From a virus: 56,168 nt of DNA. The notes under the pieces are model-generated. The model was not told the origin of the DNA, did not search any database, and saw nothing but the letters and a program-made list of their open reading frames with translations. Of this stretch, positions 1-56,168 are shown piece after piece. The stretch lies in the IMG/VR virus record IMGVR_UViG_3300050821_018768, positions 1-56,168 of that record; one strand, given 5' to 3'. A program made the translations under genes and the position numbers. Every line of letters begins with the position of its first letter. Position 1 is the stretch's first letter.

Positions 1-2
1 TG

Positions 3-812
3 AAGGCGTCGGGGGCGGTCGCGCAAGCGAGCCTCGTCGGCTGCGAGGCCCCGATCCTCAACCAGGGGCAGACCGGTTCTTGCGGGGGCCACGGCACCAC
101 CCAAGCGGCTTACACCGCACTCAACGCCGCCGGGTTCTCCCCCCTCACGGTACCGTCGCCGCGGATCCTTTACGCGCTCGCCCGCATCATGCAGCGCACG
201 AACGCAAGCCAGGGCCTCGCCGACAGCGGCGTGATGCCGTCGGACCTTCTTACGGTGCTCCGCCAATACGGGATCAAGCCGATGGCCCCGACGGTGACGC
301 CCGACGGCCGGTATTCGGACGTGTGGGGCCCGGGAGATCTCATCGGATTGCCCCTCGCGCAACCCAACGTCAACACCGAACCGGATCTGCTCGACCTCGA
401 GACGAGCGGCCTCAAACTGCTCACTGGTGAATACCGCATCGACGAATCTGACCCTACCTTGGCTCAACAGATCCTCGCGTCGATCAATGCGAAGGCCCCG
501 GGTGGGGTCGGTATCTTCGTCGACTCGGCGTTCATGTTGTGGGATCCGTCGACAGGCCCGATCAAAAGCATCAACCTCGCCGACCCCCAAGGCGGCGGCC
601 ATTGGCTCGCTCTGACCTACGGCTATACGACCCCGGCGGGCGTCGTCGTCTTAGGCGGCCCCAATTCGTGGGGGGCCGAATGGCCGGTCACGGCCGGATC
701 GGGCGTTCCGGGTTCGCCCTACTGGAAGCCGGGCCATTGGGAAGTCGAAGCGCCAGGGCTTCAGAAAGCCCTATCCGATTGTCTCCTCTTTCCCGTCAAG
801 GTGCTCTCATGA
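3..812 (+). CDS. Papain-like (C1) cysteine peptidase, 5' end outside window
   Basis: The frame is open from the window edge, so the N-terminus is missing. The internal ATG at 189 would remove the nucleophile and is not the start. Counting from the first visible codon, the C1-family signature is present: QGQTGSC with the oxyanion Gln21 and nucleophile Cys27, a GGHWLAL block with the catalytic His, and GPNSWG with the Asn. Such enzymes cleave peptide bonds with a Cys/His pair. No membrane segment is seen in the visible part. The stop overlaps the next start (ATGA), so it heads a coupled run of small genes. Whether it matures a virion protein or acts on the host cannot be decided. Confidence 0.85.
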   Translation, partial: KASGAVAQASLVGCEAPILNQGQTGSCGGHGTTQAAYTALNAAGFSPLTVPSPRILYALARIMQRTNASQGLADSGVMPSDLLTVLRQYGIKPMAPTVTPDGRYSDVWGPGDLIGLPLAQPNVNTEPDLLDLETSGLKLLTGEYRIDESDPTLAQQILASINAKAPGGVGIFVDSAFMLWDPSTGPIKSINLADPQGGGHWLALTYGYTTPAGVVVLGGPNSWGAEWPVTAGSGVPGSPYWKPGHWEVEAPGLQKALSDCLLFPVKVLS

Positions 813-1177
813 AAGTAAACCCCTATTTTACTTTCGTGCTGGCCCTCTTCGTGGCCGCGTGCCGTTCAACCGCTCCCGCCCCGGTGAAGGCCCCACCGAC
901 CGATGCCGCCGACGCGCTTCCACCGCCCGAGCCCCTCGGCGACACCGGGGCCCCGACGGCACTGGCCGACTGCCAAGCGGCCTGCCTCGAGATCGATAAG
1001 GTCGGCTGCGTCACGGAGCCCGACTGCGCGGCCGTGCTTTGCGCCGCAAACAACGACCCCCGCTTCGTCCACTACGATACCGCCTGCCTCATTCACGCGA
1101 TGCTCCCGAGCGACGTGGCGGTCTGCGGCGTCGCTTGCACCCCAAAGGAACCGAGCTCGCTCGCGCACCCGCAATGA
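809..1177 (+). CDS. Small Cys-rich lipoprotein
   Basis: The 122-residue product starts with a short basic n-region, a hydrophobic stretch and the lipobox LFVAAC, so it should be cleaved by signal peptidase II and lipid-anchored at Cys. A Pro/Ala-rich linker follows, then a domain of about 75 residues with many cysteines (CQAACLE, GCVTEPDC, VLCA, TACL, VCGVACT). These probably form disulfides in the periplasm or on the surface. The start is fixed by ATGA overlap with the peptidase gene. No family is recognised. Lipoproteins at phage lysis or lysogeny loci can be spanin subunits or superinfection-exclusion factors, but nothing here decides between them. Confidence 0.8.
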   Translation: MKVNPYFTFVLALFVAACRSTAPAPVKAPPTDAADALPPPEPLGDTGAPTALADCQAACLEIDKVGCVTEPDCAAVLCAANNDPRFVHYDTACLIHAMLPSDVAVCGVACTPKEPSSLAHPQ

Positions 1178-1374
1178 TCTGGCTCTTCGGAGGGCTCTAC
1201 CTCGTAGGGGTGGCCGTATGCATCCCGCTTTTCTTCGACAAGGATGATCCTTGGGGGATCGCCTTCGCTTGTTTGTGGCCCCTCCTTCTACTCGGCGGCA
1301 TCGGTGTTCTCGTCATCGGTGTCGCTCAACATGCCCGCGTGTTTTTCTTTCCCCCCGAGGATTCCGATGGCTGA
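1174..1374 (+). CDS. Small two-pass membrane protein
   Basis: The 66-residue product has a hydrophobic segment from about residue 2 to 18, a short DKDDPW loop, a second segment at about 25-50, and a short C-terminal tail. It is probably an inner-membrane hairpin. The start overlaps the lipoprotein stop as ATGA. Size and topology would suit a small holin-like protein, but no family is recognised. Confidence 0.75.
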   Translation: MIWLFGGLYLVGVAVCIPLFFDKDDPWGIAFACLWPLLLLGGIGVLVIGVAQHARVFFFPPEDSDG

Positions 1375-1603
1375 TATCCCCCCCGAGGTACGCGCCGCGA
1401 TGCGCGCGACCGTGAACACGCTCGGCCGCATCGGCTACCGCGCGATCAGCGCCGCCATCAGCACCGCATTGAAGGGCGTCGGTGAGATCACCGAGGAAGT
1501 CGACCGGCGGGTGAAGCGCGGCGCCGGTGCGGCCGAGAAGATGGCCCGCGGGGAGCCATACCAGAATCCCGACGACTCCGACGATGAGGAACCGAACGAA
1601 TGA
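1367..1603 (+). CDS. Hypothetical protein, 78 aa
   Basis: The product has an N-terminal amphipathic Ala/Arg-rich helical region of about 55 residues and a strongly acidic tail (PDDSDDEEPNE). No motif or membrane segment is recognised. The start lies 8 nt inside the end of the preceding gene and the end overlaps the next start, so it belongs to the coupled run. Confidence 0.7.
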   Translation: MADIPPEVRAAMRATVNTLGRIGYRAISAAISTALKGVGEITEEVDRRVKRGAGAAEKMARGEPYQNPDDSDDEEPNE

Positions 1604-1920
1604 AAGCGCGTGAATTCGCAAAGCGAGCGATGATCTACGGGCTCGGGCTCACACTCTACGTCTATGAGCTGTTCGTGGCGACGGTGGAGGGGCTCGGCCT
1701 CAACACACGGGGGTTTTGGGGCGAGCCTACGCGGCCCGACGAGTCGAATCCCAACGTGGCCCCGGCGGCTGGCGATCCCATCGCGCAAGCACGCGCCGAG
1801 ATGCTCGAACGTGCCTCGCGTGACTTCGAAGCGTGGCAGACGATGACCCCGGCCGAGCGCGCCGCCAGCATCCAAGCCCGCTCCAACCCTCCCCCCTCCC
1901 AGAAAGAGAAGCTGTCATGA
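1600..1920 (+). CDS. Hypothetical protein with N-terminal hydrophobic helix, 106 aa
   Basis: A basic N-terminus (MKAREFAKRA) leads into a hydrophobic stretch at about residues 10-30 that may be a membrane anchor. A Pro/Asn linker and an Ala/Glu-rich helix follow. Start and stop both overlap neighbours (ATGA). No family is recognised. Confidence 0.7.
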   Translation: MKAREFAKRAMIYGLGLTLYVYELFVATVEGLGLNTRGFWGEPTRPDESNPNVAPAAGDPIAQARAEMLERASRDFEAWQTMTPAERAASIQARSNPPPSQKEKLS

Positions 1921-2105
1921 CCGTCGGAGCTCATCGTCGTCGTCTCAACGTCCGCCCGCCTCCGCCACGCTGCGCCCAGTGCGACAAGGAAGATCAGATC
2001 CCCGGCCGGCCGGACAAGCTCGGAATCAACTGCGCGACCTACAAGGATCGTAGCGCCGCGAAGGTGCTCCGGAAGGGCAAGCCGCGCCCCGGTGACGATA
2101 CATGA
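1917..2105 (+). CDS. Small basic protein with one CxxC pair, 62 aa
   Basis: The product is rich in Arg and Lys and has one CAQC pair near residue 19 plus a further Cys near residue 38, so it might bind a metal. Codon-perfect ATGA overlaps on both sides support translation. Function is unknown. Confidence 0.65.
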   Translation: MTVGAHRRRLNVRPPPPRCAQCDKEDQIPGRPDKLGINCATYKDRSAAKVLRKGKPRPGDDT

Positions 2106-2281
2106 TGGATCCGACGCCCCGCAACCTCCCGGAGGAGGAGCGGCATTACTGGGAGCGGCTCTATGAGAGTGCGTTGGTGGAATTCCTCAAGCGCGGTTGG
2201 AAGGCCGACGAGGCTGCAAACACCGCCGCACTTGTTGCCGACGATTCGGTGAAGCTCCACCAAGCTCGCTTCGCCAAGTGA
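2102..2281 (+). CDS. Small hypothetical protein, 59 aa
   Basis: This reading frame begins with ATGATG overlapping the preceding stop and ends just before a GTG-started gene. The product is helical and charged (PEEERHYWERLYE, then a region rich in Ala and Asp), with no cysteines or membrane segment. Support is mainly the overlap pattern and the lack of any competing frame. Confidence 0.6.
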   Translation: MMDPTPRNLPEEERHYWERLYESALVEFLKRGWKADEAANTAALVADDSVKLHQARFAK

Positions 2282-2285
2282 GCCC

Positions 2286-2468
2286 GTGGCTCGTCATGGC
2301 AAGTTCTACGCGAGCGTGATCGGCTACGCGCCGCGCGCAATCGTGTGCCTTGCTTGCAAAAAGAACGATGAGCAAGTGCTGGGAAGCTACCGCGGGAACA
2401 TTACGTGCGAACGGTGCGGGCACGAAGCCATCGCGGTGGTCCAGGCTCCCGCGGAGCGTAAGGGATGA
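2286..2468 (+). CDS. Zinc-ribbon protein, 60 aa
   Basis: Two CxxC pairs (CLAC and CERC) about 22 residues apart make a zinc ribbon likely. The start is GTG, four bases after the preceding stop; using the ATG five codons later would only remove a few residues. It is one of many tiny CxxC proteins in this genome. Function is unknown. Confidence 0.75.
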   Translation: MARHGKFYASVIGYAPRAIVCLACKKNDEQVLGSYRGNITCERCGHEAIAVVQAPAERKG

Positions 2469-2641
2469 TTCTCCGCTGGGCGCTGGTGTTTCTCGCGGTG
2501 GCCGCCGCTGACGTTTGTTGGGCGCGTTACACGAGCCACGCCTCGAGTGGGCGCCGATGGCACGCGGCCCTATGGGGCGTTGGGATCTACCTCGGCGCGT
2601 TCGTGGGAACGGCGGTGGGGGTCAAACCGAAGGCTTACTAG
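2465..2641 (+). CDS. Small membrane protein, 58 aa
   Basis: The start overlaps the zinc-ribbon stop (ATGA). Hydrophobic segments at residues 2-18 and about 35-53 suggest a two-helix membrane hairpin. It is the last gene of the run. Its final 20 bases overlap the end of the convergent integrase gene, so no terminator fits between them. Confidence 0.6.
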   Translation: MILRWALVFLAVAAADVCWARYTSHASSGRRWHAALWGVGIYLGAFVGTAVGVKPKAY

Positions 2642-3680
2642 GCCAGATCCGTAGCTTCGCCCGCGCCGCTGCATCCTTCTTGTGCCCCCGCTTATCGTAG
2701 CGCCCCGTCGTATCCGGGCTCGCGTGGCTCATGAGGCTCTGCACTGTCGCGAGGTCGGTGCCGGCGTCGAGGGCCCGCGTCGCGAACGTACGGCGACAAT
2801 CGTGCGGGGTGAACCGCTTGATCCCGATCTCCTCAGAGATCGTTTCGCAGAGGTACTCCAGCGCGCGAAAGTTGAGGGCCGCGCTCTTCGCCCGCACGCT
2901 GCCGTCGGGTTGCACCCTGATAAGGAAAGGGCCTGGGGGCGCGTCGAGCTCCGCGCGCACCGGGAGCCACGCGTCGAGGCTCGGTTTCACGTCGGGACCC
3001 ACACTCAGGATGGTTTCGCGGTTCCCCTTCCGCAATAGCCGTAGCTCACTCGCCGAGGGATCGTACCCCTTCAACGTAAGTCGGCTCGCCTCGGTCGCGC
3101 GAAGGCCGGCGCCGATGAGCAGCGCGAAGGCCGCTTCAAGGAAGGCCCCATACGCCGAGGCGGGCCAATCGACCGCCGACGGCCCTCGTGCTTGGCAGTA
3201 GGCGTGGAGCTTCGCGATCTCCTCGTCGGAGAGGTCACGGCCCGCCGGGAGGCGCGTTCCATGAATGCGGGGCAGATTGATCGCGTTCTCGAGATCGTTG
3301 CCACTCATGAGGCCAAGGCGGTTTGCCTGCCTAAGCACCCCGCGGAGTGCGCAAAGGGTCACCCGCACCGTGTCGAGGCTGTAGTTGGCACGGAGCAACG
3401 CCGCGCGGATGGCGCTCGTCTCAGCGTACGTCATCCGGTGCCACGGCACGGCGGGGGCGTCGCGCCCTAATAGGCGCCCGATGCGTGCCAAACCTTCCTG
3501 CATCGTCTGCGCAGCGCGCTCGGAGTCGCGGGATGCGAGGTAGCTCTCATACGCACCGACGCGCGCAAGCTTACTATTGACCGTCGTGACAGCCGTTTGG
3601 GGGCCTAACGCGCGGTCGGGCGCGTCGAGGGCGGCGCCGACGAGGGCCAACGGCGCCGCGGGGGGCTCGGAGGCGCTCAT
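2622..3680 (-). CDS. Tyrosine recombinase (phage integrase)
   Basis: The 352-residue product has the size of a phage integrase. An N-terminal SAM-like core-binding region (about residues 30-125) precedes the catalytic domain. Visible catalytic residues are Arg194 (GAGLRATE), His293 and Arg296 (TPHDCRR), His319 (LMSHASPDTT) and nucleophile Tyr328 (GRYDK). The enzyme should catalyse attP/attB recombination through a 3'-phosphotyrosine. The start used here overlaps the upstream stop (ATGA); a start 60 bases earlier is also possible. It is last in a five-gene minus-strand operon. No attP core could be identified, because that needs the host sequence. Confidence 0.95.
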   Translation of the reverse strand: MSASEPPAAPLALVGAALDAPDRALGPQTAVTTVNSKLARVGAYESYLASRDSERAAQTMQEGLARIGRLLGRDAPAVPWHRMTYAETSAIRAALLRANYSLDTVRVTLCALRGVLRQANRLGLMSGNDLENAINLPRIHGTRLPAGRDLSDEEIAKLHAYCQARGPSAVDWPASAYGAFLEAAFALLIGAGLRATEASRLTLKGYDPSASELRLLRKGNRETILSVGPDVKPSLDAWLPVRAELDAPPGPFLIRVQPDGSVRAKSAALNFRALEYLCETISEEIGIKRFTPHDCRRTFATRALDAGTDLATVQSLMSHASPDTTGRYDKRGHKKDAAARAKLRIWPSKPSV

Positions 3681-3922
3681 CGGTACCCCATGCGCCGCCA
3701 CCGCCCTTCGCGCCAACCGGTCCAACCCCGCGGGCGCCAACCGTCATCGCCATCTTGGCGCACGGGCATTTCATAGGTGCCGGCCGGGGCATGCCACGGC
3801 GGACCGACGAGCGTAGGCGCTTCCACGTTGAGGTGGATCGGGAAGTGCCCCGCGACCGGGGTACCATCGGTCATCCACATTCGGCCGTTGCCAGCGACCT
3901 GCAAGCGCTTGTAGCCGCTCAC
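3677..3922 (-). CDS. Hypothetical protein upstream of integrase, 81 aa
   Basis: A GTG start overlapping the upstream stop (GTGA) fits the coupling style here and avoids a long overlap. The product ends in a Trp/Arg/Gly-rich tail (GWRPRGWTGWREGRW). It might be a small DNA-binding or excisionase-like partner of the integrase, based on position and charge alone. No known fold is recognised. Confidence 0.65.
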   Translation of the reverse strand: MSGYKRLQVAGNGRMWMTDGTPVAGHFPIHLNVEAPTLVGPPWHAPAGTYEMPVRQDGDDGWRPRGWTGWREGRWRRMGYR

Positions 3923-4263
3923 TTTGCAGCCCTCCGTGCGCACGTCGGGCACGTCGGGGGCCCGCTTTCGGCGACGTCGCAAAGGCTTTCCAGCCGCACG
4001 CGTGAGCAAAGCACGCGGATCTCTTCGCCCGTTGCACCGCAGGCAACGGCGTGCGTCAGCGTCGTCGCAGGATTCGAGCGGTTCCCCCCGGGGTACGCGG
4101 CCGCGAGCACGGCCCGCACGCCGATGGCGAAAGGTCGCTCACCCTTGGCGTAAGCGACCGGAATCCCGTCGAGGGCGACGTACTCGAAGCGCCCGTTGAC
4201 CACGCGGCCGGTAACCTCGCGACCAGGGGTCAGAAAGCGAGCTATCTCCTTGATATCATTCAT
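3919..4263 (-). CDS. Cys-rich protein in integrase operon, 114 aa
   Basis: The N-terminal half looks like a small beta-rich domain. The C-terminal 50 residues contain a His and six cysteines (HAVACG, VLCSRV, SLCD, PTCPTC), suggesting a zinc-binding module. It overlaps the next gene by GTGA. The sequence 5' of it is the likely control region for this and the integrase gene. No named family; a role in regulating integration is a guess from context. Confidence 0.75.
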   Translation of the reverse strand: MNDIKEIARFLTPGREVTGRVVNGRFEYVALDGIPVAYAKGERPFAIGVRAVLAAAYPGGNRSNPATTLTHAVACGATGEEIRVLCSRVRLESLCDVAESGPPTCPTCARRAAK

Positions 4264-4428
4264 GTTTTCGTCTATTCCGCTGTCACTAGATGACGCTAAT
4301 ATCTCTTAGCCCGACTTAGCTTGGGGCCCCGGGGTGGCCCTGGCAAGGCCCGGCAGGCCACCGGAAGGCCCCCCCTAGAACGGCCCGGGGGAGGCGTTTG
4401 GCGATGCGGGGCGGGCCTAGGCCGGGGG
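4264..4428. other. Non-coding spacer with GC-rich hairpin
   Basis: No gene fits here. The part next to the 114-aa gene is the most AT-rich stretch of the neighbourhood and may hold its minus-strand promoter. Further away, the arms 4333-4339 and 4356-4362 (ggtggcc/ggccacc) form a GC-rich stem. No T-tract follows it on either strand, so I would not call it a terminator. Confidence 0.4.
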
Positions 4429-4869
4429 TCACGTTCCGGGGTGGGCCTTGGGCGCGAGCGGGCAGGGCCCTCGGTGCTTGATGAACTTGGCCTTACCGAA
4501 GCCTCCGGCTAGGCCCTTCAGGAGGCACCTTTCGCAGGCTTTTCGATCGCGGCACTCCACTAGGGCAGCCGTAAGGCGTTCTTGCTGCGCGCGAGACCGT
4601 TCCGCAGCGTAGTCTCGGCGGAATTCTTCAAGATCGGCACGCCGTTTCTCTTCGGCCTTGCGCTCTTGCTCCGCCTTGAGGCCCGCCTCGGCCCGATCAC
4701 GCGGGTAATCGAGCTCACCCCGTTCGTTGACACGCGCAGTGCAAGCGGGGTTCGGGCATCCGAGCTTGCCCGCGATAACCGCGGCCCAACAGAAGGGGCA
4801 GTTGTAAGAACCGTCGGGGTAGGTCTTGTCGGGCTCGCGTTCGCGGCCGAGGCAATCGCGGATGATCAC
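4429..4869 (-). CDS. Zinc-finger protein with coiled coil, 146 aa
   Basis: The start is GTG overlapping the upstream stop (GTGA). The N-terminal part has a four-cysteine ribbon (CPFC and CPNPAC). The middle is a highly charged helix of about 60 residues, likely a coiled coil. The C-terminus has a second Cys cluster (ECRDRKACERC and CP). The domain order suggests a nucleic-acid-binding or regulatory protein. No named family is recognised. Confidence 0.75.
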   Translation of the reverse strand: MIIRDCLGREREPDKTYPDGSYNCPFCWAAVIAGKLGCPNPACTARVNERGELDYPRDRAEAGLKAEQERKAEEKRRADLEEFRRDYAAERSRAQQERLTAALVECRDRKACERCLLKGLAGGFGKAKFIKHRGPCPLAPKAHPGT

Positions 4870-5015
4870 TTTGAGCCCCACATGATCCGTGCGTACTCTT
4901 TGAGCCGCAACTGTTGCTTGTCTACCTCGGGCATGTCTAGGTTGTTGATCTCTTGAAGCCGCGCGAGCCATACGCCAAGAGGCGGAACCTTCTTCAAACC
5001 GCGTTGCTTGCTCAT
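4866..5015 (-). CDS. Small helical protein heading the integrase operon, 49 aa
   Basis: The short frame has an ATG and a stop overlapped by the following GTG (GTGA). It is rich in Lys and Leu, mostly helical, with a conserved-looking GVWLARLQE segment. It is the first gene of the minus-strand operon, where a phage regulator would often lie, but no helix-turn-helix is evident. Confidence 0.55.
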   Translation of the reverse strand: MSKQRGLKKVPPLGVWLARLQEINNLDMPEVDKQQLRLKEYARIMWGSK

Positions 5016-5295
5016 GCCCTATAAGACGGCCGAACCGGCCCTTTCATTCAGGCCTAATTGCGTCTCGAAAGCGTCTCATCGGATGGTGTCCAAAAACCAA
5101 GCCTCGACCCCCTGGGTTGAAACCAACCCACCCGGCGCCGGCCCTGGGTCAAACAAGACTCATGCCAAAGGCTCGGGCCGGTTGGGGTCGGGGTGGGAGT
5201 CTCAAGAGGGTCTCGCAAAAAAAGAGGGGGAGGGGCTGAATGTTTTGACCGGTCCGACCGTCTTACTAGATACAAGGAACGAAGGAGAGACGACG
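5016..5295. promoter_or_regulatory. Divergent control region
   Basis: This 280-base gap separates the leftward integrase operon from the rightward array, the usual position of a lysis-lysogeny switch. Possible operator elements are the palindrome ggccg-aac-cggcc at 5028-5040, close to the leftward start, and gaccggtc at 5247-5254 over the rightward -35 box. No repressor gene with a recognisable helix-turn-helix lies next to it. Confidence 0.5.
5245..5272 (+). promoter_or_regulatory. Candidate promoter for rightward array
   Basis: A TTGACC -35-like box is separated by 16 bases from TAGATA. A strong ribosome binding site (gaaggagag) and ATG follow at normal distance. The overlapping gaccggtc palindrome could be an operator. 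Confidence 0.4.
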
Positions 5296-5649
5296 ATGAG
5301 CACGATGCGTTACAGCGGCAAGATTCGGATCCGAATCACCTACCTCGAACCGTGGGCGGCAGGCACGTCGGCCCCGGCGGGGCGCTCGACGCGAATCAAC
5401 GGTGAGTATCGTTGCTTCCTTCGCGCCAATGGGTATGCGGCAACGGCTACCATCATCGTCGGGGCCCCCGCGCACCTGACGAACGCAGTCGATTCGCCCG
5501 AGGCCTTCGACGATGCCGCCGAGGCAGCCATCGGCTTCGCCGAAGACGAATATGGGGGGTGGGCCAACCTCGCGGCCTATAACGAAGACGGCTACCACAT
5601 CGCGCGTAGCGCCAACGCCTTCCGGGGCCTCGCCGCAAAAACGGCTTGA
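5296..5649 (+). CDS. Hypothetical protein, 117 aa
   Basis: The ATG has a good ribosome binding site (gaaggagag, about 8 bases upstream). The product is soluble and moderately acidic, with a beta-rich first half and an Ala/Glu-rich C-terminal half. No cysteines, membrane segments or known motif are seen. As first gene behind the putative rightward promoter it would be expressed early. Function unknown. Confidence 0.75.
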   Translation: MSTMRYSGKIRIRITYLEPWAAGTSAPAGRSTRINGEYRCFLRANGYAATATIIVGAPAHLTNAVDSPEAFDDAAEAAIGFAEDEYGGWANLAAYNEDGYHIARSANAFRGLAAKTA

Positions 5650-5710
5650 ATGAAACGGCCCGTTGGGCCATCTAACAGAATCAAACCCTACCCCCACGGA
5701 GGCACCCGCC

Positions 5711-5817
5711 ATGAAACCCGGCCCGTCGTAATGGCAGGCCCTGCGACAACCCAAAAGATGCGGCGAGGTCCGGTTCAGCCGGGGGATACCTCGCCCGTCG
5801 CAGTCGGCTCCCGATAG
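5711..5817 (+). other. Two overlapping minicistrons in a structured leader
   Basis: A 6-codon frame (MKPGPS) with ggagg upstream ends as TAATG, overlapping the start of a 28-codon frame that stops at 5817. The second frame runs through both alternative RNA stems described in the next entry. Translation of these minicistrons would change which stem can form. They may instead be chance frames; no homologue is known to me. Confidence 0.35.
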
Positions 5818-5867
5818 GGTCCGGCGGCCTCTCCCCCTTCGTTAGGATCGATCGGGAGCCGACTGCG
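5741..5867 (+). promoter_or_regulatory. Leader RNA with mutually exclusive stems
   Basis: Fold 1 pairs ctgcgac (5741-5747) with gtcgcag (5797-5803) and encloses a second stem, ggcgaggt (5762-5769) with acctcgcc (5788-5795). Fold 2 pairs a perfect 17-base arm at 5799-5815 with its reverse complement at 5851-5867. Bases 5799-5803 belong to both folds, so the folds exclude each other. It lies 38 bases before the next gene. The arrangement resembles an attenuator or translational switch; no T-tract terminator is present. Confidence 0.5.
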
Positions 5868-5905
5868 GCGCAGGCAACTTTCACCGAGAAAAAAAGGAAA
5901 CGACC

Positions 5906-6226
5906 ATGACTCAACCGACCAGCATCAAGATTGACAACGTGGAATACATCCGGGCCGATTCGGTCCAACAGAAACCGAGCGGTAACCGCGCCGTGGTCGT
6001 CGTCGACCGCGGGTGGGTTTTCGCAGGCGACATCGAACGGACCAACGGCCGCATCACCCTCACCCGCGCCGTGTGGGTTTTTTGATGGGAATCCGTCGGT
6101 TTCGACGGCGTACTCCGAGACCCCAAGTCGACCAAGGTCCAGATCCGGAAGTTGGAGGCGCCGGTGGACCTCCCGGAGGCGAGCGAGATTTTCTGCGTTC
6201 CGGTCGCTGCTGATTGGGGGCTCTGA
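5906..6226 (+). pseudogene. Phage DUF6948-like protein interrupted by in-frame TGA
   Basis: A strong leader (aaaaaggaaacgacc) precedes the ATG. After 59 codons a TGA (6083-6085) interrupts the frame, but the same frame continues for 46 more codons with clearly protein-like content (WESVGFDGVL, PVDLPEASEIF). Together the halves resemble, from memory, a small phage family with a central RIWYW-like strand and a C-terminal LTEAIEI-like strand. The expected residue at the stop would suit Arg, and CGA to TGA is one transition. It could be a broken gene, stop readthrough or a sequence error. TGA is an ordinary stop elsewhere in the window. Confidence 0.6.
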
Positions 6227-6363
6227 TGGCTTCGGTGGTACGGCCGGTCGGCTACGGCGACGGCAACGGCTACGGCGACGGCTACGGCGACGGCTACGGC
6301 AACGGCTACGGCAACGGCTACGGCACGGTACGATGCACCCGCCCCGATCGCCGGAGACCGTAA
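6226..6363 (+). CDS. Gly-Tyr-Gly-Asp repeat protein, 45 aa
   Basis: The ATG overlaps the TGA of the preceding frame. Residues 9-33 are an uninterrupted run of Gly alternating with Tyr, Asp or Asn. Similar GYGDG repeat proteins occur beside DUF6948-like genes in other phages, as far as I recall, which supports both calls. Function unknown; it may be disordered and self-associating. Confidence 0.6.
   Translation: MASVVRPVGYGDGNGYGDGYGDGYGNGYGNGYGTVRCTRPDRRRP
6250..6324 (+). repeat. Hexanucleotide-type tandem repeat GGCTAC/GGCGAC
   Basis: Direct repeats of ggctac and ggcgac or ggcaac encode the Gly-Tyr-Gly-Asp run. Such a tract can change length by slippage in steps that keep the frame. Confidence 0.8.
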
Positions 6364-6439
6364 GGGAAGGTTTCGATCCTTCGAACCGGGGTCCGCCTCG
6401 GTTCGAGTGAACGACTCGAAAAAACAAGGGGAAACGACC

Positions 6440-6835
6440 GTGGATTCAATCAAGCGACAATTTGAAGTGACAATCGTCCACCACGGCGCACCGGCGCCGA
6501 TCAAGCTGCCCGTTCTCCGCGACGAGAGTGAAGTGGCAGCGCTCAAAGCGAGCTACGAAAACGTCATCGCCCGCGCGGTCGAAGTACCTGGCATCGACGC
6601 GGCAGTTGCCCCGGCCGAGACGGTTCCCGCGGGTTTCCGTCAGGCGCTGCGGGCACTCATCGAATGCTACCGCAAGGCGGAGGCCGACGGTAACACGCTC
6701 TTGTCGGCCCGCGCGCAGAATGCGGTGGCGGCGCTCCTGGGGCATCAGCCGCAACTGCGCGGCGATAATGGCGAAGCATTCGGGGAGCCACGGCGAATGG
6801 CGACGCTAGTCGGAATGCCCGGGGGCCGACGATGA
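6440..6835 (+). CDS. Hypothetical protein, 131 aa
   Basis: The GTG start is chosen because it follows aaggggaaacgacc, nearly the same leader as the gene at 5906. A GTG 33 bases upstream lacks such a site. The product has a beta-like first third and two Ala-rich helices after it, with no motif recognised. A small stem, tcgaaccg (6381-6388) with cggttcga (6399-6406), lies in the gap before it. Confidence 0.75.
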   Translation: MDSIKRQFEVTIVHHGAPAPIKLPVLRDESEVAALKASYENVIARAVEVPGIDAAVAPAETVPAGFRQALRALIECYRKAEADGNTLLSARAQNAVAALLGHQPQLRGDNGEAFGEPRRMATLVGMPGGRR

Positions 6836-7029
6836 CTTTTCCCAAAGCGCCTCCGCGCATCACACTCCCGCCCCTCCGCCCCCCGCCCTACTCGGGCGCC
6901 TTCCCCGACCGCATCACCATTCCGACGCCGACCGCGGCTTTCGAGCTCACGGTTCTCGCCCTCGGCGACGAGGATATCATCGCGGTCGACGACTCGGACG
7001 AGCGTATCACCTTGGTGCCGGAACGATGA
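6832..7029 (+). CDS. Hypothetical protein, 65 aa
   Basis: ATGA overlaps exist at both ends. The N-terminal third is Pro-rich and the rest is short beta-like strands with an acidic patch (GDEDIIAVDDSDE). No known motif. Confidence 0.65.
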   Translation: MTFPKAPPRITLPPLRPPPYSGAFPDRITIPTPTAAFELTVLALGDEDIIAVDDSDERITLVPER

Positions 7030-7277
7030 TCGCGCTCCGCCTCACCGATCTCGAGATCATGATCGCGCGCCGGCTTCTCCGATCCATCCGGCACCTGACC
7101 TCGATCCGGCCCTCGCGAGCGTGCATCCCGCCGCCCCGGCCCCCGCCGGCTTACTACTCGGCCGTCGTGATTCCGGCGAACATCCCCATGCGCGACATCG
7201 GATCCGCGCGCCAGGTTCTCTCCAACGATGCTGCGAAGACCGCAGCGGACACTGTCAAGCCGGAGTCGGGCCGATGA
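7026..7277 (+). CDS. Hypothetical protein, 83 aa
   Basis: The product has a basic N-terminal helix (LRLTDLEIMIARRLLRSIRHL), a Pro-rich hinge and a short helical tail. It is coupled by ATGA on both sides. No family recognised. Confidence 0.65.
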   Translation: MIALRLTDLEIMIARRLLRSIRHLTSIRPSRACIPPPRPPPAYYSAVVIPANIPMRDIGSARQVLSNDAAKTAADTVKPESGR

Positions 7278-7519
7278 GCCCGCGGAAACCGAGCCGGCCC
7301 CCGCCGCCCCCCGGTGAATTCCTAGTACAGGTTACGATCCCGCACCCCAAAGGTCTCGGCGCCGGCGACCCCGAGATCATCGAGCACCTCTGCGCCAACG
7401 AGCAAGAGGGCTGGGCGGTTTTCTACGAGCACTGCCGAACGCGGGCCGATGTACGGTTGTTCCGCAACGGGGCGGTGGTGGCGCGGCGGTTCGCGGTCGT
7501 TGAACGGGTGCCCTCGTGA
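7274..7519 (+). CDS. Hypothetical protein, 81 aa
   Basis: A short Pro-rich leader precedes a compact alpha/beta domain (FLVQVTIPHP, EIIEHLCANEQEGWAVF, VVARRFAVVE). Its stop overlaps a GTG start. No known family. Confidence 0.7.
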   Translation: MSPRKPSRPPPPPGEFLVQVTIPHPKGLGAGDPEIIEHLCANEQEGWAVFYEHCRTRADVRLFRNGAVVARRFAVVERVPS

Positions 7520-7677
7520 AACGGGCGCTTCTTACAGCCGCGGGCTTCGGGGCCTTCGGCGGCGTCATCTTCCGAGGCCTCGATCTTCTCCACGTCACCC
7601 CGGCGGCATTCGCCCTCATCGGGGTCGCCCTCGGGGCAGGCCTCGCCAACATCACCTTCTGGCTTGAGGAAAGATGA
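7516..7677 (+). CDS. Small two-helix membrane protein, 53 aa
   Basis: The GTG start overlaps the preceding stop (GTGA). Two hydrophobic segments (about residues 4-19 and 28-48) suggest a membrane hairpin ending in a charged WLEER tail. Function unknown. Confidence 0.6.
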   Translation: MKRALLTAAGFGAFGGVIFRGLDLLHVTPAAFALIGVALGAGLANITFWLEER

Positions 7678-8093
7678 AACCCGTCGAGATCCCTCCGGGC
7701 CCCTTCCCCAGTAGACCCAAGCGCACCTTCGAGATCCGCCTCGGTGATTCTGTCGGGGTAACACTCGGAAGCATCCAGGCGGATACCTACCTCCAAGCGG
7801 CCGGCTACGCCTCACGCCAACTCTTCGGAGGCTCCGGCAACGTGATGCGCGCTACAGGTTGGGGGGACGCCCCGGGGACCTTCCTTGACACCGAGGTGGG
7901 GCGGCCCCCAGTGCTGTTTTTCATCGCCGAACCGGGGGTGACGGCGCAACACCCGCTTGGTCACTTTCGAAACGCGGATGACGCTGGGCTCGGGCCTGCC
8001 CCTGCTCTCGTCGGCACCAACCCACACCACGTTACCGGCACGTTCAAACGCATACCGCAACCAAAACCCCAACCGAAGCGCAAACGCCGATGA
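7674..8093 (+). CDS. Hypothetical protein, 139 aa
   Basis: The product has a soluble Gly-rich alpha/beta core and a strongly basic Pro/Lys tail (QPKPQPKRKRR) that could contact nucleic acid. It is coupled by ATGA on both sides. A similar Lys/Pro tail occurs on the product of the gene at 8546. Confidence 0.7.
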   Translation: MKPVEIPPGPFPSRPKRTFEIRLGDSVGVTLGSIQADTYLQAAGYASRQLFGGSGNVMRATGWGDAPGTFLDTEVGRPPVLFFIAEPGVTAQHPLGHFRNADDAGLGPAPALVGTNPHHVTGTFKRIPQPKPQPKRKRR

Positions 8094-8296
8094 GCCCTCC
8101 CCGTTCCCTTCCCGATTCTACCCGCCTGCTTGCGGCCGCCCTCGACAGCCTCGAAAACACGACCAGCTATTGCTCCGCCGGCAAGAGCGCGCACGGTCCG
8201 ATCCTCGTCGAAGGCGCGGTGTGGTGCTACAAGTGCGGGGCGATTCGAATGCCGGGCGAGGAGAGTTGGACGATGCCGAAAGCGAGCAAACGATGA
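8090..8296 (+). CDS. Small protein with CxxC, 68 aa
   Basis: The product has a helical N-terminal half, then CSAG and a CYKCG pair that may bind zinc together. ATGA overlaps occur at both ends. Function unknown. Confidence 0.65.
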   Translation: MSPPRSLPDSTRLLAAALDSLENTTSYCSAGKSAHGPILVEGAVWCYKCGAIRMPGEESWTMPKASKR

Positions 8297-8379
8297 TAGC
8301 CGTGGCTTGGCTCTCTTTGATCTCCAGTACCATCGCGTTCGTATGCTTCGTGATTCAATTTGCTACGGCGAAACGATGA
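8293..8379 (+). CDS. Single-pass membrane microprotein, 28 aa
   Basis: The frame begins and ends in ATGA overlaps. Residues 2-24 are one hydrophobic helix, followed by TAKR. The overlaps and the clear membrane segment argue that it is translated in spite of its size. Confidence 0.5.
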   Translation: MIAVAWLSLISSTIAFVCFVIQFATAKR

Positions 8380-8549
8380 ACGCCCTTACCTCCTACGACA
8401 TGACTCGCCTTCGCCAGATCGCGCAAGGGACCGTCGTTCTCACCGGATGGGCGGCGACACGGCTCATCGACGCGGGGCTCATTCTGCCAAAGGGAACAGC
8501 GTACGCTATCACCCCCACGGGCTGGGCGGCCCTCAAAGGGACGTCGTGA
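8376..8549 (+). CDS. Small possible winged-helix protein, 57 aa
   Basis: The spacing of hydrophobic residues (YDMTRLRQIAQGT, WAATRLIDAGLILPK, YAITPTGWAAL) looks like a winged-helix domain, in which the ITPTGWAAL part would be the wing and last helix. This could be a small DNA-binding regulator. It is coupled to the next gene by GTGA. Confidence 0.6.
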   Translation: MNALTSYDMTRLRQIAQGTVVLTGWAATRLIDAGLILPKGTAYAITPTGWAALKGTS

Positions 8550-8791
8550 TCTACGAAATTCGCGAACTCGATTCGCTCGGCGCGTTGTTGAAAACCGTCG
8601 AGGCCGACAACGCCTTCCGCGCGATTGAGCTCGCGTTTCCCGGCAAGGAATTTCACCGGGAGACGGGGTGGGGCGGCGGAAGCGGTACGTGGAAAGTTCG
8701 TGGGGTGAAACTGCATGTGTGGGTCGGCCCCGCGGCCGTGACCCCGACGAAACCGAAACCCAAGGCCAAGCTGAAAGCCAAGGCCAAGTGA
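8546..8791 (+). CDS. Hypothetical protein with Lys-rich tail, 81 aa
   Basis: A GTG start overlaps the preceding stop. A small alpha/beta domain (VIYEIREL, NAFRAIELAFPGKEF) is followed by a tail of repeated KPKAK/KAKAK. No family recognised. Confidence 0.7.
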   Translation: MIYEIRELDSLGALLKTVEADNAFRAIELAFPGKEFHRETGWGGGSGTWKVRGVKLHVWVGPAAVTPTKPKPKAKLKAKAK

Positions 8792-9042
8792 GGTGGGTTC
8801 AAACACCAGCCGGCGACAAGTGCCACGCGGTTTTGACCAAACACCAGGGCAAAACCCTTTGCGGGCTGCCGCTCGAGGGCGCATCCGTCACCCCTGCGCC
8901 AGGCTTTGAGAATAGATGCGGTAACTGCGACGCTGAATGGCGCGAGCGGGGGCGGCACCAGAGAAAGAAAACGCGGCCGGTTTCGCGCAAGGAAGAATAC
9001 CGACCGCGGTTCACATTCAAGGATTGGGAGGAGCAAACATGA
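8788..9042 (+). CDS. Zinc-finger protein, 84 aa
   Basis: A GTG start overlaps the preceding TGA. Cysteines at CHAV, LCG and RCGNC, with a nearby His, could form one zinc site; a basic tail (RERGRHQRKKTR) follows. Phage-encoded zinc-finger proteins of this layout are common, and the function is not known. Confidence 0.7.
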   Translation: MRWVQTPAGDKCHAVLTKHQGKTLCGLPLEGASVTPAPGFENRCGNCDAEWRERGRHQRKKTRPVSRKEEYRPRFTFKDWEEQT

Positions 9043-9290
9043 AAAAGTTCATCCGAAGCACCACGGACAAATGGGGCTTCCTCAAAGGTCAGCTCTTCGA
9101 GATTACCGAAGAGGTCGACGGGTATGTACGCGTACGGGTGCCCGGCACTAACCACACATCAGTGCTATTCCACCCCGATGCTTCTCTTTTCGAATGTGTT
9201 GAACTGATTGAGGTTACGCCGACGCCCGTCGAGCGCCCTACGATATGCCCTTGCGGCATTCACCGTGCCGATTGTGACTACCACCGATGA
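9039..9290 (+). CDS. Hypothetical protein with C-terminal Cys/His, 83 aa
   Basis: The first 55 residues look like a beta-barrel-type domain (KGQLFEITEEVDGYVRVRV). The C-terminus ends with CPCGIHRADCDYHR, which has the spacing of a small zinc site. The start has gggaggag upstream. Confidence 0.75.
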   Translation: MKKFIRSTTDKWGFLKGQLFEITEEVDGYVRVRVPGTNHTSVLFHPDASLFECVELIEVTPTPVERPTICPCGIHRADCDYHR

Positions 9291-9487
9291 CCGTCTTAGC
9301 GCTGACCGTCTCGTGCGGCACCTGCGGCGAGCAAACGATGTCCGACACGAAAAAGTGCGATAACTGCCGCGAGGTCGAAACACGGCTCGCGCAATACCTC
9401 TTCGACGGAGGCACCACCGCACGCACGTTCGTGTGGGCAGAGCTCGTCAAAGCCGAAGAGAAGGCTGAGGAAAGGGCTAACCGATGA
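9287..9487 (+). CDS. Zinc-ribbon protein, 66 aa
   Basis: Two Cys pairs, CGTC and CDNC, lie 15 residues apart near the N-terminus, followed by a charged helix (VKAEEKAEERA). It is likely a zinc ribbon with a helical tail. ATGA overlaps occur at both ends. Confidence 0.7.
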   Translation: MTVLALTVSCGTCGEQTMSDTKKCDNCREVETRLAQYLFDGGTTARTFVWAELVKAEEKAEERANR

Positions 9488-9711
9488 AACCTACGCAGAG
9501 ACAACGGGCCGTCGCACTGCTACAACGGTTGCCTAAGCCTACCCGCGAAGACATCGCGGAGCTGGACGATCTCATCGGACAGGTTTTTATGACCGACGAT
9601 CTGAGCCTTACCCGCGCCGAGCGCATCGCCATGCGGCGGCTCCACCGCGCTTACGTCGACGTGCTTTTCGTAACCTCGAACGTCGACCGCGACTATCCGC
9701 TACCCCAATGA
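9484..9711 (+). CDS. Helical protein before SNF2 helicase, 75 aa
   Basis: The product is all-helical and basic, with no cysteines. It ends four bases into the helicase gene, so it is translated with it and may be a partner. No family is recognised. Confidence 0.65.
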   Translation: MKPTQRQRAVALLQRLPKPTREDIAELDDLIGQVFMTDDLSLTRAERIAMRRLHRAYVDVLFVTSNVDRDYPLPQ

Positions 9712-11279
9712 TTGAGATCCGCCGCCTCAACCACGCCGGCCTCATGGGGATCTACTCGAGCGCCTATTCACCCGTGCTTCACCAAGAGTGCAAGCGGGTG
9801 CCGGGCATGCAATGGGATGGCGTCATGTGGAGCGGCTACGCGGACGCTATCGCGCTCGCTGCCGACGCGAGCCGCAAGCGGGGCCTAAGGATTCTCGACC
9901 CGGTGAAAACCCTGCTCGCCGCGACGATACTCCCCGTGGCTACCAAAGGCCTTCGCGAGTACCAGATCGAAGGGGTCAACTTCATACTCAACAAGGCCCG
10001 TGAGGGGTGCCTCCTCGGCGACACCGTCGGTCTCGGAAAGACGGCGCAAGCGATCCGCGCCGCGCGCGCCATCAAGCAAAACACCCTCATCGTCTGCCCG
10101 TCATTCGTGCGGGGGGTGTGGGTCGACGAGTTGAAGAAGTGGTGGCCCGATGCGGATGCACCCAACCTTCCTTCCGGGGTGAAAGTACCGGAGGGGAGCC
10201 TCGGTAACACCGGATGCGTTACGGTCATCCACTACGACATCCTCTACGCGTGGGTGCCCGAGCTTCTCAAGTGGGGCGTGAAGTTCCTGGTGTTGGATGA
10301 AGCCCAATATTGCCAGGGCGCCACCAGCAGAAGAACGAAGGCTTGCGCCGCAATCGCCGCCCAAGCTTCATGGAGGGTTGGGCTCACCGGTACCCCGATG
10401 GCGAACCGCCCGGCCGACTTGTGGGCCGTCGTCGAGACGCTCTCCCCCGGCCGCTTCGGGAAGTTCTTTTCGTTCGGGCTGAGATATTGCAACGGCCGCA
10501 AAGAGCAAGTGACCCCCGAGAAGGCGGTGTGGAAATTCGACGGGGCCAGTCACTTAGAGGAGCTCAACACCCGGTTGAAAAGCTTCATGCTCCGCCGGAC
10601 CCGTGCCGACGTGGCGTTGCAGCTCCCGAGTCGCCAGCGCCAGATCCTGTCTCTCGAGGTGCCCCGGGCGAAGTACACACCTCAGATGATCGGATCCCAC
10701 ACTGCGCTCCGCAAGGCGCTCGAGGGCGCCAGCGACGCCAAGATCCCCGCCGTGATCGATCTCGTCGTCGGCCATCTCGAGGCCGGCCACAAGGTGGTCG
10801 TCGGCTCCCATCGGAAGGCGCTCGCGCATATGATCCACGATGGGGTGCGGCAGAAGATGCCGGTTCGATCGGAGGTGGTGACGGGTGAAATCCCTACGGC
10901 GAAACGCCACGCGATCATCAAGAGCCAACCGGAATTGATCTGCTGCACCTTCGACGCGACCCAGGTCGGGATTGACCTGAGCTTCGCCAGCGTCGGGGTG
11001 GTGGCCGAATTCGACTACCGGCCGAGTGTGTTGGCGCAGTGGGAGGGCCGGTTTGGGCGGTTCGCTGGGCGTAATATTTTGATCCAATACTGCTCCGCCC
11101 GAGGGACCATCGATGACTTGATCCGGAAGGCAGTCATCACCAAGTTGGACACGCTCGAGAACGCGGTGGGCAAGGCCGATGTCGCGATGAGGGCCGACCT
11201 TGAGGCCATCGACGGGGCGAGCGGGTTGGATCGGTTGAAGGCCCTCGCGGAGAACCTCATGAGTGGGGACGACGAATGA
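9708..11279 (+). CDS. SNF2/SWI2-family DEAD-like DNA translocase
   Basis: The 523-residue product carries the superfamily 2 motifs in order: a Q-like segment (LREYQIEGVNF), Walker A GLGKT at residues 108-112, DEAQ (197-200) as motif II, TGTPMANR as motif III, and QWEGRFGR near residue 440 as motif VI. The N-terminal 70 residues are a short accessory region like those of compact SMARCAL1-type or phage SNF2 proteins. Such enzymes use ATP to move along duplex DNA and remodel protein-DNA complexes or branched DNA. Position among accessory genes suggests a role in replication-fork handling or transcription. A single-protein enzyme is expected, as no restriction subunit lies beside it. Confidence 0.93.
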   Translation: MIEIRRLNHAGLMGIYSSAYSPVLHQECKRVPGMQWDGVMWSGYADAIALAADASRKRGLRILDPVKTLLAATILPVATKGLREYQIEGVNFILNKAREGCLLGDTVGLGKTAQAIRAARAIKQNTLIVCPSFVRGVWVDELKKWWPDADAPNLPSGVKVPEGSLGNTGCVTVIHYDILYAWVPELLKWGVKFLVLDEAQYCQGATSRRTKACAAIAAQASWRVGLTGTPMANRPADLWAVVETLSPGRFGKFFSFGLRYCNGRKEQVTPEKAVWKFDGASHLEELNTRLKSFMLRRTRADVALQLPSRQRQILSLEVPRAKYTPQMIGSHTALRKALEGASDAKIPAVIDLVVGHLEAGHKVVVGSHRKALAHMIHDGVRQKMPVRSEVVTGEIPTAKRHAIIKSQPELICCTFDATQVGIDLSFASVGVVAEFDYRPSVLAQWEGRFGRFAGRNILIQYCSARGTIDDLIRKAVITKLDTLENAVGKADVAMRADLEAIDGASGLDRLKALAENLMSGDDE

Positions 11280-11569
11280 AGGTAGTATGCGTCGACGCCG
11301 ACGGGGAACCGGAGCTTACCCTCGGGGCGGTCTACCGCCTCGAATCGTTCGTCGGCGACGGAAAGGCCCGGCTCTACCGCATCGACGCGCTGTTTGACCG
11401 CCGACGGTTTCTCATCATCGATCTCGAACACGATGCGCGGTTCGTTTGCGGAACCGTCATCACACTTCAAGTAGCGCGCACCCTCGGGCAGTGGCCTGGT
11501 CAGGTGCGGCAGAAGAAGTGCAAATGTAGCATTCCACCCGGGGTGCTTTGCGAGTACCACGGACCATGA
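11276..11569 (+). CDS. Hypothetical protein with C-terminal Cys cluster, 97 aa
   Basis: The product begins with a small beta-rich domain (MKVVCVDADGEPELTLGA) and ends in KKCKCSIPPGVLCEYH, which could bind zinc. It is coupled to the helicase gene by ATGA. No function can be assigned. Confidence 0.7.
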   Translation: MKVVCVDADGEPELTLGAVYRLESFVGDGKARLYRIDALFDRRRFLIIDLEHDARFVCGTVITLQVARTLGQWPGQVRQKKCKCSIPPGVLCEYHGP

Positions 11570-12150
11570 ACCCTACGAACACTTTCGCTTGGATCATCAC
11601 CATCGGTCTCTGGGCCCTGGCGTTGATCTTTGGCTCTTGTGCCCTTACCGCGTGCGGCGATTCGCCATTCATCTACGAAGCCGAAGCGGTTGGCGTCGAG
11701 GGGGGCCTTCCGCAAGATGATGCGGGGGCGGCCCCCGACGCGCCTGATGCCGGGCCGGATCGCATCGTGCCGCCGCCGAAGCGCGATGCCGAGACCGACG
11801 GGGGCTCGACCGAAGATGCGGCCCCCGAAGCGGATGCCTCGCAAGATGCGGGGTGCGCCCCAGCCCCCACCGTTGCCGAATGCATCCCCTCCGGGGCCGA
11901 CGCCGGGATTCCCTATTCGATCCCCGACCAGTATTGCGTGTGGCTCTACGACCACGCGTTGAACCCACCCGCGATGCCGGTAGTGATGATGATGCCCGCG
12001 GCGTGCCGCTGCGATTACACCGAGGGGTGCCTGGCCGGATCTGGCGCAAACATCTGCCCGGCCGGCTCAACGTATTACGCCGGGGGTATCTTCGAAACCG
12101 ATGCAGGCGCAAGCCGGATTGTATGCCAACAGGAAGGGGATGGCGGATGA
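11566..12150 (+). CDS. Lipoprotein with Asp/Ala/Gly-rich linker
   Basis: The 194-residue product has a signal peptide of about 30 residues and lipobox LTAC. A low-complexity acidic linker rich in DA, PDA and DAG follows (about residues 55-105), then a Cys-rich C-terminal domain with eight or more cysteines. Linkers of this composition are typical of Myxococcota surface lipoproteins. It is probably displayed on the cell surface. Lysogenic conversion or superfamily-specific adhesion are possible roles; none is shown by the sequence. Confidence 0.8.
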   Translation: MNPTNTFAWIITIGLWALALIFGSCALTACGDSPFIYEAEAVGVEGGLPQDDAGAAPDAPDAGPDRIVPPPKRDAETDGGSTEDAAPEADASQDAGCAPAPTVAECIPSGADAGIPYSIPDQYCVWLYDHALNPPAMPVVMMMPAACRCDYTEGCLAGSGANICPAGSTYYAGGIFETDAGASRIVCQQEGDGG

Positions 12151-12380
12151 ACGAATTCAACGCGGCGTTAGAGGATCTAATCAAAAGGGCCAAGGGGCTC
12201 CCGCCCATGACAGAACGGCAACGTGAGGTGCAAAGGTTCGATTTCGCCTATGGCAACCTAGCGTGCACAACGAATCATAAGCCGACGCGCCAGGCGTTCG
12301 CGCTCCTCGCGAAAAGTCGCGGTTGGACCGCCCCGCAGTTCACCGAATGGGCCGAGGACAAAGCGTGGTGGCAGCGATGA
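12147..12380 (+). CDS. Hypothetical helical protein, 77 aa
   Basis: The product is mostly helical, with an N-terminal acidic part and a C-terminal part rich in Trp and Lys (WTAPQFTEWAEDKAWWQR). One Cys is present. ATGA couplings occur on both sides. Function unknown. Confidence 0.7.
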   Translation: MNEFNAALEDLIKRAKGLPPMTERQREVQRFDFAYGNLACTTNHKPTRQAFALLAKSRGWTAPQFTEWAEDKAWWQR

Positions 12381-12637
12381 CGACCAAGCTACAAGTGATG
12401 CTACGAACGTTCCTAGCTATTGTCATCGCCGGTCTCGTTGTGATGGTAGGGGGCGGTTACCTTATCTGGATCGGCCATACAGCGCCCCAGCTTTTACTCG
12501 GCTTCTTTACGTTACTCGCCGGGGGGCGGATCGCATGGGCCGGGGCCAAGTGCGGTGAAGAGGAACTCGCGGCGGCAAAGGCCGCGGCCCTCAAAAAAGC
12601 GATTCAAGAGATCGGGTCGAAGCCCGGGGCACCATGA
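12377..12637 (+). CDS. Two-pass membrane protein, 86 aa
   Basis: Hydrophobic segments at about 9-31 and 35-53 are followed by an amphipathic, Ala/Lys-rich cytoplasmic helix. The layout would fit a small phage holin-like protein, but no lysis enzyme lies beside it. Coupled by ATGA. Confidence 0.7.
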   Translation: MTTKLQVMLRTFLAIVIAGLVVMVGGGYLIWIGHTAPQLLLGFFTLLAGGRIAWAGAKCGEEELAAAKAAALKKAIQEIGSKPGAP

Positions 12638-12870
12638 ACCTACCGAAGGAACCGACCCGCGCGAATCCCGAACGGCCCCAATGGGAACCCTCCGAAGAGA
12701 CCCTCGCGGTGCGCCGCCTCGTCGACGTGTGGGGTCGGTCGTTTGCACTCAAGTTCTTCCCGGGCGTCGCCGAACACGAGCTCGCGCGGTGCTACTACGG
12801 GATGCCGGTCGAGCCGGCGGCGCTCGCGGGGATCAAGAAGGTGCTGAAGGAGCGGATGACCAATGATTAA
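12634..12870 (+). CDS. Hypothetical protein, 78 aa
   Basis: A polar N-terminal 25 residues precede a helical domain (VRRLVDVWGRSFALKFFP, HELARCYYGMP). It overlaps the next gene by 8 bases. No motif is recognised. Confidence 0.65.
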   Translation: MNLPKEPTRANPERPQWEPSEETLAVRRLVDVWGRSFALKFFPGVAEHELARCYYGMPVEPAALAGIKKVLKERMTND

Positions 12871-13390
12871 GCGAGAGCGCGGTTTTTACTGGGTGCGGAT
12901 TCCCCAACGAACGCCTGGGGGGCCGACGCACTCCGACGTCGTCGCTTTCACCCACGGAGATGGCCGGTGGTTTTTCGCAGGGCTCGACAAACCTCGGGGG
13001 GAGTCCGAAGCGGTGGTGTTGGGGGGCCCCCTCAAGTTCGAACCCGGGCCGGCCCCCGCGGCGCCATTCGAACGACTTACGGCCAAACGTGACGATCTCA
13101 TGTCGGCGATTAGCATCATCGCGCGAGAGCGCGCAGAGCTGGCCGCCAATCTGACCGCGACCCAAGCGCGTTGCACGGAGCTCCTCGACGAAGCGCGCGC
13201 GATGGGCCGTACAATTCGCGCCCAAGATGCCGCAATCCAATCGCTCGAGAACACCCTTTCCGCGACCCAAGAGGAACTTCGTGCGAACACCGAGGTGCAG
13301 GCCCAAACGATCCGCCGCCTTCACGCCATCGGCTACCGCGTCGTGAAGCGCTGCGGTGCCTGCGTGAGCTTCGCCTTCGAACGAACATGA
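12863..13390 (+). CDS. Coiled-coil protein, 175 aa
   Basis: The N-terminal 60 residues are beta-like (GFYWVRIPQ, DVVAFTHGDGRWFFAG). Residues of about 75-160 form a long heptad-like helix typical of a coiled coil, and the tail has a CGAC pair. It is probably a dimeric protein. No family is recognised. Confidence 0.75.
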   Translation: MIKRERGFYWVRIPQRTPGGPTHSDVVAFTHGDGRWFFAGLDKPRGESEAVVLGGPLKFEPGPAPAAPFERLTAKRDDLMSAISIIARERAELAANLTATQARCTELLDEARAMGRTIRAQDAAIQSLENTLSATQEELRANTEVQAQTIRRLHAIGYRVVKRCGACVSFAFERT

Positions 13391-13539
13391 CTGCCGACCA
13401 GCTCGCGCATTTCATCGCGGTCTTCGCGTGGCTCGTCGGTTGGCCGGCGCTCATCGCCCTCACCTTCGTGAGCACGCTTGTGTTAGTCTTTGGGGAAGGC
13501 CCTCCGCCGCACGACCCCCGCGATGATTTCCGCGACTGA
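13387..13539 (+). CDS. Single-pass membrane protein, 50 aa
   Basis: A hydrophobic helix spans about residues 8-35, and a polar acidic tail (PPPHDPRDDFRD) follows. It begins as ATGA on the preceding stop and overlaps the next gene by 17 bases. Confidence 0.6.
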   Translation: MTADQLAHFIAVFAWLVGWPALIALTFVSTLVLVFGEGPPPHDPRDDFRD

Positions 13540-13687
13540 CACCGCCGACACCGCCGCTTCGGATGACACCGAGCCGACCGCCGTTGATTGGAAGCTCGCA
13601 GTCTCGAGCGGGCTCGCGGCGTGCGCGGTCGTCGGGCTCTTCATCTTGGCGATCAAGCACGCGGGAAGCGCTGGGAAAACTCGGTAA
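13523..13687 (+). CDS. C-tail-anchored membrane protein, 54 aa
   Basis: The ATG at this position gives a Thr/Asp-rich soluble head of about 25 residues and one membrane helix (about 28-48). A start 33 bases earlier is possible but would increase the overlap with the previous gene. Function unknown. Confidence 0.55.
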   Translation: MISATDTADTAASDDTEPTAVDWKLAVSSGLAACAVVGLFILAIKHAGSAGKTR

Positions 13688-13693
13688 GCGGCC

Positions 13694-13699
13694 TTGACA
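13694..13699 (+). promoter_or_regulatory. Possible -35 box before metallophosphoesterase gene
   Basis: A perfect TTGACA lies 32 bases before the start of the next gene, but no convincing -10 box is found at the right distance. It is recorded as a weak candidate only. Confidence 0.2.
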
Positions 13700-13730
13700 G
13701 TGCCGTTCGACCGCGGCAAACTCCCCAACG

Positions 13731-15047
13731 ATGGCGAAATCATTCACGGGGATCGACTACACCCACCCGTCTGCGTTACGGCCCGGGAGCTGGGCGGAGC
13801 TCGAGGATCGCGCACTCATCGAGGAGTACAAGAAGGGCGGAACGCTCCCGGAAATCTCCCTCGCGCTCACCAAACGGTTGAAACGCCCTATCACGGCGAA
13901 TGCAGTCAAGGATCGGGCGTACACCCTACGGGCCCGTGGCGTCGACGTCCCCAGCTTGCCGCGATCACGCCCGTCAGTAAGTAGCACCGAAGCGGCACCC
14001 CTCAATCCACTCGAGCGACGCGCAGCCCAAGATAAGGCAACACAAGCCCGCAAAGAAATGGAGGGGCTCGTCGATCAGGTGAAGGAGCTCAAGGTCCGCC
14101 AAGCGTTCCTCGACGCCGCCGCCGGGTTCAAGGCGCCTCCAGTGCTCCTGCCACGCGAGAAAAAGAGCGGCATCCGCGAGCTCTGTCCGATCGTACTCGC
14201 GAGCGATTGGCACGTCGAAGAGAACGTCGACCCGGAGAGCGTTGCGCGCCGTAATATCTACAGCCTCGAAATCGCCGAGGAGCGCATGGAGCGTTTTTGG
14301 CAGGGGATCATGTGGAACATCGAGCACCACCGCGCGAGCGGTAAGGTTGCGATCCGCGACTTGGTGCTCTGGCTCGGCGGGGACCTCATCACGGGCTACA
14401 TCCACCCGGAACTCGTCGAGATCGCGGAGTTGTCACCTACGGGTGCAATCCGATGGCTCATCTCACGGCTCCGCAATGGGATCGCGACGCTCCTCGAACG
14501 GTTGAAGCTCGATCGGTTGGTGATCCCTTGCAGCTACGGGAACCACGGGCGAACCACTGACAAGACGCGGATCGCCACCGGGGCCCACAACAGTTTCGAG
14601 TGGCTCATGTACCACATGATCGCGAACGAGTTCCGCGACGAAGAGCGGATCGTGTTCGAGATCACGGCGAGCGCGCACCAATACGTCGATGTTTTCGGGA
14701 GCATCGTTCATTTCCATCACGGTGACGAGGTCCGGTACAACGGTGGGATCGGCGGCCTCGGGATCCCGCTCCTCAAGGCGATCCCGAGCTGGGAGCTTGT
14801 GAAACCGGCGGCCCTTCACTGCCTCGGCCACCACCATACACTCCGCGACTTCGGCCGCGCGGTGGTCAACGGATCTTTGATTGGATACACCCCCTACTCC
14901 CAAAGCATTCGTTGCGAATTCGAGCTCCCGCAGCAAGCGATGTTCTTCTGGGATCGCTCGCGGGGTAAGTGCATGTTCACACCCCTTTGGGTCTCCGACT
15001 TGGAGAAGGACAAGAAGAGGGGCATCGGGATCAACGCCGGCACATGA
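13731..15047 (+). CDS. Calcineurin-like metallophosphoesterase with N-terminal DNA-binding-like domain
   Basis: The 438-residue product has an N-terminal helical region (residues 20-72) resembling SANT/Myb- or GcrA-like DNA-binding folds, then a coiled coil (about 95-128). The metal-binding motifs of the calcineurin-like family follow: SDWH (Asp159, His161), GGD (Asp218), GNH (271-272), HHGD (329-332) and GHHH (366-369). The complete set predicts a two-metal phosphodiesterase or nuclease acting on nucleic acids. Phage homologues of this layout are common and mostly uncharacterised. The gene is not overlapped at its 5' end, so it may have its own promoter. Confidence 0.9.
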   Translation: MAKSFTGIDYTHPSALRPGSWAELEDRALIEEYKKGGTLPEISLALTKRLKRPITANAVKDRAYTLRARGVDVPSLPRSRPSVSSTEAAPLNPLERRAAQDKATQARKEMEGLVDQVKELKVRQAFLDAAAGFKAPPVLLPREKKSGIRELCPIVLASDWHVEENVDPESVARRNIYSLEIAEERMERFWQGIMWNIEHHRASGKVAIRDLVLWLGGDLITGYIHPELVEIAELSPTGAIRWLISRLRNGIATLLERLKLDRLVIPCSYGNHGRTTDKTRIATGAHNSFEWLMYHMIANEFRDEERIVFEITASAHQYVDVFGSIVHFHHGDEVRYNGGIGGLGIPLLKAIPSWELVKPAALHCLGHHHTLRDFGRAVVNGSLIGYTPYSQSIRCEFELPQQAMFFWDRSRGKCMFTPLWVSDLEKDKKRGIGINAGT

Positions 15048-15274
15048 GCACGATAGATTGCTGCCTCTTCTGCCTCCGATGCCGCGGCTCCATCACAAGC
15101 GAGTTCTGTACCTATGGCCTCGCGCATGAATTCCCGACGCCCCCACCGCCACCGCCCATCAAAAAACGCGATGCGAAACTCTGCGTCGTGTGTAGCCTAC
15201 ACCCCGGCAACCCCGCATCCCAAACAAATGGTTGCGCGCACCAGTATTTGACCGCCTCACCCCCCAAGGGGTAG
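15044..15274 (+). CDS. Cys-rich zinc protein with polyproline hinge, 76 aa
   Basis: The N-terminal part carries CCLFCLRC plus another Cys, the middle has a run of eight prolines broken by Thr, and the C-terminal part has CVVC and a later Cys-Ala-His. Two zinc sites separated by a stiff hinge are likely. It is coupled to the phosphoesterase gene by ATGA, so it may be its partner. Confidence 0.7.
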   Translation: MSTIDCCLFCLRCRGSITSEFCTYGLAHEFPTPPPPPPIKKRDAKLCVVCSLHPGNPASQTNGCAHQYLTASPPKG

Positions 15275-15281
15275 GCTACAC
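15190..15281. promoter_or_regulatory. Paired gtag-ctac palindromes
   Basis: gtgtagcctacac at 15190-15202 is a palindrome around one central base, and gtaggctac at 15271-15279 repeats its core just before a GTG start. The 11-base arms gtgtagcctac and gtaggctacac also pair with each other. Either an RNA stem or a two-site operator is possible. Confidence 0.35.
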
Positions 15282-15282
15282 C

Positions 15283-15624
15283 GTGACCGACCAACCGGAA
15301 GCTGGAGCGGCAGAACCGGAAAACGACCTCGATCGGCTGGAGCGCAAGGTTGATGCGATACTCCACATGTGCATCACCAACCGAGATCTCTCGGCCAAGA
15401 TCGCGTCGGTGGTCGAGGTGGAGCGCCGGTTGGTGGATCGGTTCGATGATCGGTTGGCGCGCGCCGAAGCGCTAGAAAAATCCCTCGGCTCTACGGTGAT
15501 GAAACTTACCCTTGCGCGGCTTCCGACCAGCATCGCCGCGGGGGCTATCGCAGGGCTTGTAGCGGCCGCAGCCGTCACCTACCTCCTCTTTGGTGGGTTC
15601 GGGGGCATCGCCTCGGCTCATTGA
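15283..15624 (+). CDS. Coiled-coil protein with C-terminal membrane anchor, 113 aa
   Basis: The GTG start avoids extending the frame through the preceding gene. Residues of about 18-80 form a charged coiled coil, and residues 83-108 one membrane helix near the C-terminus. This order resembles XhlA-type haemolysin or lysis-accessory proteins, and lysis enzymes lie 2 kb downstream. The assignment is an inference from topology. Confidence 0.7.
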   Translation: MTDQPEAGAAEPENDLDRLERKVDAILHMCITNRDLSAKIASVVEVERRLVDRFDDRLARAEALEKSLGSTVMKLTLARLPTSIAAGAIAGLVAAAAVTYLLFGGFGGIASAH

Positions 15625-15680
15625 GCCCCCCGCGATATTCCCTTGCGTGCCCGACGCCGCGGTTGCGCTAAGCTCCTCAT

Positions 15681-16124
15681 ATGCCGCAGCGTCTGAAGAA
15701 CACCAACGCCCAAAAAGACACCGTCATCGGCGCTAGCGCGAGTGACACCGCCCTCGCCGACCAGCCCCTCACCGCCCAGGGCGGTCCGATGAGCATCACC
15801 GCGACGCCGACCGCGGTCCCGGGGGCCTCGATCAGCGTCCCGGCCCTTCCGGCCACCCGAAGCTACGTCATCACGTACTCGTGCGTGCTCGAAAACAGCG
15901 AGAGCGCAACGACCGTGACGGCGCGGATCTTCGATGGCGTCGCGAGCGCCGGGATCGTGACGGAGCCCCAGGCGCTTGCCGGGACCGACACGCAGATCAT
16001 CAGCTGGACGGTCAAGGTGGCGGGCAACGGCTCCGCGCGCACCTTCGGTCTCTCGTTGGCTGACCCCGCGAGCACCGCGACGGTTCCGGCGGCGGGCTGC
16101 ACCGGGGTCATCACCCTCTGGTAA
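15681..16124 (+). CDS. Probable virion or surface beta-protein, 147 aa
   Basis: The product is Thr/Ala/Ser-rich with regular short strands and no charged clusters, like many small phage virion proteins. The N-terminus resembles phrases found in head- or tail-decorating proteins, but no family can be named. It is separated from neighbours by more than 50 bases on each side. Confidence 0.65.
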   Translation: MPQRLKNTNAQKDTVIGASASDTALADQPLTAQGGPMSITATPTAVPGASISVPALPATRSYVITYSCVLENSESATTVTARIFDGVASAGIVTEPQALAGTDTQIISWTVKVAGNGSARTFGLSLADPASTATVPAAGCTGVITLW

Positions 16125-16175
16125 CCCGTCACTCGCGAAAGATACCGCCCGGCGTTGCTTCCAGGGAGTAACCGA

Positions 16176-16367
16176 TTGAAGCCCACTGCGCGTCAGCTCG
16201 TCGCCGAAGCGAATCGGCTCAAGGCCGTCGTCGTAGCGGTTCGGAGTGACATGCCCGAAGTCATCGACAACGCGCAGTACGCGAAGATCCACCGGGCCGA
16301 GATGGCCCATGAGGGGGCCCGGTGGCGCGCGATGGTGGCTCTTGCTGAAGAGGCGGGCCTTCTCTAA
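16176..16367 (+). CDS. Small helical protein, 63 aa
   Basis: TTG is chosen as start because agggag lies 7 bases before it; another TTG 21 bases earlier has no such site. The product is helical and rich in Ala, Arg and Glu. Its end overlaps the convergent minus-strand gene by 4 bases. Confidence 0.6.
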   Translation: MKPTARQLVAEANRLKAVVVAVRSDMPEVIDNAQYAKIHRAEMAHEGARWRAMVALAEEAGLL

Positions 16368-16825
16368 CGCGTCGACGTAGGCGCCGCAGGTGTCAGCGGG
16401 GCCTCATGGCGATCCATCCCAGCGCAACGGCTCGCCAGCGCCACCACCACCGCGATCAGCACCATCCCTACCCAATGGGCGACGGGGCGCACGGCGGCCT
16501 TGGCCCACGGCGGGAGGGACGGCCGCTTGCTCTTAACGGCAGGCGGGACACCCATGTGCACGGGGATCCCCGAGAAGGGGGAAAAGGCGGTGGCCGGAGT
16601 GAGGGTCCGATCTTCATGGCCTTGGATCCGCGACTGGCCTTGCTCGAGAGACCGAAGGCGCTCCTCGAAGCGGTCGAACCGCCGATCGTCTTGCGCGTTG
16701 CGTTCAGCGAGGCGCCGCTCGAGGCTCCGTAGGGTAAGGCCCTCACTCAGATCCCGCCCACGCTCCGCGAGCATCTCCCGCATCAGCTCCCAAACGAGCT
16801 CGTTGGACGAATTTCGGTCGGGCAT
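16364..16825 (-). CDS. Coiled-coil membrane protein, 153 aa
   Basis: The N-terminal 65 residues are a charged helical region likely to be a coiled coil, followed by a Pro-rich linker, one membrane helix at about residues 113-135 and a short Pro/Ala tail. Topology resembles the gene at 15283. It faces the GH25 island and may be a lysis accessory or spanin-like protein. No lipobox is seen at the N-terminus. Confidence 0.65.
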   Translation of the reverse strand: MPDRNSSNELVWELMREMLAERGRDLSEGLTLRSLERRLAERNAQDDRRFDRFEERLRSLEQGQSRIQGHEDRTLTPATAFSPFSGIPVHMGVPPAVKSKRPSLPPWAKAAVRPVAHWVGMVLIAVVVALASRCAGMDRHEAPLTPAAPTSTR

Positions 16826-16851
16826 CCCAGTGCGTATGGTACAGCATCCTC

Positions 16852-17118
16852 ATGTGTCCGCCCACCGGTAGTAGCAAAATCCCCCCGCCGCCTCCGCGCG
16901 AGTCGATCCCCGACGAGGAGCCGACGAAACCCGACGGGTATAGAGCGCGGTGCCCGGCCTGTCCCGATTCGACGGGCCAACCCACCGGGAAGGTAACCGT
17001 CGCGGAGTGGGGGGCCTCGAGTGTCTACCGCTACGTCGAGCGGACCTGCGATATTTGCCAGGGACTCAAGTGGATCGACCGCACGCAGCTTAGGCGTTGG
17101 GCAGAGCGCCAGAAGTAA
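16852..17118 (+). CDS. Zinc-ribbon protein, 88 aa
   Basis: A Pro-rich N-terminus is followed by CPACPD and CDIC pairs about 30 residues apart, a DnaJ-type or ribbon-like arrangement, and a helix (TQLRRWAERQ). It starts 26 bases from the divergent minus-strand gene and its last 29 bases overlap the end of the lysozyme gene. Confidence 0.7.
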   Translation: MCPPTGSSKIPPPPPRESIPDEEPTKPDGYRARCPACPDSTGQPTGKVTVAEWGASSVYRYVERTCDICQGLKWIDRTQLRRWAERQK

Positions 17119-17746
17119 CCGCGTCGAAGATGGAAAGATCCTTGGCGTAGTCGGTGTCGACCGGGGCGCCATTCGGGAGCTTGCCTCCGCCACCGCTGTT
17201 TTGCCAAAGCACCCAATCGGTCCATGGGTGGGGGATCAATGGGGCGTTGAGCTGGTAGCTCGCGGCCCAGAGGGGGTAGGCCGCAAACTCTGGGGTGAAA
17301 CCTACGTGCGCGGCCCAGTCGGGGTACGTGTAGACGATCGGGGTGGCGTTGCTGAGGGCCTGGTACGCCGACAGGTAGGCGAGGATCCACGCGTTGATCT
17401 GGCTCGCGGTGCAGCCCCACTTGGCCCAGTCTTGGGGCGCCGGCCATTCGCAGTCGATGCATGCGACGATGTCGGGGCCGGCGTGGTCGAAGTGAAGTTT
17501 CGCCTGGGCCTCGGGGGCACGCGACGGATTGCCAACCTGAGGAGGAAGTGGGTAGACGAAGTGGTAGGCCGCCACCTTCAGGCCTGCGGCACGCGCCCCC
17601 GCGACGTTCTTCGTGTAGTCGGGGTCGAACCCGCTGTTGCCCTGACCGCACTTGACGATCGCGAAGGTGTAACCCGCGGCGGCGACGGCCGGCCAGTCGA
17701 CGGCCCCTTGAACCGTCGAGACGTCGATACCCTTGGGGTAATTCAT
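17090..17746 (-). CDS. GH25 lysozyme (endolysin)
   Basis: The 218-residue product is a single glycoside hydrolase family 25 domain. It begins with GIDVSTVQG (Asp8), and has FAIVKCGQG, AYHFVYP, the catalytic CIDCE strand (Asp98 and Glu100), YTYPDWA and WVLWQNSG. This family hydrolyses the N-acetylmuramic acid to N-acetylglucosamine bond in peptidoglycan. No signal peptide or wall-binding domain is seen, so release through a holin is expected. The ATG overlaps the upstream stop (ATGA). It sits in a minus-strand island among plus-strand genes. Confidence 0.93.
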   Translation of the reverse strand: MNYPKGIDVSTVQGAVDWPAVAAAGYTFAIVKCGQGNSGFDPDYTKNVAGARAAGLKVAAYHFVYPLPPQVGNPSRAPEAQAKLHFDHAGPDIVACIDCEWPAPQDWAKWGCTASQINAWILAYLSAYQALSNATPIVYTYPDWAAHVGFTPEFAAYPLWAASYQLNAPLIPHPWTDWVLWQNSGGGGKLPNGAPVDTDYAKDLSIFDAVTSGALPNA

Positions 17747-18015
17747 GAGGCCATGCCGCCGCGCGCACTTTGAAAGGTCGCGTCGACGATCGCTTGGCAA
17801 GTCGGGCAGCACCCCGAGAAAATCTCGCCGTGCATCGCGTCGAGGAGCCGCACGACCTGTTGCGACATCATCTGTTGCCACTCGGCGTTGTCGACGCTTG
17901 CGATGAGGAGGCCCATCGCATGGAGCGAATCGAAAAACTCCGGGGCGCGCGCGCAAACCTCGGCCTTGTCGGAATCGCTCCACGACGTGTGGCTCCCCGT
18001 CGAGCAAAACCCCAC
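17743..18015 (-). CDS. Hypothetical protein with CCPTC motif, possibly frameshifted at its start
   Basis: The C-terminal 75 residues look like a real helical protein with a CCPTC metal or disulfide motif. The only start in frame is a weak GTG at 18015. An ATG overlapping the upstream stop (TGATG at 18043) opens a different frame with sensible N-terminal content (MARLELDDAGGVLLDGE), so one indel near 17975-17990, possibly at a run of four G, would join the two. Stop overlaps the lysozyme start. Confidence 0.55.
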   Translation of the reverse strand: MGFCSTGSHTSWSDSDKAEVCARAPEFFDSLHAMGLLIASVDNAEWQQMMSQQVVRLLDAMHGEIFSGCCPTCQAIVDATFQSARGGMAS

Positions 18016-18042
18016 CCGCGTCGTCGAGCTCGAGGCGCGCCA

Positions 18043-18489
18043 TCAGGTGCCCGAAACCTTGCCCAAGGCAAGAATGTTACTCGCGACGGCGAAGAGCGCA
18101 AGGCCCCCGAGGCCGATGCCGGCGGTGGCGAGGCCGCTCAACCGGTTCTTGTCGGAGAAAATGCTCACCACCAGCCCGCCGACGGCGGTGACCGCCACGC
18201 CCGACTCCGCTCCGGTGAGCGCGCCCGTCGCGGCGGGGCTCTGCGTGAGCGCTCCGGCGCCGGCCCCCACGAGCGCCCCCAGGATCAACGCGCCGAGGGC
18301 TGACGAAACGGCGGTCTCGGTCGAGCCGTAGGAGGGGTTACGGCGTGCGCGGCGGCGGTTTCGTTTTTTAGCAGCGCGTTGTTCGCGATATGCAGCTGCG
18401 ACCGCACGGTCTCGGGGCATCCCTTCCCGGCGCAACTTCGCGATGTTACGGCCCCGCGCGGCGTCCGTCGACGAGTGCTCGAGGGGCAT
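18043..18489 (-). CDS. Membrane protein with basic RRRARRNP motif, 148 aa
   Basis: The N-terminal 50 residues are very basic and contain KLRREGMPRDRAVAAAYREQ, a motif seen in small phage DNA- or membrane-binding proteins, and RRRARRNP. Two to three Gly/Ala-rich hydrophobic segments follow (about 60-85, 93-110 and 120-140). The RRRARxNP motif recurs in the small membrane proteins at the right end of the window. It may be a holin because it lies upstream of the lysozyme, or a virion membrane protein. Confidence 0.75.
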   Translation of the reverse strand: MPLEHSSTDAARGRNIAKLRREGMPRDRAVAAAYREQRAAKKRNRRRARRNPSYGSTETAVSSALGALILGALVGAGAGALTQSPAATGALTGAESGVAVTAVGGLVVSIFSDKNRLSGLATAGIGLGGLALFAVASNILALGKVSGT

Positions 18490-18590
18490 GGGTCAAGGAT
18501 AGCCCAGCCGAGCCCCCCGGGGTAGTATGAGGAGACGCCGCAGAGACGCAGGTCTGCCCCGAAAAAGGCCCCCTGCGGCGTCACCACCCC
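18490..18590. promoter_or_regulatory. Divergent promoter region with leader hairpin
   Basis: A TAGTAT -10-like box at 18523-18528 would start transcription at the foot of a perfect inverted repeat, gacgccgcag (18534-18543) and ctgcggcgtc (18573-18582). The hairpin ends 8 bases before the next ATG, so it could block ribosome binding. No clear -35 is visible. Confidence 0.4.
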
Positions 18591-19169
18591 ATGCCTCAGG
18601 TTGCAGCCGTCAAAACTAGCTACACCCCGTCCGTTGTCGCCGGGGCGATGATCTGGGCCTACCAGCAGGTCACCGGGAAAGCCCCCCCGGCGACCACGAG
18701 CTGGCTCTACCCCCTTGCGCAGAGTGCGATCGAAACCGCCGCATGGGCCGGTTGCTACAACAACAACGCCGGCAACGTCACGACGGCGAACCCCAACACC
18801 GACCCGTGGATGTACGAGCCGGGCAACGCCCTCCAATTCCGCAGCTACAACACGATCGGCGACGGCTGCGTGAGCATGATCAAGTGGCTGTCGTCGCACG
18901 GCACGTTGGCGTACGCCGACTCGGGGGATGTTTCCGGCTACCTCTCCAGTTTGCAGGCCGGCTGCTACGCGGGGTGCGGCGTCGCTTACCCCGACATCAG
19001 CGGGTACGTCTCGAAGTACCAAAACATAAGCCCGACCCCTTACCTGAATCTTCAAACGTGGCAGGTGGTGGCGATCGCCAGTGGGATTTTGCTCGGTTGC
19101 GGCTGCATCGCTTACTACATCGCCGAGGGCGAACTTCCAACACCGAAACGACTTGCGCAAACGCTCTGA
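18591..19169 (+). CDS. Membrane-anchored peptidoglycan-hydrolase-like protein, 192 aa
   Basis: Residues of about 40-145 resemble a glucosaminidase or transglycosylase-type domain: ETAAWAGCYNNNAGN near the start, LQFRSYNTIGDGCVSM, then a GDVSGYLSSLQ and Y..P..Y pattern typical of that superfamily. Residues of about 155-178 are a membrane helix (VVAIASGILLGCGCIAYYIA). A C-terminal anchor and lack of a signal peptide suggest a virion- or membrane-associated lysin used at entry. The family call is by pattern only. Confidence 0.6.
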   Translation: MPQVAAVKTSYTPSVVAGAMIWAYQQVTGKAPPATTSWLYPLAQSAIETAAWAGCYNNNAGNVTTANPNTDPWMYEPGNALQFRSYNTIGDGCVSMIKWLSSHGTLAYADSGDVSGYLSSLQAGCYAGCGVAYPDISGYVSKYQNISPTPYLNLQTWQVVAIASGILLGCGCIAYYIAEGELPTPKRLAQTL

Positions 19170-19181
19170 AAGAAAAAAACG

Positions 19182-20732
19182 ATGCCCCACATCCCCGGAA
19201 ATAACCAGGTCGACGCTCTACGCGGGCAGGCCGCCATCAAAGGTGGCGGGGGCGGTGGTGGGGCCACGGGTGCAACTGGGCCCACCGGGGGTGAGGGCGC
19301 CACCGGGGCCACCGGAAGTGGAACCACTGGAGCGACCGGAACGCAAGGGGCCTCGGGGGCCACGGGGCCCGCGGGCGCTTCGGGGACCTCCGGAGGCACC
19401 GGTGCAACCGGCGCGACTGGCGCGACGGGCGTAGGAACCGTCGGGGCGTCTGGTGCCACGGGCGCTACGGGGCCCACGGGAGTTGGAGCGACGGGCGCCA
19501 CCGGCACCGCCGGATCACCAGGGGGCGCCACGGGCGCTACCGGGGCCACCGGTGTAAACGGAGCAACCGGCGCCACCGGTACGGTAGGGGCAACCGGCGT
19601 AGGTGCGACGGGGGCCACCGGAAGTGCAGGCGCGACCGGGCCGGGCGGAGGTGCATCGGGACCGACCGGGGCCACCGGAGCGACTGGTTCGAACGGAGCT
19701 ACGGGTGCTACCGGGGCCGGTGCAACAGGGGCTACCGGCGCAAACGGAACCACGGGTGGGGCCGGATCGACGGGAGCCACCGGGGCGACCGGGGTTGGAG
19801 CGACCGGCGCAACAGGGCCGAGCATCGCTACGCCCGTAAGCGTCGCGAATGGTGGCACCGGAGACAGCACCCTAGCGGCGCACTCAGTCCTGATTGGGGC
19901 TGGCACTTCGCCGGTGACCCAATTGGCGCCCGGCACCAACGGATATGCGCTCATCAGCCTCGGCGCATCGAGCGACCCTATTTACGGCCAACTGGAGCTA
20001 AGCCCCGGGGGCTCCCAGGGTGTAGCGGGTACCCTCCCGGTAGCCAACGGGGGCACCGGCCAAACCACCCTTACGGCCCATAGCGTATTGGTCGGCGATG
20101 GGACTAGCGCCGTGACGCTCGTCACGCCGGCTACGACCGGCTATCCGCTCGTTAGCGACGGACCCACGAACGATCCAATCTTCGCGCAAGTGCTCCTCGG
20201 TGGGGGCGCGGCCGGTGTCGCAGGGACCCTCCCGGTAGGTAATGGGGGTACGGGTCTCACCAGCCCCGGGGCCGCCGGCAACGTGGTTCAGAGCAACGGA
20301 TCGGCCTTGCAATCAGCGCCGGTGCCTAGCGCAAGTGCGTATGACTACCAAGGCGCAACCGTCGATATCGGTAGCGGCAGTATCACGCAGATAGCGGTGT
20401 GCTCGGCAGTCGCCCCGGCGGCGGGGTTTTGGATCATCCAAGCTGACTTCTCTTTTCAAAACATTTCAGGGATATTCGGTACCAATCAAGTGACGGTTAG
20501 CTACGGAATCGGTTTCGACACCAATAGTAGCTTCGGCCCAGGGCGCGGCGGGTCTCAAATCCAAGGCGCCCTCGCAGGCGCGCAGCAATTCAGCACGGGG
20601 TCTTCGGCCTACCGCGTAGCGACCACCGCGGGGTCTCATAATTTTTACGCCCTCGCACAAACGAGCGCCGCCTATAGCGCGGGCCTAGTGACAGCCGTTG
20701 CGGATATCGCTGTCGTGTGGAGCGCCACCTAA
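19182..20732 (+). CDS. Collagen-like fibre protein 1, 516 aa
   Basis: The N-terminus ([11 protein letters not shown]) is shared in variant form with the next three genes and is the likely attachment peptide. About 190 residues of Gly-X-Y repeats follow, mostly GAT, GPT and GAS (19260-19830), predicting a collagen triple helix. The C-terminal half has three NGGTG-type repeats ([30 protein letters not shown]), common in tail-fibre and spike proteins, then a compact beta head. It is probably a trimeric receptor-binding fibre. A short polyglycine stretch links anchor and collagen. Confidence 0.88.
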
Positions 20733-20748
20733 AAAAGGCATCCCCCCA

Positions 20749-23247
20749 ATGAGCAGCCAAAATATTCCGGGGTCGAGTCAGGTTGACGCCCTCCGCAACG
20801 CCTCGTACTTGAAGAGCGGCGCGAGCGGCCCGACGGGGCCCGGCGGCGTCACGGGGGCTACGGGCGCGACCGGGCCCGCGGGTAGCCCGGGGGGCGCGAC
20901 GGGAGCTACGGGTCCGATCGGTCCGGGTGGGGGTGCTAGCGGACCGACCGGCCCTACCGGTTCGAACGGAGCTACCGGCGCCACGGGGGCGGGTGTCACC
21001 GGCGCGACAGGGCCGCTCGGCGCTACTGGAAGCACCGGGCCTGAGGGCGCTACCGGTCCCGTGGGGGCCCAAGGGGCTACGGGGGCAAGCGGCACGCCGG
21101 GGACCAACGGGGCCACTGGGGCAACCGGAGCTGCGGGCAATACCGGCCCCACCGGAGCCAAGGGCGCGACCGGCACTGCGGGGCAAAACGCGTTCGGCGT
21201 CACGACGGCCGATTTCGTTCAACCGGCGGTCGGCACCACGGTTACGATCCAAGTGGATTCCACCGCTTGGATGGGGATGGGGCAACCCCTCTTCATCGAA
21301 ACCGGGGGGGATTACATCATCGACGGGATCGCGTCGGGCACGATCCTCACCGTCACCAACGTCGGCGGTAGCGTCAATGCATCCCCTGGGACTACCGTCC
21401 CGAGCGGATCGACCGTGAGCCCGGGGGGTTTGCAAGGGGCTACGGGACCGACCGGGCCTCAGGGCATCACCGGGCCCCTGGGTGCAACCGGCGCCACCGG
21501 CGCAACGGGCGGGATCGGAGCTACCGGAAGCACGGGGCCGACGGGAATCACCGGTGCGACCGGTGCCGGGGTCACCGGAGCCACGGGCGCAGTCGGTTCT
21601 ACCGGGCCCACGGGGCCGGTGGGGATCACGGGTGCTACCGGGCCTCAGGGGAATCAAGGAACGACAGGGCCGACCGGACCCACGGGTGGTCAAGGCGCCA
21701 CTGGGGCTACCGGGGCCACCGGAACTACGGGGGGCGTCGGGAGCACGGGCGCCACCGGTACGCAAGGGACGACCGGGCCGACGGGCGCGCAAGGAACGAC
21801 GGGGCCCACGGGGGCGACCGGGGGCCAGGGTGCAACGGGCGCCACCGGCGCCAATGGAACGCAGGGGGCTACGGGAGCCACGGGAACTCAGGGAACCACC
21901 GGACCGACGGGCGCCAACGGAGCCAATGGCGCGACGGGTGCAACCGGGGCCACGGGTGCCCAGGGGGTCACCGGCGCCACCGGAGTGGGCTCACTCAATC
22001 CACCGGTCACAACGACGGTCCACACCAACAGCAGCAATGCGATCTATACCATCGACTCTACGGGGGGCGGGGCCGATAGCATCATCTGGCATAACAAGAC
22101 GGGCAATACCTCTTACGTTTTGCCGGCGCCGACCGCGGGGCGGCTCCTTCAGCTCCAAGATCGTCGGGGCTCGATCCAAACCCCCAGCAACTGGGTGTCG
22201 ATTGTGCCCAACGCGGGGGAGTCGATCAATAGCTCCGCCGGCTTCGCGATGACCGGCACCGTCACGACGAACGGTACCACGGCAATCGTTGGTTCGAGCA
22301 CCCTCTTTACCCAAGAGACCTACGTCGGGGCCTCGATCATCATCTCGAATCAAGGCGGGGTCGACTACATCATCGCATCGATCACCGACGACACCCACCT
22401 GACGCTCACGACGGCCTTCACCGGTGCATCTGCGTCTGGTCTGACGAGCCTTCGCACAAGCCTTCTCTTCGCCGCAAACTACGGGCGGCTCTACATCGAG
22501 TCCGACGGGACCAACTGGTCGATCAACGGTGACGGGACACCGACGCGCATCCAATTTACGACGGCCACCTCGTTCATACCCCCCGCTGGGGTAGCCGCCG
22601 GAGTGGCCGTAGGCGCGGGCGGCGGAGGTGGTGGGGGCGGCGGCGGCACAACGTCCAGTCAGAGCGCGGGTGGTGGCGGGGGCTCGCTCGAGGGCCGAAA
22701 GGATGTTGCCTTTACACCGAACACCTCATATGCAGTTACGATCGGGGCGGGGGGTGCGGGGGGTAATGCGGGCGCCAATATCGGCACCCACGGAGGGAGT
22801 ACAGCGCTCGGGTCGCTCGTAACTTTCCCGGGAGCATCGGGCGGTCAATCGAACACCGGCGGAGGGGCGGGAGGGATCGCCGTCACATCCACCGGGGCCA
22901 CAAACGTTTACCAAAATAACAACGGCATCGGCGGGTCCGTCGCCGGGGGTGGGGATGGGGGTAATTCCAGCGGCCCACCCGCAGGTGGCGGCGACAATCC
23001 GTCCGGAGGTCTGGGTGCAGCCGCAGGAACGTCTTCGGGCATATGGTATGGAGGGGGCGGTGGAGGCGGCGGCCCGCGCGGTAACGGCGGCGCCGGGGGT
23101 ACCGGTAGCAATGGCGGTACCGCAGGCAATGGTGTCGCACCGAGCGCGAACACCGGCGCGGGGGGCGGCGGCGGCGGTACCGGTGCCGCGGGCGGGAACG
23201 GCGCTACCGGCGGCTCCGGCTACCTCGATGTCATCTACACTCTCTAA
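20749..23247 (+). CDS. Collagen-like fibre protein 2 with polyglycine head, 832 aa
   Basis: The ATG is the one giving [16 protein letters not shown], the shared anchor. Two collagen tracts (about 20821-21190 and 21436-21985) flank a globular unit of about 75 residues ([10 protein letters not shown] to SPGGLQG) that recurs in fibre 4. A beta domain follows, and the last 220 residues are a Gly-rich region (up to ten Gly in a row) ending in YLDVIYTL. Such heads recall polyglycine-helix adhesins like T-even gp38. It is the longest of the four and most likely a variable receptor-binding tip. Confidence 0.88.
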
Positions 23248-23274
23248 AAAAACAAAAGCGGAAAGCGGAAACCA

Positions 23275-24834
23275 ATGAGTGCCCAAAACATTCCCGGATC
23301 GAGTCAAGTCGACGCGTTACGAAACCTCCAATACATCCGCTCCGGCGGCGGGGGCGGAGGCGGCGCTACGGGCCCGACCGGGCCTAGCGGAGCTACCGGC
23401 GCAACTGGTGCTACCGGGGCTACAGGCGTGGGGGCTACCGGGCCGACAGGCCCCCAGGGAGCGACAGGGGCTACCGGGCCGACAGCATTCCAACCGCTAG
23501 GGGCTGTACGGTATATCGACCCCGCCAATTCGAGCGGGGGTGCATCCGATTCCAACACCGGGGCCAACCCCACCAACAGCCCGCCGGGCACGGGCCCGAT
23601 CCTCACGACGGCACACCTCAACACGCTCTTGTTTTTCCGGACGCTCCCCGGCGACGTCACGATTACGTACCTCAGCGACGATACCGGATCGACCCCCCTC
23701 AACTACTCACTCGTCGACCTGGGCGGCCATGCGCTCAACTTCGACGGGACACCCCAAGTGACCCACACGGGGGGAACATTCAATACGGGCACGATCGCGA
23801 TCAACCCTACGGCCGTCGGCGGCGGGCAGCGACAGGTTGTACATACGACCGATCTGGGAACCTTCAACCCCTACGTGTTTACGGGGCTCGGGGGAAGCTC
23901 TACTCACCCCCAATGGGTTGAGGATCTCACCGGTGGAAATACCGGTACGACAGCTTGGGTTGTATCCGGGGTCGCGTCGGCGTCGATGTCGAGGCCGATC
24001 ACAACGTCGATTACGGCGGGGGCGTTCACGATCGGCGACTCGTACCGAATCATGCGAGGCTCAACGTTGAACGTTGTCGGAAGCTCCCCTCCGATCGAGG
24101 ACAGCAACGCGAGCGTCAATTTTTCGAATTTCGCATTCGGATCAAATCATATCGGGATCAACGGTGCTAATTATATAAATTGCAGCTGGGAGGGGCCTCT
24201 CCAATCGGGGGGTACCTTCTCTAACTGCTACTTCGGAGTTGGCCTTACGGAGTTTGCCGGCCTTCCAGTAGGCCTCATCGTTTTGAGCGCCGGTGTCTTG
24301 GTTACTACCGGGGCTGAGAACTCCAACGCCGCGGCGGCCCTCGGTGACGACTGTTATATCACCGGAGCTACCTTGACGTTGAGTAATGGGTTCTTAGCGG
24401 ATGCGTACATTTTCACTACCTCGATTGGGGCCGGTATTCAGGTGCAAGACACTACCTCGGCCCTCGGAGCTATCTTGCTAACGCTTACGTTCGACGTATC
24501 CACCAATAGTTCACCCACCGACCAATTGATTTGGGGCAACGGCAACGCCGGATACGGTCTTGTACTCAACCCAGGCGGGGCTATGACCGTATCGAGGGCA
24601 GCCGGGACGGGTATTAGCGTCACCGGTGCCGCGGGGGATTTTGCGTTTCAAGGGCCCACGGGTATCGTGGCGGTCGGTCGCGCGTGGGATGAGGCGACGG
24701 CGGCCTATACGGATCCGGGAGCTAACCCCACGAGGGCTACAACTTGGGCGAATTTTGCGGCCGCCATCGGATCAGGCGGTTTTGGTTTCAACGTCCACGA
24801 TGTAACCACTGGTGCTAGTGTCGTTGGGATCTAA
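23275..24834 (+). CDS. Collagen-like fibre protein 3 with large beta head, 519 aa
   Basis: The anchor [16 protein letters not shown] precedes a short collagen tract (about 23370-23490). The C-terminal 430 residues are Thr/Gly/Asn-rich with regular strands (NFSNFAFGSNHIGINGANYINCSW), suggesting a beta-helix or pectin-lyase-like head. Base composition of this head is a little more AT-rich than its neighbours, which hints at exchange of the tip. Probably a second receptor-binding protein. Confidence 0.87.
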   Translation: MSAQNIPGSSQVDALRNLQYIRSGGGGGGGATGPTGPSGATGATGATGATGVGATGPTGPQGATGATGPTAFQPLGAVRYIDPANSSGGASDSNTGANPTNSPPGTGPILTTAHLNTLLFFRTLPGDVTITYLSDDTGSTPLNYSLVDLGGHALNFDGTPQVTHTGGTFNTGTIAINPTAVGGGQRQVVHTTDLGTFNPYVFTGLGGSSTHPQWVEDLTGGNTGTTAWVVSGVASASMSRPITTSITAGAFTIGDSYRIMRGSTLNVVGSSPPIEDSNASVNFSNFAFGSNHIGINGANYINCSWEGPLQSGGTFSNCYFGVGLTEFAGLPVGLIVLSAGVLVTTGAENSNAAAALGDDCYITGATLTLSNGFLADAYIFTTSIGAGIQVQDTTSALGAILLTLTFDVSTNSSPTDQLIWGNGNAGYGLVLNPGGAMTVSRAAGTGISVTGAAGDFAFQGPTGIVAVGRAWDEATAAYTDPGANPTRATTWANFAAAIGSGGFGFNVHDVTTGASVVGI

Positions 24835-24867
24835 CTACCTCGCTGGGAATCGTAAGAAGCTACAATC

Positions 24868-26697
24868 ATGGGTCAAAATATCCCGGGGTCATCCCAAGTC
24901 GACGCACTTCGTAATCAGGCGGCCCTCAAAGGCGCTACCGGCGGAGCCTCCGGACCTACTGGGCCCGAGGGCCCCACCGGCGCCACGGGTCCGGCCGGAA
25001 CTCCGGGGGGAGCTACCGGAGCCACCGGACCGATAGGCCCCGGCGGCGGCGCGTCTGGGCCCACCGGCCCTTCCGGCCCCACGGGGTCCCCTGGCGCTAC
25101 GGGTGCGACCGGTTCTGGTGCTACGGGTGCGACGGGGGCGAGCGGCACTGCCGGAACCGCGGGGGCCACCGGCGCAACAGGTGCGGGCGTGACCGGGGCC
25201 ACCGGGAGCCAAGGGGCAACGGGCGCAACTGGGGCCTCAGGTACAGTCGGGGCCACGGGCGCAACCGGAACGAAGGGGGCCACCGGGGCTTCCGGCGCCA
25301 ACGCCTTCGGGGTGACCACCGCAAGCTTTGTGCAACCCACCGTCGGGAGTGACGTCAGCGTCAACGTTGACACCACCGATTGGATGGGGCTCGGCCAACC
25401 CGTGTTCGTAGAGACCGGGGGTGACTACACCGTGGCGGGCATCGCCAGCGGCACGATCGTGAACCTGACCAACGTGGGGGATAGCGTCAATGTGAGCCCC
25501 GGCACGACGGTCAACGCCGGTTCAAGTATTAGCCCCGGGGGCTTGCAGGGCGCCTCTGGACCGACGGGCCCCACCGGAACCCAAGGAGCGACTGGCGCCA
25601 CGGGGGCGCAGGGGATTCAAGGCCCCTCCGGACCTACGGGGGCTACGGGACCGGTTGCGGCGACGGGGCCCACCGGCCCGGCGGGTGTCACCGGCGCGAC
25701 AGGGCCGCTCGGCGCCACTGGAGCCACGGGCGCAGTGGGAATCACCGGGGCTACAGGGCCGAACGGAAACACTGGCGCAACGGGCGCTACGGGGCCGGGG
25801 GGAACGCAGGGCGCCACCGGGGCCACCGGCAGTGGTGGGGCCCAAGGCGCAACCGGAGCCACCGGGGCAAACGGAACGAACGGCGCTACCGGCAATACCG
25901 GGCCGAATGGGGCCACGGGGGCCACTGGAGCCTCCGGAAGTGCGAACGTCACGGTAGGCACGTTTGCGTCGATGCCGGCTGCGGGCACGTCGGGGAGGGT
26001 CTATATCGCGACCGACTCGGCGGTGGGGTTCCAGGTGGATGATGGAACGGCGTGGCGGCCGATGTTGGGGGGGATGGTGCCGGGAGTTCGACCGCCGTTG
26101 GCGGCCACGTTCACGGCGGTGAATCAGGGCATCTCCACACTCACCGATGCGAACGGTACGTTGATCTACAATGGGGTCAATGACGGAAATACAACAAACG
26201 TCTTTCGCGGCTATGTACAGTCATGGCCGAGCGGGACAACCAATACGAATACAGTCGAGGGCTCACTCGCCCAGATCGGTAACGCAACATCGAGCACTAA
26301 CAACGCATTTCCAAGTTTTACGCTCGTCATGCGCGAATCGGCCACCGGCAAGATGCTTATGGCGGAACTGATCGAATCGACAGATTTCCCAGGCTCTTCT
26401 GGGCTCGCAGGCCCATACTTCCTTGCGATCTCTACGTGGACTAATAACACCACTAGAGCCCCTACCCAATACAGCCTCGCCGACCACGCGACAGGGTCCC
26501 CTATCTTCATTCGGCTCCGCCGAGCGACCGCTAATATCTTCATAGAGACTAGCCGCGATCGTCAAAATTGGGTTCAGATAGGGGTCAGCTTCGCCGTCAC
26601 GGCCGTCTTTACGACGGCGCCGGATCAATACGGCATCGGTGGCTTTGGGGACGGGTCTATCCCCGTAGGCCAATGCATGCATCTCATCGCATCATAG
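24868..26697 (+). CDS. Collagen-like fibre protein 4, 609 aa
   Basis: The anchor [14 protein letters not shown] is followed by collagen tracts (about 24946-25300 and 25546-25940) around the same globular unit as in fibre 2 ([10 protein letters not shown] to SPGGLQG). The C-terminal 250 residues, from [17 protein letters not shown] onward, look like a lectin-like beta sandwich ([34 protein letters not shown]). The head differs from those of the other three, so the anchor and stalk are conserved and tips are exchanged. Confidence 0.88.
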
Positions 26698-26715
26698 AAA
26701 AAGGAGAACACCCCA

Positions 26716-27099
26716 ATGTACAAGCAAAGCTATCCCGTTCCGCCGCCCACGTACTTTTCTCAAGTGTCGGGGCCGGAGCCGATCATTGTTCACCTCACGA
26801 CCGGGCTTAGCCCTATTCCGGTAACGGCCGTCGCTGGGCGTTTGCTCGTGATCAAATTCCGTATGGCTGTCGTCACTTCTGGGGCCCCAACGGTCTCAGG
26901 CCCTTGCGAGGGATATATTATGGTAACTGACACAAGCGCCGTGGTAACATCGGGGACATTCGGCGGCCCGATGATCGGCATCGGTACTACGATCAACGGC
27001 GCGGGGGACCTACAGATCGCCCCTTACGGCGCATACCTCGCCATTCCAACGGCCGTTTGGTTCGAGATTCTCGAGATGACCCTCTACGGTGTTGCCTAA
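26716..27099 (+). CDS. Probable virion beta-protein, 127 aa
   Basis: A good ribosome binding site (aaaaggaga) precedes the ATG. The product is uncharged, rich in Thr, Val, Ile and Pro with regular strands (VTAVAGRLLVIKFRMAVV), like a small beta-barrel virion or fibre-cap protein. It directly follows the fibres and ends 7 bases from the convergent minus-strand operon. No family named. Confidence 0.7.
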   Translation: MYKQSYPVPPPTYFSQVSGPEPIIVHLTTGLSPIPVTAVAGRLLVIKFRMAVVTSGAPTVSGPCEGYIMVTDTSAVVTSGTFGGPMIGIGTTINGAGDLQIAPYGAYLAIPTAVWFEILEMTLYGVA

Positions 27100-27106
27100 G
27101 ATCAAA

Positions 27107-27361
27107 TCATCTATCAACGCATCGCCCAATCAACGCCACGCCGCGGTCCTTCACAAAGGCCCCCGCGGCGCCGCACCACCCGACCTCGAGCCGCCGGACC
27201 GTCTCCGGCGTCATGCAGTAGGCGCCGTAGCCCTCCGACACCTGGGTCAATCCCGGTAGGCAATCCCGCGGGGTTAGCACCAAGCCGAGTTGTGCTCCAA
27301 GCGCGAGGGCTAGAGCACAACCGACGCCGTAGGCCGCCGCGAGAAGCCCGAAGGCCTTCAC
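27107..27361 (-). CDS. Small membrane or exported protein, 84 aa
   Basis: The GTG start overlaps the nuclease stop (GTGA). Residues 2-28 are hydrophobic and act as signal anchor or signal peptide; the rest carries four cysteines, possibly disulfide-bonded outside the cytoplasm. It is the last gene of the minus-strand operon. Function unknown. Confidence 0.65.
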   Translation of the reverse strand: MKAFGLLAAAYGVGCALALALGAQLGLVLTPRDCLPGLTQVSEGYGAYCMTPETVRRLEVGWCGAAGAFVKDRGVALIGRCVDR

Positions 27362-28593
27362 CGGCTCTTCACCGCGCGGAGCTCGAGTTGGGCCTTCTCC
27401 GCGAGGGCCCCGCAAGAGCGTAGCGAATCCAGCATCGCGTTCCCCTTATCCGGGCCCAACGCCGCGAGCACGCTCGACTTGGAAAGGCGTTCGACCATCT
27501 TCTCCACGAGCTCCACGGTGCTCCCATCGGGCCTCTCCGCGGGTCCATTCCGGGCCACCCAATCGCGGATCTCGGTACGGAGTTTATCCCCAAGCCGGTT
27601 GAATTCGCTCAACGCGGCGTGGATAGCGCCCACCCGTTGAGCCGTGAGGGGACCGCCGGCCCGCTGCAATACCGTCAGCGATGTGGTGTTGGTCGGGCAC
27701 GTACTCCAGGCGGGGCAGTACGAACACCAATCGCCGGGATGGAGCCACCCGTTGCCGAGACGCCTCCAAGCTTTGGTCAACTCCGTGCGGTGCTGGCACA
27801 AGTCAGAAACCGTCAACTCGTCGGCCATCACCTGGGGGAGGCCTTCGAGGGGCGCGTGAAAGAACGCGACGATGACCAAATCGGGGTCATACAGGTCGGC
27901 GAAGGCCGTCGCGAGGCTCCGCAATTGGCCGTTCTCGGCGGGGGTGCGGGGTTGCCAATCGGCGGCGACGTTCCACCCCGACTTGTGGTCGAGCACGAGC
28001 AACACTTTCTTGCCGCTATCGAACGTGACCCCAAATGAAACCAAGTCCGCGGTGCCGGGGAATTCATCCGGCCCCGTTTCGGGGTAGTCATGAAGCTCAC
28101 CGGGCCCACCCGGAAGTAAACGCGTGGGGCCCCCTGCCATATTCAGTGCGGCGGTTACCTCGGTGGAAACCTTGCCGCGGGTGAAGTCGAGGCCCCACAT
28201 ATTCGACCCGCGGAGCCACTTGAGCAACACCGGCAATGTGGAACCCACGCGATCGCGCAGCTCATCGACGTCGACATCCCACTTTTTGGCGCTCGCCTTC
28301 GCATTGAAGCGCTTCCTCCGCAGTATCGCCTCGGCCCCCTCGTGGAAGGCGCTTCCGAATCGGGTGCGTTCACCGACGGTCTCGGCGTGGACCGACTTGA
28401 ACCACGGATACGAACACGCAAATAAGAGGTCGGTTTTTGACATCGTGGGCCGCACGAGCCGAACCAACTCCGCCGGCGGGTCCGTCGAATCTGTCGCGAG
28501 GGATTCCGCGAGCTCGCCGGATAGCGATGCAACCCGCGCGGGAATCTTGCGGGGGCCCGACCCGTCGACGACCCGGAGCCTTATTTTTGCCAC
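27358..28593 (-). CDS. Cas4/RecB-type PD-(D/E)XK nuclease with Fe-S cluster
   Basis: From the GTG start the product has 411 residues. The nuclease core shows GTADLV (Asp183), LVLDHKSG (Asp202, Lys204) and a downstream Gln motif (NGQLRS). Cys60 in FACSYPWF and a C-terminal CSYCPAWSTCP (Cys290, 293, 299) give the four ligands of a Cas4- or AddB-like iron-sulfur cluster. Expected activity is metal-dependent exonuclease action on DNA ends, for example in recombination with the Sak4-like ATPase at 35753. No CRISPR array or Cas1 is present. Start is set by 13-base overlap with the upstream gene. Confidence 0.88.
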   Translation of the reverse strand: MAKIRLRVVDGSGPRKIPARVASLSGELAESLATDSTDPPAELVRLVRPTMSKTDLLFACSYPWFKSVHAETVGERTRFGSAFHEGAEAILRRKRFNAKASAKKWDVDVDELRDRVGSTLPVLLKWLRGSNMWGLDFTRGKVSTEVTAALNMAGGPTRLLPGGPGELHDYPETGPDEFPGTADLVSFGVTFDSGKKVLLVLDHKSGWNVAADWQPRTPAENGQLRSLATAFADLYDPDLVIVAFFHAPLEGLPQVMADELTVSDLCQHRTELTKAWRRLGNGWLHPGDWCSYCPAWSTCPTNTTSLTVLQRAGGPLTAQRVGAIHAALSEFNRLGDKLRTEIRDWVARNGPAERPDGSTVELVEKMVERLSKSSVLAALGPDKGNAMLDSLRSCGALAEKAQLELRAVKSR

Positions 28594-28796
28594 GGTTGAC
28601 GCACTCCGACGGCCAATTCGCGGAGCCACCAGACTAGGGCAGCCAACGCAACGAGGGGCCATGCCGTAGCGATCCCCACATCTAAACCGTCGACCGGGGG
28701 ATCGCCCTCTTGTCGATCGCCAGCCATGGCGCGTAGGTAAGTCCCACCGCCGAGGATCCAAAGTAGGCCCGCTAAAACCCAACCCATCATGTTCAT
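28581..28796 (-). CDS. Two-pass membrane protein, 71 aa
   Basis: Hydrophobic helices at about 3-20 and 42-60 flank an acidic loop (GDRQEGDPPVDGLD). The ATG overlaps the stop of the upstream microprotein (ATGA). The tail of the gene overlaps the nuclease start. Function unknown. Confidence 0.65.
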   Translation of the reverse strand: MNMMGWVLAGLLWILGGGTYLRAMAGDRQEGDPPVDGLDVGIATAWPLVALAALVWWLRELAVGVRQPWQK

Positions 28797-28921
28797 GGCC
28801 TCAACAAGAGAATGCCGCACAACAGGGCGCTCATCCCCAGGATCGATTGCAGCACCGAAAGCGGCTCGACCCAGGTGATGATCGCGAGCGTCACGACGAA
28901 AGCCGCCAGCCCATACTTCAT
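28793..28921 (-). CDS. Membrane microprotein, 42 aa
   Basis: This short frame has ATGA overlaps at both ends. The product is almost wholly hydrophobic, with a WVEP turn near residue 17, so it is likely a membrane hairpin. Paired with the next membrane protein it could form a holin/antiholin-like pair, but that is a guess. Confidence 0.55.
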   Translation of the reverse strand: MKYGLAAFVVTLAIITWVEPLSVLQSILGMSALLCGILLLRP

Positions 28922-29166
28922 GAGAGCGCGCGACGAAGAGCGACACGGCCGGCGGCGCTGATCGAAACCACCGCATCCTCGTGGCCCGGCACCAGCACAA
29001 TCAACCGAGGGCGCATCTTGAACAGATCGTCGAGCTGGTCTTCTACGGCGTCGAAAAAGCTGGCTTTGCAGGCGCCGAATTCCTCGAGCGTTTGGAGAAT
29101 GTTGATCTGCTCGTGGGTGAGGGGCGCAACATCCGGCGATTCGAATTCAACCAGTTTGAGGGTCAT
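28918..29166 (-). CDS. Hypothetical acidic protein, 82 aa
   Basis: A soluble helical first half (LTHEQINILQTLEEFGACKASFFDAVEDQLDDLF) looks like a winged-helix-type fold; its second half has short strands (LIVLVPGHEDAVVSIS). It may be a small regulator. ATGA overlaps at both ends. Confidence 0.65.
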   Translation of the reverse strand: MTLKLVEFESPDVAPLTHEQINILQTLEEFGACKASFFDAVEDQLDDLFKMRPRLIVLVPGHEDAVVSISAAGRVALRRALS

Positions 29167-29342
29167 CGGGGGTTCAACCGAGCGGCGTGGGGGAGGGGGT
29201 AGGGATGCTCCAGGAATGATGGTCCAGCTTGACCCGGCGACGCCCGTTCGTAAAGGGGGTTTTTGCCCAAAAGCATGCGGATGCCGTCGACGAGATCGCG
29301 CTCTTCGGGGGATGCACGGCGGGGGGTGTAATTATGGGGCAT
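29163..29342 (-). CDS. Small hypothetical protein, 59 aa
   Basis: The ATG lies 18 bases after the upstream stop and its own stop overlaps the next ATG. The product is Pro-rich and charged, without cysteines or membrane helix. Support is the operon layout. Confidence 0.55.
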   Translation of the reverse strand: MPHNYTPRRASPEERDLVDGIRMLLGKNPLYERASPGQAGPSFLEHPYPLPHAARLNPR

Positions 29343-29360
29343 CGAGGGCCGACACTCTGG

Positions 29361-29807
29361 TCATCGTGGCTCGCACTCGGGGCAAGGGCCGTAAGCGGCG
29401 TCTCCGGTTCCGTTGCACGTTCCGTACACCGCGTCGGCCAGCTCGGCGTCGCGGGCAGCGAGCTTCACGTTTAGCTGGGCGACATCCGCCATTGCTCCGA
29501 GCGCATCCTCCGCGAACCGGTTCCGTTCAACCTTCGCCTCCGCGGCCTCCCCCGCAAGCCGCTGGAGCAGGCAGGCGATCGGCTCGTCGTCCGGGTTGCG
29601 GAACCGGATGGCTGCCACCATATCCGCCACCTCCTCGGGAAGTACGGGCGCCGATAGCTGCTCGAGGGCCAACAAACGCTTCAGCGCGGCCGGGATCTCG
29701 CCAGCGCATAGGCTCAGCAGAAGCGCTCGGCTGTTCTCCTTCACATACCACTCGATGCGGCCTAGGAGCTCGCCAGTGGCCATTGTCGACACATACTCCG
29801 GCGTCAT
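29361..29807 (-). CDS. Helical protein with C-terminal Cys motif, 148 aa
   Basis: The product is mainly helical with an Ala/Glu-rich coiled-coil-like segment (about 70-125). The tail (YGTCNGTGDAAYGPCPEC) resembles half of a DnaJ-type zinc repeat (CxxCxGxG). The ATG overlaps the upstream stop. No named family. Confidence 0.7.
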   Translation of the reverse strand: MTPEYVSTMATGELLGRIEWYVKENSRALLLSLCAGEIPAALKRLLALEQLSAPVLPEEVADMVAAIRFRNPDDEPIACLLQRLAGEAAEAKVERNRFAEDALGAMADVAQLNVKLAARDAELADAVYGTCNGTGDAAYGPCPECEPR

Positions 29808-30154
29808 TCGCTCTTCTCCTCTTTCGTCGCGGCGAGGGCGGCGAGTGCGCTTTTGATTTTGTGCTCGAGAGTAGCTACGTTATAGGCTCTCGCGAGCTCC
29901 GCGCCCATCGCCGCGAAGTCGGGCGCGGGCGAAACGCCTCTTTCCCGAAGGCATTTCTTTTCCCACGCCTCGTTCCACGCACGCTCCTCGTGCGCAGGGT
30001 AGTTGGGTCCGGTTGGCTTCTCCTCCTCCACCGGCACTTCCGTGCCCGCTTCGCAGGGCAAAGCGTTCACCAGCCGGACAAGGATCTCCTTGTAGCGAAC
30101 CATCGGGTCTTCGAGCATCGCCAATATCGCGTCTCGGTCGGCCTTCTTGATCAT
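29804..30154 (-). CDS. Hypothetical helical protein, 116 aa
   Basis: The start MIKKADRDAI is chosen because it overlaps the upstream stop (ATGA). The product is soluble and helical with a charged C-terminal helix (LEHKIKSALAALAATKEE). No motif recognised. Confidence 0.7.
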   Translation of the reverse strand: MIKKADRDAILAMLEDPMVRYKEILVRLVNALPCEAGTEVPVEEEKPTGPNYPAHEERAWNEAWEKKCLRERGVSPAPDFAAMGAELARAYNVATLEHKIKSALAALAATKEEKSE

Positions 30155-30474
30155 GCGCCCTTCCCTCCCTTGATCACTTTCAACTCCGGCAACCCCTTGA
30201 GCCGCCGCTTCATCTGACGGACATCCCACGGCTCGGATTCACCTTTTTTCGCCGCCGCGGGTTTTTTCGAAGCCAGCCCACGAACCTCGGGCATCGGAGG
30301 CGCGGCGATGGGGTTGCCGGCCCTGGATTCAATGACAATCTGAGCCCTGCCCAAAGTTGCCAGCCGAATGAAATCGGCCGGGGTGATGCCTTGGATTTTG
30401 GCGGCACGTATCACAAACTCCACCTCGACGGTGGTCAAGCCTAAGCCATTGAAACAGGGGGGCGGGAGTCTCAT
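30151..30474 (-). CDS. Ribbon-helix-helix-like regulator candidate, 107 aa
   Basis: Residues of about 12-50 (LTTVEVEFVIRAAKIQGITPADFIRLATLGRA, split here by its two helices) follow the pattern of a DUF1778/CopG-type ribbon-helix-helix: a strand, then two helices with the conserved SDFIR-like PADFIR. A disordered Ala/Lys linker and a basic tail follow. As first gene of the minus-strand operon beside a divergent promoter region, it is well placed to repress that operon. No toxin partner is recognised, so an antitoxin role is not claimed. Confidence 0.6.
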   Translation of the reverse strand: MRLPPPCFNGLGLTTVEVEFVIRAAKIQGITPADFIRLATLGRAQIVIESRAGNPIAAPPMPEVRGLASKKPAAAKKGESEPWDVRQMKRRLKGLPELKVIKGGKGA

Positions 30475-30661
30475 TCGGGTCTCGGTGGCGGTTTCCGACC
30501 AGAGCGGGGTGGGCTTCTTTCGACCCACCCTGCGGGGCCCTGCAACCGTTGGAAAAGCCTTGCGCACGGCGGGTGTGCTCGGTAGCTTTACTTGCTCGGG
30601 CGGGCCCGTCAATGGGCCGCGGGCAACTTTTCTCTGAAAGGCGGCGAGACGATGGTGGTGC
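30475..30661. promoter_or_regulatory. Divergent control region
   Basis: The gap separates the minus-strand operon from the DNA metabolism module. It holds the promoter core listed next and a stem gggtggg (30507-30513) with cccaccc (30524-30530). No gene fits. Confidence 0.5.
30560..30588 (+). promoter_or_regulatory. Candidate promoter TTGCGC-N17-TAGCTT
   Basis: This pair of boxes with 17-base spacing is identical to that at 35185-35213, which argues for a shared phage or host sigma-factor signal. It points at the cytosine methyltransferase gene 74 bases downstream. Confidence 0.5.
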
Positions 30662-31492
30662 GTGGCTAAGCCCCTCCGGATTGGGTCGCTCTTCTCGGGG
30701 ATCGGCGGCCTTGAGCTCGGGTTAGAGCGGGCCAACCTCGGGGAAACAGTGTGGCAGGTCGAGTCAGACCCCTTTTGTCGGCGGGTGCTCGCGAAGCATT
30801 GGCCGAACGTGGATCGGAGCGTTGTCGATGTTCGAGAAGCCGGCCGCAAAAACCTCGGGGCTGTTGACATCGTCGCGGGGGGGTTCCCCTGCCAAGACGT
30901 CTCGTCCGCCGGGAAAGGGGCCGGGCTCGCCGGGGCAAGATCGGGCCTCTGGTTCGAGATGCTCCGAATCATCGACGAAATGCGGCCGGGGCTCGCGGTC
31001 ATCGAAAATGTCGCCTCCGGAAAACGACGATGGCTGCCCGAGGTGCACCGGGGTTTGCACCTGCTTGGATACCGAACCCGTGCCTTCGCACTTTCTGCCG
31101 CCGATGTCGGGGCGCCCCACCTCCGACGAAGAGTCTTCGTTGTTGCCGACACCTTCGGCCAACAGCTACGGGAGCAACCGAGGGGGCGCAGCGGGTCGGA
31201 TCGGGAAAGTGCGGCACTCCCTCGAAAGTTTGGCTCGGCATCAGTGGGCGACGCCATGCCGGAGCGACGAGAAGGGGCCCAAGGGCGCCCCCACCAAAGG
31301 GGGCCGCAATCTCCCGCGGGAGGCTGGTGGGCATCTGAACCCGACGTGGGTCGAGTGGCTTATGGGCTTTTCGGCGGGGTGGACGGCCGTCTCCGCCGAG
31401 ATCGACTCCGAGCCCTCGGCAACGCCGTCGTCCCGCAGTGCGCGGAAGTGATCGGCCGGATGATCCGTTTTGAGATCCTTGCCCGTGGCTAA
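30662..31492 (+). CDS. DNA (cytosine-5) methyltransferase
   Basis: The 276-residue product contains the C5-methyltransferase motifs: FSGIGGLELGL (motif I, AdoMet binding), GGFPCQDVS with the catalytic Cys (IV), ENV (VI), RRRVFVVA (VIII) and RLRALGNAVVP (X). It transfers a methyl group from AdoMet to C5 of cytosine. The target-recognition region between VIII and IX/X is short, so specificity cannot be guessed. No restriction enzyme lies beside it, so it is probably an orphan enzyme protecting phage DNA or marking it. The GTG start overlaps a tiny ATG frame. Confidence 0.93.
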   Translation: MAKPLRIGSLFSGIGGLELGLERANLGETVWQVESDPFCRRVLAKHWPNVDRSVVDVREAGRKNLGAVDIVAGGFPCQDVSSAGKGAGLAGARSGLWFEMLRIIDEMRPGLAVIENVASGKRRWLPEVHRGLHLLGYRTRAFALSAADVGAPHLRRRVFVVADTFGQQLREQPRGRSGSDRESAALPRKFGSASVGDAMPERREGAQGRPHQRGPQSPAGGWWASEPDVGRVAYGLFGGVDGRLRRDRLRALGNAVVPQCAEVIGRMIRFEILARG

Positions 31493-32909
31493 GCCCCCCT
31501 CAAAGGCGAGCCCGAAGGCGGCCCCCCAAACAGGCGCGCGTGCCTTCGTCGATTGGCAAGACCTCCTCATCCGAACCAAGCGAGGGGAACCCGTCTCGTG
31601 TGCCCTCAACGTCCAGATCGCGCTCGAGAACGACCCCCAATGGGCCGGTCTTTTTGCGTACAACACCTTCGTCGGCGAGATCGAGGCTCTCCGCGAGCCG
31701 CCGTGGCCCCGCAGCCTCCAACCGGGCGAGGCCCCCACCAAAACTGAGGTGCGTCGGTACTGGACCGAGGAAGACAACATCCGGCTCGCGATGTGGCTCA
31801 CCGAGCGGTTGCGGATCCCGATCGGCAAGAACGAGGTGCGTGATGCGTTGATCATCCTCGCGCGGCAACGGCCCTTCCATCCGGTCCATGAGTGGCTCGA
31901 GTCGTTGAAGTGGGATGGCAAAGAGCGGCTCGGGGCTTTCCTGATACGTCATGCGGGGGTGGTCGACGAGCACGTGATCCGATCCGTCACCGCGAAGTGG
32001 ATGATCGGCCTCGTGAAGCGGATCTACGAACCCGGGTGCATCTTCCGTATGGTGCTGATCCTCGAAGGGGAGCAAGACACGCGGAAGTCGTCTGCGTTGG
32101 AAGCCTTGGTGCCGAACCGCGAGTGGTTCATGGCCTTCACCGCCAACATGGCCGACAAGGATGCCTACCAGGTTTTGCGGGGGGCTTGGCTCGTCGAGTT
32201 GGCCGAGCTCGACTCCCTCAACAAAACCGGCACCAGCGCGATCAAAGGGTTCATCTCCAACCCCACCGACAAGTACCGACCGAGCTACGGCAAAGGGCCG
32301 ATCCTATTCCCCCGCCAGTGCGGCTTCGGGGGCACCACGAACGAGCACGACTACCTGAAGGATATGACGGGGAACACGCGCTTCTACCCCGTCACGATCA
32401 CCCGGGCGGTGAACGTGGAGGCGATCGTGAAAGAGCGGGATCAGCTCTGGGCCGAAGCCGTGGCTCGCTACAAGAAGGGGGAGCCCTGTTACATCACCGA
32501 CGCCGGGGTGAAAAAGAAGCTCGCCGACCGCGTCGAGGAGCGGCGGCAAATCCACCCCTGGGAGGAGGAGGTAGCGAAGTGGCTCGCCAAACTCCCGCCC
32601 CCGCGGCGGAAGGGAGGCATCACCGTCAACGACATCTTGAAGGGGGCCCTCCAGAAGCACACCGCCGACTTCAAGCAGGGGGACACCCAGACGATCGCGG
32701 CGATCCTACGGACCCTCGGGTGGACGAAGGATGGCCGGAAAGAGAGCCTCCGCCCCGACGGAAAGCGTGACTACCTGTACTTCGCGCCGCCGGCGGCCGC
32801 TGGCTCGGGGCTGCGGGTCGTAACCCCGTTGGGGCGTTTAGCCGAGAAAAATCTAGACACCCAAGACAGCTCTAGACGAACGAATGGTCGAAATCCGGCC
32901 GAAAACTGA
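31485..32909 (+). CDS. VapE-family P-loop helicase/replication initiator
   Basis: GTG overlapping the methyltransferase stop gives 474 residues. The core matches the virulence-associated E family: VHEWLESLKWDGKERL, LILEGEQDTRKSS as Walker A (195-202), a Walker-B-like WLVELAELD (about 235-243), IKGFIS, GTTNEHDYL and GNTRFYPV. In phages such proteins act as replication initiator helicases, often with a primase part. Unusual here is Arg200 at the place of the last P-loop Gly. A C-terminal winged-helix-like tail follows. The 3' end contains iterons, and the candidate origin lies immediately downstream. Confidence 0.88.
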   Translation: MAKPPSKASPKAAPQTGARAFVDWQDLLIRTKRGEPVSCALNVQIALENDPQWAGLFAYNTFVGEIEALREPPWPRSLQPGEAPTKTEVRRYWTEEDNIRLAMWLTERLRIPIGKNEVRDALIILARQRPFHPVHEWLESLKWDGKERLGAFLIRHAGVVDEHVIRSVTAKWMIGLVKRIYEPGCIFRMVLILEGEQDTRKSSALEALVPNREWFMAFTANMADKDAYQVLRGAWLVELAELDSLNKTGTSAIKGFISNPTDKYRPSYGKGPILFPRQCGFGGTTNEHDYLKDMTGNTRFYPVTITRAVNVEAIVKERDQLWAEAVARYKKGEPCYITDAGVKKKLADRVEERRQIHPWEEEVAKWLAKLPPPRRKGGITVNDILKGALQKHTADFKQGDTQTIAAILRTLGWTKDGRKESLRPDGKRDYLYFAPPAAAGSGLRVVTPLGRLAEKNLDTQDSSRRTNGRNPAEN

Positions 32910-33101
32910 TGCTCTGTCTAGAGTCTAGGGTGTCTAAGGTGTTTATAGAAACTGTTCCAAGAGACATAGGTGGCGGGGTGGTGGTGTGTTCTGGAGAGCT
33001 CCAGCCCGAAATCGCCTAGACAGCTAGACAAGTTAGACTCGTGAATCATCTCGCGTAGTTACAACGAAAATGGGGTTAGACACCCCCAAGACACCCTAGA
33101 C
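32852..33101. other. Candidate replication origin: TAGAC iteron cluster
   Basis: Ten copies of the core YTAGAC are packed in 250 bases: forward at 32852, 32871, 33016, 33024, 33033, 33076 and 33096, and reverse (GTCTAR) at 32916, 32923 and 32932. Several share a longer context, TTAGACACCC. The first two lie in the end of the helicase gene, and the rest in the gap that has no gene. The middle (about 32938-32960) is locally AT-rich. Iterons next to an initiator-type helicase gene are the classical layout of a theta origin. Confidence 0.65.
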
Positions 33102-33121
33102 CAGCGGTAGAGGAACAAAAC

Positions 33122-33664
33122 ATGGAGATCATTGAAGAAATCGAAAAATGGGTCGCAGAGCAGGTTGCGGCCCCGGAGTGGATTCTCCGAAACCCGCGGA
33201 TCGCCGACGGCATCACTTTGGCTCGGCGGGCGGTGGCGCGCCTCCGCGAGCTCGAAGGGGGCCATACGGCCGTTGGGCACGACTTCCGGTGGGCCCCTGA
33301 TCCTCGTGGTGAGGCTACTGCTCCGTCGACGATCGAGCGGTACCTCGAGCTGGCGCGGCGAGTCGAAGCGCTCGAGAACCCCGATACGACCCGTTGGGGC
33401 TCCTACGTCGAAGGCTACGTAAGGCCTCTGGCGCAACGGATCGAAGCGCTTGAGGCCCGCGAGGAAGCGCGGGCCGCGCCCGGGCCGCCGAGGAAGGTGC
33501 GTAGGCCGTGCGGGGCCTTCTGCAATCCCGACGAGGGGTTTCACACCGAGGGGTGCCGCTACCGGTACGAACCTATGCCGAAGGCGCAACCGACACGCCC
33601 CGGGGCCCGCGAATTCCGGTCGGACCTCGACGATGACATGCGCTATGAAAGCGGCGACGAATGA
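33122..33664 (+). CDS. Coiled-coil protein with C-terminal Cys motif, 180 aa
   Basis: A ribosome binding site (agagga) precedes the ATG. Helical segments at about 1-55 and 78-120 are rich in Glu/Arg/Leu, and a Cys motif (CGAFCNPDEGFHTEGC) near residue 132 could bind zinc. It is the first gene after the iterons, so it may take part in initiation. No family recognised. Confidence 0.75.
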   Translation: MEIIEEIEKWVAEQVAAPEWILRNPRIADGITLARRAVARLRELEGGHTAVGHDFRWAPDPRGEATAPSTIERYLELARRVEALENPDTTRWGSYVEGYVRPLAQRIEALEAREEARAAPGPPRKVRRPCGAFCNPDEGFHTEGCRYRYEPMPKAQPTRPGAREFRSDLDDDMRYESGDE

Positions 33665-33852
33665 CCACGCCCCTCGACCTCCGCACCGCCTACTTGCACT
33701 ACCGGACCCTCCTCGCTCGTGAGCAATGTCGGATCTGCGGTCGTACGCAAGATGTCGACGTGCACTTGCCGCCGAGTGACTTAGGGGCTCCGGCGGAGCT
33801 CCGAGTGCGGTGCCCGGAGCACGTCAACAGCCCGATGCCGAAGGCGCCTTGA
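33661..33852 (+). CDS. Zinc-binding protein, 63 aa
   Basis: CRIC, an HLPP segment and CPEH form a possible Cys/His zinc site in a short, HNH-like or ribbon-like protein. No catalytic HNH residues are complete. The start overlaps the previous stop (ATGA). Confidence 0.7.
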   Translation: MTTPLDLRTAYLHYRTLLAREQCRICGRTQDVDVHLPPSDLGAPAELRVRCPEHVNSPMPKAP

Positions 33853-33930
33853 CGCCCCGCCCGTCTCAAAGTAGTCTCAATTCCAGACGCTCGACGTTCC
33901 TTTCCCCGGGAGACTTCGGCGGCTCGCTCG

Positions 33931-33971
33931 ACACCCCCCACGCCTCGCCGCCTGGGGGGTGTTGCTTTTTC
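33931..33971 (+). terminator. Rho-independent terminator
   Basis: A perfect 10-base stem (acacccccca with tggggggtgt at 33953-33962) is followed within four bases by five T (33966-33970). It ends the methyltransferase-helicase transcript. Confidence 0.8.
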
Positions 33972-33983
33972 ATCCGCCAAGCC

Positions 33984-34011
33984 TTGCGCAGCCATAACCG
34001 GGCGGTACCAT
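33984..34011 (+). promoter_or_regulatory. Candidate promoter TTGCGC-N16-TACCAT
   Basis: The boxes lie directly after the terminator. A start about seven bases after the -10 would fall on or next to the ATG at 34020, so the first frame might be leaderless. Confidence 0.4.
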
Positions 34012-34019
34012 AAACCCCG

Positions 34020-34076
34020 ATGCATCGTTGGGGTTGGGTTCTCATCGTGGCCCGTTGGTTCGGTTGGCGCCCCTGA
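34020..34076 (+). CDS. Trp-rich 18-codon leader peptide
   Basis: The frame encodes 18 residues with four Trp (RWGWVLIVARWFGWRP). Its TGA overlaps the next ATG (TGATG), so it could set translation of that gene. It may be a regulatory leader or a membrane-active micropeptide. Evidence is the overlap, position behind a promoter and composition only. Confidence 0.4.
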   Translation: MHRWGWVLIVARWFGWRP

Positions 34077-34309
34077 TGCGCGGGTTGACCGCCCTCGAAG
34101 CCGAGGTGTTGGCCCTCGCGGCGTCGCCCCCGACGATTCGGGTCATCGCCGACCGCGACCAACGGGTTGCCGCGGAGGCCCTCGTAGCCGCCGGACGTGC
34201 CTACTTCGTGCCGGCCCCCGAATATGGGGCGAACGCCCGGCGGTTGTTTCCAACCGCCGAGGGGCGGGTGGCGCTCATGATCCACCGGTTCCTTCGGGTT
34301 GGGGCCTAG
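34076..34309 (+). CDS. Small winged-helix-like protein, 77 aa
   Basis: The pattern LTALEAEVLALAASPPTIRVIADRD, with later YGANARRLFPTAEGRVAL, resembles a winged-helix domain in which PTAEGRVAL follows the wing. It may be a transcription regulator. Start chosen by TGATG overlap. Confidence 0.6.
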   Translation: MRGLTALEAEVLALAASPPTIRVIADRDQRVAAEALVAAGRAYFVPAPEYGANARRLFPTAEGRVALMIHRFLRVGA

Positions 34310-34399
34310 GTGGTCGAACACCCCGGGGCCCTCTTCGTGTTGATCTTGACGATTGCCGTTTGGGTCGCTGTCATGGCGATCCCCACCGAGAAAGACTGA
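34310..34399 (+). CDS. Membrane microprotein, 29 aa
   Basis: GTG directly follows the preceding TAG. Residues 7-24 are a single hydrophobic helix followed by a charged end (PTEKD). Support is position and topology. Confidence 0.4.
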   Translation: MVEHPGALFVLILTIAVWVAVMAIPTEKD

Positions 34400-34406
34400 G
34401 GGCCCC

Positions 34407-34682
34407 ATGGGTGATACCGACCAGACGAAGAAAAAGCCCGAGCCGGTCATCCCGATCGGCCCCATCACCGCCTGCATTGCGGCGGCGCAGCATCGGCTTT
34501 CGGTGAGTAAGTGCGGTCGGTCGGTCGAGAAGGAATTTATCTTCACCGACGCCGACTACGCGGTGGGGGCTTACGACCGGGAGGTGCGGAACATCCCCCC
34601 GACGGCGTTGGCCGCATGCCCTGACTGCATCAAGGTGCGGCGTCGTGAGGTTGAAGAGGATTCGACCAGCCGTGCAAAATAG
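34407..34682 (+). CDS. Small protein with CPDC pair, 91 aa
   Basis: The product has a disordered charged N-terminus and a helical middle with two cysteines. A CPDC pair near residue 75 and a basic tail (KVRRREVEED) follow. A zinc site using CxxC and the earlier cysteines is possible. Its 3' end overlaps the next gene by 38 bases. Confidence 0.65.
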   Translation: MGDTDQTKKKPEPVIPIGPITACIAAAQHRLSVSKCGRSVEKEFIFTDADYAVGAYDREVRNIPPTALAACPDCIKVRRREVEEDSTSRAK

Positions 34683-35166
34683 TTGGTGGCTCGCCGGCCT
34701 GGGGCTGTTGATGGTAGGGTGCATGCCCGCAGCCCCGGCCACCGCCTACCGGGTTTGCTTCTCCTCGAATTTTACCCCCGCCGAGATCGAAGCAGGGCTT
34801 GGGGCCATCGACGATTGGGTTTGGAACATCCCGGAGCTTCGGTTGGTGCCGATCGTCAGCGGTGAATGCCCCCTCGAGAACGCTGGAGGCCCGGTCATCG
34901 ACGTAGCCCCTGGCGCCCTCAACGAAGGCACCGGCGGTCTGACCTACTACTACCGGAACTACGACCGGGAGTTTGCCGTCGTGACGGTCGACACGTGGCT
35001 TGAGGGGCAACCCGGGTTCACGTTGCAACAGGTGTTCGCTCACGAGTTCGGGCATGGCATGGGGTTGGCGCACACCGGGCCCGGCACGATCATGTGCTGG
35101 TCGACCGCGTGTCAATCGCCGGGGGTTACCGTCGGGGATGTGGCGCAGTGGCGGTCGATTCGTTGA
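34645..35166 (+). CDS. Metzincin-type metalloprotease lipoprotein
   Basis: The 173-residue product starts at a GTG that supplies the basic n-region (MRLKRIR), a hydrophobic stretch and lipobox LMVGC (Cys26). The zinc motif HEFGHGMGLAH (133-143) is the full HExxHxxGxxH of metzincins, followed by a possible Met-turn (TIMCW). It should be a lipid-anchored, zinc-dependent endopeptidase in the periplasm or on the surface. Substrates could be host surface or competing-phage proteins. A later GTG (34672) would shorten the signal sequence. It is unusual in a replication region and may be a lysogenic-conversion gene. Confidence 0.85.
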   Translation: MRLKRIRPAVQNSWWLAGLGLLMVGCMPAAPATAYRVCFSSNFTPAEIEAGLGAIDDWVWNIPELRLVPIVSGECPLENAGGPVIDVAPGALNEGTGGLTYYYRNYDREFAVVTVDTWLEGQPGFTLQQVFAHEFGHGMGLAHTGPGTIMCWSTACQSPGVTVGDVAQWRSIR

Positions 35167-35184
35167 GGCGTTGCGTTTTTCTAC

Positions 35185-35213
35185 TTGCGCCCGCTAGGGC
35201 GATGGTTTAGCTT
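35185..35213 (+). promoter_or_regulatory. Candidate promoter TTGCGC-N17-TAGCTT
   Basis: The same boxes and spacing as at 30560-30588. The leader to the next gene is about 100 bases and contains a pair of cgccgaa-like repeats but no gene. A ribosome binding site (cggagg) precedes the ATG. Confidence 0.5.
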
Positions 35214-35313
35214 CACATCTCACCGGCGGGGATGGAACCCCGCACGAAGGCCGCCGAACACGCCGCCTTCGTTTCTTTGAGCGAGCCACCGAAAAGTCAC
35301 CGGAGGAATCGAG

Positions 35314-35466
35314 ATGCCGAAGGATAAGGCGAAGTTCGTTCAGATCATGGCCGACGACGGGAGCTTGTTTGCTCTCGACGAGCATGGGGGCGTCTGGGAG
35401 TTCGATGGAGAGGAAGATCGGTGGGTTCGGTTGAGTGCCGACCGCGTCGATAACGGGGATAACTGA
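35314..35466 (+). CDS. Small acidic protein, 50 aa
   Basis: The start has a strong site (cggagg). The product is a short beta-rich, acidic protein (DDGSLFALDEHGGVWEFDGEED, split over two strands). Phages often encode such proteins at this position. TGATG overlap with the next gene. Confidence 0.7.
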   Translation: MPKDKAKFVQIMADDGSLFALDEHGGVWEFDGEEDRWVRLSADRVDNGDN

Positions 35467-35753
35467 TGGCGAAGCATCCTAAGGGATGGGGGTCCCCGAA
35501 ACGCCGGGCGCCTAAGTCGATGCCGATCAAGCTTGAACACAAAGAGGGCACGTGGGCCTCCGTCGACGGCCACCTCGTTCGCGAGGAGTGGCAAATCTTC
35601 AACGCGGGCGAGATCCACATCTTCTATACCGAAGCCGAGGCAAAATTGTTCCACGAGCTTCGATCTTGTACATGGCCGGGTCGTGAGGGCGGGGTAATCC
35701 ACATCGAGATCCGTCACGTGATTCGACACCTCCGCAACTCGGAGAAGGCCTAA
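35466..35753 (+). CDS. Hypothetical protein, 95 aa
   Basis: A basic N-terminus (KHPKGWGSPKRRAPKS) leads into a beta-rich domain with several His (HIEIRHVIRHL). No motif recognised. TAATG overlap links it to the Sak4-like gene, so it may be a cofactor in recombination. Confidence 0.7.
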   Translation: MAKHPKGWGSPKRRAPKSMPIKLEHKEGTWASVDGHLVREEWQIFNAGEIHIFYTEAEAKLFHELRSCTWPGREGGVIHIEIRHVIRHLRNSEKA

Positions 35754-36547
35754 TGCCCGTCTCCGCCACCGCCCTCGAATTCGACACGCATCTCCGGATG
35801 CTTCTCATGTCCCCTCCGAAGGTCGGCAAATCGACCCACGTCATCTCCACGAGCCCGGGCCCCGTGCGGGTTCTGCTCTGCGAATCCGATACGGCCCTCC
35901 GGGGGGCCCAACGGGAATCGAAAAACTTCGACTTCGAGCGCATCACCGGATGGGATTCGATGATGAAAGCCGTCGTCGAGGCAAAGCGTGATGCCAAGGC
36001 CGGCACCATCAAAACCGTGGTGGTCGATCCCATCACCACCTTCGCCGATCGGCTCCTCGCTGAGTGCGTGCACGCGACCCTCACCAAAGAGGGGAACGAA
36101 GATGGCCGCAAGGCCCATCCCGAGTTCACCAAGCGCATCGTGCACCTCGTTGACCTCCTCATGACGATTCCGGCCCATCTCGTCGTGATCGCCCACCACA
36201 TGGAGACCGGCGGTGACGACGATGGGAAGAAGCTCGGCATGGGGTTGGTGCCGCTCATGCCCAACACCGCCTCGCGCACGAAGCTCGGCGCGATGTTCTA
36301 CGACGTCGTGTGGATGGACATCGCCAAGGCGGGCCAGCCCGAGTATCGAGGCCGCACCTTTGTCACCGGCCCCGATGGTTGTTGGGGCCCGGGCTGTCGC
36401 TCCCTGGCGGTCAACGACAAGCTACCGGCCCACATCGGGGAATTCATCAAGGCGATGAAGACGGATGCGCCGAAGGCCAAGACGAATGGGGCCGCGGTCA
36501 CCTCGAAACCGGCGGTGAAGCCACAACCGCAACAGGTGCGTCGATAA
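35753..36547 (+). CDS. Sak4-like RecA-fold ATPase
   Basis: The 264-residue product has Walker A PPKVGKST near residue 21, a Walker B strand TVVVDPITTF near residue 85, and the strand order of the phage Sak4 family, which binds single-stranded DNA and promotes annealing or pairing in phage recombination. A helical middle contains an IAHHM strand, and the C-terminus is a Lys/Pro/Gln tail. Partners would be the SSB-like protein at 38092 and the Cas4-like nuclease. Length is typical. Confidence 0.85.
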   Translation: MPVSATALEFDTHLRMLLMSPPKVGKSTHVISTSPGPVRVLLCESDTALRGAQRESKNFDFERITGWDSMMKAVVEAKRDAKAGTIKTVVVDPITTFADRLLAECVHATLTKEGNEDGRKAHPEFTKRIVHLVDLLMTIPAHLVVIAHHMETGGDDDGKKLGMGLVPLMPNTASRTKLGAMFYDVVWMDIAKAGQPEYRGRTFVTGPDGCWGPGCRSLAVNDKLPAHIGEFIKAMKTDAPKAKTNGAAVTSKPAVKPQPQQVRR

Positions 36548-36855
36548 TGGCGATCAAAACAGATGGGCGCCGGGGTTACCCTCCGTCGATCATGACCCAA
36601 CGCAAGCTCGCCGGCGGCTACATCCGCGGCTATCTCTCCGGCGAGGGGGATCCTACCGATCTTCTCTGGCGTATGACCGCCCTCATCGACGCAGCACAAA
36701 ACACCCCGCCGCTCGGTGGGGCCGACGGGAGCCTCGATGAACCTCAATGGACCGCCCTCCGAGATTTCCGAGACGCCGTAGTCAACGTCGAGTTGAAAAC
36801 GCGCGGGGTGCTCGACGCGCTCGGCCTCGACGAGGAAGGGAACACCCGCCGATGA
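36547..36855 (+). CDS. Hypothetical protein, 102 aa
   Basis: The product is helical after a basic start (KTDGRRGYPPSIMTQRKLAGGY). No known motif. TAATG and ATGA overlaps tie it to the recombination ATPase and the first mini P-loop gene. Confidence 0.7.
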   Translation: MAIKTDGRRGYPPSIMTQRKLAGGYIRGYLSGEGDPTDLLWRMTALIDAAQNTPPLGGADGSLDEPQWTALRDFRDAVVNVELKTRGVLDALGLDEEGNTRR

Positions 36856-37046
36856 AGATCATCATCGAGGGCAAACAAGGCGAGGGTAAAAGCCGCCTCG
36901 CTTCTCACGTCGCGGCGACGCTCATCGACATGGGATTCTCGGTGGATCTCTACGATGGGGAACTAACGGAAGGATCCGTTCCGGCAAAGTCGGGGCCGGC
37001 CATCAACGAGAAGTTCGCCCGAATCTTCGTGAGGCAAACGAAATGA
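36852..37046 (+). CDS. Mini P-loop protein A, 64 aa
   Basis: The product begins with a strand and perfect Walker A (MKIIIEGKQGEGKSRLA) and ends 50 residues later, with no Walker B or sensor motif. It looks like only the first beta-alpha-beta of a P-loop NTPase. A close relative lies at 37721. It may work as a partial fold, as a subunit, or be a decayed copy. Confidence 0.7.
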   Translation: MKIIIEGKQGEGKSRLASHVAATLIDMGFSVDLYDGELTEGSVPAKSGPAINEKFARIFVRQTK

Positions 37047-37438
37047 GCCTCGTCGGAACAGTCGACCAAGCCGAAGAGAAGGCCCGCGAAAAAGGCCTCG
37101 TATGCGTCATGCCGAAGCCGAACGAACTCTTTATCGACATCGACAGCGAACTCGCGTACGAAACCTTTCAAGCGGGCTACGCCCTCCTCCGAGAGGGAGG
37201 CCAGCAGGTCGAGATCGTGCGCGAGACCCCATCGCCCTCGGGTAAGCCGTGGCGCAAACACATCGTCATCGACCTTCGCCGGCCGGTGAAATCGGAGATC
37301 GAGCGTATCGCCCTCCAAGCGATCCTCGGTTCCGATCTGAAACGCGAGGCCCTCTCGTGGCTCCATCTCCAATCGGGAACGACGGATGTGAGCCGGTTCT
37401 TTGAGAAACCCCAACCCGTCGAATTCGAGCCCTTCTGA
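37043..37438 (+). CDS. Conserved phage protein, possible mini AEP primase-like fold, 131 aa
   Basis: The motif order is LFIDID (a DxD pair, residues about 30-34), then SPSGKPWRKH with hydrophobic IVIDL after it, then IERIALQAILGSDLKREAL. DxD followed by S-G-x-H and another acidic strand is the order of archaeo-eukaryotic-type primases, although the protein is much shorter than usual. Position in the replication module fits. I recall similar uncharacterised phage proteins. The primase reading is speculative. Confidence 0.6.
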   Translation: MSLVGTVDQAEEKAREKGLVCVMPKPNELFIDIDSELAYETFQAGYALLREGGQQVEIVRETPSPSGKPWRKHIVIDLRRPVKSEIERIALQAILGSDLKREALSWLHLQSGTTDVSRFFEKPQPVEFEPF

Positions 37439-37695
37439 TGAATCGCTGGCAACACTTCTACGATCTCGCCGCCGCCCAGCTCGCGGTCACCTACGCCCAA
37501 ACCCGCAACTTCGACGTCGCCGAGAAAATCGCGGCGGCGAAGCGGATGGCGGCCGATGCGAAGGCCTTCGCGGATGCTTTCAAGGCGACGGAGGAAGCGG
37601 CATTCGATCCGGAAGCTGCCGAACGTGAGGCGACCGCAAGGCTTCGAGCCCAACTCGAGCTTCGCCCCGACCCAACGTTGACCGTCGACGACTAA
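37438..37695 (+). CDS. Helical Ala-rich protein, 85 aa
   Basis: Nearly the whole product is an Ala/Lys/Glu-rich helix suggesting a coiled coil, ending with a DPTLTVDD tail. TGATG overlap at its start. Function unknown. Confidence 0.65.
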   Translation: MNRWQHFYDLAAAQLAVTYAQTRNFDVAEKIAAAKRMAADAKAFADAFKATEEAAFDPEAAEREATARLRAQLELRPDPTLTVDD

Positions 37696-37720
37696 ACCTC
37701 CTAAAACCACCGAGTACAAT

Positions 37721-38014
37721 ATGAAGATCACTATCGAAGGTAAGCAAGGCGAAGGTAAAACGAGCATGGCCCGGTTCATCGCCGAGGCCGCGTCGAAAAT
37801 CGGGTATCAAGTCGAAGTGACCGATACCGATGGGGATATCGAGTCGTTCTCGGCGGGGCCACGCACTGAGAGTTGGGTGCCCCGACGCGGTGACCATGGG
37901 CGGGGCGAGGCGGCTGCGCTTTGCATCGTCGTTGGCCCCGCCGCCCCCCGCGCGGGGGTGTTATCAACTACGATCACGGGCTCGTCCGACGATATCGTCG
38001 ATCTCAACCCCTAA
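37721..38014 (+). CDS. Mini P-loop protein B, 97 aa
   Basis: The start (MKITIEGKQGEGKTSMA) is almost identical to mini P-loop protein A, and the following 30 residues also align. After that the product continues into a low-complexity, Arg/Gly/Pro-rich region and a short polar tail that do not look like a conserved domain. No Walker B is evident. Confidence 0.65.
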   Translation: MKITIEGKQGEGKTSMARFIAEAASKIGYQVEVTDTDGDIESFSAGPRTESWVPRRGDHGRGEAAALCIVVGPAAPRAGVLSTTITGSSDDIVDLNP

Positions 38015-38091
38015 AAACTTTGGCGAGATGCTTCGGCCATCGCCAGAGCTACTGCAACGCATCCATCATCAGGAACACACACCAAACACCA
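38015..38091. other. Short non-coding spacer
   Basis: It contains the repeats tggcgagatgcttcggccatcgcca arms (ggcga and tcgcc) as a small stem and an AC-rich stretch just before the next ATG. No clear promoter. Confidence 0.3.
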
Positions 38092-38697
38092 ATGACCCAG
38101 ACTCAGAACCACCAGAACAGCGGCGGCACCTACGCGGGCGCCAACTTCGAGCCCATGTCCTACGACGTCGAGGAGATCCAACCGGACGCCTACGACGGCG
38201 AGTACGAGGCGACGATTGAAAAGGTCGCCTTTAAGGGCACGAAGAGTAAGAACCAGCCGATGATCGAGCTCACGTGGAAACTCACGGGCACCGAGGACGA
38301 CTCGGAGAACTGCCAAAAGAGCATCGGCGCCCAGGTCCGCGACTGGATCGTTCTCGCGAACGACCGGTCGGGGAACCGCGGCAAGGTCAAGCTCCGCGTC
38401 CTCCGGGACACTTTGGGGCTCGACCCCGACGTGCTCCCGACCCAGATTAGCTCATTCGACGACCTCGCGGAGCTCGGTAACGCGCTCAAGGGCCAGTCGA
38501 TGAAGGTCTGGATCTCGACCAACACGGACCCCGACGGCAACGTCCGGACGAACATCAACTACGCGGCCCCGCGCGGCGCGTCGACGATGGCTCCGATGGG
38601 CGACGAAGAGGCCGAGGTCGAGGAGACGAAGCCGGCAACGAAGGCTGCGGGGAAGAAACCCGCGCCGGCGAAGGCCGTCAAGGGGGCCCGCCGCTAA
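38092..38697 (+). CDS. DUF669-like single-stranded-DNA-binding protein candidate
   Basis: The 201-residue product has the DUF669 pattern: a polar N-terminus, YDGEYEATIEKVAFKGTKSKNQPMIEL as two strands with the typical GEYEA and K..GKPMI-like residues, a helical WIVLAN region and VKVWISTNTDPDGNVRTNINY strands. A Lys/Ala/Pro-rich acidic-basic tail ends it. The family occurs next to recombination ATPases and helicases in phages and is thought to act on single-stranded DNA. Context supports this. Confidence 0.75.
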   Translation: MTQTQNHQNSGGTYAGANFEPMSYDVEEIQPDAYDGEYEATIEKVAFKGTKSKNQPMIELTWKLTGTEDDSENCQKSIGAQVRDWIVLANDRSGNRGKVKLRVLRDTLGLDPDVLPTQISSFDDLAELGNALKGQSMKVWISTNTDPDGNVRTNINYAAPRGASTMAPMGDEEAEVEETKPATKAAGKKPAPAKAVKGARR

Positions 38698-38929
38698 ATC
38701 CGCATTCGGCTCGACAGGTACTGCGGCGAGGGTTTACCGGGTCTTTCCTACTTTCACCCGGAGAGAGATCGCTGTAGCCGCCATCGGGCCGAGGCCAAGC
38801 CTGTTCCTCCCTCCAGGCGCGAATGAGGGAGGCCCCTTCGGGGGTTTGGGATCTGGGTTTGAAGGCCCGGCGCCGCGTTCGACTCCGGCGGATCCCTCCG
38901 ACGATTGCGCTTTCAACCAAGGAATTTCT
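38698..38929. other. Intergenic region with weak terminator
   Basis: No gene fits. Two adjacent stems occur: cctccc (38806-38811) with gggagg (38827-38832), and cccc-ttcg-gggg (38833-38844) followed by only three T. Together they may be a weak terminator for the upstream transcript. A separate start for the next gene is likely but no convincing promoter pair was found. Confidence 0.45.
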
Positions 38930-39400
38930 ATGCCCAAAGGATTCGGATCGCTCACCCCCGAACGTCGCCGCGAGATTTCATCCGCCGGCGGTAAAGCCGC
39001 CCACGCCGCGGGTACGGCCCATCGCTTCTCGAGCCAAGAGGCGAAGGCCGCCGGGCGGATTGGTGGGTTGAAAGCGCGCAAGCGGCAGTTGGCGCTCGAT
39101 GCTTTGGCGACGCCGCCGGCATCGGCCGAAGAGGACGGGCACTCGACGCCCGGGGGCCCCCCTTGGGGTACTGCCACCGAGCCGCCGCCGGTGACTCACG
39201 TGGACCCATCGACGCATCCCGTGCATGGGCGGTGGCTGGAAGAACCCGGGTGTTACGAAGATGGAACACTCGAACGGGTGACCGAGCCGCCGCCTCCAGC
39301 CGCTCCGACGGAGCCCGCGCCGGCCCCTGCCGATCCGCAAGCGGCCCTCGATGCCGCCGAGATCCAACGCGTCTACGATGAGGCGATGGCGCGCTTATGA
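38930..39400 (+). CDS. KGG-repeat protein with Pro-rich tail, 156 aa
   Basis: Residues of about 10-50 hold KGG/GsiB-type repeats: SSAGGKAAHAAGTAHRF and AKAAGRIGGLKARK. These basic, flexible repeats are found in stress proteins and in many phage proteins and may contact nucleic acid. The remaining two thirds are Pro/Ala/Glu-rich and probably disordered, with a WLEEPGCYEDG segment. ATGA overlap with the HD gene. Confidence 0.75.
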   Translation: MPKGFGSLTPERRREISSAGGKAAHAAGTAHRFSSQEAKAAGRIGGLKARKRQLALDALATPPASAEEDGHSTPGGPPWGTATEPPPVTHVDPSTHPVHGRWLEEPGCYEDGTLERVTEPPPPAAPTEPAPAPADPQAALDAAEIQRVYDEAMARL

Positions 39401-40005
39401 GAACGGATACGCTCGTTGGGATTCAAGATGATCGCCCGACACCGCCGGTGCCCTACCCGGCCGCGCGGGGCCAATCTCGGCGCGGCGACCGCATCGTCAC
39501 GGCCTCCGGGGTTGCCTTCTGGCCGCTCGATCCACTGCCCGCCGAGATTCGGTTGAGTGATATCGCATCGGCCCTCTCGAAGTTGTGCCGCTTCGGGGGC
39601 CACATCGAAGGCGATGTTGCCTACTCCGTCGCGCAGCACTCGGTGTTGGTGGCTCTCTCGTTGCCGCAACACCTTCGAACGCAGGGGCTTCTCCACGATG
39701 CTGCCGAAGCCTATCTTGTCGACGTACCGAGGCCCATCAAGAAGTACCTCGTGAACTACGAGGTGATCGAGGCACGGCTCGCGGCGGCCATCGGGGATCG
39801 CTTCGGGTTGGAGCTCTGCGATCTTCCACCCGAGGTCAAGCTGGCAGACGAACGAGCGCTCATGACCGAAAAGCGGGACTTGCTCGTGCCGCCGCCATTC
39901 AAGTGGGGCAACGCCGAGCCGTGGAAAGCACGGATCCAACCGTGGTCACCGGGGGAGGCACGCAAGGCGTTTTTGGGGCTCGCCGGAAAGTTAGGGTTGC
40001 GGTGA
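39397..40005 (+). CDS. HD-domain phosphohydrolase (YfbR-like)
   Basis: The 202-residue product has YSVAQHSVLVA, LLHDAAEAYLVDVPRPIK with the HD pair, and ADERALMTE with the last metal ligand. This is the order of YfbR/HDDC2-type enzymes that dephosphorylate deoxynucleoside 5'-monophosphates. Phages use such enzymes to adjust the nucleotide pool. It fits beside the dNMP kinase and MazG-like genes further right. Confidence 0.85.
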   Translation: MRTDTLVGIQDDRPTPPVPYPAARGQSRRGDRIVTASGVAFWPLDPLPAEIRLSDIASALSKLCRFGGHIEGDVAYSVAQHSVLVALSLPQHLRTQGLLHDAAEAYLVDVPRPIKKYLVNYEVIEARLAAAIGDRFGLELCDLPPEVKLADERALMTEKRDLLVPPPFKWGNAEPWKARIQPWSPGEARKAFLGLAGKLGLR

Positions 40006-40130
40006 GCAACCGGATTTTCTACATCTGGCTTACGGTCGGGTGGATCCTCGCTTTCGGAGCGGTCGCCTTTGGCCAGATGAAGCCCGCGTCGGCGCCGTGC
40101 CCACCCCCGCGTGACGCCGGAGCGCCGTAG
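40002..40130 (+). CDS. Single-pass membrane protein, 42 aa
   Basis: GTG overlaps the HD gene stop (GTGA). One hydrophobic helix (about 5-24) precedes a short Pro-rich tail with a Cys. It might be an i-spanin-like or other small membrane factor; nothing decides. Confidence 0.55.
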   Translation: MSNRIFYIWLTVGWILAFGAVAFGQMKPASAPCPPPRDAGAP

Positions 40131-40328
40131 ATGGGCACGCGCAACGCGCAGCTCATTCGCTCATGTGAGAACGCTCGTCGGAGCTTCGAGTTCCTCAAGA
40201 GATGCGTCGAGGATTCGCAGGCGGAATGCCCCCATCCGCCGGATCGTGTGAAAGAGGTTGCGCCGTCCCATCGGACGGAAGGGGGCGCACCTCGGTTTTG
40301 CCTCGATTGCAGCAAGCCTCTCCCATGA
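40131..40328 (+). CDS. Small Cys-rich protein, 65 aa
   Basis: The ATG follows the preceding stop without a gap. Cysteines at residues near 12, 25, 33 and CLDC near the end may hold zinc. First of three adjacent zinc-ribbon genes directly upstream of the polymerase. Confidence 0.65.
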   Translation: MGTRNAQLIRSCENARRSFEFLKRCVEDSQAECPHPPDRVKEVAPSHRTEGGAPRFCLDCSKPLP

Positions 40329-40555
40329 GCGCATGCACTTGCCCCTTTACGCAGACCGAATGTAAAGCTTGCGTCGCCCAACAGAAATTAGAGAACGTCG
40401 AGCGAGAGGCCAAGCGAGGCTGGTTCCGCGCTCCGCCGCCGCCGCGCTGCGAAATCTGCGGCGCTCTTGCTCGGTGGGTGAGCTATAACCCGAGCCACTA
40501 CCGCTGCGCGACGTGCCCTCGCCGTGATCTGGTACCGTCGCTACCGGAAATCTGA
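40325..40555 (+). CDS. Zinc-ribbon protein, 76 aa
   Basis: It contains CTCPFTQTECKAC at the N-terminus, then CEIC and CATC, giving at least two possible zinc sites. Coupled by ATGA and TGATG overlaps. Confidence 0.7.
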   Translation: MSACTCPFTQTECKACVAQQKLENVEREAKRGWFRAPPPPRCEICGALARWVSYNPSHYRCATCPRRDLVPSLPEI

Positions 40556-40749
40556 TGCCCCTTCCGCGCCGCTTCCCTACCATCGACCTCAATCTCGATG
40601 ACCCGGAGGTTCAACCACCTCGACGGGTACTTTGCGAGTGTTGTAAAAAAGTCGAGGTCGTTCGGCCTATCGCTACCCGTTGGGTGTGTAAAGCTTGTGC
40701 CGATGAATTCGCCGAAGAGCTTTTCGGCCATCTCGATCCCGGGTTCTGA
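40555..40749 (+). CDS. Zinc-ribbon protein, 64 aa
   Basis: CECC and CKAC pairs 17 residues apart form a likely zinc ribbon. The stop overlaps the polymerase start (TGATG), so its translation is directly coupled to the polymerase and it may be a partner. Confidence 0.7.
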   Translation: MPLPRRFPTIDLNLDDPEVQPPRRVLCECCKKVEVVRPIATRWVCKACADEFAEELFGHLDPGF

Positions 40750-43325
40750 TGGCCTACGATCCGCGTGCCCATGGCGCCCAGTGCGATCGTTGCGTTCTTC
40801 GGGATGCGACCCCGGTGCCGCCTACGCCGGCGGTGAACGGCAAGCCGCGCCTCATCATCGTGGGCGAAGGTCCCGGCAGCGTGGAGGTGAACCGGGGCGA
40901 GTGCTTCATCGGTCCGTCGGGCCGTATGCTCAACAGGGTGCTCCGCCAGGTCGGTTTCGACTGGGCCGAAGCTTGGATCACGAACGCAACCCTTTGCAAG
41001 CCCGAACGCGACTCGGATGTAAAAGAGGCGATCCCGTGTTGCGCCCCCCGACTCGCGCGGGAACTATCCCAATTGGATCCGAAAGTGCCGATCCTCGCCC
41101 TTGGGGCTCCGGCCACACGCGTGACGTTAGGCAAGGCCGGGATCATGAAGGCACGGGGCTTCGTGTGGCACTCACCCGAGATTCGTGAGACGGCGCTCCG
41201 CGCGGTCGACCGCCGGATCGAAAAGGCAAAGGCTGCGTTAGAGACGGCCACGAAAAAAACCAAGGCCAAGCTCGAGGTTAGCCTCGGTAAGGCCTTGGAT
41301 TCGGCGGCCTTGCTTCACGCCCGCGCTCTGTTGGCCGGCCGTGTAGTCATTCCAAGCATCCACCCGGCGTTTGTTCTCCGTGGTGCGGACGGCCACTTGC
41401 CGCTGTTGCGTATCGATATCGACCGCGCTGTCCGGTGGGCCCGCAAACCCTTCCCGCTCGTCGACAAGGGGCCCTACCGAGTCGTAACGACCGCGAAGGC
41501 CGCTCGGGCGGCGTTGGTGTCCTTTAGCAAAACCGTCGTGGTCGATATCGAAACCGACGGCGTCGACCCCACCACGGCGGAGATGACCTGCGTGGGTATT
41601 TGTGACGTCGGCAACGTAAAAAAAGCGCTGCTTCTCGACCCGTGGAAGAAAGCCTTCGTCCCTGTCGTGCGTGACTTCCTGAGGAGCCGCACCGTCGTGA
41701 CGCAGAACGGGCCCCAGTTCGATACGATCGTGCTCCGCCGCTACGGGATTCACTTCGGGAAGAACGAAGACACGCTCGTAGCCCACCACGCGTTCGCTAG
41801 CCACCTCCCGAAGAGCCTCGCGCATATGGGGAGCGTCTACACCGACTGCGGCCCGTGGAAACAGAAGTTCAAAGATGGCGCCGAGAAGGGGATCGCCGGG
41901 TTTGGGGTCAAGAAGGAAGACCTCGCGGAGTATTGCGCCGCCGACGTTCGGATTACGGCCCTCGTGTGGAAGCGCATGGCCCCCGACTTGGCCCCCGAAC
42001 GGCGTGTGTACGAGCTCGACATGAAGATGGCCGAGATGTACCGCCGCATGACCGAGCGGGGGATCCGCATCGACGAGGGCCGCCGGCGCGAGCTCTCCCG
42101 AAAGATGAAGTTCCGCGCGGCCGCGTTGCTTGGTGAGATGCGGTCCCTCCTCAACCAACGCGAGTTTCATCCCCGGCGAGTCGCAGACATAAGGCATGCA
42201 CTCTTCCAACAATTGAAGGCACCGACCTACCTCGCACCGCCGACCCCCACCGGCCTCCCCGCAGCCAACGCGGCTGTTCTGGAGAAGTTGAAGGCCGGCA
42301 CCAACGACGCGGCCACGCTGGCCGACTACATCATCCGGTGGCGTAGCGCGAACGATGTCAGATCGGAGTATCTCGACAACGTCGTGGCCGGGGCCGACGG
42401 GCGTGTGCATGCCGGTTGGGGTTTGGGCCCGGTCACTGGAAGGCCGCGCTGTAGGGGGCCGAACCTGTTGAACACCCCCCGCATGGAGTACTGCCCCGGG
42501 TGCGGCTCGATGCTCGTCGACGGGATGACCCACAAAGAGACCTGCAAGCCAAAGAAGCGGAGAGATCCTCAACCGGAGGCGCAGATCCGCGACGTGTACA
42601 TCCCCGAAGAGGGTTCGGTGTTCGTCTATTACGACCTAAGCCAATGCGAGATGAGGTACGCAGCAAACATTAGCGGCGATGAAGCATTTATTGCGGCGTG
42701 CGGTAAAGACGTGCACGCCGGTAACGCAAAAGTCATCTTCGCCGGTATCCCCGGTGCGGTGGAGGCGCTTGAGAAGGATCCCAAGGGCGCCGGCAAGGGC
42801 TTTCGGGACGTGGCCAAAAACGTGGGGTTCGCTATCAGCTACCTCGCCGAGGCCCCGAAGCTTTTCATGCACCTCATTGAGCACGGGTTCAACGTTGACC
42901 TGGCGCAGTGTGAAGAGATCATCAGTCGAATTCACCAGGCCTACTGGCGCTACTATCAGTTCGTCGAAGAGAATGTGCGGCTCTGCAAAAAGCAGGGCTT
43001 TCTCCGAACCCCCATTCTGGGACGAAAACGTTGGTACGGATATTGGCCGAAGCCGACCGAGATTGCGGCCGGCCCGATCCAAAGTAGCGTTGCCGATACG
43101 ATGAACGAACGGCTGTTGCTCATCGAGTCGCGGCTGCCCCCGAATTGCCACCAGTTGATTTACGCGTACGACGCCGCGATCTACGAGGTGCCTTCCGCGC
43201 GCGTCAAGGAGGTGGAGGATTTACTCGAGGAGGTTTGGGCCGAACCCGTCAAGTTGCCGGACGGCCGTACGTTCATGCAACCGATCGACCGAAAGGTCGG
43301 CGACCGCTGGTCATATTTTGGTTAG
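40749..43325 (+). CDS. Uracil-DNA glycosylase / family A DNA polymerase fusion
   Basis: Residues 1-215 are a family-4-type uracil-DNA glycosylase: CDRC (12-15), GEGPG (39-43), Cys83, CC at 97-98 and SIHPAF (203-208). Residues about 245-410 are a 3'-5' exonuclease with DIET (266-269), Asn320-FD (324-325) and YCAAD (395-399). The polymerase domain has motif A DLSQCEMR (629-636), motif B from Arg686 to Tyr698 with Lys690 and Phe694, and motif C YDAAIYE (807-813). Oddly, the usual HDE is YDA. A CPGC-H-C zinc-finger-like insert (582-599) interrupts the region before motif A. UDG-polymerase fusions are known from SPO1-like phages. This is the replicative polymerase. Confidence 0.95.
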   Translation: MAYDPRAHGAQCDRCVLRDATPVPPTPAVNGKPRLIIVGEGPGSVEVNRGECFIGPSGRMLNRVLRQVGFDWAEAWITNATLCKPERDSDVKEAIPCCAPRLARELSQLDPKVPILALGAPATRVTLGKAGIMKARGFVWHSPEIRETALRAVDRRIEKAKAALETATKKTKAKLEVSLGKALDSAALLHARALLAGRVVIPSIHPAFVLRGADGHLPLLRIDIDRAVRWARKPFPLVDKGPYRVVTTAKAARAALVSFSKTVVVDIETDGVDPTTAEMTCVGICDVGNVKKALLLDPWKKAFVPVVRDFLRSRTVVTQNGPQFDTIVLRRYGIHFGKNEDTLVAHHAFASHLPKSLAHMGSVYTDCGPWKQKFKDGAEKGIAGFGVKKEDLAEYCAADVRITALVWKRMAPDLAPERRVYELDMKMAEMYRRMTERGIRIDEGRRRELSRKMKFRAAALLGEMRSLLNQREFHPRRVADIRHALFQQLKAPTYLAPPTPTGLPAANAAVLEKLKAGTNDAATLADYIIRWRSANDVRSEYLDNVVAGADGRVHAGWGLGPVTGRPRCRGPNLLNTPRMEYCPGCGSMLVDGMTHKETCKPKKRRDPQPEAQIRDVYIPEEGSVFVYYDLSQCEMRYAANISGDEAFIAACGKDVHAGNAKVIFAGIPGAVEALEKDPKGAGKGFRDVAKNVGFAISYLAEAPKLFMHLIEHGFNVDLAQCEEIISRIHQAYWRYYQFVEENVRLCKKQGFLRTPILGRKRWYGYWPKPTEIAAGPIQSSVADTMNERLLLIESRLPPNCHQLIYAYDAAIYEVPSARVKEVEDLLEEVWAEPVKLPDGRTFMQPIDRKVGDRWSYFG

Positions 43326-43332
43326 ATGTTGC

Positions 43333-43361
43333 TTGACGAATCGACCGGGCTGGTCAATATA
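43333..43361 (+). promoter_or_regulatory. Candidate promoter after polymerase gene
   Basis: TTGACG is followed after 17 bases by AATATA, overlapping TATAGG. A perfect ribosome binding site aggagg (43361-43366) lies six bases before the next ATG. Confidence 0.45.
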
Positions 43362-43371
43362 GGAGGCGACA

Positions 43372-43584
43372 ATGGCGGCGAAGAAGGCACCGAAGAAGCC
43401 CGGGCGCGAGGCTGCGCGGGTGGGCAAGAAGCACACCCTTAGCCTCGTGGCCGGCGTCGAGGGGACGGCCATCTACTTGAACGGCTACCGCATCGCCGGG
43501 CCCAAGCCGTGGGGCGGCGGAGTCGTTCGGGACGAGTGGGAGGTAAGCGACGAGGATCTCACCGAAGGAGCGGCGCATGGCTAA
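43372..43584 (+). CDS. Small basic protein, 70 aa
   Basis: A Lys/Ala/Pro-rich N-terminal tail of about 20 residues, resembling histone-like tails, precedes a small beta domain (HTLSLVAGVEGTAIYLNGYRI). The strongest ribosome binding site of the region suggests high expression. No named family. Confidence 0.75.
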   Translation: MAAKKAPKKPGREAARVGKKHTLSLVAGVEGTAIYLNGYRIAGPKPWGGGVVRDEWEVSDEDLTEGAAHG

Positions 43585-43873
43585 CGGCAGAAAGCCCGAC
43601 TTCAACCTCTCGGCGAAACCGCGCGATGGCCGGCCGGGCAACAAGGTCGGCGCAGGCTGGATCAACGACGACGGATCGATCTCGATCTCGCTCAACATCG
43701 GCGTGACTCTCTCGTGGAACGACGATCTGTTCCTTGGGCTCTTCCCCGTCGAGGGTCGGGCAAATCGAACGGGCCGGTCGATCCACCGCACACCGTATGA
43801 GAAACCTGCGTACGATGGCGAGGGTGGCAACGAGCCGGACATGGAACCGCCGTTCGGGGTCGATCGTGGTTGA
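43577..43873 (+). CDS. Hypothetical protein with DUF736-like beta sheet, 98 aa
   Basis: The segment VGAGWINDDGSISISLNIGVTLSW resembles small phage proteins with KIGAAWxNxDGSISIxL strands that are often encoded beside single-strand-binding or helicase genes. A disordered polar tail follows. It overlaps the previous gene by 8 bases and the helicase by 8. Confidence 0.7.
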   Translation: MANGRKPDFNLSAKPRDGRPGNKVGAGWINDDGSISISLNIGVTLSWNDDLFLGLFPVEGRANRTGRSIHRTPYEKPAYDGEGGNEPDMEPPFGVDRG

Positions 43874-45137
43874 CAAGAAGCTCACGGTCGATGATCTCTC
43901 GCCGGACCAGCTCACCGTTTACAACGGGATGTTGGATTGGACCGAGGGGTACGAGTCGGCCGGCGCGCCTGCGCTCCTTACGGTCGGGGGCTATGCCGGA
44001 TGCGGTAAGACGAGCTTGCTTGGTGTCTTCGCGGCAACAACCCATCTGCTTTGTGCGTATGTGACCTTGACCGGCCGAGCCTCCTCGATTCTGCGCCGCA
44101 AGCTTCGTGCGGCTGGTGCGGCCACCACCGATTGCATGCGGCCCGCCGAAAACTCCCGCGGTGGCGGCCCCGGGGTTGATCCCCACCTGCCCTACTCGAG
44201 CGGCCCCGCGTTCGTGGGGACTATCCACCGGCTTTGCTACCGCCCCATCCTCTCACCCGAAGAGGAGGTGCTCGGCTGGACTAAACGGACAGCCCTGGAT
44301 CGTAAGTATGATCTGATCATCATCGACGAAGCCTCGATGGTGGGCGGCGAGATGCTCCGTGACCTTCAGGCCTACGGGGTTCCGATCCTCGCGGTCGGCG
44401 ACCACGGGCAGCTTCCGCCGGTGATGGATTCGGGCGAGTTGATGAAGAACCCGGACCTGCGGTTGGAGAAGATCCATCGCCAGGCCTCGGATAATCCAAT
44501 CATCGCGTTGGCGCATCAGGTGCGCACCACGGGGCGTCTGGATCGCGTAACGCGGGGTTCAATCGCATACTATTCCAAGAATGCGGCGCCTATGGTGATC
44601 GCTGATGCCCTCACCGGCGTTCCGCCCCTCGACGTTGGGGTGCTCTGTTGGACCAACCGGTCGAGGGTGCAGCTCAACATGACCGCCCGCAAGGCGTTGG
44701 GTATCAAGGGCCCGCCGCGTAAGGGTGAGCCGCTGATCTGCCTCAAAAACAAAAGCCCGGTGTTCAACGGGATGCGCGGTTTGCTCACCGAAGATTCCGT
44801 CGAGGCGGGATGGATCCTCCACGGCGTGCTCGAGTTTCCCGACGAGGGGTTGCCGCCGAGCGCCTACGGGATGTGCGCACCGCAGTTCTGCCGCGAAACC
44901 GTCTTCAAGTCGGTCGAGGAGATGCGCGACCGCGGAATTGTGACCCAGTCAATCAATGGGGCTGGGATGTTCTTCGACTTCGGGTACGCGATGACGGTGC
45001 ATAAGGCGCAGGGGAGTGGGTTCCAACATGCGATCGTGTACGTCGATCGGCCGGTGAAGCCGGAGAGCGACGATTGGCGAAAATGGATGTATACGGCCGC
45101 GACTCGCGGTGTGGAGAGGCTAACGGTAATTCTATGA
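43866..45137 (+). CDS. RecD/Dda-type superfamily 1B DNA helicase
   Basis: The GTG start gives 423 residues with an N-terminal Q-like LTVYNGML segment, Walker A GGYAGCGKTS (41-50), IIIDEASMV (motif II), AVGDHGQLPPV (III), CWTNRSR (IV), and VHKAQGSGF with TAATRGVERL (V-VI). These define a 5'-3' helicase of the RecD2/Dda group. It may load on forks or displace proteins. An SH3-like insertion before motif V is expected and compatible with the sequence. ATGA overlap with the next gene. Confidence 0.93.
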   Translation: MVDKKLTVDDLSPDQLTVYNGMLDWTEGYESAGAPALLTVGGYAGCGKTSLLGVFAATTHLLCAYVTLTGRASSILRRKLRAAGAATTDCMRPAENSRGGGPGVDPHLPYSSGPAFVGTIHRLCYRPILSPEEEVLGWTKRTALDRKYDLIIIDEASMVGGEMLRDLQAYGVPILAVGDHGQLPPVMDSGELMKNPDLRLEKIHRQASDNPIIALAHQVRTTGRLDRVTRGSIAYYSKNAAPMVIADALTGVPPLDVGVLCWTNRSRVQLNMTARKALGIKGPPRKGEPLICLKNKSPVFNGMRGLLTEDSVEAGWILHGVLEFPDEGLPPSAYGMCAPQFCRETVFKSVEEMRDRGIVTQSINGAGMFFDFGYAMTVHKAQGSGFQHAIVYVDRPVKPESDDWRKWMYTAATRGVERLTVIL

Positions 45138-45700
45138 GAATGTCTGAGCGATTCCAAGAGCCATCGTTGGTCCCGGAGATACCACTCGCTGCCGCGATGG
45201 GCCGCCGCAAGATGCCGGCGCAAAAGCCCGGCCTCTCGAAGCAAGACTACGCTACGCCGAAAATCTTCATCGACGCGGTCAAGCGCCGATTCGGGATTCA
45301 CGAATTCGCGTACGACCTCGCGGCGAGTCGGGAGAACACCAAGGCGAAGCATTTCTTCTGCGAGGAGGAAGATAGCCTCAAGCAAGATTGGCGAAAAATT
45401 CGGGGCGATGCGTGGTTGAATCCGCCTTATGCGCACATCGCGCCGTGGGCTGAGAAGTGCGCAGCGTCAGCGGGCTTCAAGTACGACTCCGGCCGTGTTC
45501 GGCAGATTTACTTTCTGGTGCCGGCCGCCGTCGGGTCCAACTGGTTCGCGCAGCACGTCGACGGCAAGGCGTTGGTGCTTCTCCTCAACGGCCGGATCTC
45601 GTTCGACGGTAAGGCACCTTACCCAAAGGATTGTATCCTGGCCGTGTTTGGCCCAAAGCCCGGCTACGAAGTGTGGTCGTGGGCGAAAGGATCAAAATGA
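45134..45700 (+). CDS. Phage Dam-type DNA N6-adenine methyltransferase
   Basis: The 188-residue product has DYATPKIFIDAV at its start, DLAAS as an AdoMet motif, and NPPY (96-99) catalytic motif followed by APWAEKCA, then ILAVFGPKPGYEV. These match the phage Dam family (PF05869), which methylates adenine N6 without a cognate nuclease. With the cytosine enzyme it gives the phage two kinds of DNA methylation. Start set by ATGA overlap. Confidence 0.93.
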   Translation: MRMSERFQEPSLVPEIPLAAAMGRRKMPAQKPGLSKQDYATPKIFIDAVKRRFGIHEFAYDLAASRENTKAKHFFCEEEDSLKQDWRKIRGDAWLNPPYAHIAPWAEKCAASAGFKYDSGRVRQIYFLVPAAVGSNWFAQHVDGKALVLLLNGRISFDGKAPYPKDCILAVFGPKPGYEVWSWAKGSK

Positions 45701-45924
45701 ACCCGTTCGGAAACATGGGCTGTCTCGACGCCGCACCGGCGCCTTTTCACTCAAGGCTCAACTTCCGGTGCTGCCACTGCAGTGCGGGTGGAAGCCGTAC
45801 GGCGTCATACCACGCGCAACCCGGGTGCGTTCCGGGCTTCTTTGACAAGTGCCCAACGTGTCACTCGATCGACGTCGAAGTGGTCGATCCGGCGATTTAC
45901 GGCGGTGTGGAGGACCCCTCGTGA
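45697..45924 (+). CDS. Zinc-finger protein, 75 aa
   Basis: CCHCS, a Cys near residue 44 and CPTC form a likely double-Cys ribbon in the middle and end. ATGA overlap with the Dam gene. Function unknown. Confidence 0.65.
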   Translation: MNPFGNMGCLDAAPAPFHSRLNFRCCHCSAGGSRTASYHAQPGCVPGFFDKCPTCHSIDVEVVDPAIYGGVEDPS

Positions 45925-46556
45925 ACGATCCGTTTCCCTGCGAAACGAAGGTCGAAGGCGTTCAATGCGCCGGCCATGCGACCCACGTCTACCGCTCGGC
46001 TAGTGCGACGCGGCTCATATGCGACGAGTGCGCGACGGCCTACCGCCTGGCGGCGAAGGGCCCGCGCAAGCTCGCGGTGGTCGAATTCAGCTTGCTGGAG
46101 TTGATCCCGGCCCGTGAATACTTGCTGGGCCAGGTCGAGACCATGCGGATGGCGCGGGATTCGGCGGAAGATGCAGCTCGGAAGGCGAAGCAAACCGCAA
46201 GCGATGCGACCGCACTGGCGCGAGGATTCGAATCAGGAAAGGAAAAAGCTATGACCGAAGCCCAAGAAGCGTGGGCCAACATCGACAAGATGCATCAGAG
46301 CCTCGCTCGCGCCGTGGCCCTCTCGAGGGTTCATCGAAACGCCGAGGACATGACGAACCGGTGGGTGCTTTGGGGCGATGCCATGACGATCGCGCTCGCG
46401 GTCACGGCGCAGATCATCTGGGGCGGTTACGTCGGCCCTCTCGTGTTCGGCGGCGGCGCCTTTCTGGTCTACGGGGTGGTTCGGTTTGTGGTCATCCGAG
46501 CGTACACACGGCCGGCGCTCGCGAAGTTGAACGCGAGCGCGGAGGATTTGCAATGA
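45921..46556 (+). CDS. Zinc-finger, coiled-coil membrane protein, 211 aa
   Basis: GTG starts the gene over the previous stop. An N-terminal Cys/His ribbon (CETKVEGVQCAGHATH and CDEC) precedes a long Ala/Glu helix likely to be a coiled coil (about 75-145) and two membrane helices near 155-190 (ALAVTAQIIWGGYVG, VFGGGAFLVYGVVRF). A cytoplasmic zinc head on a membrane anchor is unusual. No family recognised. Confidence 0.7.
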   Translation: MNDPFPCETKVEGVQCAGHATHVYRSASATRLICDECATAYRLAAKGPRKLAVVEFSLLELIPAREYLLGQVETMRMARDSAEDAARKAKQTASDATALARGFESGKEKAMTEAQEAWANIDKMHQSLARAVALSRVHRNAEDMTNRWVLWGDAMTIALAVTAQIIWGGYVGPLVFGGGAFLVYGVVRFVVIRAYTRPALAKLNASAEDLQ

Positions 46557-46963
46557 GTTCGATTTGGGTTTGTGATTGGCCCGACGGCGGCAAGCAATGC
46601 GGTGCGGCGGCCTCGTGGTTTTTGGACCAGGGGTCAACCCACCGACCGGTTTGCGGGCGGTGCCTCAACTTGGTGCCGCAGCCGTGCGACCACCGCGCTA
46701 TCATCGCGATCGACCCGACGAAAGTGCCGGGCCCGACGTTCGTGGCGCCGCCGGATCCGTGGGCGGGCCCGCGGACGGTTCATACCTCGGGCGCGGCGTT
46801 CATTTCGGATCGGCCCGCAAACCCGCCGCCGCCCCCATCGGGGTTTGGGGCGATGCCGCCGGCGCAACCGAGTCGGCCGCCGTTGAAGGATGCCTTCGCG
46901 GATCTCGCCTCGGCGCTGTTGACCCTTGGGATCCAGAAGCTTGACGATTGGAGGAAGCGATGA
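46553..46963 (+). CDS. Zinc-finger protein with Pro-rich linker, 136 aa
   Basis: The N-terminal 45 residues contain CDWPDGGKQC, CGRC and CDHR, similar in layout to the head of the preceding gene, so the two may be paralogues. A Pro-rich linker and an amphipathic helix (ALLTLGIQKLDDW) follow. Coupled by ATGA. Confidence 0.65.
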   Translation: MSSIWVCDWPDGGKQCGAAASWFLDQGSTHRPVCGRCLNLVPQPCDHRAIIAIDPTKVPGPTFVAPPDPWAGPRTVHTSGAAFISDRPANPPPPPSGFGAMPPAQPSRPPLKDAFADLASALLTLGIQKLDDWRKR

Positions 46964-47430
46964 GCCGAGACCCCGAAAGTGTTCATGCGCAAGTGGTCGC
47001 GTTCCATGTCGCGAACGACCAACCGATCCTCAAACGGCCGCAAGTGCCGAGCGACGATCGGGTGCGCTTGCGGTTGGCACTCATCGCTGAAGAGTTCGTA
47101 GAGCTATTGGCGGCTTCGGTCAGTGACTTGTTCGAGGTCGGAGACGAACTGCGCATCGTGACCGACTTCCTCAAGGCTGCGCATGTTCGTGTCGACCTAC
47201 CCGAGTTTGTCGATGCCCTCGCAGATCTTGACTACGTCGTGGAAGGCACCCGCCTCGAGTTCGGCATCGACGGTGACCCGATCGCCGCCGAGGTGCACCG
47301 CAGTAACATGAGCAAGCTCGGGGCCGACGGCAAACCGGTTCGGCGCGAGGATGGGAAGATCATGAAGGGCCCGAACTATAGCCCGCCCGACATCGTCGGG
47401 GAGCTCCGGAAGCAAGGATGGGGAGGATGA
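46960..47430 (+). CDS. MazG-like / phosphoribosyl-ATP-pyrophosphohydrolase-like NTP pyrophosphatase
   Basis: The 156-residue product has LALIAEEFVELLAA (the EExxE metal motif), FVDALADLDYVVEG (a second E/D helix) and EVHRSNMSKLGADGKPVRREDGKIMKGPN as two tail strands typical of phage MazG-like proteins. The fold hydrolyses NTPs or (p)ppGpp to monophosphates. It fits a nucleotide-metabolism cluster with the following kinase. Confidence 0.88.
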   Translation: MSRDPESVHAQVVAFHVANDQPILKRPQVPSDDRVRLRLALIAEEFVELLAASVSDLFEVGDELRIVTDFLKAAHVRVDLPEFVDALADLDYVVEGTRLEFGIDGDPIAAEVHRSNMSKLGADGKPVRREDGKIMKGPNYSPPDIVGELRKQGWGG

Positions 47431-48044
47431 ACATCATCGGCCTCTCGGGTTTGGCGTGGAGCGGCAAGGGTGAGGCGGCGCGAGTGCTCGTCGAGCGCTT
47501 TGGGTTCGTCAAGATCAGTCTCGCTGATCAGATCAAGCGGATCTGCGCTGACGTATTCGGGTGGGGCGGCGATCGTTTGTGGGGGCCTTCCGAAAAACGA
47601 AACGCACCGGATCCCCTTTGGGATGGCCTCACTGCGCGTAAGGCTCTTCAACAGCTCGGTACCGAATGGGGTCGTGCGATGCACCCCGATCTTTGGGTTC
47701 GTCGCACGATCCAAAACGCCAGTGTGGTGCTCAACGGCTACGCTACGTACCACCCGGACGCTGGGCTTACTCAAGCGGACGGTACGCCACCCCCGGGGGT
47801 CGTGATTGACGACGTCAGGTTTGAAAACGAGGTCGCTGCGATCCGCTCCGTCGGCGGCCGCGTGTGGCGTATCGATCGCCCGGGCGCCGGCCTTACCGGC
47901 AGCGCCGGAGCCCACACGAGTGAAACCGGTATCGTCGACCTCCACGTCGACGGCATCATCCGCAACGATCGGTCGCTAGAGGATTTCCAAGAGACCGTCG
48001 AGCAGTTCGCCGAGATCGCCGGCTTCAAGATGGTGCAACGGTGA
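47427..48044 (+). CDS. Deoxynucleoside monophosphate kinase
   Basis: The second of two nearby ATGs overlaps the upstream stop and gives 205 residues. GLAWSGKGEAA (P-loop), ISLADQIKR, ALQQLGTEWGR and VIDDVRFENEVAAIR follow the order of T4 gp1-like phage dNMP kinases, which phosphorylate dNMPs for the phage polymerase. Works with the HD enzyme and MazG-like gene. Confidence 0.88.
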   Translation: MNIIGLSGLAWSGKGEAARVLVERFGFVKISLADQIKRICADVFGWGGDRLWGPSEKRNAPDPLWDGLTARKALQQLGTEWGRAMHPDLWVRRTIQNASVVLNGYATYHPDAGLTQADGTPPPGVVIDDVRFENEVAAIRSVGGRVWRIDRPGAGLTGSAGAHTSETGIVDLHVDGIIRNDRSLEDFQETVEQFAEIAGFKMVQR

Positions 48045-48313
48045 AGCATCCTCTCCTCAAGGCCGCCGCGGCCGCGATCCGGAAAGATCCGAGTGAAGCG
48101 AACGGTATCATCGCCGGGGCCCACGCCGAAAAAGAAGCGGTCCTTCGCTTCATCCGCGGCTCGTCGGCGCATTGGGCCCGCGAGGCCAATAAGTTCCGTG
48201 GCGCTCGCGTCTTCTCGTTGGCGATTGACGCCGAAGCGCGGGCCGCCATCCTTGACCAGGTGGCGGTCGACATTGAATACGGGCAACACCGGCGCACGAG
48301 CGAGGGCTCATGA
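48041..48313 (+). CDS. Hypothetical helical protein, 90 aa
   Basis: GTG overlaps the kinase stop (GTGA). The product is an all-alpha protein with many Ala, Glu and Arg. No motif is recognised. Confidence 0.7.
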   Translation: MKHPLLKAAAAAIRKDPSEANGIIAGAHAEKEAVLRFIRGSSAHWAREANKFRGARVFSLAIDAEARAAILDQVAVDIEYGQHRRTSEGS

Positions 48314-48552
48314 GCGCCGCACGTAAGGAGGCCCGCATGGAAGTGCTCGAGGCGGTTCGGCCGTTGATCGATCGGATTAGCGCCTGCCTCGTCGGGTACA
48401 ACGTCGGGGTTGCGGCCTACGCCCTCATCAACCTGGCCGTGACGTGCTGGCGTAAGACGGGCCTCCCGGACGAGGGCCTTCATGGGGTGGTGGATGAAGT
48501 TCTCCAAGCCGCCAATGCGGTAGCTGCTGAGAACGCCGGGCGAAAGAACTGA
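48310..48552 (+). CDS. Hypothetical helical protein, 80 aa
   Basis: An amphipathic N-terminal helix is followed by a more hydrophobic middle (LVGYNVGVAAYALINLAVTCW). That region resembles the core of small phage helical proteins more than a true membrane span. No family. Confidence 0.65.
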   Translation: MSAARKEARMEVLEAVRPLIDRISACLVGYNVGVAAYALINLAVTCWRKTGLPDEGLHGVVDEVLQAANAVAAENAGRKN

Positions 48553-48555
48553 GGG

Positions 48556-48561
48556 TATACT
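48556..48561 (+). promoter_or_regulatory. TATACT -10-like box before RadC fusion
   Basis: gagggTATACTgagg closely resembles ggggTAGTATgagg at 18519-18532. Neither has a clear -35, so an extended or activator-dependent promoter is possible. The ATG follows within six bases of the motif, suggesting a leaderless message. Confidence 0.3.
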
Positions 48562-48567
48562 GAGGCC

Positions 48568-50169
48568 ATGGCCGAATCGAACGACCGCGGCGACCGCGAA
48601 ACCCCGACCGTGGTGATCGCCCCCGACTCCAACCGTGCGAACCGTGAGTATGAGGGGGTGGTGCGTGCAACCCTGCTTCGGTTTGGCTCCCCTGACCCCG
48701 ACGGGGACCTCATCAAGACGAAGGATTATTGGAAGCACTGCCAAAGCGTGCGGATCGCCCCGGAGGTTTGCGGGGCCCTGATTTATGAGACGGTGCGGCA
48801 TCGGCATGACCAGACGGTGATGCTTCGTGAAAACGTCGGGCTCATGGCCTCGGAACCATCTGCAGCCGCGCCTACGGACCGTGGCCAAGAGTGGGAAGTG
48901 CGTGTGCATCGCCACCGCGGTTACTCCCTCGCCAAGATGAAGGATGTCGCGGGCCGTAAGCCCGACGAGATCACGGACCGCAACATCATCTGGGGCGAGT
49001 TCTACGACGACGAGCGGGCCAAAGAGTTTGCGCGGAAGCTCGCGCAGGGTGGTTTCATCGCCGTGTATGGGCCCCGCAACGAACTCTATCGCGCGGGTGC
49101 CAACGAGAGTGACTGGCTTACGGACCTGGTGCGATCGAAGCAAGATTCGATCGGTCTCGCGTTCGTGCCTGATGTCGTGCGGGCGATGATGGCCCCGCCG
49201 TACTCGCTTTCGAAAACGCGCGCCTGGAAGCTTCTCGAGGTCTACACCGAAGAGGGCGAGCTCGAACTTCGACCGGAGGGGGGGCTCGGGCGTCTCTCGA
49301 AGGCGGATCGCGAGTTGTGCCTTCCGGGCCCCCAAGGGTCGATCCTCAGTCAAGTGCGGGTCGTGGGTGGCGCCGCGGCTCCGGGTTCGAATGAGAAGGC
49401 CGAAGATCGGGTGGGCTTCAAGTGGATCGACGTCTCCTTCGCCAAGACCGAAGACGCCGAGAAGTTCATGAAGCTGATCGAAAAGCAAGCTTCAAACATT
49501 GGGGCCTTCATGGGCGGCACCACCCACGGCGCGATCGTGACCACCAACGCGAACGACGCGACGATCCGGAAGGTGCTGAAGAAACACCGGTGGCAGGGCG
49601 CTTACTCGGTGCCGGCGGAGTTGAGCAGTGCCGCCGACGCCGGAGAATGTGCCGGTGACCCCTCCGCGATGGAAACCATCGAGGCGGTGGCGGAACCGGT
49701 GGTGTCGAACGCGGTGCCGTGGGTGAAGGTGACCCGCGATGTGGATCGCTACTCCGCTGCGGTGAAGACGGCCGACAAGATCGGGCCGATCAAAGATACG
49801 TGCAAGGTCTACGACCTCTTGGGTGACGCCCTCAATAAGGAGGACCAAGAGGTATTTTGTGTCGTGCTACTCGACCTTCGCGGGAACCTCCGCGGTGTGT
49901 GTGAGGTAGCGCGCGGGCAGCGCTCTCGCGTGACGGTCGGTGTTGCCGACGTGCTCCGCCCGGTCATCGCGAGCGGCGCTGAGGGCTACCTAGTCGTTCA
50001 TCAGCACCCGAGCGGAAAGGCGATGCCGAGTAAAGCCGATCGCGATCTTACGCGCCTCATCGCGGAGGCCACGAAGCCCTACGGCAAAGACGTGTGCTTC
50101 ATCGATCACGTGGTCATCGGCATCGGGCAGGCCTATTCGATCTGCGAGTCGAAGCTCTACAAGTGCTGA
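48568..50169 (+). CDS. RadC/JAB-domain protein with large unknown N-terminal region, 533 aa
   Basis: Residues of about 395-533 are a complete RadC-type JAB/MPN domain: EVFCVVLLD near the start, the metal motif HQHPSG (His478, His480) with Asp491 in PSKADRDLT, and CFIDHVVIG. The N-terminal 370 residues are unlike the usual RadC helix-hairpin-helix part and show two similar-looking units with IIWGEFYDDERAKEFARKLAQ and WIDVSFAKTEDAEKFMKLIEK. The JAB fold may be a metallohydrolase; RadC function is not settled. It may process protein or DNA-protein adducts. Confidence 0.85.
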   Translation: MAESNDRGDRETPTVVIAPDSNRANREYEGVVRATLLRFGSPDPDGDLIKTKDYWKHCQSVRIAPEVCGALIYETVRHRHDQTVMLRENVGLMASEPSAAAPTDRGQEWEVRVHRHRGYSLAKMKDVAGRKPDEITDRNIIWGEFYDDERAKEFARKLAQGGFIAVYGPRNELYRAGANESDWLTDLVRSKQDSIGLAFVPDVVRAMMAPPYSLSKTRAWKLLEVYTEEGELELRPEGGLGRLSKADRELCLPGPQGSILSQVRVVGGAAAPGSNEKAEDRVGFKWIDVSFAKTEDAEKFMKLIEKQASNIGAFMGGTTHGAIVTTNANDATIRKVLKKHRWQGAYSVPAELSSAADAGECAGDPSAMETIEAVAEPVVSNAVPWVKVTRDVDRYSAAVKTADKIGPIKDTCKVYDLLGDALNKEDQEVFCVVLLDLRGNLRGVCEVARGQRSRVTVGVADVLRPVIASGAEGYLVVHQHPSGKAMPSKADRDLTRLIAEATKPYGKDVCFIDHVVIGIGQAYSICESKLYKC

Positions 50170-50173
50170 TGGC

Positions 50174-50201
50174 TTGCGTTTTTCGGTAGCGGCCATATCC
50201 T
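50174..50201 (+). promoter_or_regulatory. Candidate late promoter TTGCGT-N16-TATCCT
   Basis: The boxes lie in the 84-base gap between the RadC fusion and the virion-like genes, and point right. The -35 resembles the TTGCGC boxes at 30560, 33984 and 35185. Confidence 0.45.
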
Positions 50202-50253
50202 AGGCCTGCTAAGAAACCTCCCTCACCTTCTCATCCCGGGGAACCACCACCAG

Positions 50254-50868
50254 ATGCCGATCACGGACGTCAAAGAGTTCGGGCAGTATATCCAGGACAG
50301 CGCCGCATCCGACATCGACGAGCTGCCGAAGTGCGGCACCGTTGGATGGTTCGGGCCCAACCAAGGCTTCATGTACTTCGAGGTGTTCAAGCCGAACCCC
50401 CTCGACGTTTACTCGACCATCTTCGCGATCTTCCAGGGCGACGATACGATCCGCATCTATCAGCTTCCGGGCGCCAAACCCCCCAACACGCCCGACGACA
50501 AGTGGCGCATCCGCCCCCCTTCGCGTTGGACCCTAACCCGGGTGGCGCCCACCTACGTCTCTGAGGCTTTCCCGAGCATGGATGCCATCGCCGATGCTAT
50601 CGTCGCGGAGTTCGACGAGCTTGGTGAAGCCTCCGCCAGCGCCGACGTGGAGCTGTCGCGGGTACTCGAGTTCCTTGAAGCCGCGAGCCCCCTCACGCCG
50701 GTGCGTGAGCTCGTCGAGCAGTTGGGCGATCTCCAACACCGCGAGATCGACGATGACGATGACGAGGAGCCGGAAACGGATCCCGTCGGCGCAGCCCCCA
50801 CGGTTTCTGCCCCACCAACACCGGTGCCTCTTGCCCCCGTGCCCCCCTCCACAACGGAACCCCGATAA
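50254..50868 (+). CDS. Probable virion-associated protein with Pro-rich tail, 204 aa
   Basis: The first 130 residues form a compact alpha/beta domain (VGWFGPNQGFMYFEVF, IRIYQLPGAK). A helical segment, a run of six acidic residues and a Pro/Val/Ala-rich tail follow. It is the first gene of the right-hand virion-like block. No family recognised. Confidence 0.7.
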   Translation: MPITDVKEFGQYIQDSAASDIDELPKCGTVGWFGPNQGFMYFEVFKPNPLDVYSTIFAIFQGDDTIRIYQLPGAKPPNTPDDKWRIRPPSRWTLTRVAPTYVSEAFPSMDAIADAIVAEFDELGEASASADVELSRVLEFLEAASPLTPVRELVEQLGDLQHREIDDDDDEEPETDPVGAAPTVSAPPTPVPLAPVPPSTTEPR

Positions 50869-51720
50869 ATGACGTCGACGGCCACCCTCACGTACACTGC
50901 CTTCCTCGGCGGTGCGACTGACGCCGAGCTCACGGCCCTCATAAGCGCGGTGCCGGTGCCCCCCTCGGTTCTATCAGCGTTGGGCCTGCGGGTCATCTCC
51001 GACAACACGCCGGTGGCCAACCCGGTCGTCCGGACGATTGTGCTCGCGTTGAATCCCGCCAGTACCGCAACGGCCACCGCGGCCCTCGCGACCCAGAATT
51101 CCGGGAGCGCAGTCGGAGCTATTACGGTCACGAGCCCGGGTTCGGGGTATGTCCTGCCCCCCATCGTCTCCTTCACTGGAGGCCGCCCCGCCAACGTGGT
51201 GGTCGCAGGTTTCCCAACGCTTTCCACCGATGTCAATCAGCTGGCGGTGTCGGCCAACAGCCCCGCAGCCGCCCAGGCTTATTTGAAGGTGGTAAGCACC
51301 AACATCGCGGCGGGGGGCTCGGGCTATTCCGCCGGCACCACGTTGAGCGTCGTGGGTGCACAAGAGCAAGGCGCAACCCCAGCGGTACTTACCCCCACGA
51401 TTGTGGGTGGCGTCATCACCGCCGTGGCTATCACGACCGCAGGCGATGGCTACACCGGGATCCCGCAGGTGTTCGCGGTCGATCCGATGGGGACCGGCTC
51501 GGGCGCGGTCATCACGGCCGGCATGGGTGTTGGGAACATCGAACTCTATCGTGGTGGCACCGGGTACATTTCGGCACCGACGGTAGTGCTCACCCCAGCC
51601 TTTCAGGCCCTCTTCCCTTCCACGGGCGATCAGGCCTACCCCCTTCAGCAACTCATGACGTCGGCACTCGAGGTCGCGACCATGGGGCCGGTGTTCGCAA
51701 GCCCGGTGATGATCGCGTGA
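50869..51720 (+). CDS. Virion-like protein with GxGYxxxP repeats, 283 aa
   Basis: After a helical N-terminus the product has four copies of a strand-turn-strand unit: GSGYVLPPIV, GSGYSAGTTL, GDGYTGIPQV and GTGYISAPTV. Such G-x-G-Y repeats make beta-rich stalks or decorations in phage virion proteins. No cysteines are present. A structural role, either shell, spike or tail, is likely, but it cannot be called a major capsid protein from the sequence. Confidence 0.75.
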   Translation: MTSTATLTYTAFLGGATDAELTALISAVPVPPSVLSALGLRVISDNTPVANPVVRTIVLALNPASTATATAALATQNSGSAVGAITVTSPGSGYVLPPIVSFTGGRPANVVVAGFPTLSTDVNQLAVSANSPAAAQAYLKVVSTNIAAGGSGYSAGTTLSVVGAQEQGATPAVLTPTIVGGVITAVAITTAGDGYTGIPQVFAVDPMGTGSGAVITAGMGVGNIELYRGGTGYISAPTVVLTPAFQALFPSTGDQAYPLQQLMTSALEVATMGPVFASPVMIA

Positions 51721-51884
51721 AGCCGGCCGACAATCACCCGTTCAAAACCCGCCGCCGCGCCATCGCGGGCCCGAACGTCGACGACGCGCCTGCGAAACAC
51801 CCACGCCCCGATTGGATGTCGAACAAGGATCTGCTCCCCAAGAAGCCGCCCGTGGGCCCATCGACCCCGAAGGATTACCGATGA
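51717..51884 (+). CDS. Small basic protein, 55 aa
   Basis: GTG overlaps the previous stop, and TGA overlaps the next ATG. The product is rich in Lys, Arg and Pro with no hydrophobic core, suggesting a disordered, nucleic-acid- or protein-binding peptide. Confidence 0.6.
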   Translation: MKPADNHPFKTRRRAIAGPNVDDAPAKHPRPDWMSNKDLLPKKPPVGPSTPKDYR

Positions 51885-53389
51885 GCGACGATTTGGATCT
51901 CGAAGACACGTCGGAAGAGGAGCCCGAGGAAACCCCCAAGCCCGCACCGCGGAAGTCGATGCGGCCGAAGCGCGGGGTTGGAAACGCGGGTGCCTTGCCG
52001 GCGGCTGTCGGCGTCGCCCCCGGGGCCCCCGCGCCATTCCGCCGCCAGGCAAGTGAGGCCGATGCGGTATGGAATGAGCTCGTCGCGTGGCTTCCTTCTG
52101 CGGGATTGACCCCGCGTGACATCGCGATCCAAGTGCGCCGCGTCGCGCCCCCCGCGCCCTCCGGTGAGCCCCTCCCGATCGGTCGCGCGTTCGGCGGCGA
52201 GATGGTGAGCGGGAACAACACCGAGCCCCCCGGCTCTGCGCTTGTGCAATTCGTCATGCGCTACATGCACATGCCCCTCACCCAGACACCGGCCAGCTAC
52301 GATCTGATGTTCATGCGCAAGGCCACCGGCGCGCAGCTCGCGACGGGCCGCTTGGCGTTGCCTTCGGCTCAAGATTGCCAGGCGATGTTGCAGGCCGGCG
52401 AGCAAGCCGGTTTGGGGGCCCCGGGCGCGCCGCCGCAACAGATGTGGCAACCACCACCGATGTATCCGCAGGGCCCGGGGTTACCGCAGGGGTACCCTTG
52501 GCCTTCACAAGGGACCGGCTACCCCCAAACCTATCCATCGGCGCAATTCGGGCCGCCTCCGCAACCCACTGCGCCGCAAGGATTCGCGGCCCCCGGAATG
52601 GATCCCGGGGTGATGAATGAGCTCGCGTATCTCCGTGGCGCATTGGGCGAGGCCCTCAACGCGGCACGCGAGGGGCGTCAGCCGAATCTCCCCGGATCAG
52701 CACCGCCCCCCGCGGCCCCCACGGGCACCGGCGGCCTTACCGATCTCGATGTCGATCGCATTGCCGCACGCGTCGCGACGATGATGGGCGCGGTTGCAAA
52801 AACAGTCGGCGCCCCCCCGGCACCTCCTCCGCCCGTCCCGACGGTTGCGGCGCCGCCTCCCGATTCAAGCCTCGAAGGGATGATGCGTACCGCAGTCGCC
52901 GGCATGACCAAGCGCATCTTCGACACCGCCCTCGGGAGTGTTGAAAAGAGCGTGACTCGCTCCATCGGCATCGGGGGGATCCCCCAGACCGACGACGATG
53001 ACGGCGAGGAAATGCCGCCGCCGGCGCAGATCGTTCCGCCGGAGAAGCCCGAAGACATGGTGCCGTGGAAGGTCGGCGACGTCGGGGCCAACTGGAGTAA
53101 CGGAAGCCCCGTCAAGATCGCGATGAACAAGGAGACGGGGAAGTTGGATCCCATGGGCCTCGCCTTTGCGAATCCCGCGGTGGCCGAAAAGCTCATCGAC
53201 GTTGCCAATGGCCTCGGGATGGCACTTCAGGATGCGATCAAAAACTTCGGGGCGAAACCCGGAGTCGGCGCACCGCCGCAGCCGAGCCCCCACGTGGTGC
53301 ATTCGATCCCCGCCGGCGCCGTCGACGCTACGGTCGGGGCCTCAGATGATACGCCGCAAGCAATTCCCGACGGTTGGCAAGCGCCGTGA
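51881..53389 (+). CDS. Pro/Gln/Gly-rich virion-like protein, 502 aa
   Basis: The ATG overlaps the upstream stop. The product has an acidic N-terminus followed by a basic patch and a folded domain (about 55-180). A low-complexity segment of Pro, Tyr, Gln and Gly (about 190-255), helical parts around 260-300 and 345-375, a DDDD stretch and a C-terminal domain (about 390-465) follow. Such mosaic proteins occur as scaffold, minor-capsid or DNA-binding virion proteins. No named family. Confidence 0.7.
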   Translation: MSDDLDLEDTSEEEPEETPKPAPRKSMRPKRGVGNAGALPAAVGVAPGAPAPFRRQASEADAVWNELVAWLPSAGLTPRDIAIQVRRVAPPAPSGEPLPIGRAFGGEMVSGNNTEPPGSALVQFVMRYMHMPLTQTPASYDLMFMRKATGAQLATGRLALPSAQDCQAMLQAGEQAGLGAPGAPPQQMWQPPPMYPQGPGLPQGYPWPSQGTGYPQTYPSAQFGPPPQPTAPQGFAAPGMDPGVMNELAYLRGALGEALNAAREGRQPNLPGSAPPPAAPTGTGGLTDLDVDRIAARVATMMGAVAKTVGAPPAPPPPVPTVAAPPPDSSLEGMMRTAVAGMTKRIFDTALGSVEKSVTRSIGIGGIPQTDDDDGEEMPPPAQIVPPEKPEDMVPWKVGDVGANWSNGSPVKIAMNKETGKLDPMGLAFANPAVAEKLIDVANGLGMALQDAIKNFGAKPGVGAPPQPSPHVVHSIPAGAVDATVGASDDTPQAIPDGWQAP

Positions 53390-53496
53390 CTTGGTGCGAT
53401 CTCGCCGAAATCGCCCTTTCGTTCGCGTCGGCGCCGGTTACGATGATGGCCCTCGCCTGCCTGGAGTGGTGGGTCGAACGCAGCCGGCCCATGTGA
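53386..53496 (+). CDS. Membrane microprotein, 36 aa
   Basis: GTG overlaps the preceding stop (GTGA). One hydrophobic helix with two cysteines spans about residues 5-27; a short WWVERSRP tail follows. Support is overlap and topology. Confidence 0.45.
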   Translation: MTWCDLAEIALSFASAPVTMMALACLEWWVERSRPM

Positions 53497-53505
53497 TAGG
53501 CTTCG

Positions 53506-54876
53506 GTGGTGGTGACGCCCCATTGGCCGTCGTACGGTAGCGCGGCCCGTCGAGGCTTGGGGGCCGCCTTGGGGGCTGACTCTTGTCCCGTACCGCTCGA
53601 CGCGAACGGCAATTGCCCGGATTTCTTGAATAGCGCTGGGGCCGAGGCGAATGCCGGAGTCTTCAACCCGGATGATCCGACGCAAGATCTACCGGGGCAG
53701 GCTACGGCTCAGTTCAACTCGCTGGTGAATTCGGCCCAGCCCGCGGCAGCTCTACAGCAGCAGCTTCAAAGCGCGATCGGCTCCGCCACCGGCCAAGCCA
53801 AGGCAGCTTTCCAGGGGTACGCGGGCGAGATCCAAGCCATCGAGAGCTACCCCGGGGCGGCGGAGGCGGCCGAGGGGATGATTACGGCTGCCGGCGGTGG
53901 TGTACCGACAGATGCCCAGCTCCAAGGGGCCTTCACCGTTGCGGCAACCGCCGGTGCCGTGGCCCTCGGTGCGACCGCGACGGCTGCGGCGACCATCGTG
54001 GCGCCACTCTGCGCGGTCGTATGGGGGGCCGGGTACGCGATTGGGGCCCTTGTACAGAACATCCTCGGGATCACGAGCGGTAGCCCCACGCCATGCTCCG
54101 GCGGCGACACCGCGGTGTACGGAACATCTCCCGGAGATCCGAACTGGCAAACGTACATGGGGTTGTCGGGCCCGGAGCTTGGCGCACCGTGGGGCCCCTA
54201 CGCGCCCCAACAAGCGGCGAACATCCAAACGTTGAAGAGCCTCGCCGGTAACCCGACGTACGGCGCCCCTGCGAACTGGCCTTACTGGACCCCGTACACG
54301 CGAGGGGCCTTCGAAAACTGGGCCGGCGGGATCATCATCCACGCCGAAGAGCTTTGGATGAATTGTAAGAAGGTGCCGCCGGACAACACGGCGACCACGC
54401 TCTTGAAGGGCCTCGTAGGGGCGTGGAACGCGCAGTACCCCAACGCGCCGAAGCGTCAGATCAACATCGCCGGCCTGGGGCCTACCGCGGTCGACGGCCA
54501 GATCAAGGCGTTGAGCAACACGTCGTTTCCGACAAGTTTTCGGCCCCCGCTCTATTGGCAGTGGATGGCGTGGCAGGGCGATCCCATTCAGTACCTCTTG
54601 ACCCAGGTCTCGAATGAGCAAGGGGGGAATATCGCGATCACCGTCGCCGACCCACCCCTGACGCCCCCCGCGGCCTCGGCCCCTACTACTTCCGCGGGTA
54701 CCGCCGTCGCCAACGTCGCGGCCGGTACCGCCGTCGCCAACGTCGCGGCCGGTACCGCCGTCGTCGGTGGGGCGGCGCTCACCGGGACCGCGGTGTATGC
54801 TTTTGCTAAGGGTCAAGCCGTCAGCACCGTCCTCAAGTCGGGCTTGCTCGCGATCAAGGGATGGTTCATTCGATGA
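53506..54876 (+). CDS. Large membrane-inserting virion-like protein, 456 aa
   Basis: A triple GTG (53506-53514) supplies the start and makes the exact first residue uncertain. Residues of about 140-190 are a long hydrophobic Ala/Gly/Val region (TAGAVALGATATAAATIVAPLC and on), enough for a helical hairpin. The soluble part that follows is rich in Trp, Pro and Tyr. The C-terminus has three GTAVANVAA repeats and a last membrane helix. It begins the series of membrane proteins at the right end. Confidence 0.7.
   Translation: MVVTPHWPSYGSAARRGLGAALGADSCPVPLDANGNCPDFLNSAGAEANAGVFNPDDPTQDLPGQATAQFNSLVNSAQPAAALQQQLQSAIGSATGQAKAAFQGYAGEIQAIESYPGAAEAAEGMITAAGGGVPTDAQLQGAFTVAATAGAVALGATATAAATIVAPLCAVVWGAGYAIGALVQNILGITSGSPTPCSGGDTAVYGTSPGDPNWQTYMGLSGPELGAPWGPYAPQQAANIQTLKSLAGNPTYGAPANWPYWTPYTRGAFENWAGGIIIHAEELWMNCKKVPPDNTATTLLKGLVGAWNAQYPNAPKRQINIAGLGPTAVDGQIKALSNTSFPTSFRPPLYWQWMAWQGDPIQYLLTQVSNEQGGNIAITVADPPLTPPAASAPTTSAGTAVANVAAGTAVANVAAGTAVVGGAALTGTAVYAFAKGQAVSTVLKSGLLAIKGWFIR
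54697..54763 (+). repeat. 27-base tandem repeat
   Basis: Two complete and one partial copies of a 27-base unit starting ggtaccgccgtcgcc encode GTAVANVAA. Copy number may vary without a frame change. Confidence 0.85.
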
Positions 54877-55316
54877 AACGCCGCCGCAGAGCTCGCGCGA
54901 ACCCTACGGGGGCCCAATGGCTCCTCATCTCGGGTGCAATCGGCGCCGTCGGTGTGCTGGGCTACCTCGTTTACAAGGCGAACGCCCCCGCTGCATCGCT
55001 CCCCTCCGGTGCCGGCTCGACCTACAACGTTCAGCTCTCTTCGGGTTCCCTCCCGACCATCACGATGTCGCTTTCGAAGGGTGACCAGATGAGCCTCACG
55101 CCCCCAGCGGGCGGCACCCTCCCCACCGTGACCTTCAGCCCCACGAACATCGTCGGCCCCAACCCCAACGGGGCTTACCTTGCCTACTCACCGATCGCGG
55201 TCGGTAGCACGACGTGCACGGTCAACTACACCGACACGACCGATACAACCAGCACGACGAGCACCGCCACCGGCAACACCGAAACCGCAACCTTCACCGT
55301 GAACGTGACAGCTTGA
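54873..55316 (+). CDS. Single-pass membrane protein with RRRRARANP motif, 147 aa
   Basis: The ATG overlaps the previous stop. The basic motif MKRRRRARANP is followed by one membrane helix (about 16-37, WLLISGAIGAVGVLGYLVYK) and a Thr/Ser-rich beta domain of about 100 residues. Positive-inside topology places the motif in the cytoplasm or virion interior and the beta domain outside. Related by its first 40 residues to the next genes and to the gene at 18043. Confidence 0.8.
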   Translation: MKRRRRARANPTGAQWLLISGAIGAVGVLGYLVYKANAPAASLPSGAGSTYNVQLSSGSLPTITMSLSKGDQMSLTPPAGGTLPTVTFSPTNIVGPNPNGAYLAYSPIAVGSTTCTVNYTDTTDTTSTTSTATGNTETATFTVNVTA

Positions 55317-55516
55317 TGGCTCGGCGTCGCGCGCGGGCGAACCCCGGAGTGGATGTGTGGCTCGCGCTCGGCGCAGGCGTCGCCTTGCTTGGTGCCGGCA
55401 TCTACTTCTTTACCAGACCGACAGCCACCACAAGCACTACCGGCACCGGCGCACTCCCCCCAAGCACCCACCGCGCGGCCATCCCGATGGTCTACACCGC
55501 CCGCCTCACTTCCTGA
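55316..55516 (+). CDS. Single-pass membrane protein with RRRARANP motif, 66 aa
   Basis: ATG directly overlaps the preceding TGA. MARRRARANPGVDVW leads into one membrane helix (about 15-33) and a short Thr-rich tail. A compact member of the RRRARxNP series. Confidence 0.75.
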   Translation: MARRRARANPGVDVWLALGAGVALLGAGIYFFTRPTATTSTTGTGALPPSTHRAAIPMVYTARLTS

Positions 55517-55528
55517 TCGGAAACCCCC

Positions 55529-55963
55529 ATGGCCCGTCGACGCAAGCGCACCCGTAAGACTGAAGTTCAAGAGAACGGCCCCGAGCTCCTCTGGATTCTC
55601 GCTGGGTTGGGTGTTCTCGGGGCCGGCACCGTGGTCTACCTCGCGACGCGACCCCCGGCGACGACGACCCCCTCGTCGGCCGCGGTGCAGGCGGCGGCGC
55701 AAGCACGCCTCAACGCGATCGAGTCGAACATCGCCGATCAGGGTAACGCGGAGTTCGACGAACTTGGGGGGGCCTCCACCAGCGCGAACGCCCCCTCCAA
55801 CGGTGGTAGCACGGGCCCCGTGAACACCGGGAACTCCGACGTCGATAACGCCGCGAACAGCGCGATCAATAATGCTACGGGCCAAGCCACCGACGCGGTG
55901 AATAACGCGACGAGCAGCGCCGGCAACGCGGTGAACACCGCAGCTTCTCAATTCGGATTCTGA
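55529..55963 (+). CDS. Single-pass membrane protein with basic N-terminus, 144 aa
   Basis: MARRRKRTRK replaces the RRRARxNP motif of its neighbours; the membrane helix spans about 20-40. The outer part of about 100 residues is Ala/Asn/Ser-rich, with helical repeats (AANSAINNATGQATDAVNNA). Likely a related or replaced member of the series. Confidence 0.75.
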   Translation: MARRRKRTRKTEVQENGPELLWILAGLGVLGAGTVVYLATRPPATTTPSSAAVQAAAQARLNAIESNIADQGNAEFDELGGASTSANAPSNGGSTGPVNTGNSDVDNAANSAINNATGQATDAVNNATSSAGNAVNTAASQFGF

Positions 55964-55972
55964 TCTTTTCCG

Positions 55973-56168
55973 ATGGCGCGCGCTCGGGAGAACCCCATTG
56001 AGCTAGCCGTGTGGCTCATCGCTGCCCTCGCGGCTGCGGCGACGGGTACAGTCGTCTACGTGACGGCGAGGAAGAGCGCATCGAACGCCGCGGCCACTGC
56101 GGCGACAACGGCCGCAAACAACGCGGTGCTCACCGGCCCCGCCATCACGAACCCCGAGGCCGGCGGCG
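55973..56168 (+). CDS. Single-pass membrane protein with RARENP motif, 3' end outside window
   Basis: MARARENPIELAVWLI starts at the ATG ten bases after the previous stop and continues to the window edge. One membrane helix at about 10-32 is followed by an Ala/Asn-rich helical tail. It is the fourth adjacent gene of the same architecture, so the series may continue. Confidence 0.7.
   Translation, partial: MARARENPIELAVWLIAALAAAATGTVVYVTARKSASNAAATAATTAANNAVLTGPAITNPEAGG

Follow-up and report, generated by a model that had tools for sequence, protein, structure and literature searches.

Tandem basic-ended membrane proteins point to a candidate virion module of large phages that probably lack a tail and contain an internal membrane

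Four tandem genes at the right end of an incomplete phage record from IMG/VR (56,168 bases; this whole stretch is called the window) encode small proteins with a short basic end, a membrane helix and an outer tail, here called tether proteins. The reading that we prefer, at a probability of roughly 55%, places these genes among several single-span membrane proteins that are encoded in the virion module of phages with genomes of ~70-79 kb, where the basic ends would bind the DNA and the outer domains would register the capsomers. The phages belong to an undescribed group whose members probably lack a tail and contain an internal membrane, and the most likely role of the tether proteins is to connect genome, membrane and shell. 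The genes concerned and their two upstream neighbors are as follows.

51881..53389, + strand: structural-module gene, acidic and proline-rich, 502 aa.
53506..54876, + strand: upstream structural-module gene, 456 aa, inner hydrophobic segments and a C-terminal helix with a basic end (...KGWFIR).
54873..55316, + strand: tether gene 1, 147 aa, MKRRRRARANP start (KRRRRARANP), one helix at about residues 12-36 and a beta-rich, possibly Ig-like tail.
55316..55516, + strand: tether gene 2, 66 aa, MARRRARANP start, one helix and a short tail.
55529..55963, + strand: tether gene 3, 144 aa, MARRRKRTRKTEVQENGPEL start (basic without NP), one helix ending in VVYLATRP and an Ala/Asn-rich tail.
55973..>56168, + strand: tether gene 4, MARARENP start and one helix, with the ORF open at the contig end.

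The four plus-strand ORFs succeed each other with overlaps or short gaps, and the gene directly upstream (53506..54876) shares 4 bases with tether gene 1. A search with this upstream gene returned one relative, contig IMGVR_UViG_3300044981_000350 (G001, 73,439 bp), which is 93% identical to the window at the DNA level here. Between the two contigs, tether gene 1 shows 0 nonsynonymous and 9 synonymous changes, and dN/dS is 0.10 for tether gene 2, 0.25 for gene 3 and 0.08 for the part of gene 4 that is present in the window; the four ORFs are therefore real coding genes under purifying selection. The sequence-only reading had described four adjacent genes with a basic start, each followed by a membrane helix and a tail. 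All four do start with a basic tract and each encodes one hydrophobic helix and a tail, but the NP of the proposed motif is found in three of them and missing from the third, where K or R occupy 7 of the first 11 residues. Neither the tether proteins nor their tails have a credible Pfam match. The acidic gene at 51881..53389 has no Pfam or PHROG match, and a similar gene lies at the same position in G001 and in the related loci L012, L014, L020 and L022.

Window positions 12660-21228 match the end of G001 and positions 21057-23627 match its start, so that each contig bridges the ends of the other and both map to one circle, from which ~17 kb are consequently absent in the window (L007:14943 to L008:11798). 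This missing stretch contains the complete tether gene 4 (L003:12420-13031 in G001; 203 aa with a beta-rich tail), a two-helix protein, a transglutaminase-like gene, a 500-aa basic protein, a candidate major capsid protein of 443-458 aa and two further candidate shell proteins, CP2 and CP3. The repeated cassette extends beyond the right end of the window, with four more basic-helix genes in this stretch, which also encodes mirror-image proteins with a C-terminal basic tail. The candidate major capsid protein is found in 10 IMG/VR contigs including G001, and CP2 in the same 10; the two contigs of 40.7 kb and 69.3 kb that contain L020 and L021 have identical gene lists over the stretch read. Because 5 of the 8 longer records checked overlap directly at their ends (62-123 bp; no exact overlap in G001, G004 and G007), the lengths of 69.6-78.6 kb among the relatives probably represent complete, circular-mapping genomes. 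Beyond these contigs, tblastn of phage records with the capsid candidate, the first tether protein and the basic protein gave no relative, and neither a relative nor a provirus appeared when GTDB genomes were searched with alignments of the candidate major capsid protein and CP2.

The tether series recurs in the relatives at the same kind of position. In G001, 4 tether-type genes precede the candidate shell genes and another 4 follow them; L020 has 5 before the candidate shell genes, and L011-L013 and L022 have several. A homologue of the gene at 53506..54876 adjoins the series in related loci. The genes thus do recur together in other phages, and a role as membrane components of the virion or of its assembly fits their place beside candidate capsid genes; the sequence-only reading had proposed virion or host-membrane components. 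A profile built from the 8 cassettes of G001 matches proteins of L012 (E 2e-11), L011 (4e-9), L013 (5e-9), L022 (4e-4) and L020 (2e-3), with the best reversed-sequence decoy at E = 0.16. In the window the same profile matches the four tether genes only, at E 1e-17, 2e-17 and 8e-16 for tether genes 1, 2 and 3, whose G001 orthologues are part of its seed. The three most distant loci (L014-L016) have C-terminal forms only and no N-terminal member by the thresholds used. Mirror-image forms, in which a C-terminal helix carries the basic end, are present in 9 of 9 loci examined, and the profile picks up one of them in L013 (SPWIIGGAAAVVAGGVGYAVYRARKRRRG, E 9e-6).

The RRRARxNP motif had been taken as the defining element of the family, and this view does not extend to the relatives. 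In the same place in L020, the members of the series start with MKKSSERAFWIGG-, MKKTTKRVLWIGG-, MKKSTKELLCITG- and MKQSTKDALWLGG-, those of L022 with MTKGAKKAAWIVG- and MRRARRNPVESTG-, and those of L011 and L012 with MKRSTRNWLIGGG- and MKKETKIALAVGG- and also with MRRRKAKKNPSGSTWLLLGVG-, or an extended form of it, encoded on the minus strand; members identified in these loci by profile and synteny have starts of the types MKKTTK-/MKKSTK-, MTKGAKK- and MKKETK-, without NP. The part in common is the Gly-rich helix, which has a Y close to its end and often [RK]P after it. The recurring unit is a short basic end with one Gly-rich helix and an outer domain, and RRRARxNP is one local version of a broader family of anchors. 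The motif itself is not a product of chance: in 5 of 123 G001 proteins, an NP among the first 60 residues has at least 3 K/R in the 7 positions preceding it, whereas 1000 rounds of shuffling averaged 0.54 such proteins and never gave more than 4. Basic-ended membrane proteins are also concentrated in the structural module of G001, with bounds that we set after the data had been seen: 8 of 28 proteins in the module vs 4 of 95 elsewhere (p 8e-4), or 8 of 19 vs 4 of 30 when membrane proteins only are counted (p 0.04).

The idea that the outer parts of a constant cassette are simply exchanged did not hold up either. When alignments are scored against shuffled sequences, the tail of tether gene 1 is related to the tails encoded at L013:13192 (Z 10.5) and L020:4404 (Z 8.1). 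Other tether tails are linked to each other in the same way; the low-complexity tail of tether gene 3 shows no clear relation to others. By sequence comparison, several outer domains are homologous to each other, and they look beta-rich and possibly Ig-like. In L022, a small membrane protein (L022:15038-15379) contains a stretch closely similar to the candidate major capsid protein (ALYGGMDLRHMLRGNSEFRTLEVPYLIEEGVPIGLL) and reads as if a fragment of the capsid protein had been joined to an anchor.

The protein encoded directly before the candidate capsid gene bears on what the basic ends may do. In 9 of 9 loci examined, this position is taken by a protein of 500-578 aa whose first 234-278 residues are 31-46% K+R and 2-6% D+E; this basic part is followed by NP (as ENP, ANP or RNP) and a helix, the same junction as in the tether proteins. 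This histone-like protein looks like a membrane-anchored DNA-condensing protein, and because it shares the basic-NP-helix junction within the same module, contact of the small basic ends with DNA is plausible. We consider it unlikely that the tether proteins are virion membrane proteins whose basic ends serve as "positive-inside" topology signals only and whose outer domain is a spacer between membrane and capsid, with no contact to the genome. In L020 and L022, tails with as few as 2-4 net charges (MKKSTK-) suffice, and the homology and conservation of several outer domains would suit a spacer as well, but the tail of the histone-like protein goes far beyond any topological need at the same junction, and the density of basic residues at the start of tether gene 3 likewise argues against a purely topological role.

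Under our preferred reading, the tether proteins would insert into the cytoplasmic membrane of the host with their short basic end on the cytoplasmic side, this end being N-terminal in the tandem genes and C-terminal in their mirror-image partners. The basic ends together with the histone-like membrane protein would bind viral DNA, the beta-rich outer domains would contact and register capsomers, and the membrane patch would then bud or wrap into a DNA-filled vesicle within a protein shell, without a terminase. A lipid membrane inside the shell would agree with the large number of single-span proteins that the candidate virion module encodes.

Comparable schemes exist for other internal-membrane viruses. 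For HCIV-1 and HHIV-2, archaeal viruses of the vertical single beta-barrel type, small membrane-proximal and single-span proteins are described that position the capsomers and pentons on the membrane inside the shell (PMC6414509). GPS-II/GPS-III, VP10 and VP13 of these viruses resemble the tether proteins in being small, several with one predicted transmembrane helix, and in being thought to position capsomers or pentons; they differ in that no sequence relation to the tether proteins was seen. The genomes of these viruses are linear and ~30 kb according to the family profile. Here, 8 such genes with basic ends flank the candidate shell genes of G001. For PM2, the transmembrane proteins P3 and P6 were proposed as templates for capsomers on a genome-binding membrane patch, with the DNA enclosed without an empty procapsid (PMC6356626). 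The tether proteins would resemble P3 and P6 as proteins that register capsomers on such a patch; a tblastn search of the phage collection with the first tether protein gave no match. Sulfolobus polyhedral virus 1 (SPV1, Portogloboviridae) has subcapsomer proteins that span membrane and shell as well as a nucleoprotein core (PMC8459092). It would be alike in its circular dsDNA, inner membrane and subcapsomer proteins, with VP4 as the top, if weak, structural match of CP2, but differs as a 20 kb archaeal virus without a polymerase of its own. By analogy, the present anatomy would fit the scheme proposed for the HCIV-1 GPS proteins and PM2 P3/P6, with the basic end inside, the helix in the membrane, the beta domain outside, a histone-like partner and no recognized motor.

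More tentatively, the relatives may be bacterial viruses of an undescribed lineage, tailless and with an internal membrane, that has circular-mapping genomes of 70-79 kb and whose DNA would be zippered to a membrane patch by basic tails of N-in and C-in anchors and by the histone-like membrane protein, without a recognizable motor. Such genomes would be several times larger than those of PM2, SPV1 or sphaerolipoviruses; PM2, with a genome of ~10 kb, is a far smaller virus than the present lineage. The lineage behind the anchor family is more interesting than the motif itself. If this view is right, it points to a large tailless phage lineage for which the annotated phage collection that was searched contains no capsid relative. 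It would also provide named gene products for testing the idea, proposed for PM2, that membrane proteins couple the registration of capsomers to the enclosure of the genome, with no packaging motor driving the process.

We use "candidate capsid" as a label that rests on position and conservation and, for CP2 and CP3, also on fold matches; the capsid candidates gave nothing usable against PDB sequences, Pfam, PHROGs or by tblastn in phages. For the candidate major capsid protein (443 aa), AlphaFold with a 7-row alignment gave a model with a pLDDT of 38, which was not used. CP2 and CP3 modelled in one chain reached a pLDDT of 60, with much of the CP2 core at ~75-87; for this chain, two in-frame stop codons of L010 (one in L011) were read as residues, a modelling convenience that says nothing on the genes. 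The top PDB match of CP2 is VP4 of SPV1 (Foldseek probability 0.99, E 4.8e-3; Z 7.9 over 150/178 residues), ranked first by both Foldseek and VIA-align, and CP3 matches chain b of HHIV-2 (second by Z; Z 7.5 over 120/135 residues), with other jelly-roll capsid proteins and unrelated beta sandwiches close behind. With Z under 8 and no PDB match at E <= 0.001, the matches do not rise above the background stated for the tool, and a single jelly-roll fold of CP2 and CP3 is a lead for the type of shell. No HK97-type capsid stood out in the structure searches, where absence from such a list is no evidence.

Across nine records, Terminase_6N (PF03237) and the HK97 capsid family (PF05065) gave no match, with positive controls, and neither did FtsK_SpoIIIE (PF01580, the one family covered among the ATPase families of the FtsK/HerA superfamily), whose control matches in 10 of 14 genomes. 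No terminase, portal, capsid, tail or packaging family is among the 23 Pfam families (47 proteins) and the 25 listed of 55 PHROG families; diverged versions may escape such searches for terminase, HK97, portal and tail proteins. Instead, the Pfam families and listed PHROGs comprise replication, repair, nucleotide and glycosyltransferase genes, an integrase and an endolysin. It is improbable, in our view, that these are tailed phages with unrecognized tail and packaging genes in which the series encodes membrane-piercing or injection proteins: terminases can be very diverged in metagenomic lineages and collagen-like fiber genes are present, but against this stand the negative searches with working controls, the five records with overlapping ends and the lack of any tail or portal family among those listed.

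The sequence-only reading had counted a fifth member in the lysis region, the minus-strand gene at 18043-18489, which we rule out as a member of the tether family. Its NRRRARRNP lies near residue 50, after the stretch LRREGMPRDRAVAAAYREQR, and not at the start; it has a basic N-terminal domain and three predicted helices (measured on the G001 orthologue), and the cassette profile does not match it. The gene lies just upstream of the GH25 endolysin gene and, by this position only, is a holin candidate. There is only a slim chance that the tether series itself encodes host-envelope proteins of infection (for lysis, superinfection exclusion, or receptor or envelope modification) and not virion parts, since such an assignment, though backed by the GH25 endolysin gene in the genome and by the fact that proteins with these functions are commonly small and single-span with a basic N-terminus, sits poorly with a series that adjoins candidate shell genes in the relatives, lies ~37 kb from the endolysin in the window and shares its module with mirror-image partners and the histone-like protein.

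Several other genes of these phages deserve mention. Strings of the GLG/GVG type (GLGAP, GVGA, GLGE) are found near the N-terminus of soluble module proteins, e.g., L008:833-1588 and L008:4391-4819 in G001 and others in L012, L014, L016, L020 and L022, and possibly mark a maturation cleavage site; in G001, 10 of the 25 module proteins have them, compared to 2 of the 90 proteins outside the module (p 2e-6), although several of these hits are the Gly-rich helices themselves. Two genes are candidates for maturation enzymes, one encoding a protein with a cysteine-protease-like QGQTGSCGGHGT motif (window 3-812 and L008:11683-12609) and the other the transglutaminase-like gene at L007:15717-16931, with a weak Pfam match at E 0.0065 that is below the Pfam cut-off. 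A series of long proteins with collagen-like GATGPTG repeats (window 19182-26697; L008:4830-6785) probably forms fibers. Finally, a GroES-like gene is present at L008:10480-10782 (Pfam Cpn10, E 1.3e-14, among the proteins scanned) and can be recognized by eye in L014, L020 and other relatives, too.
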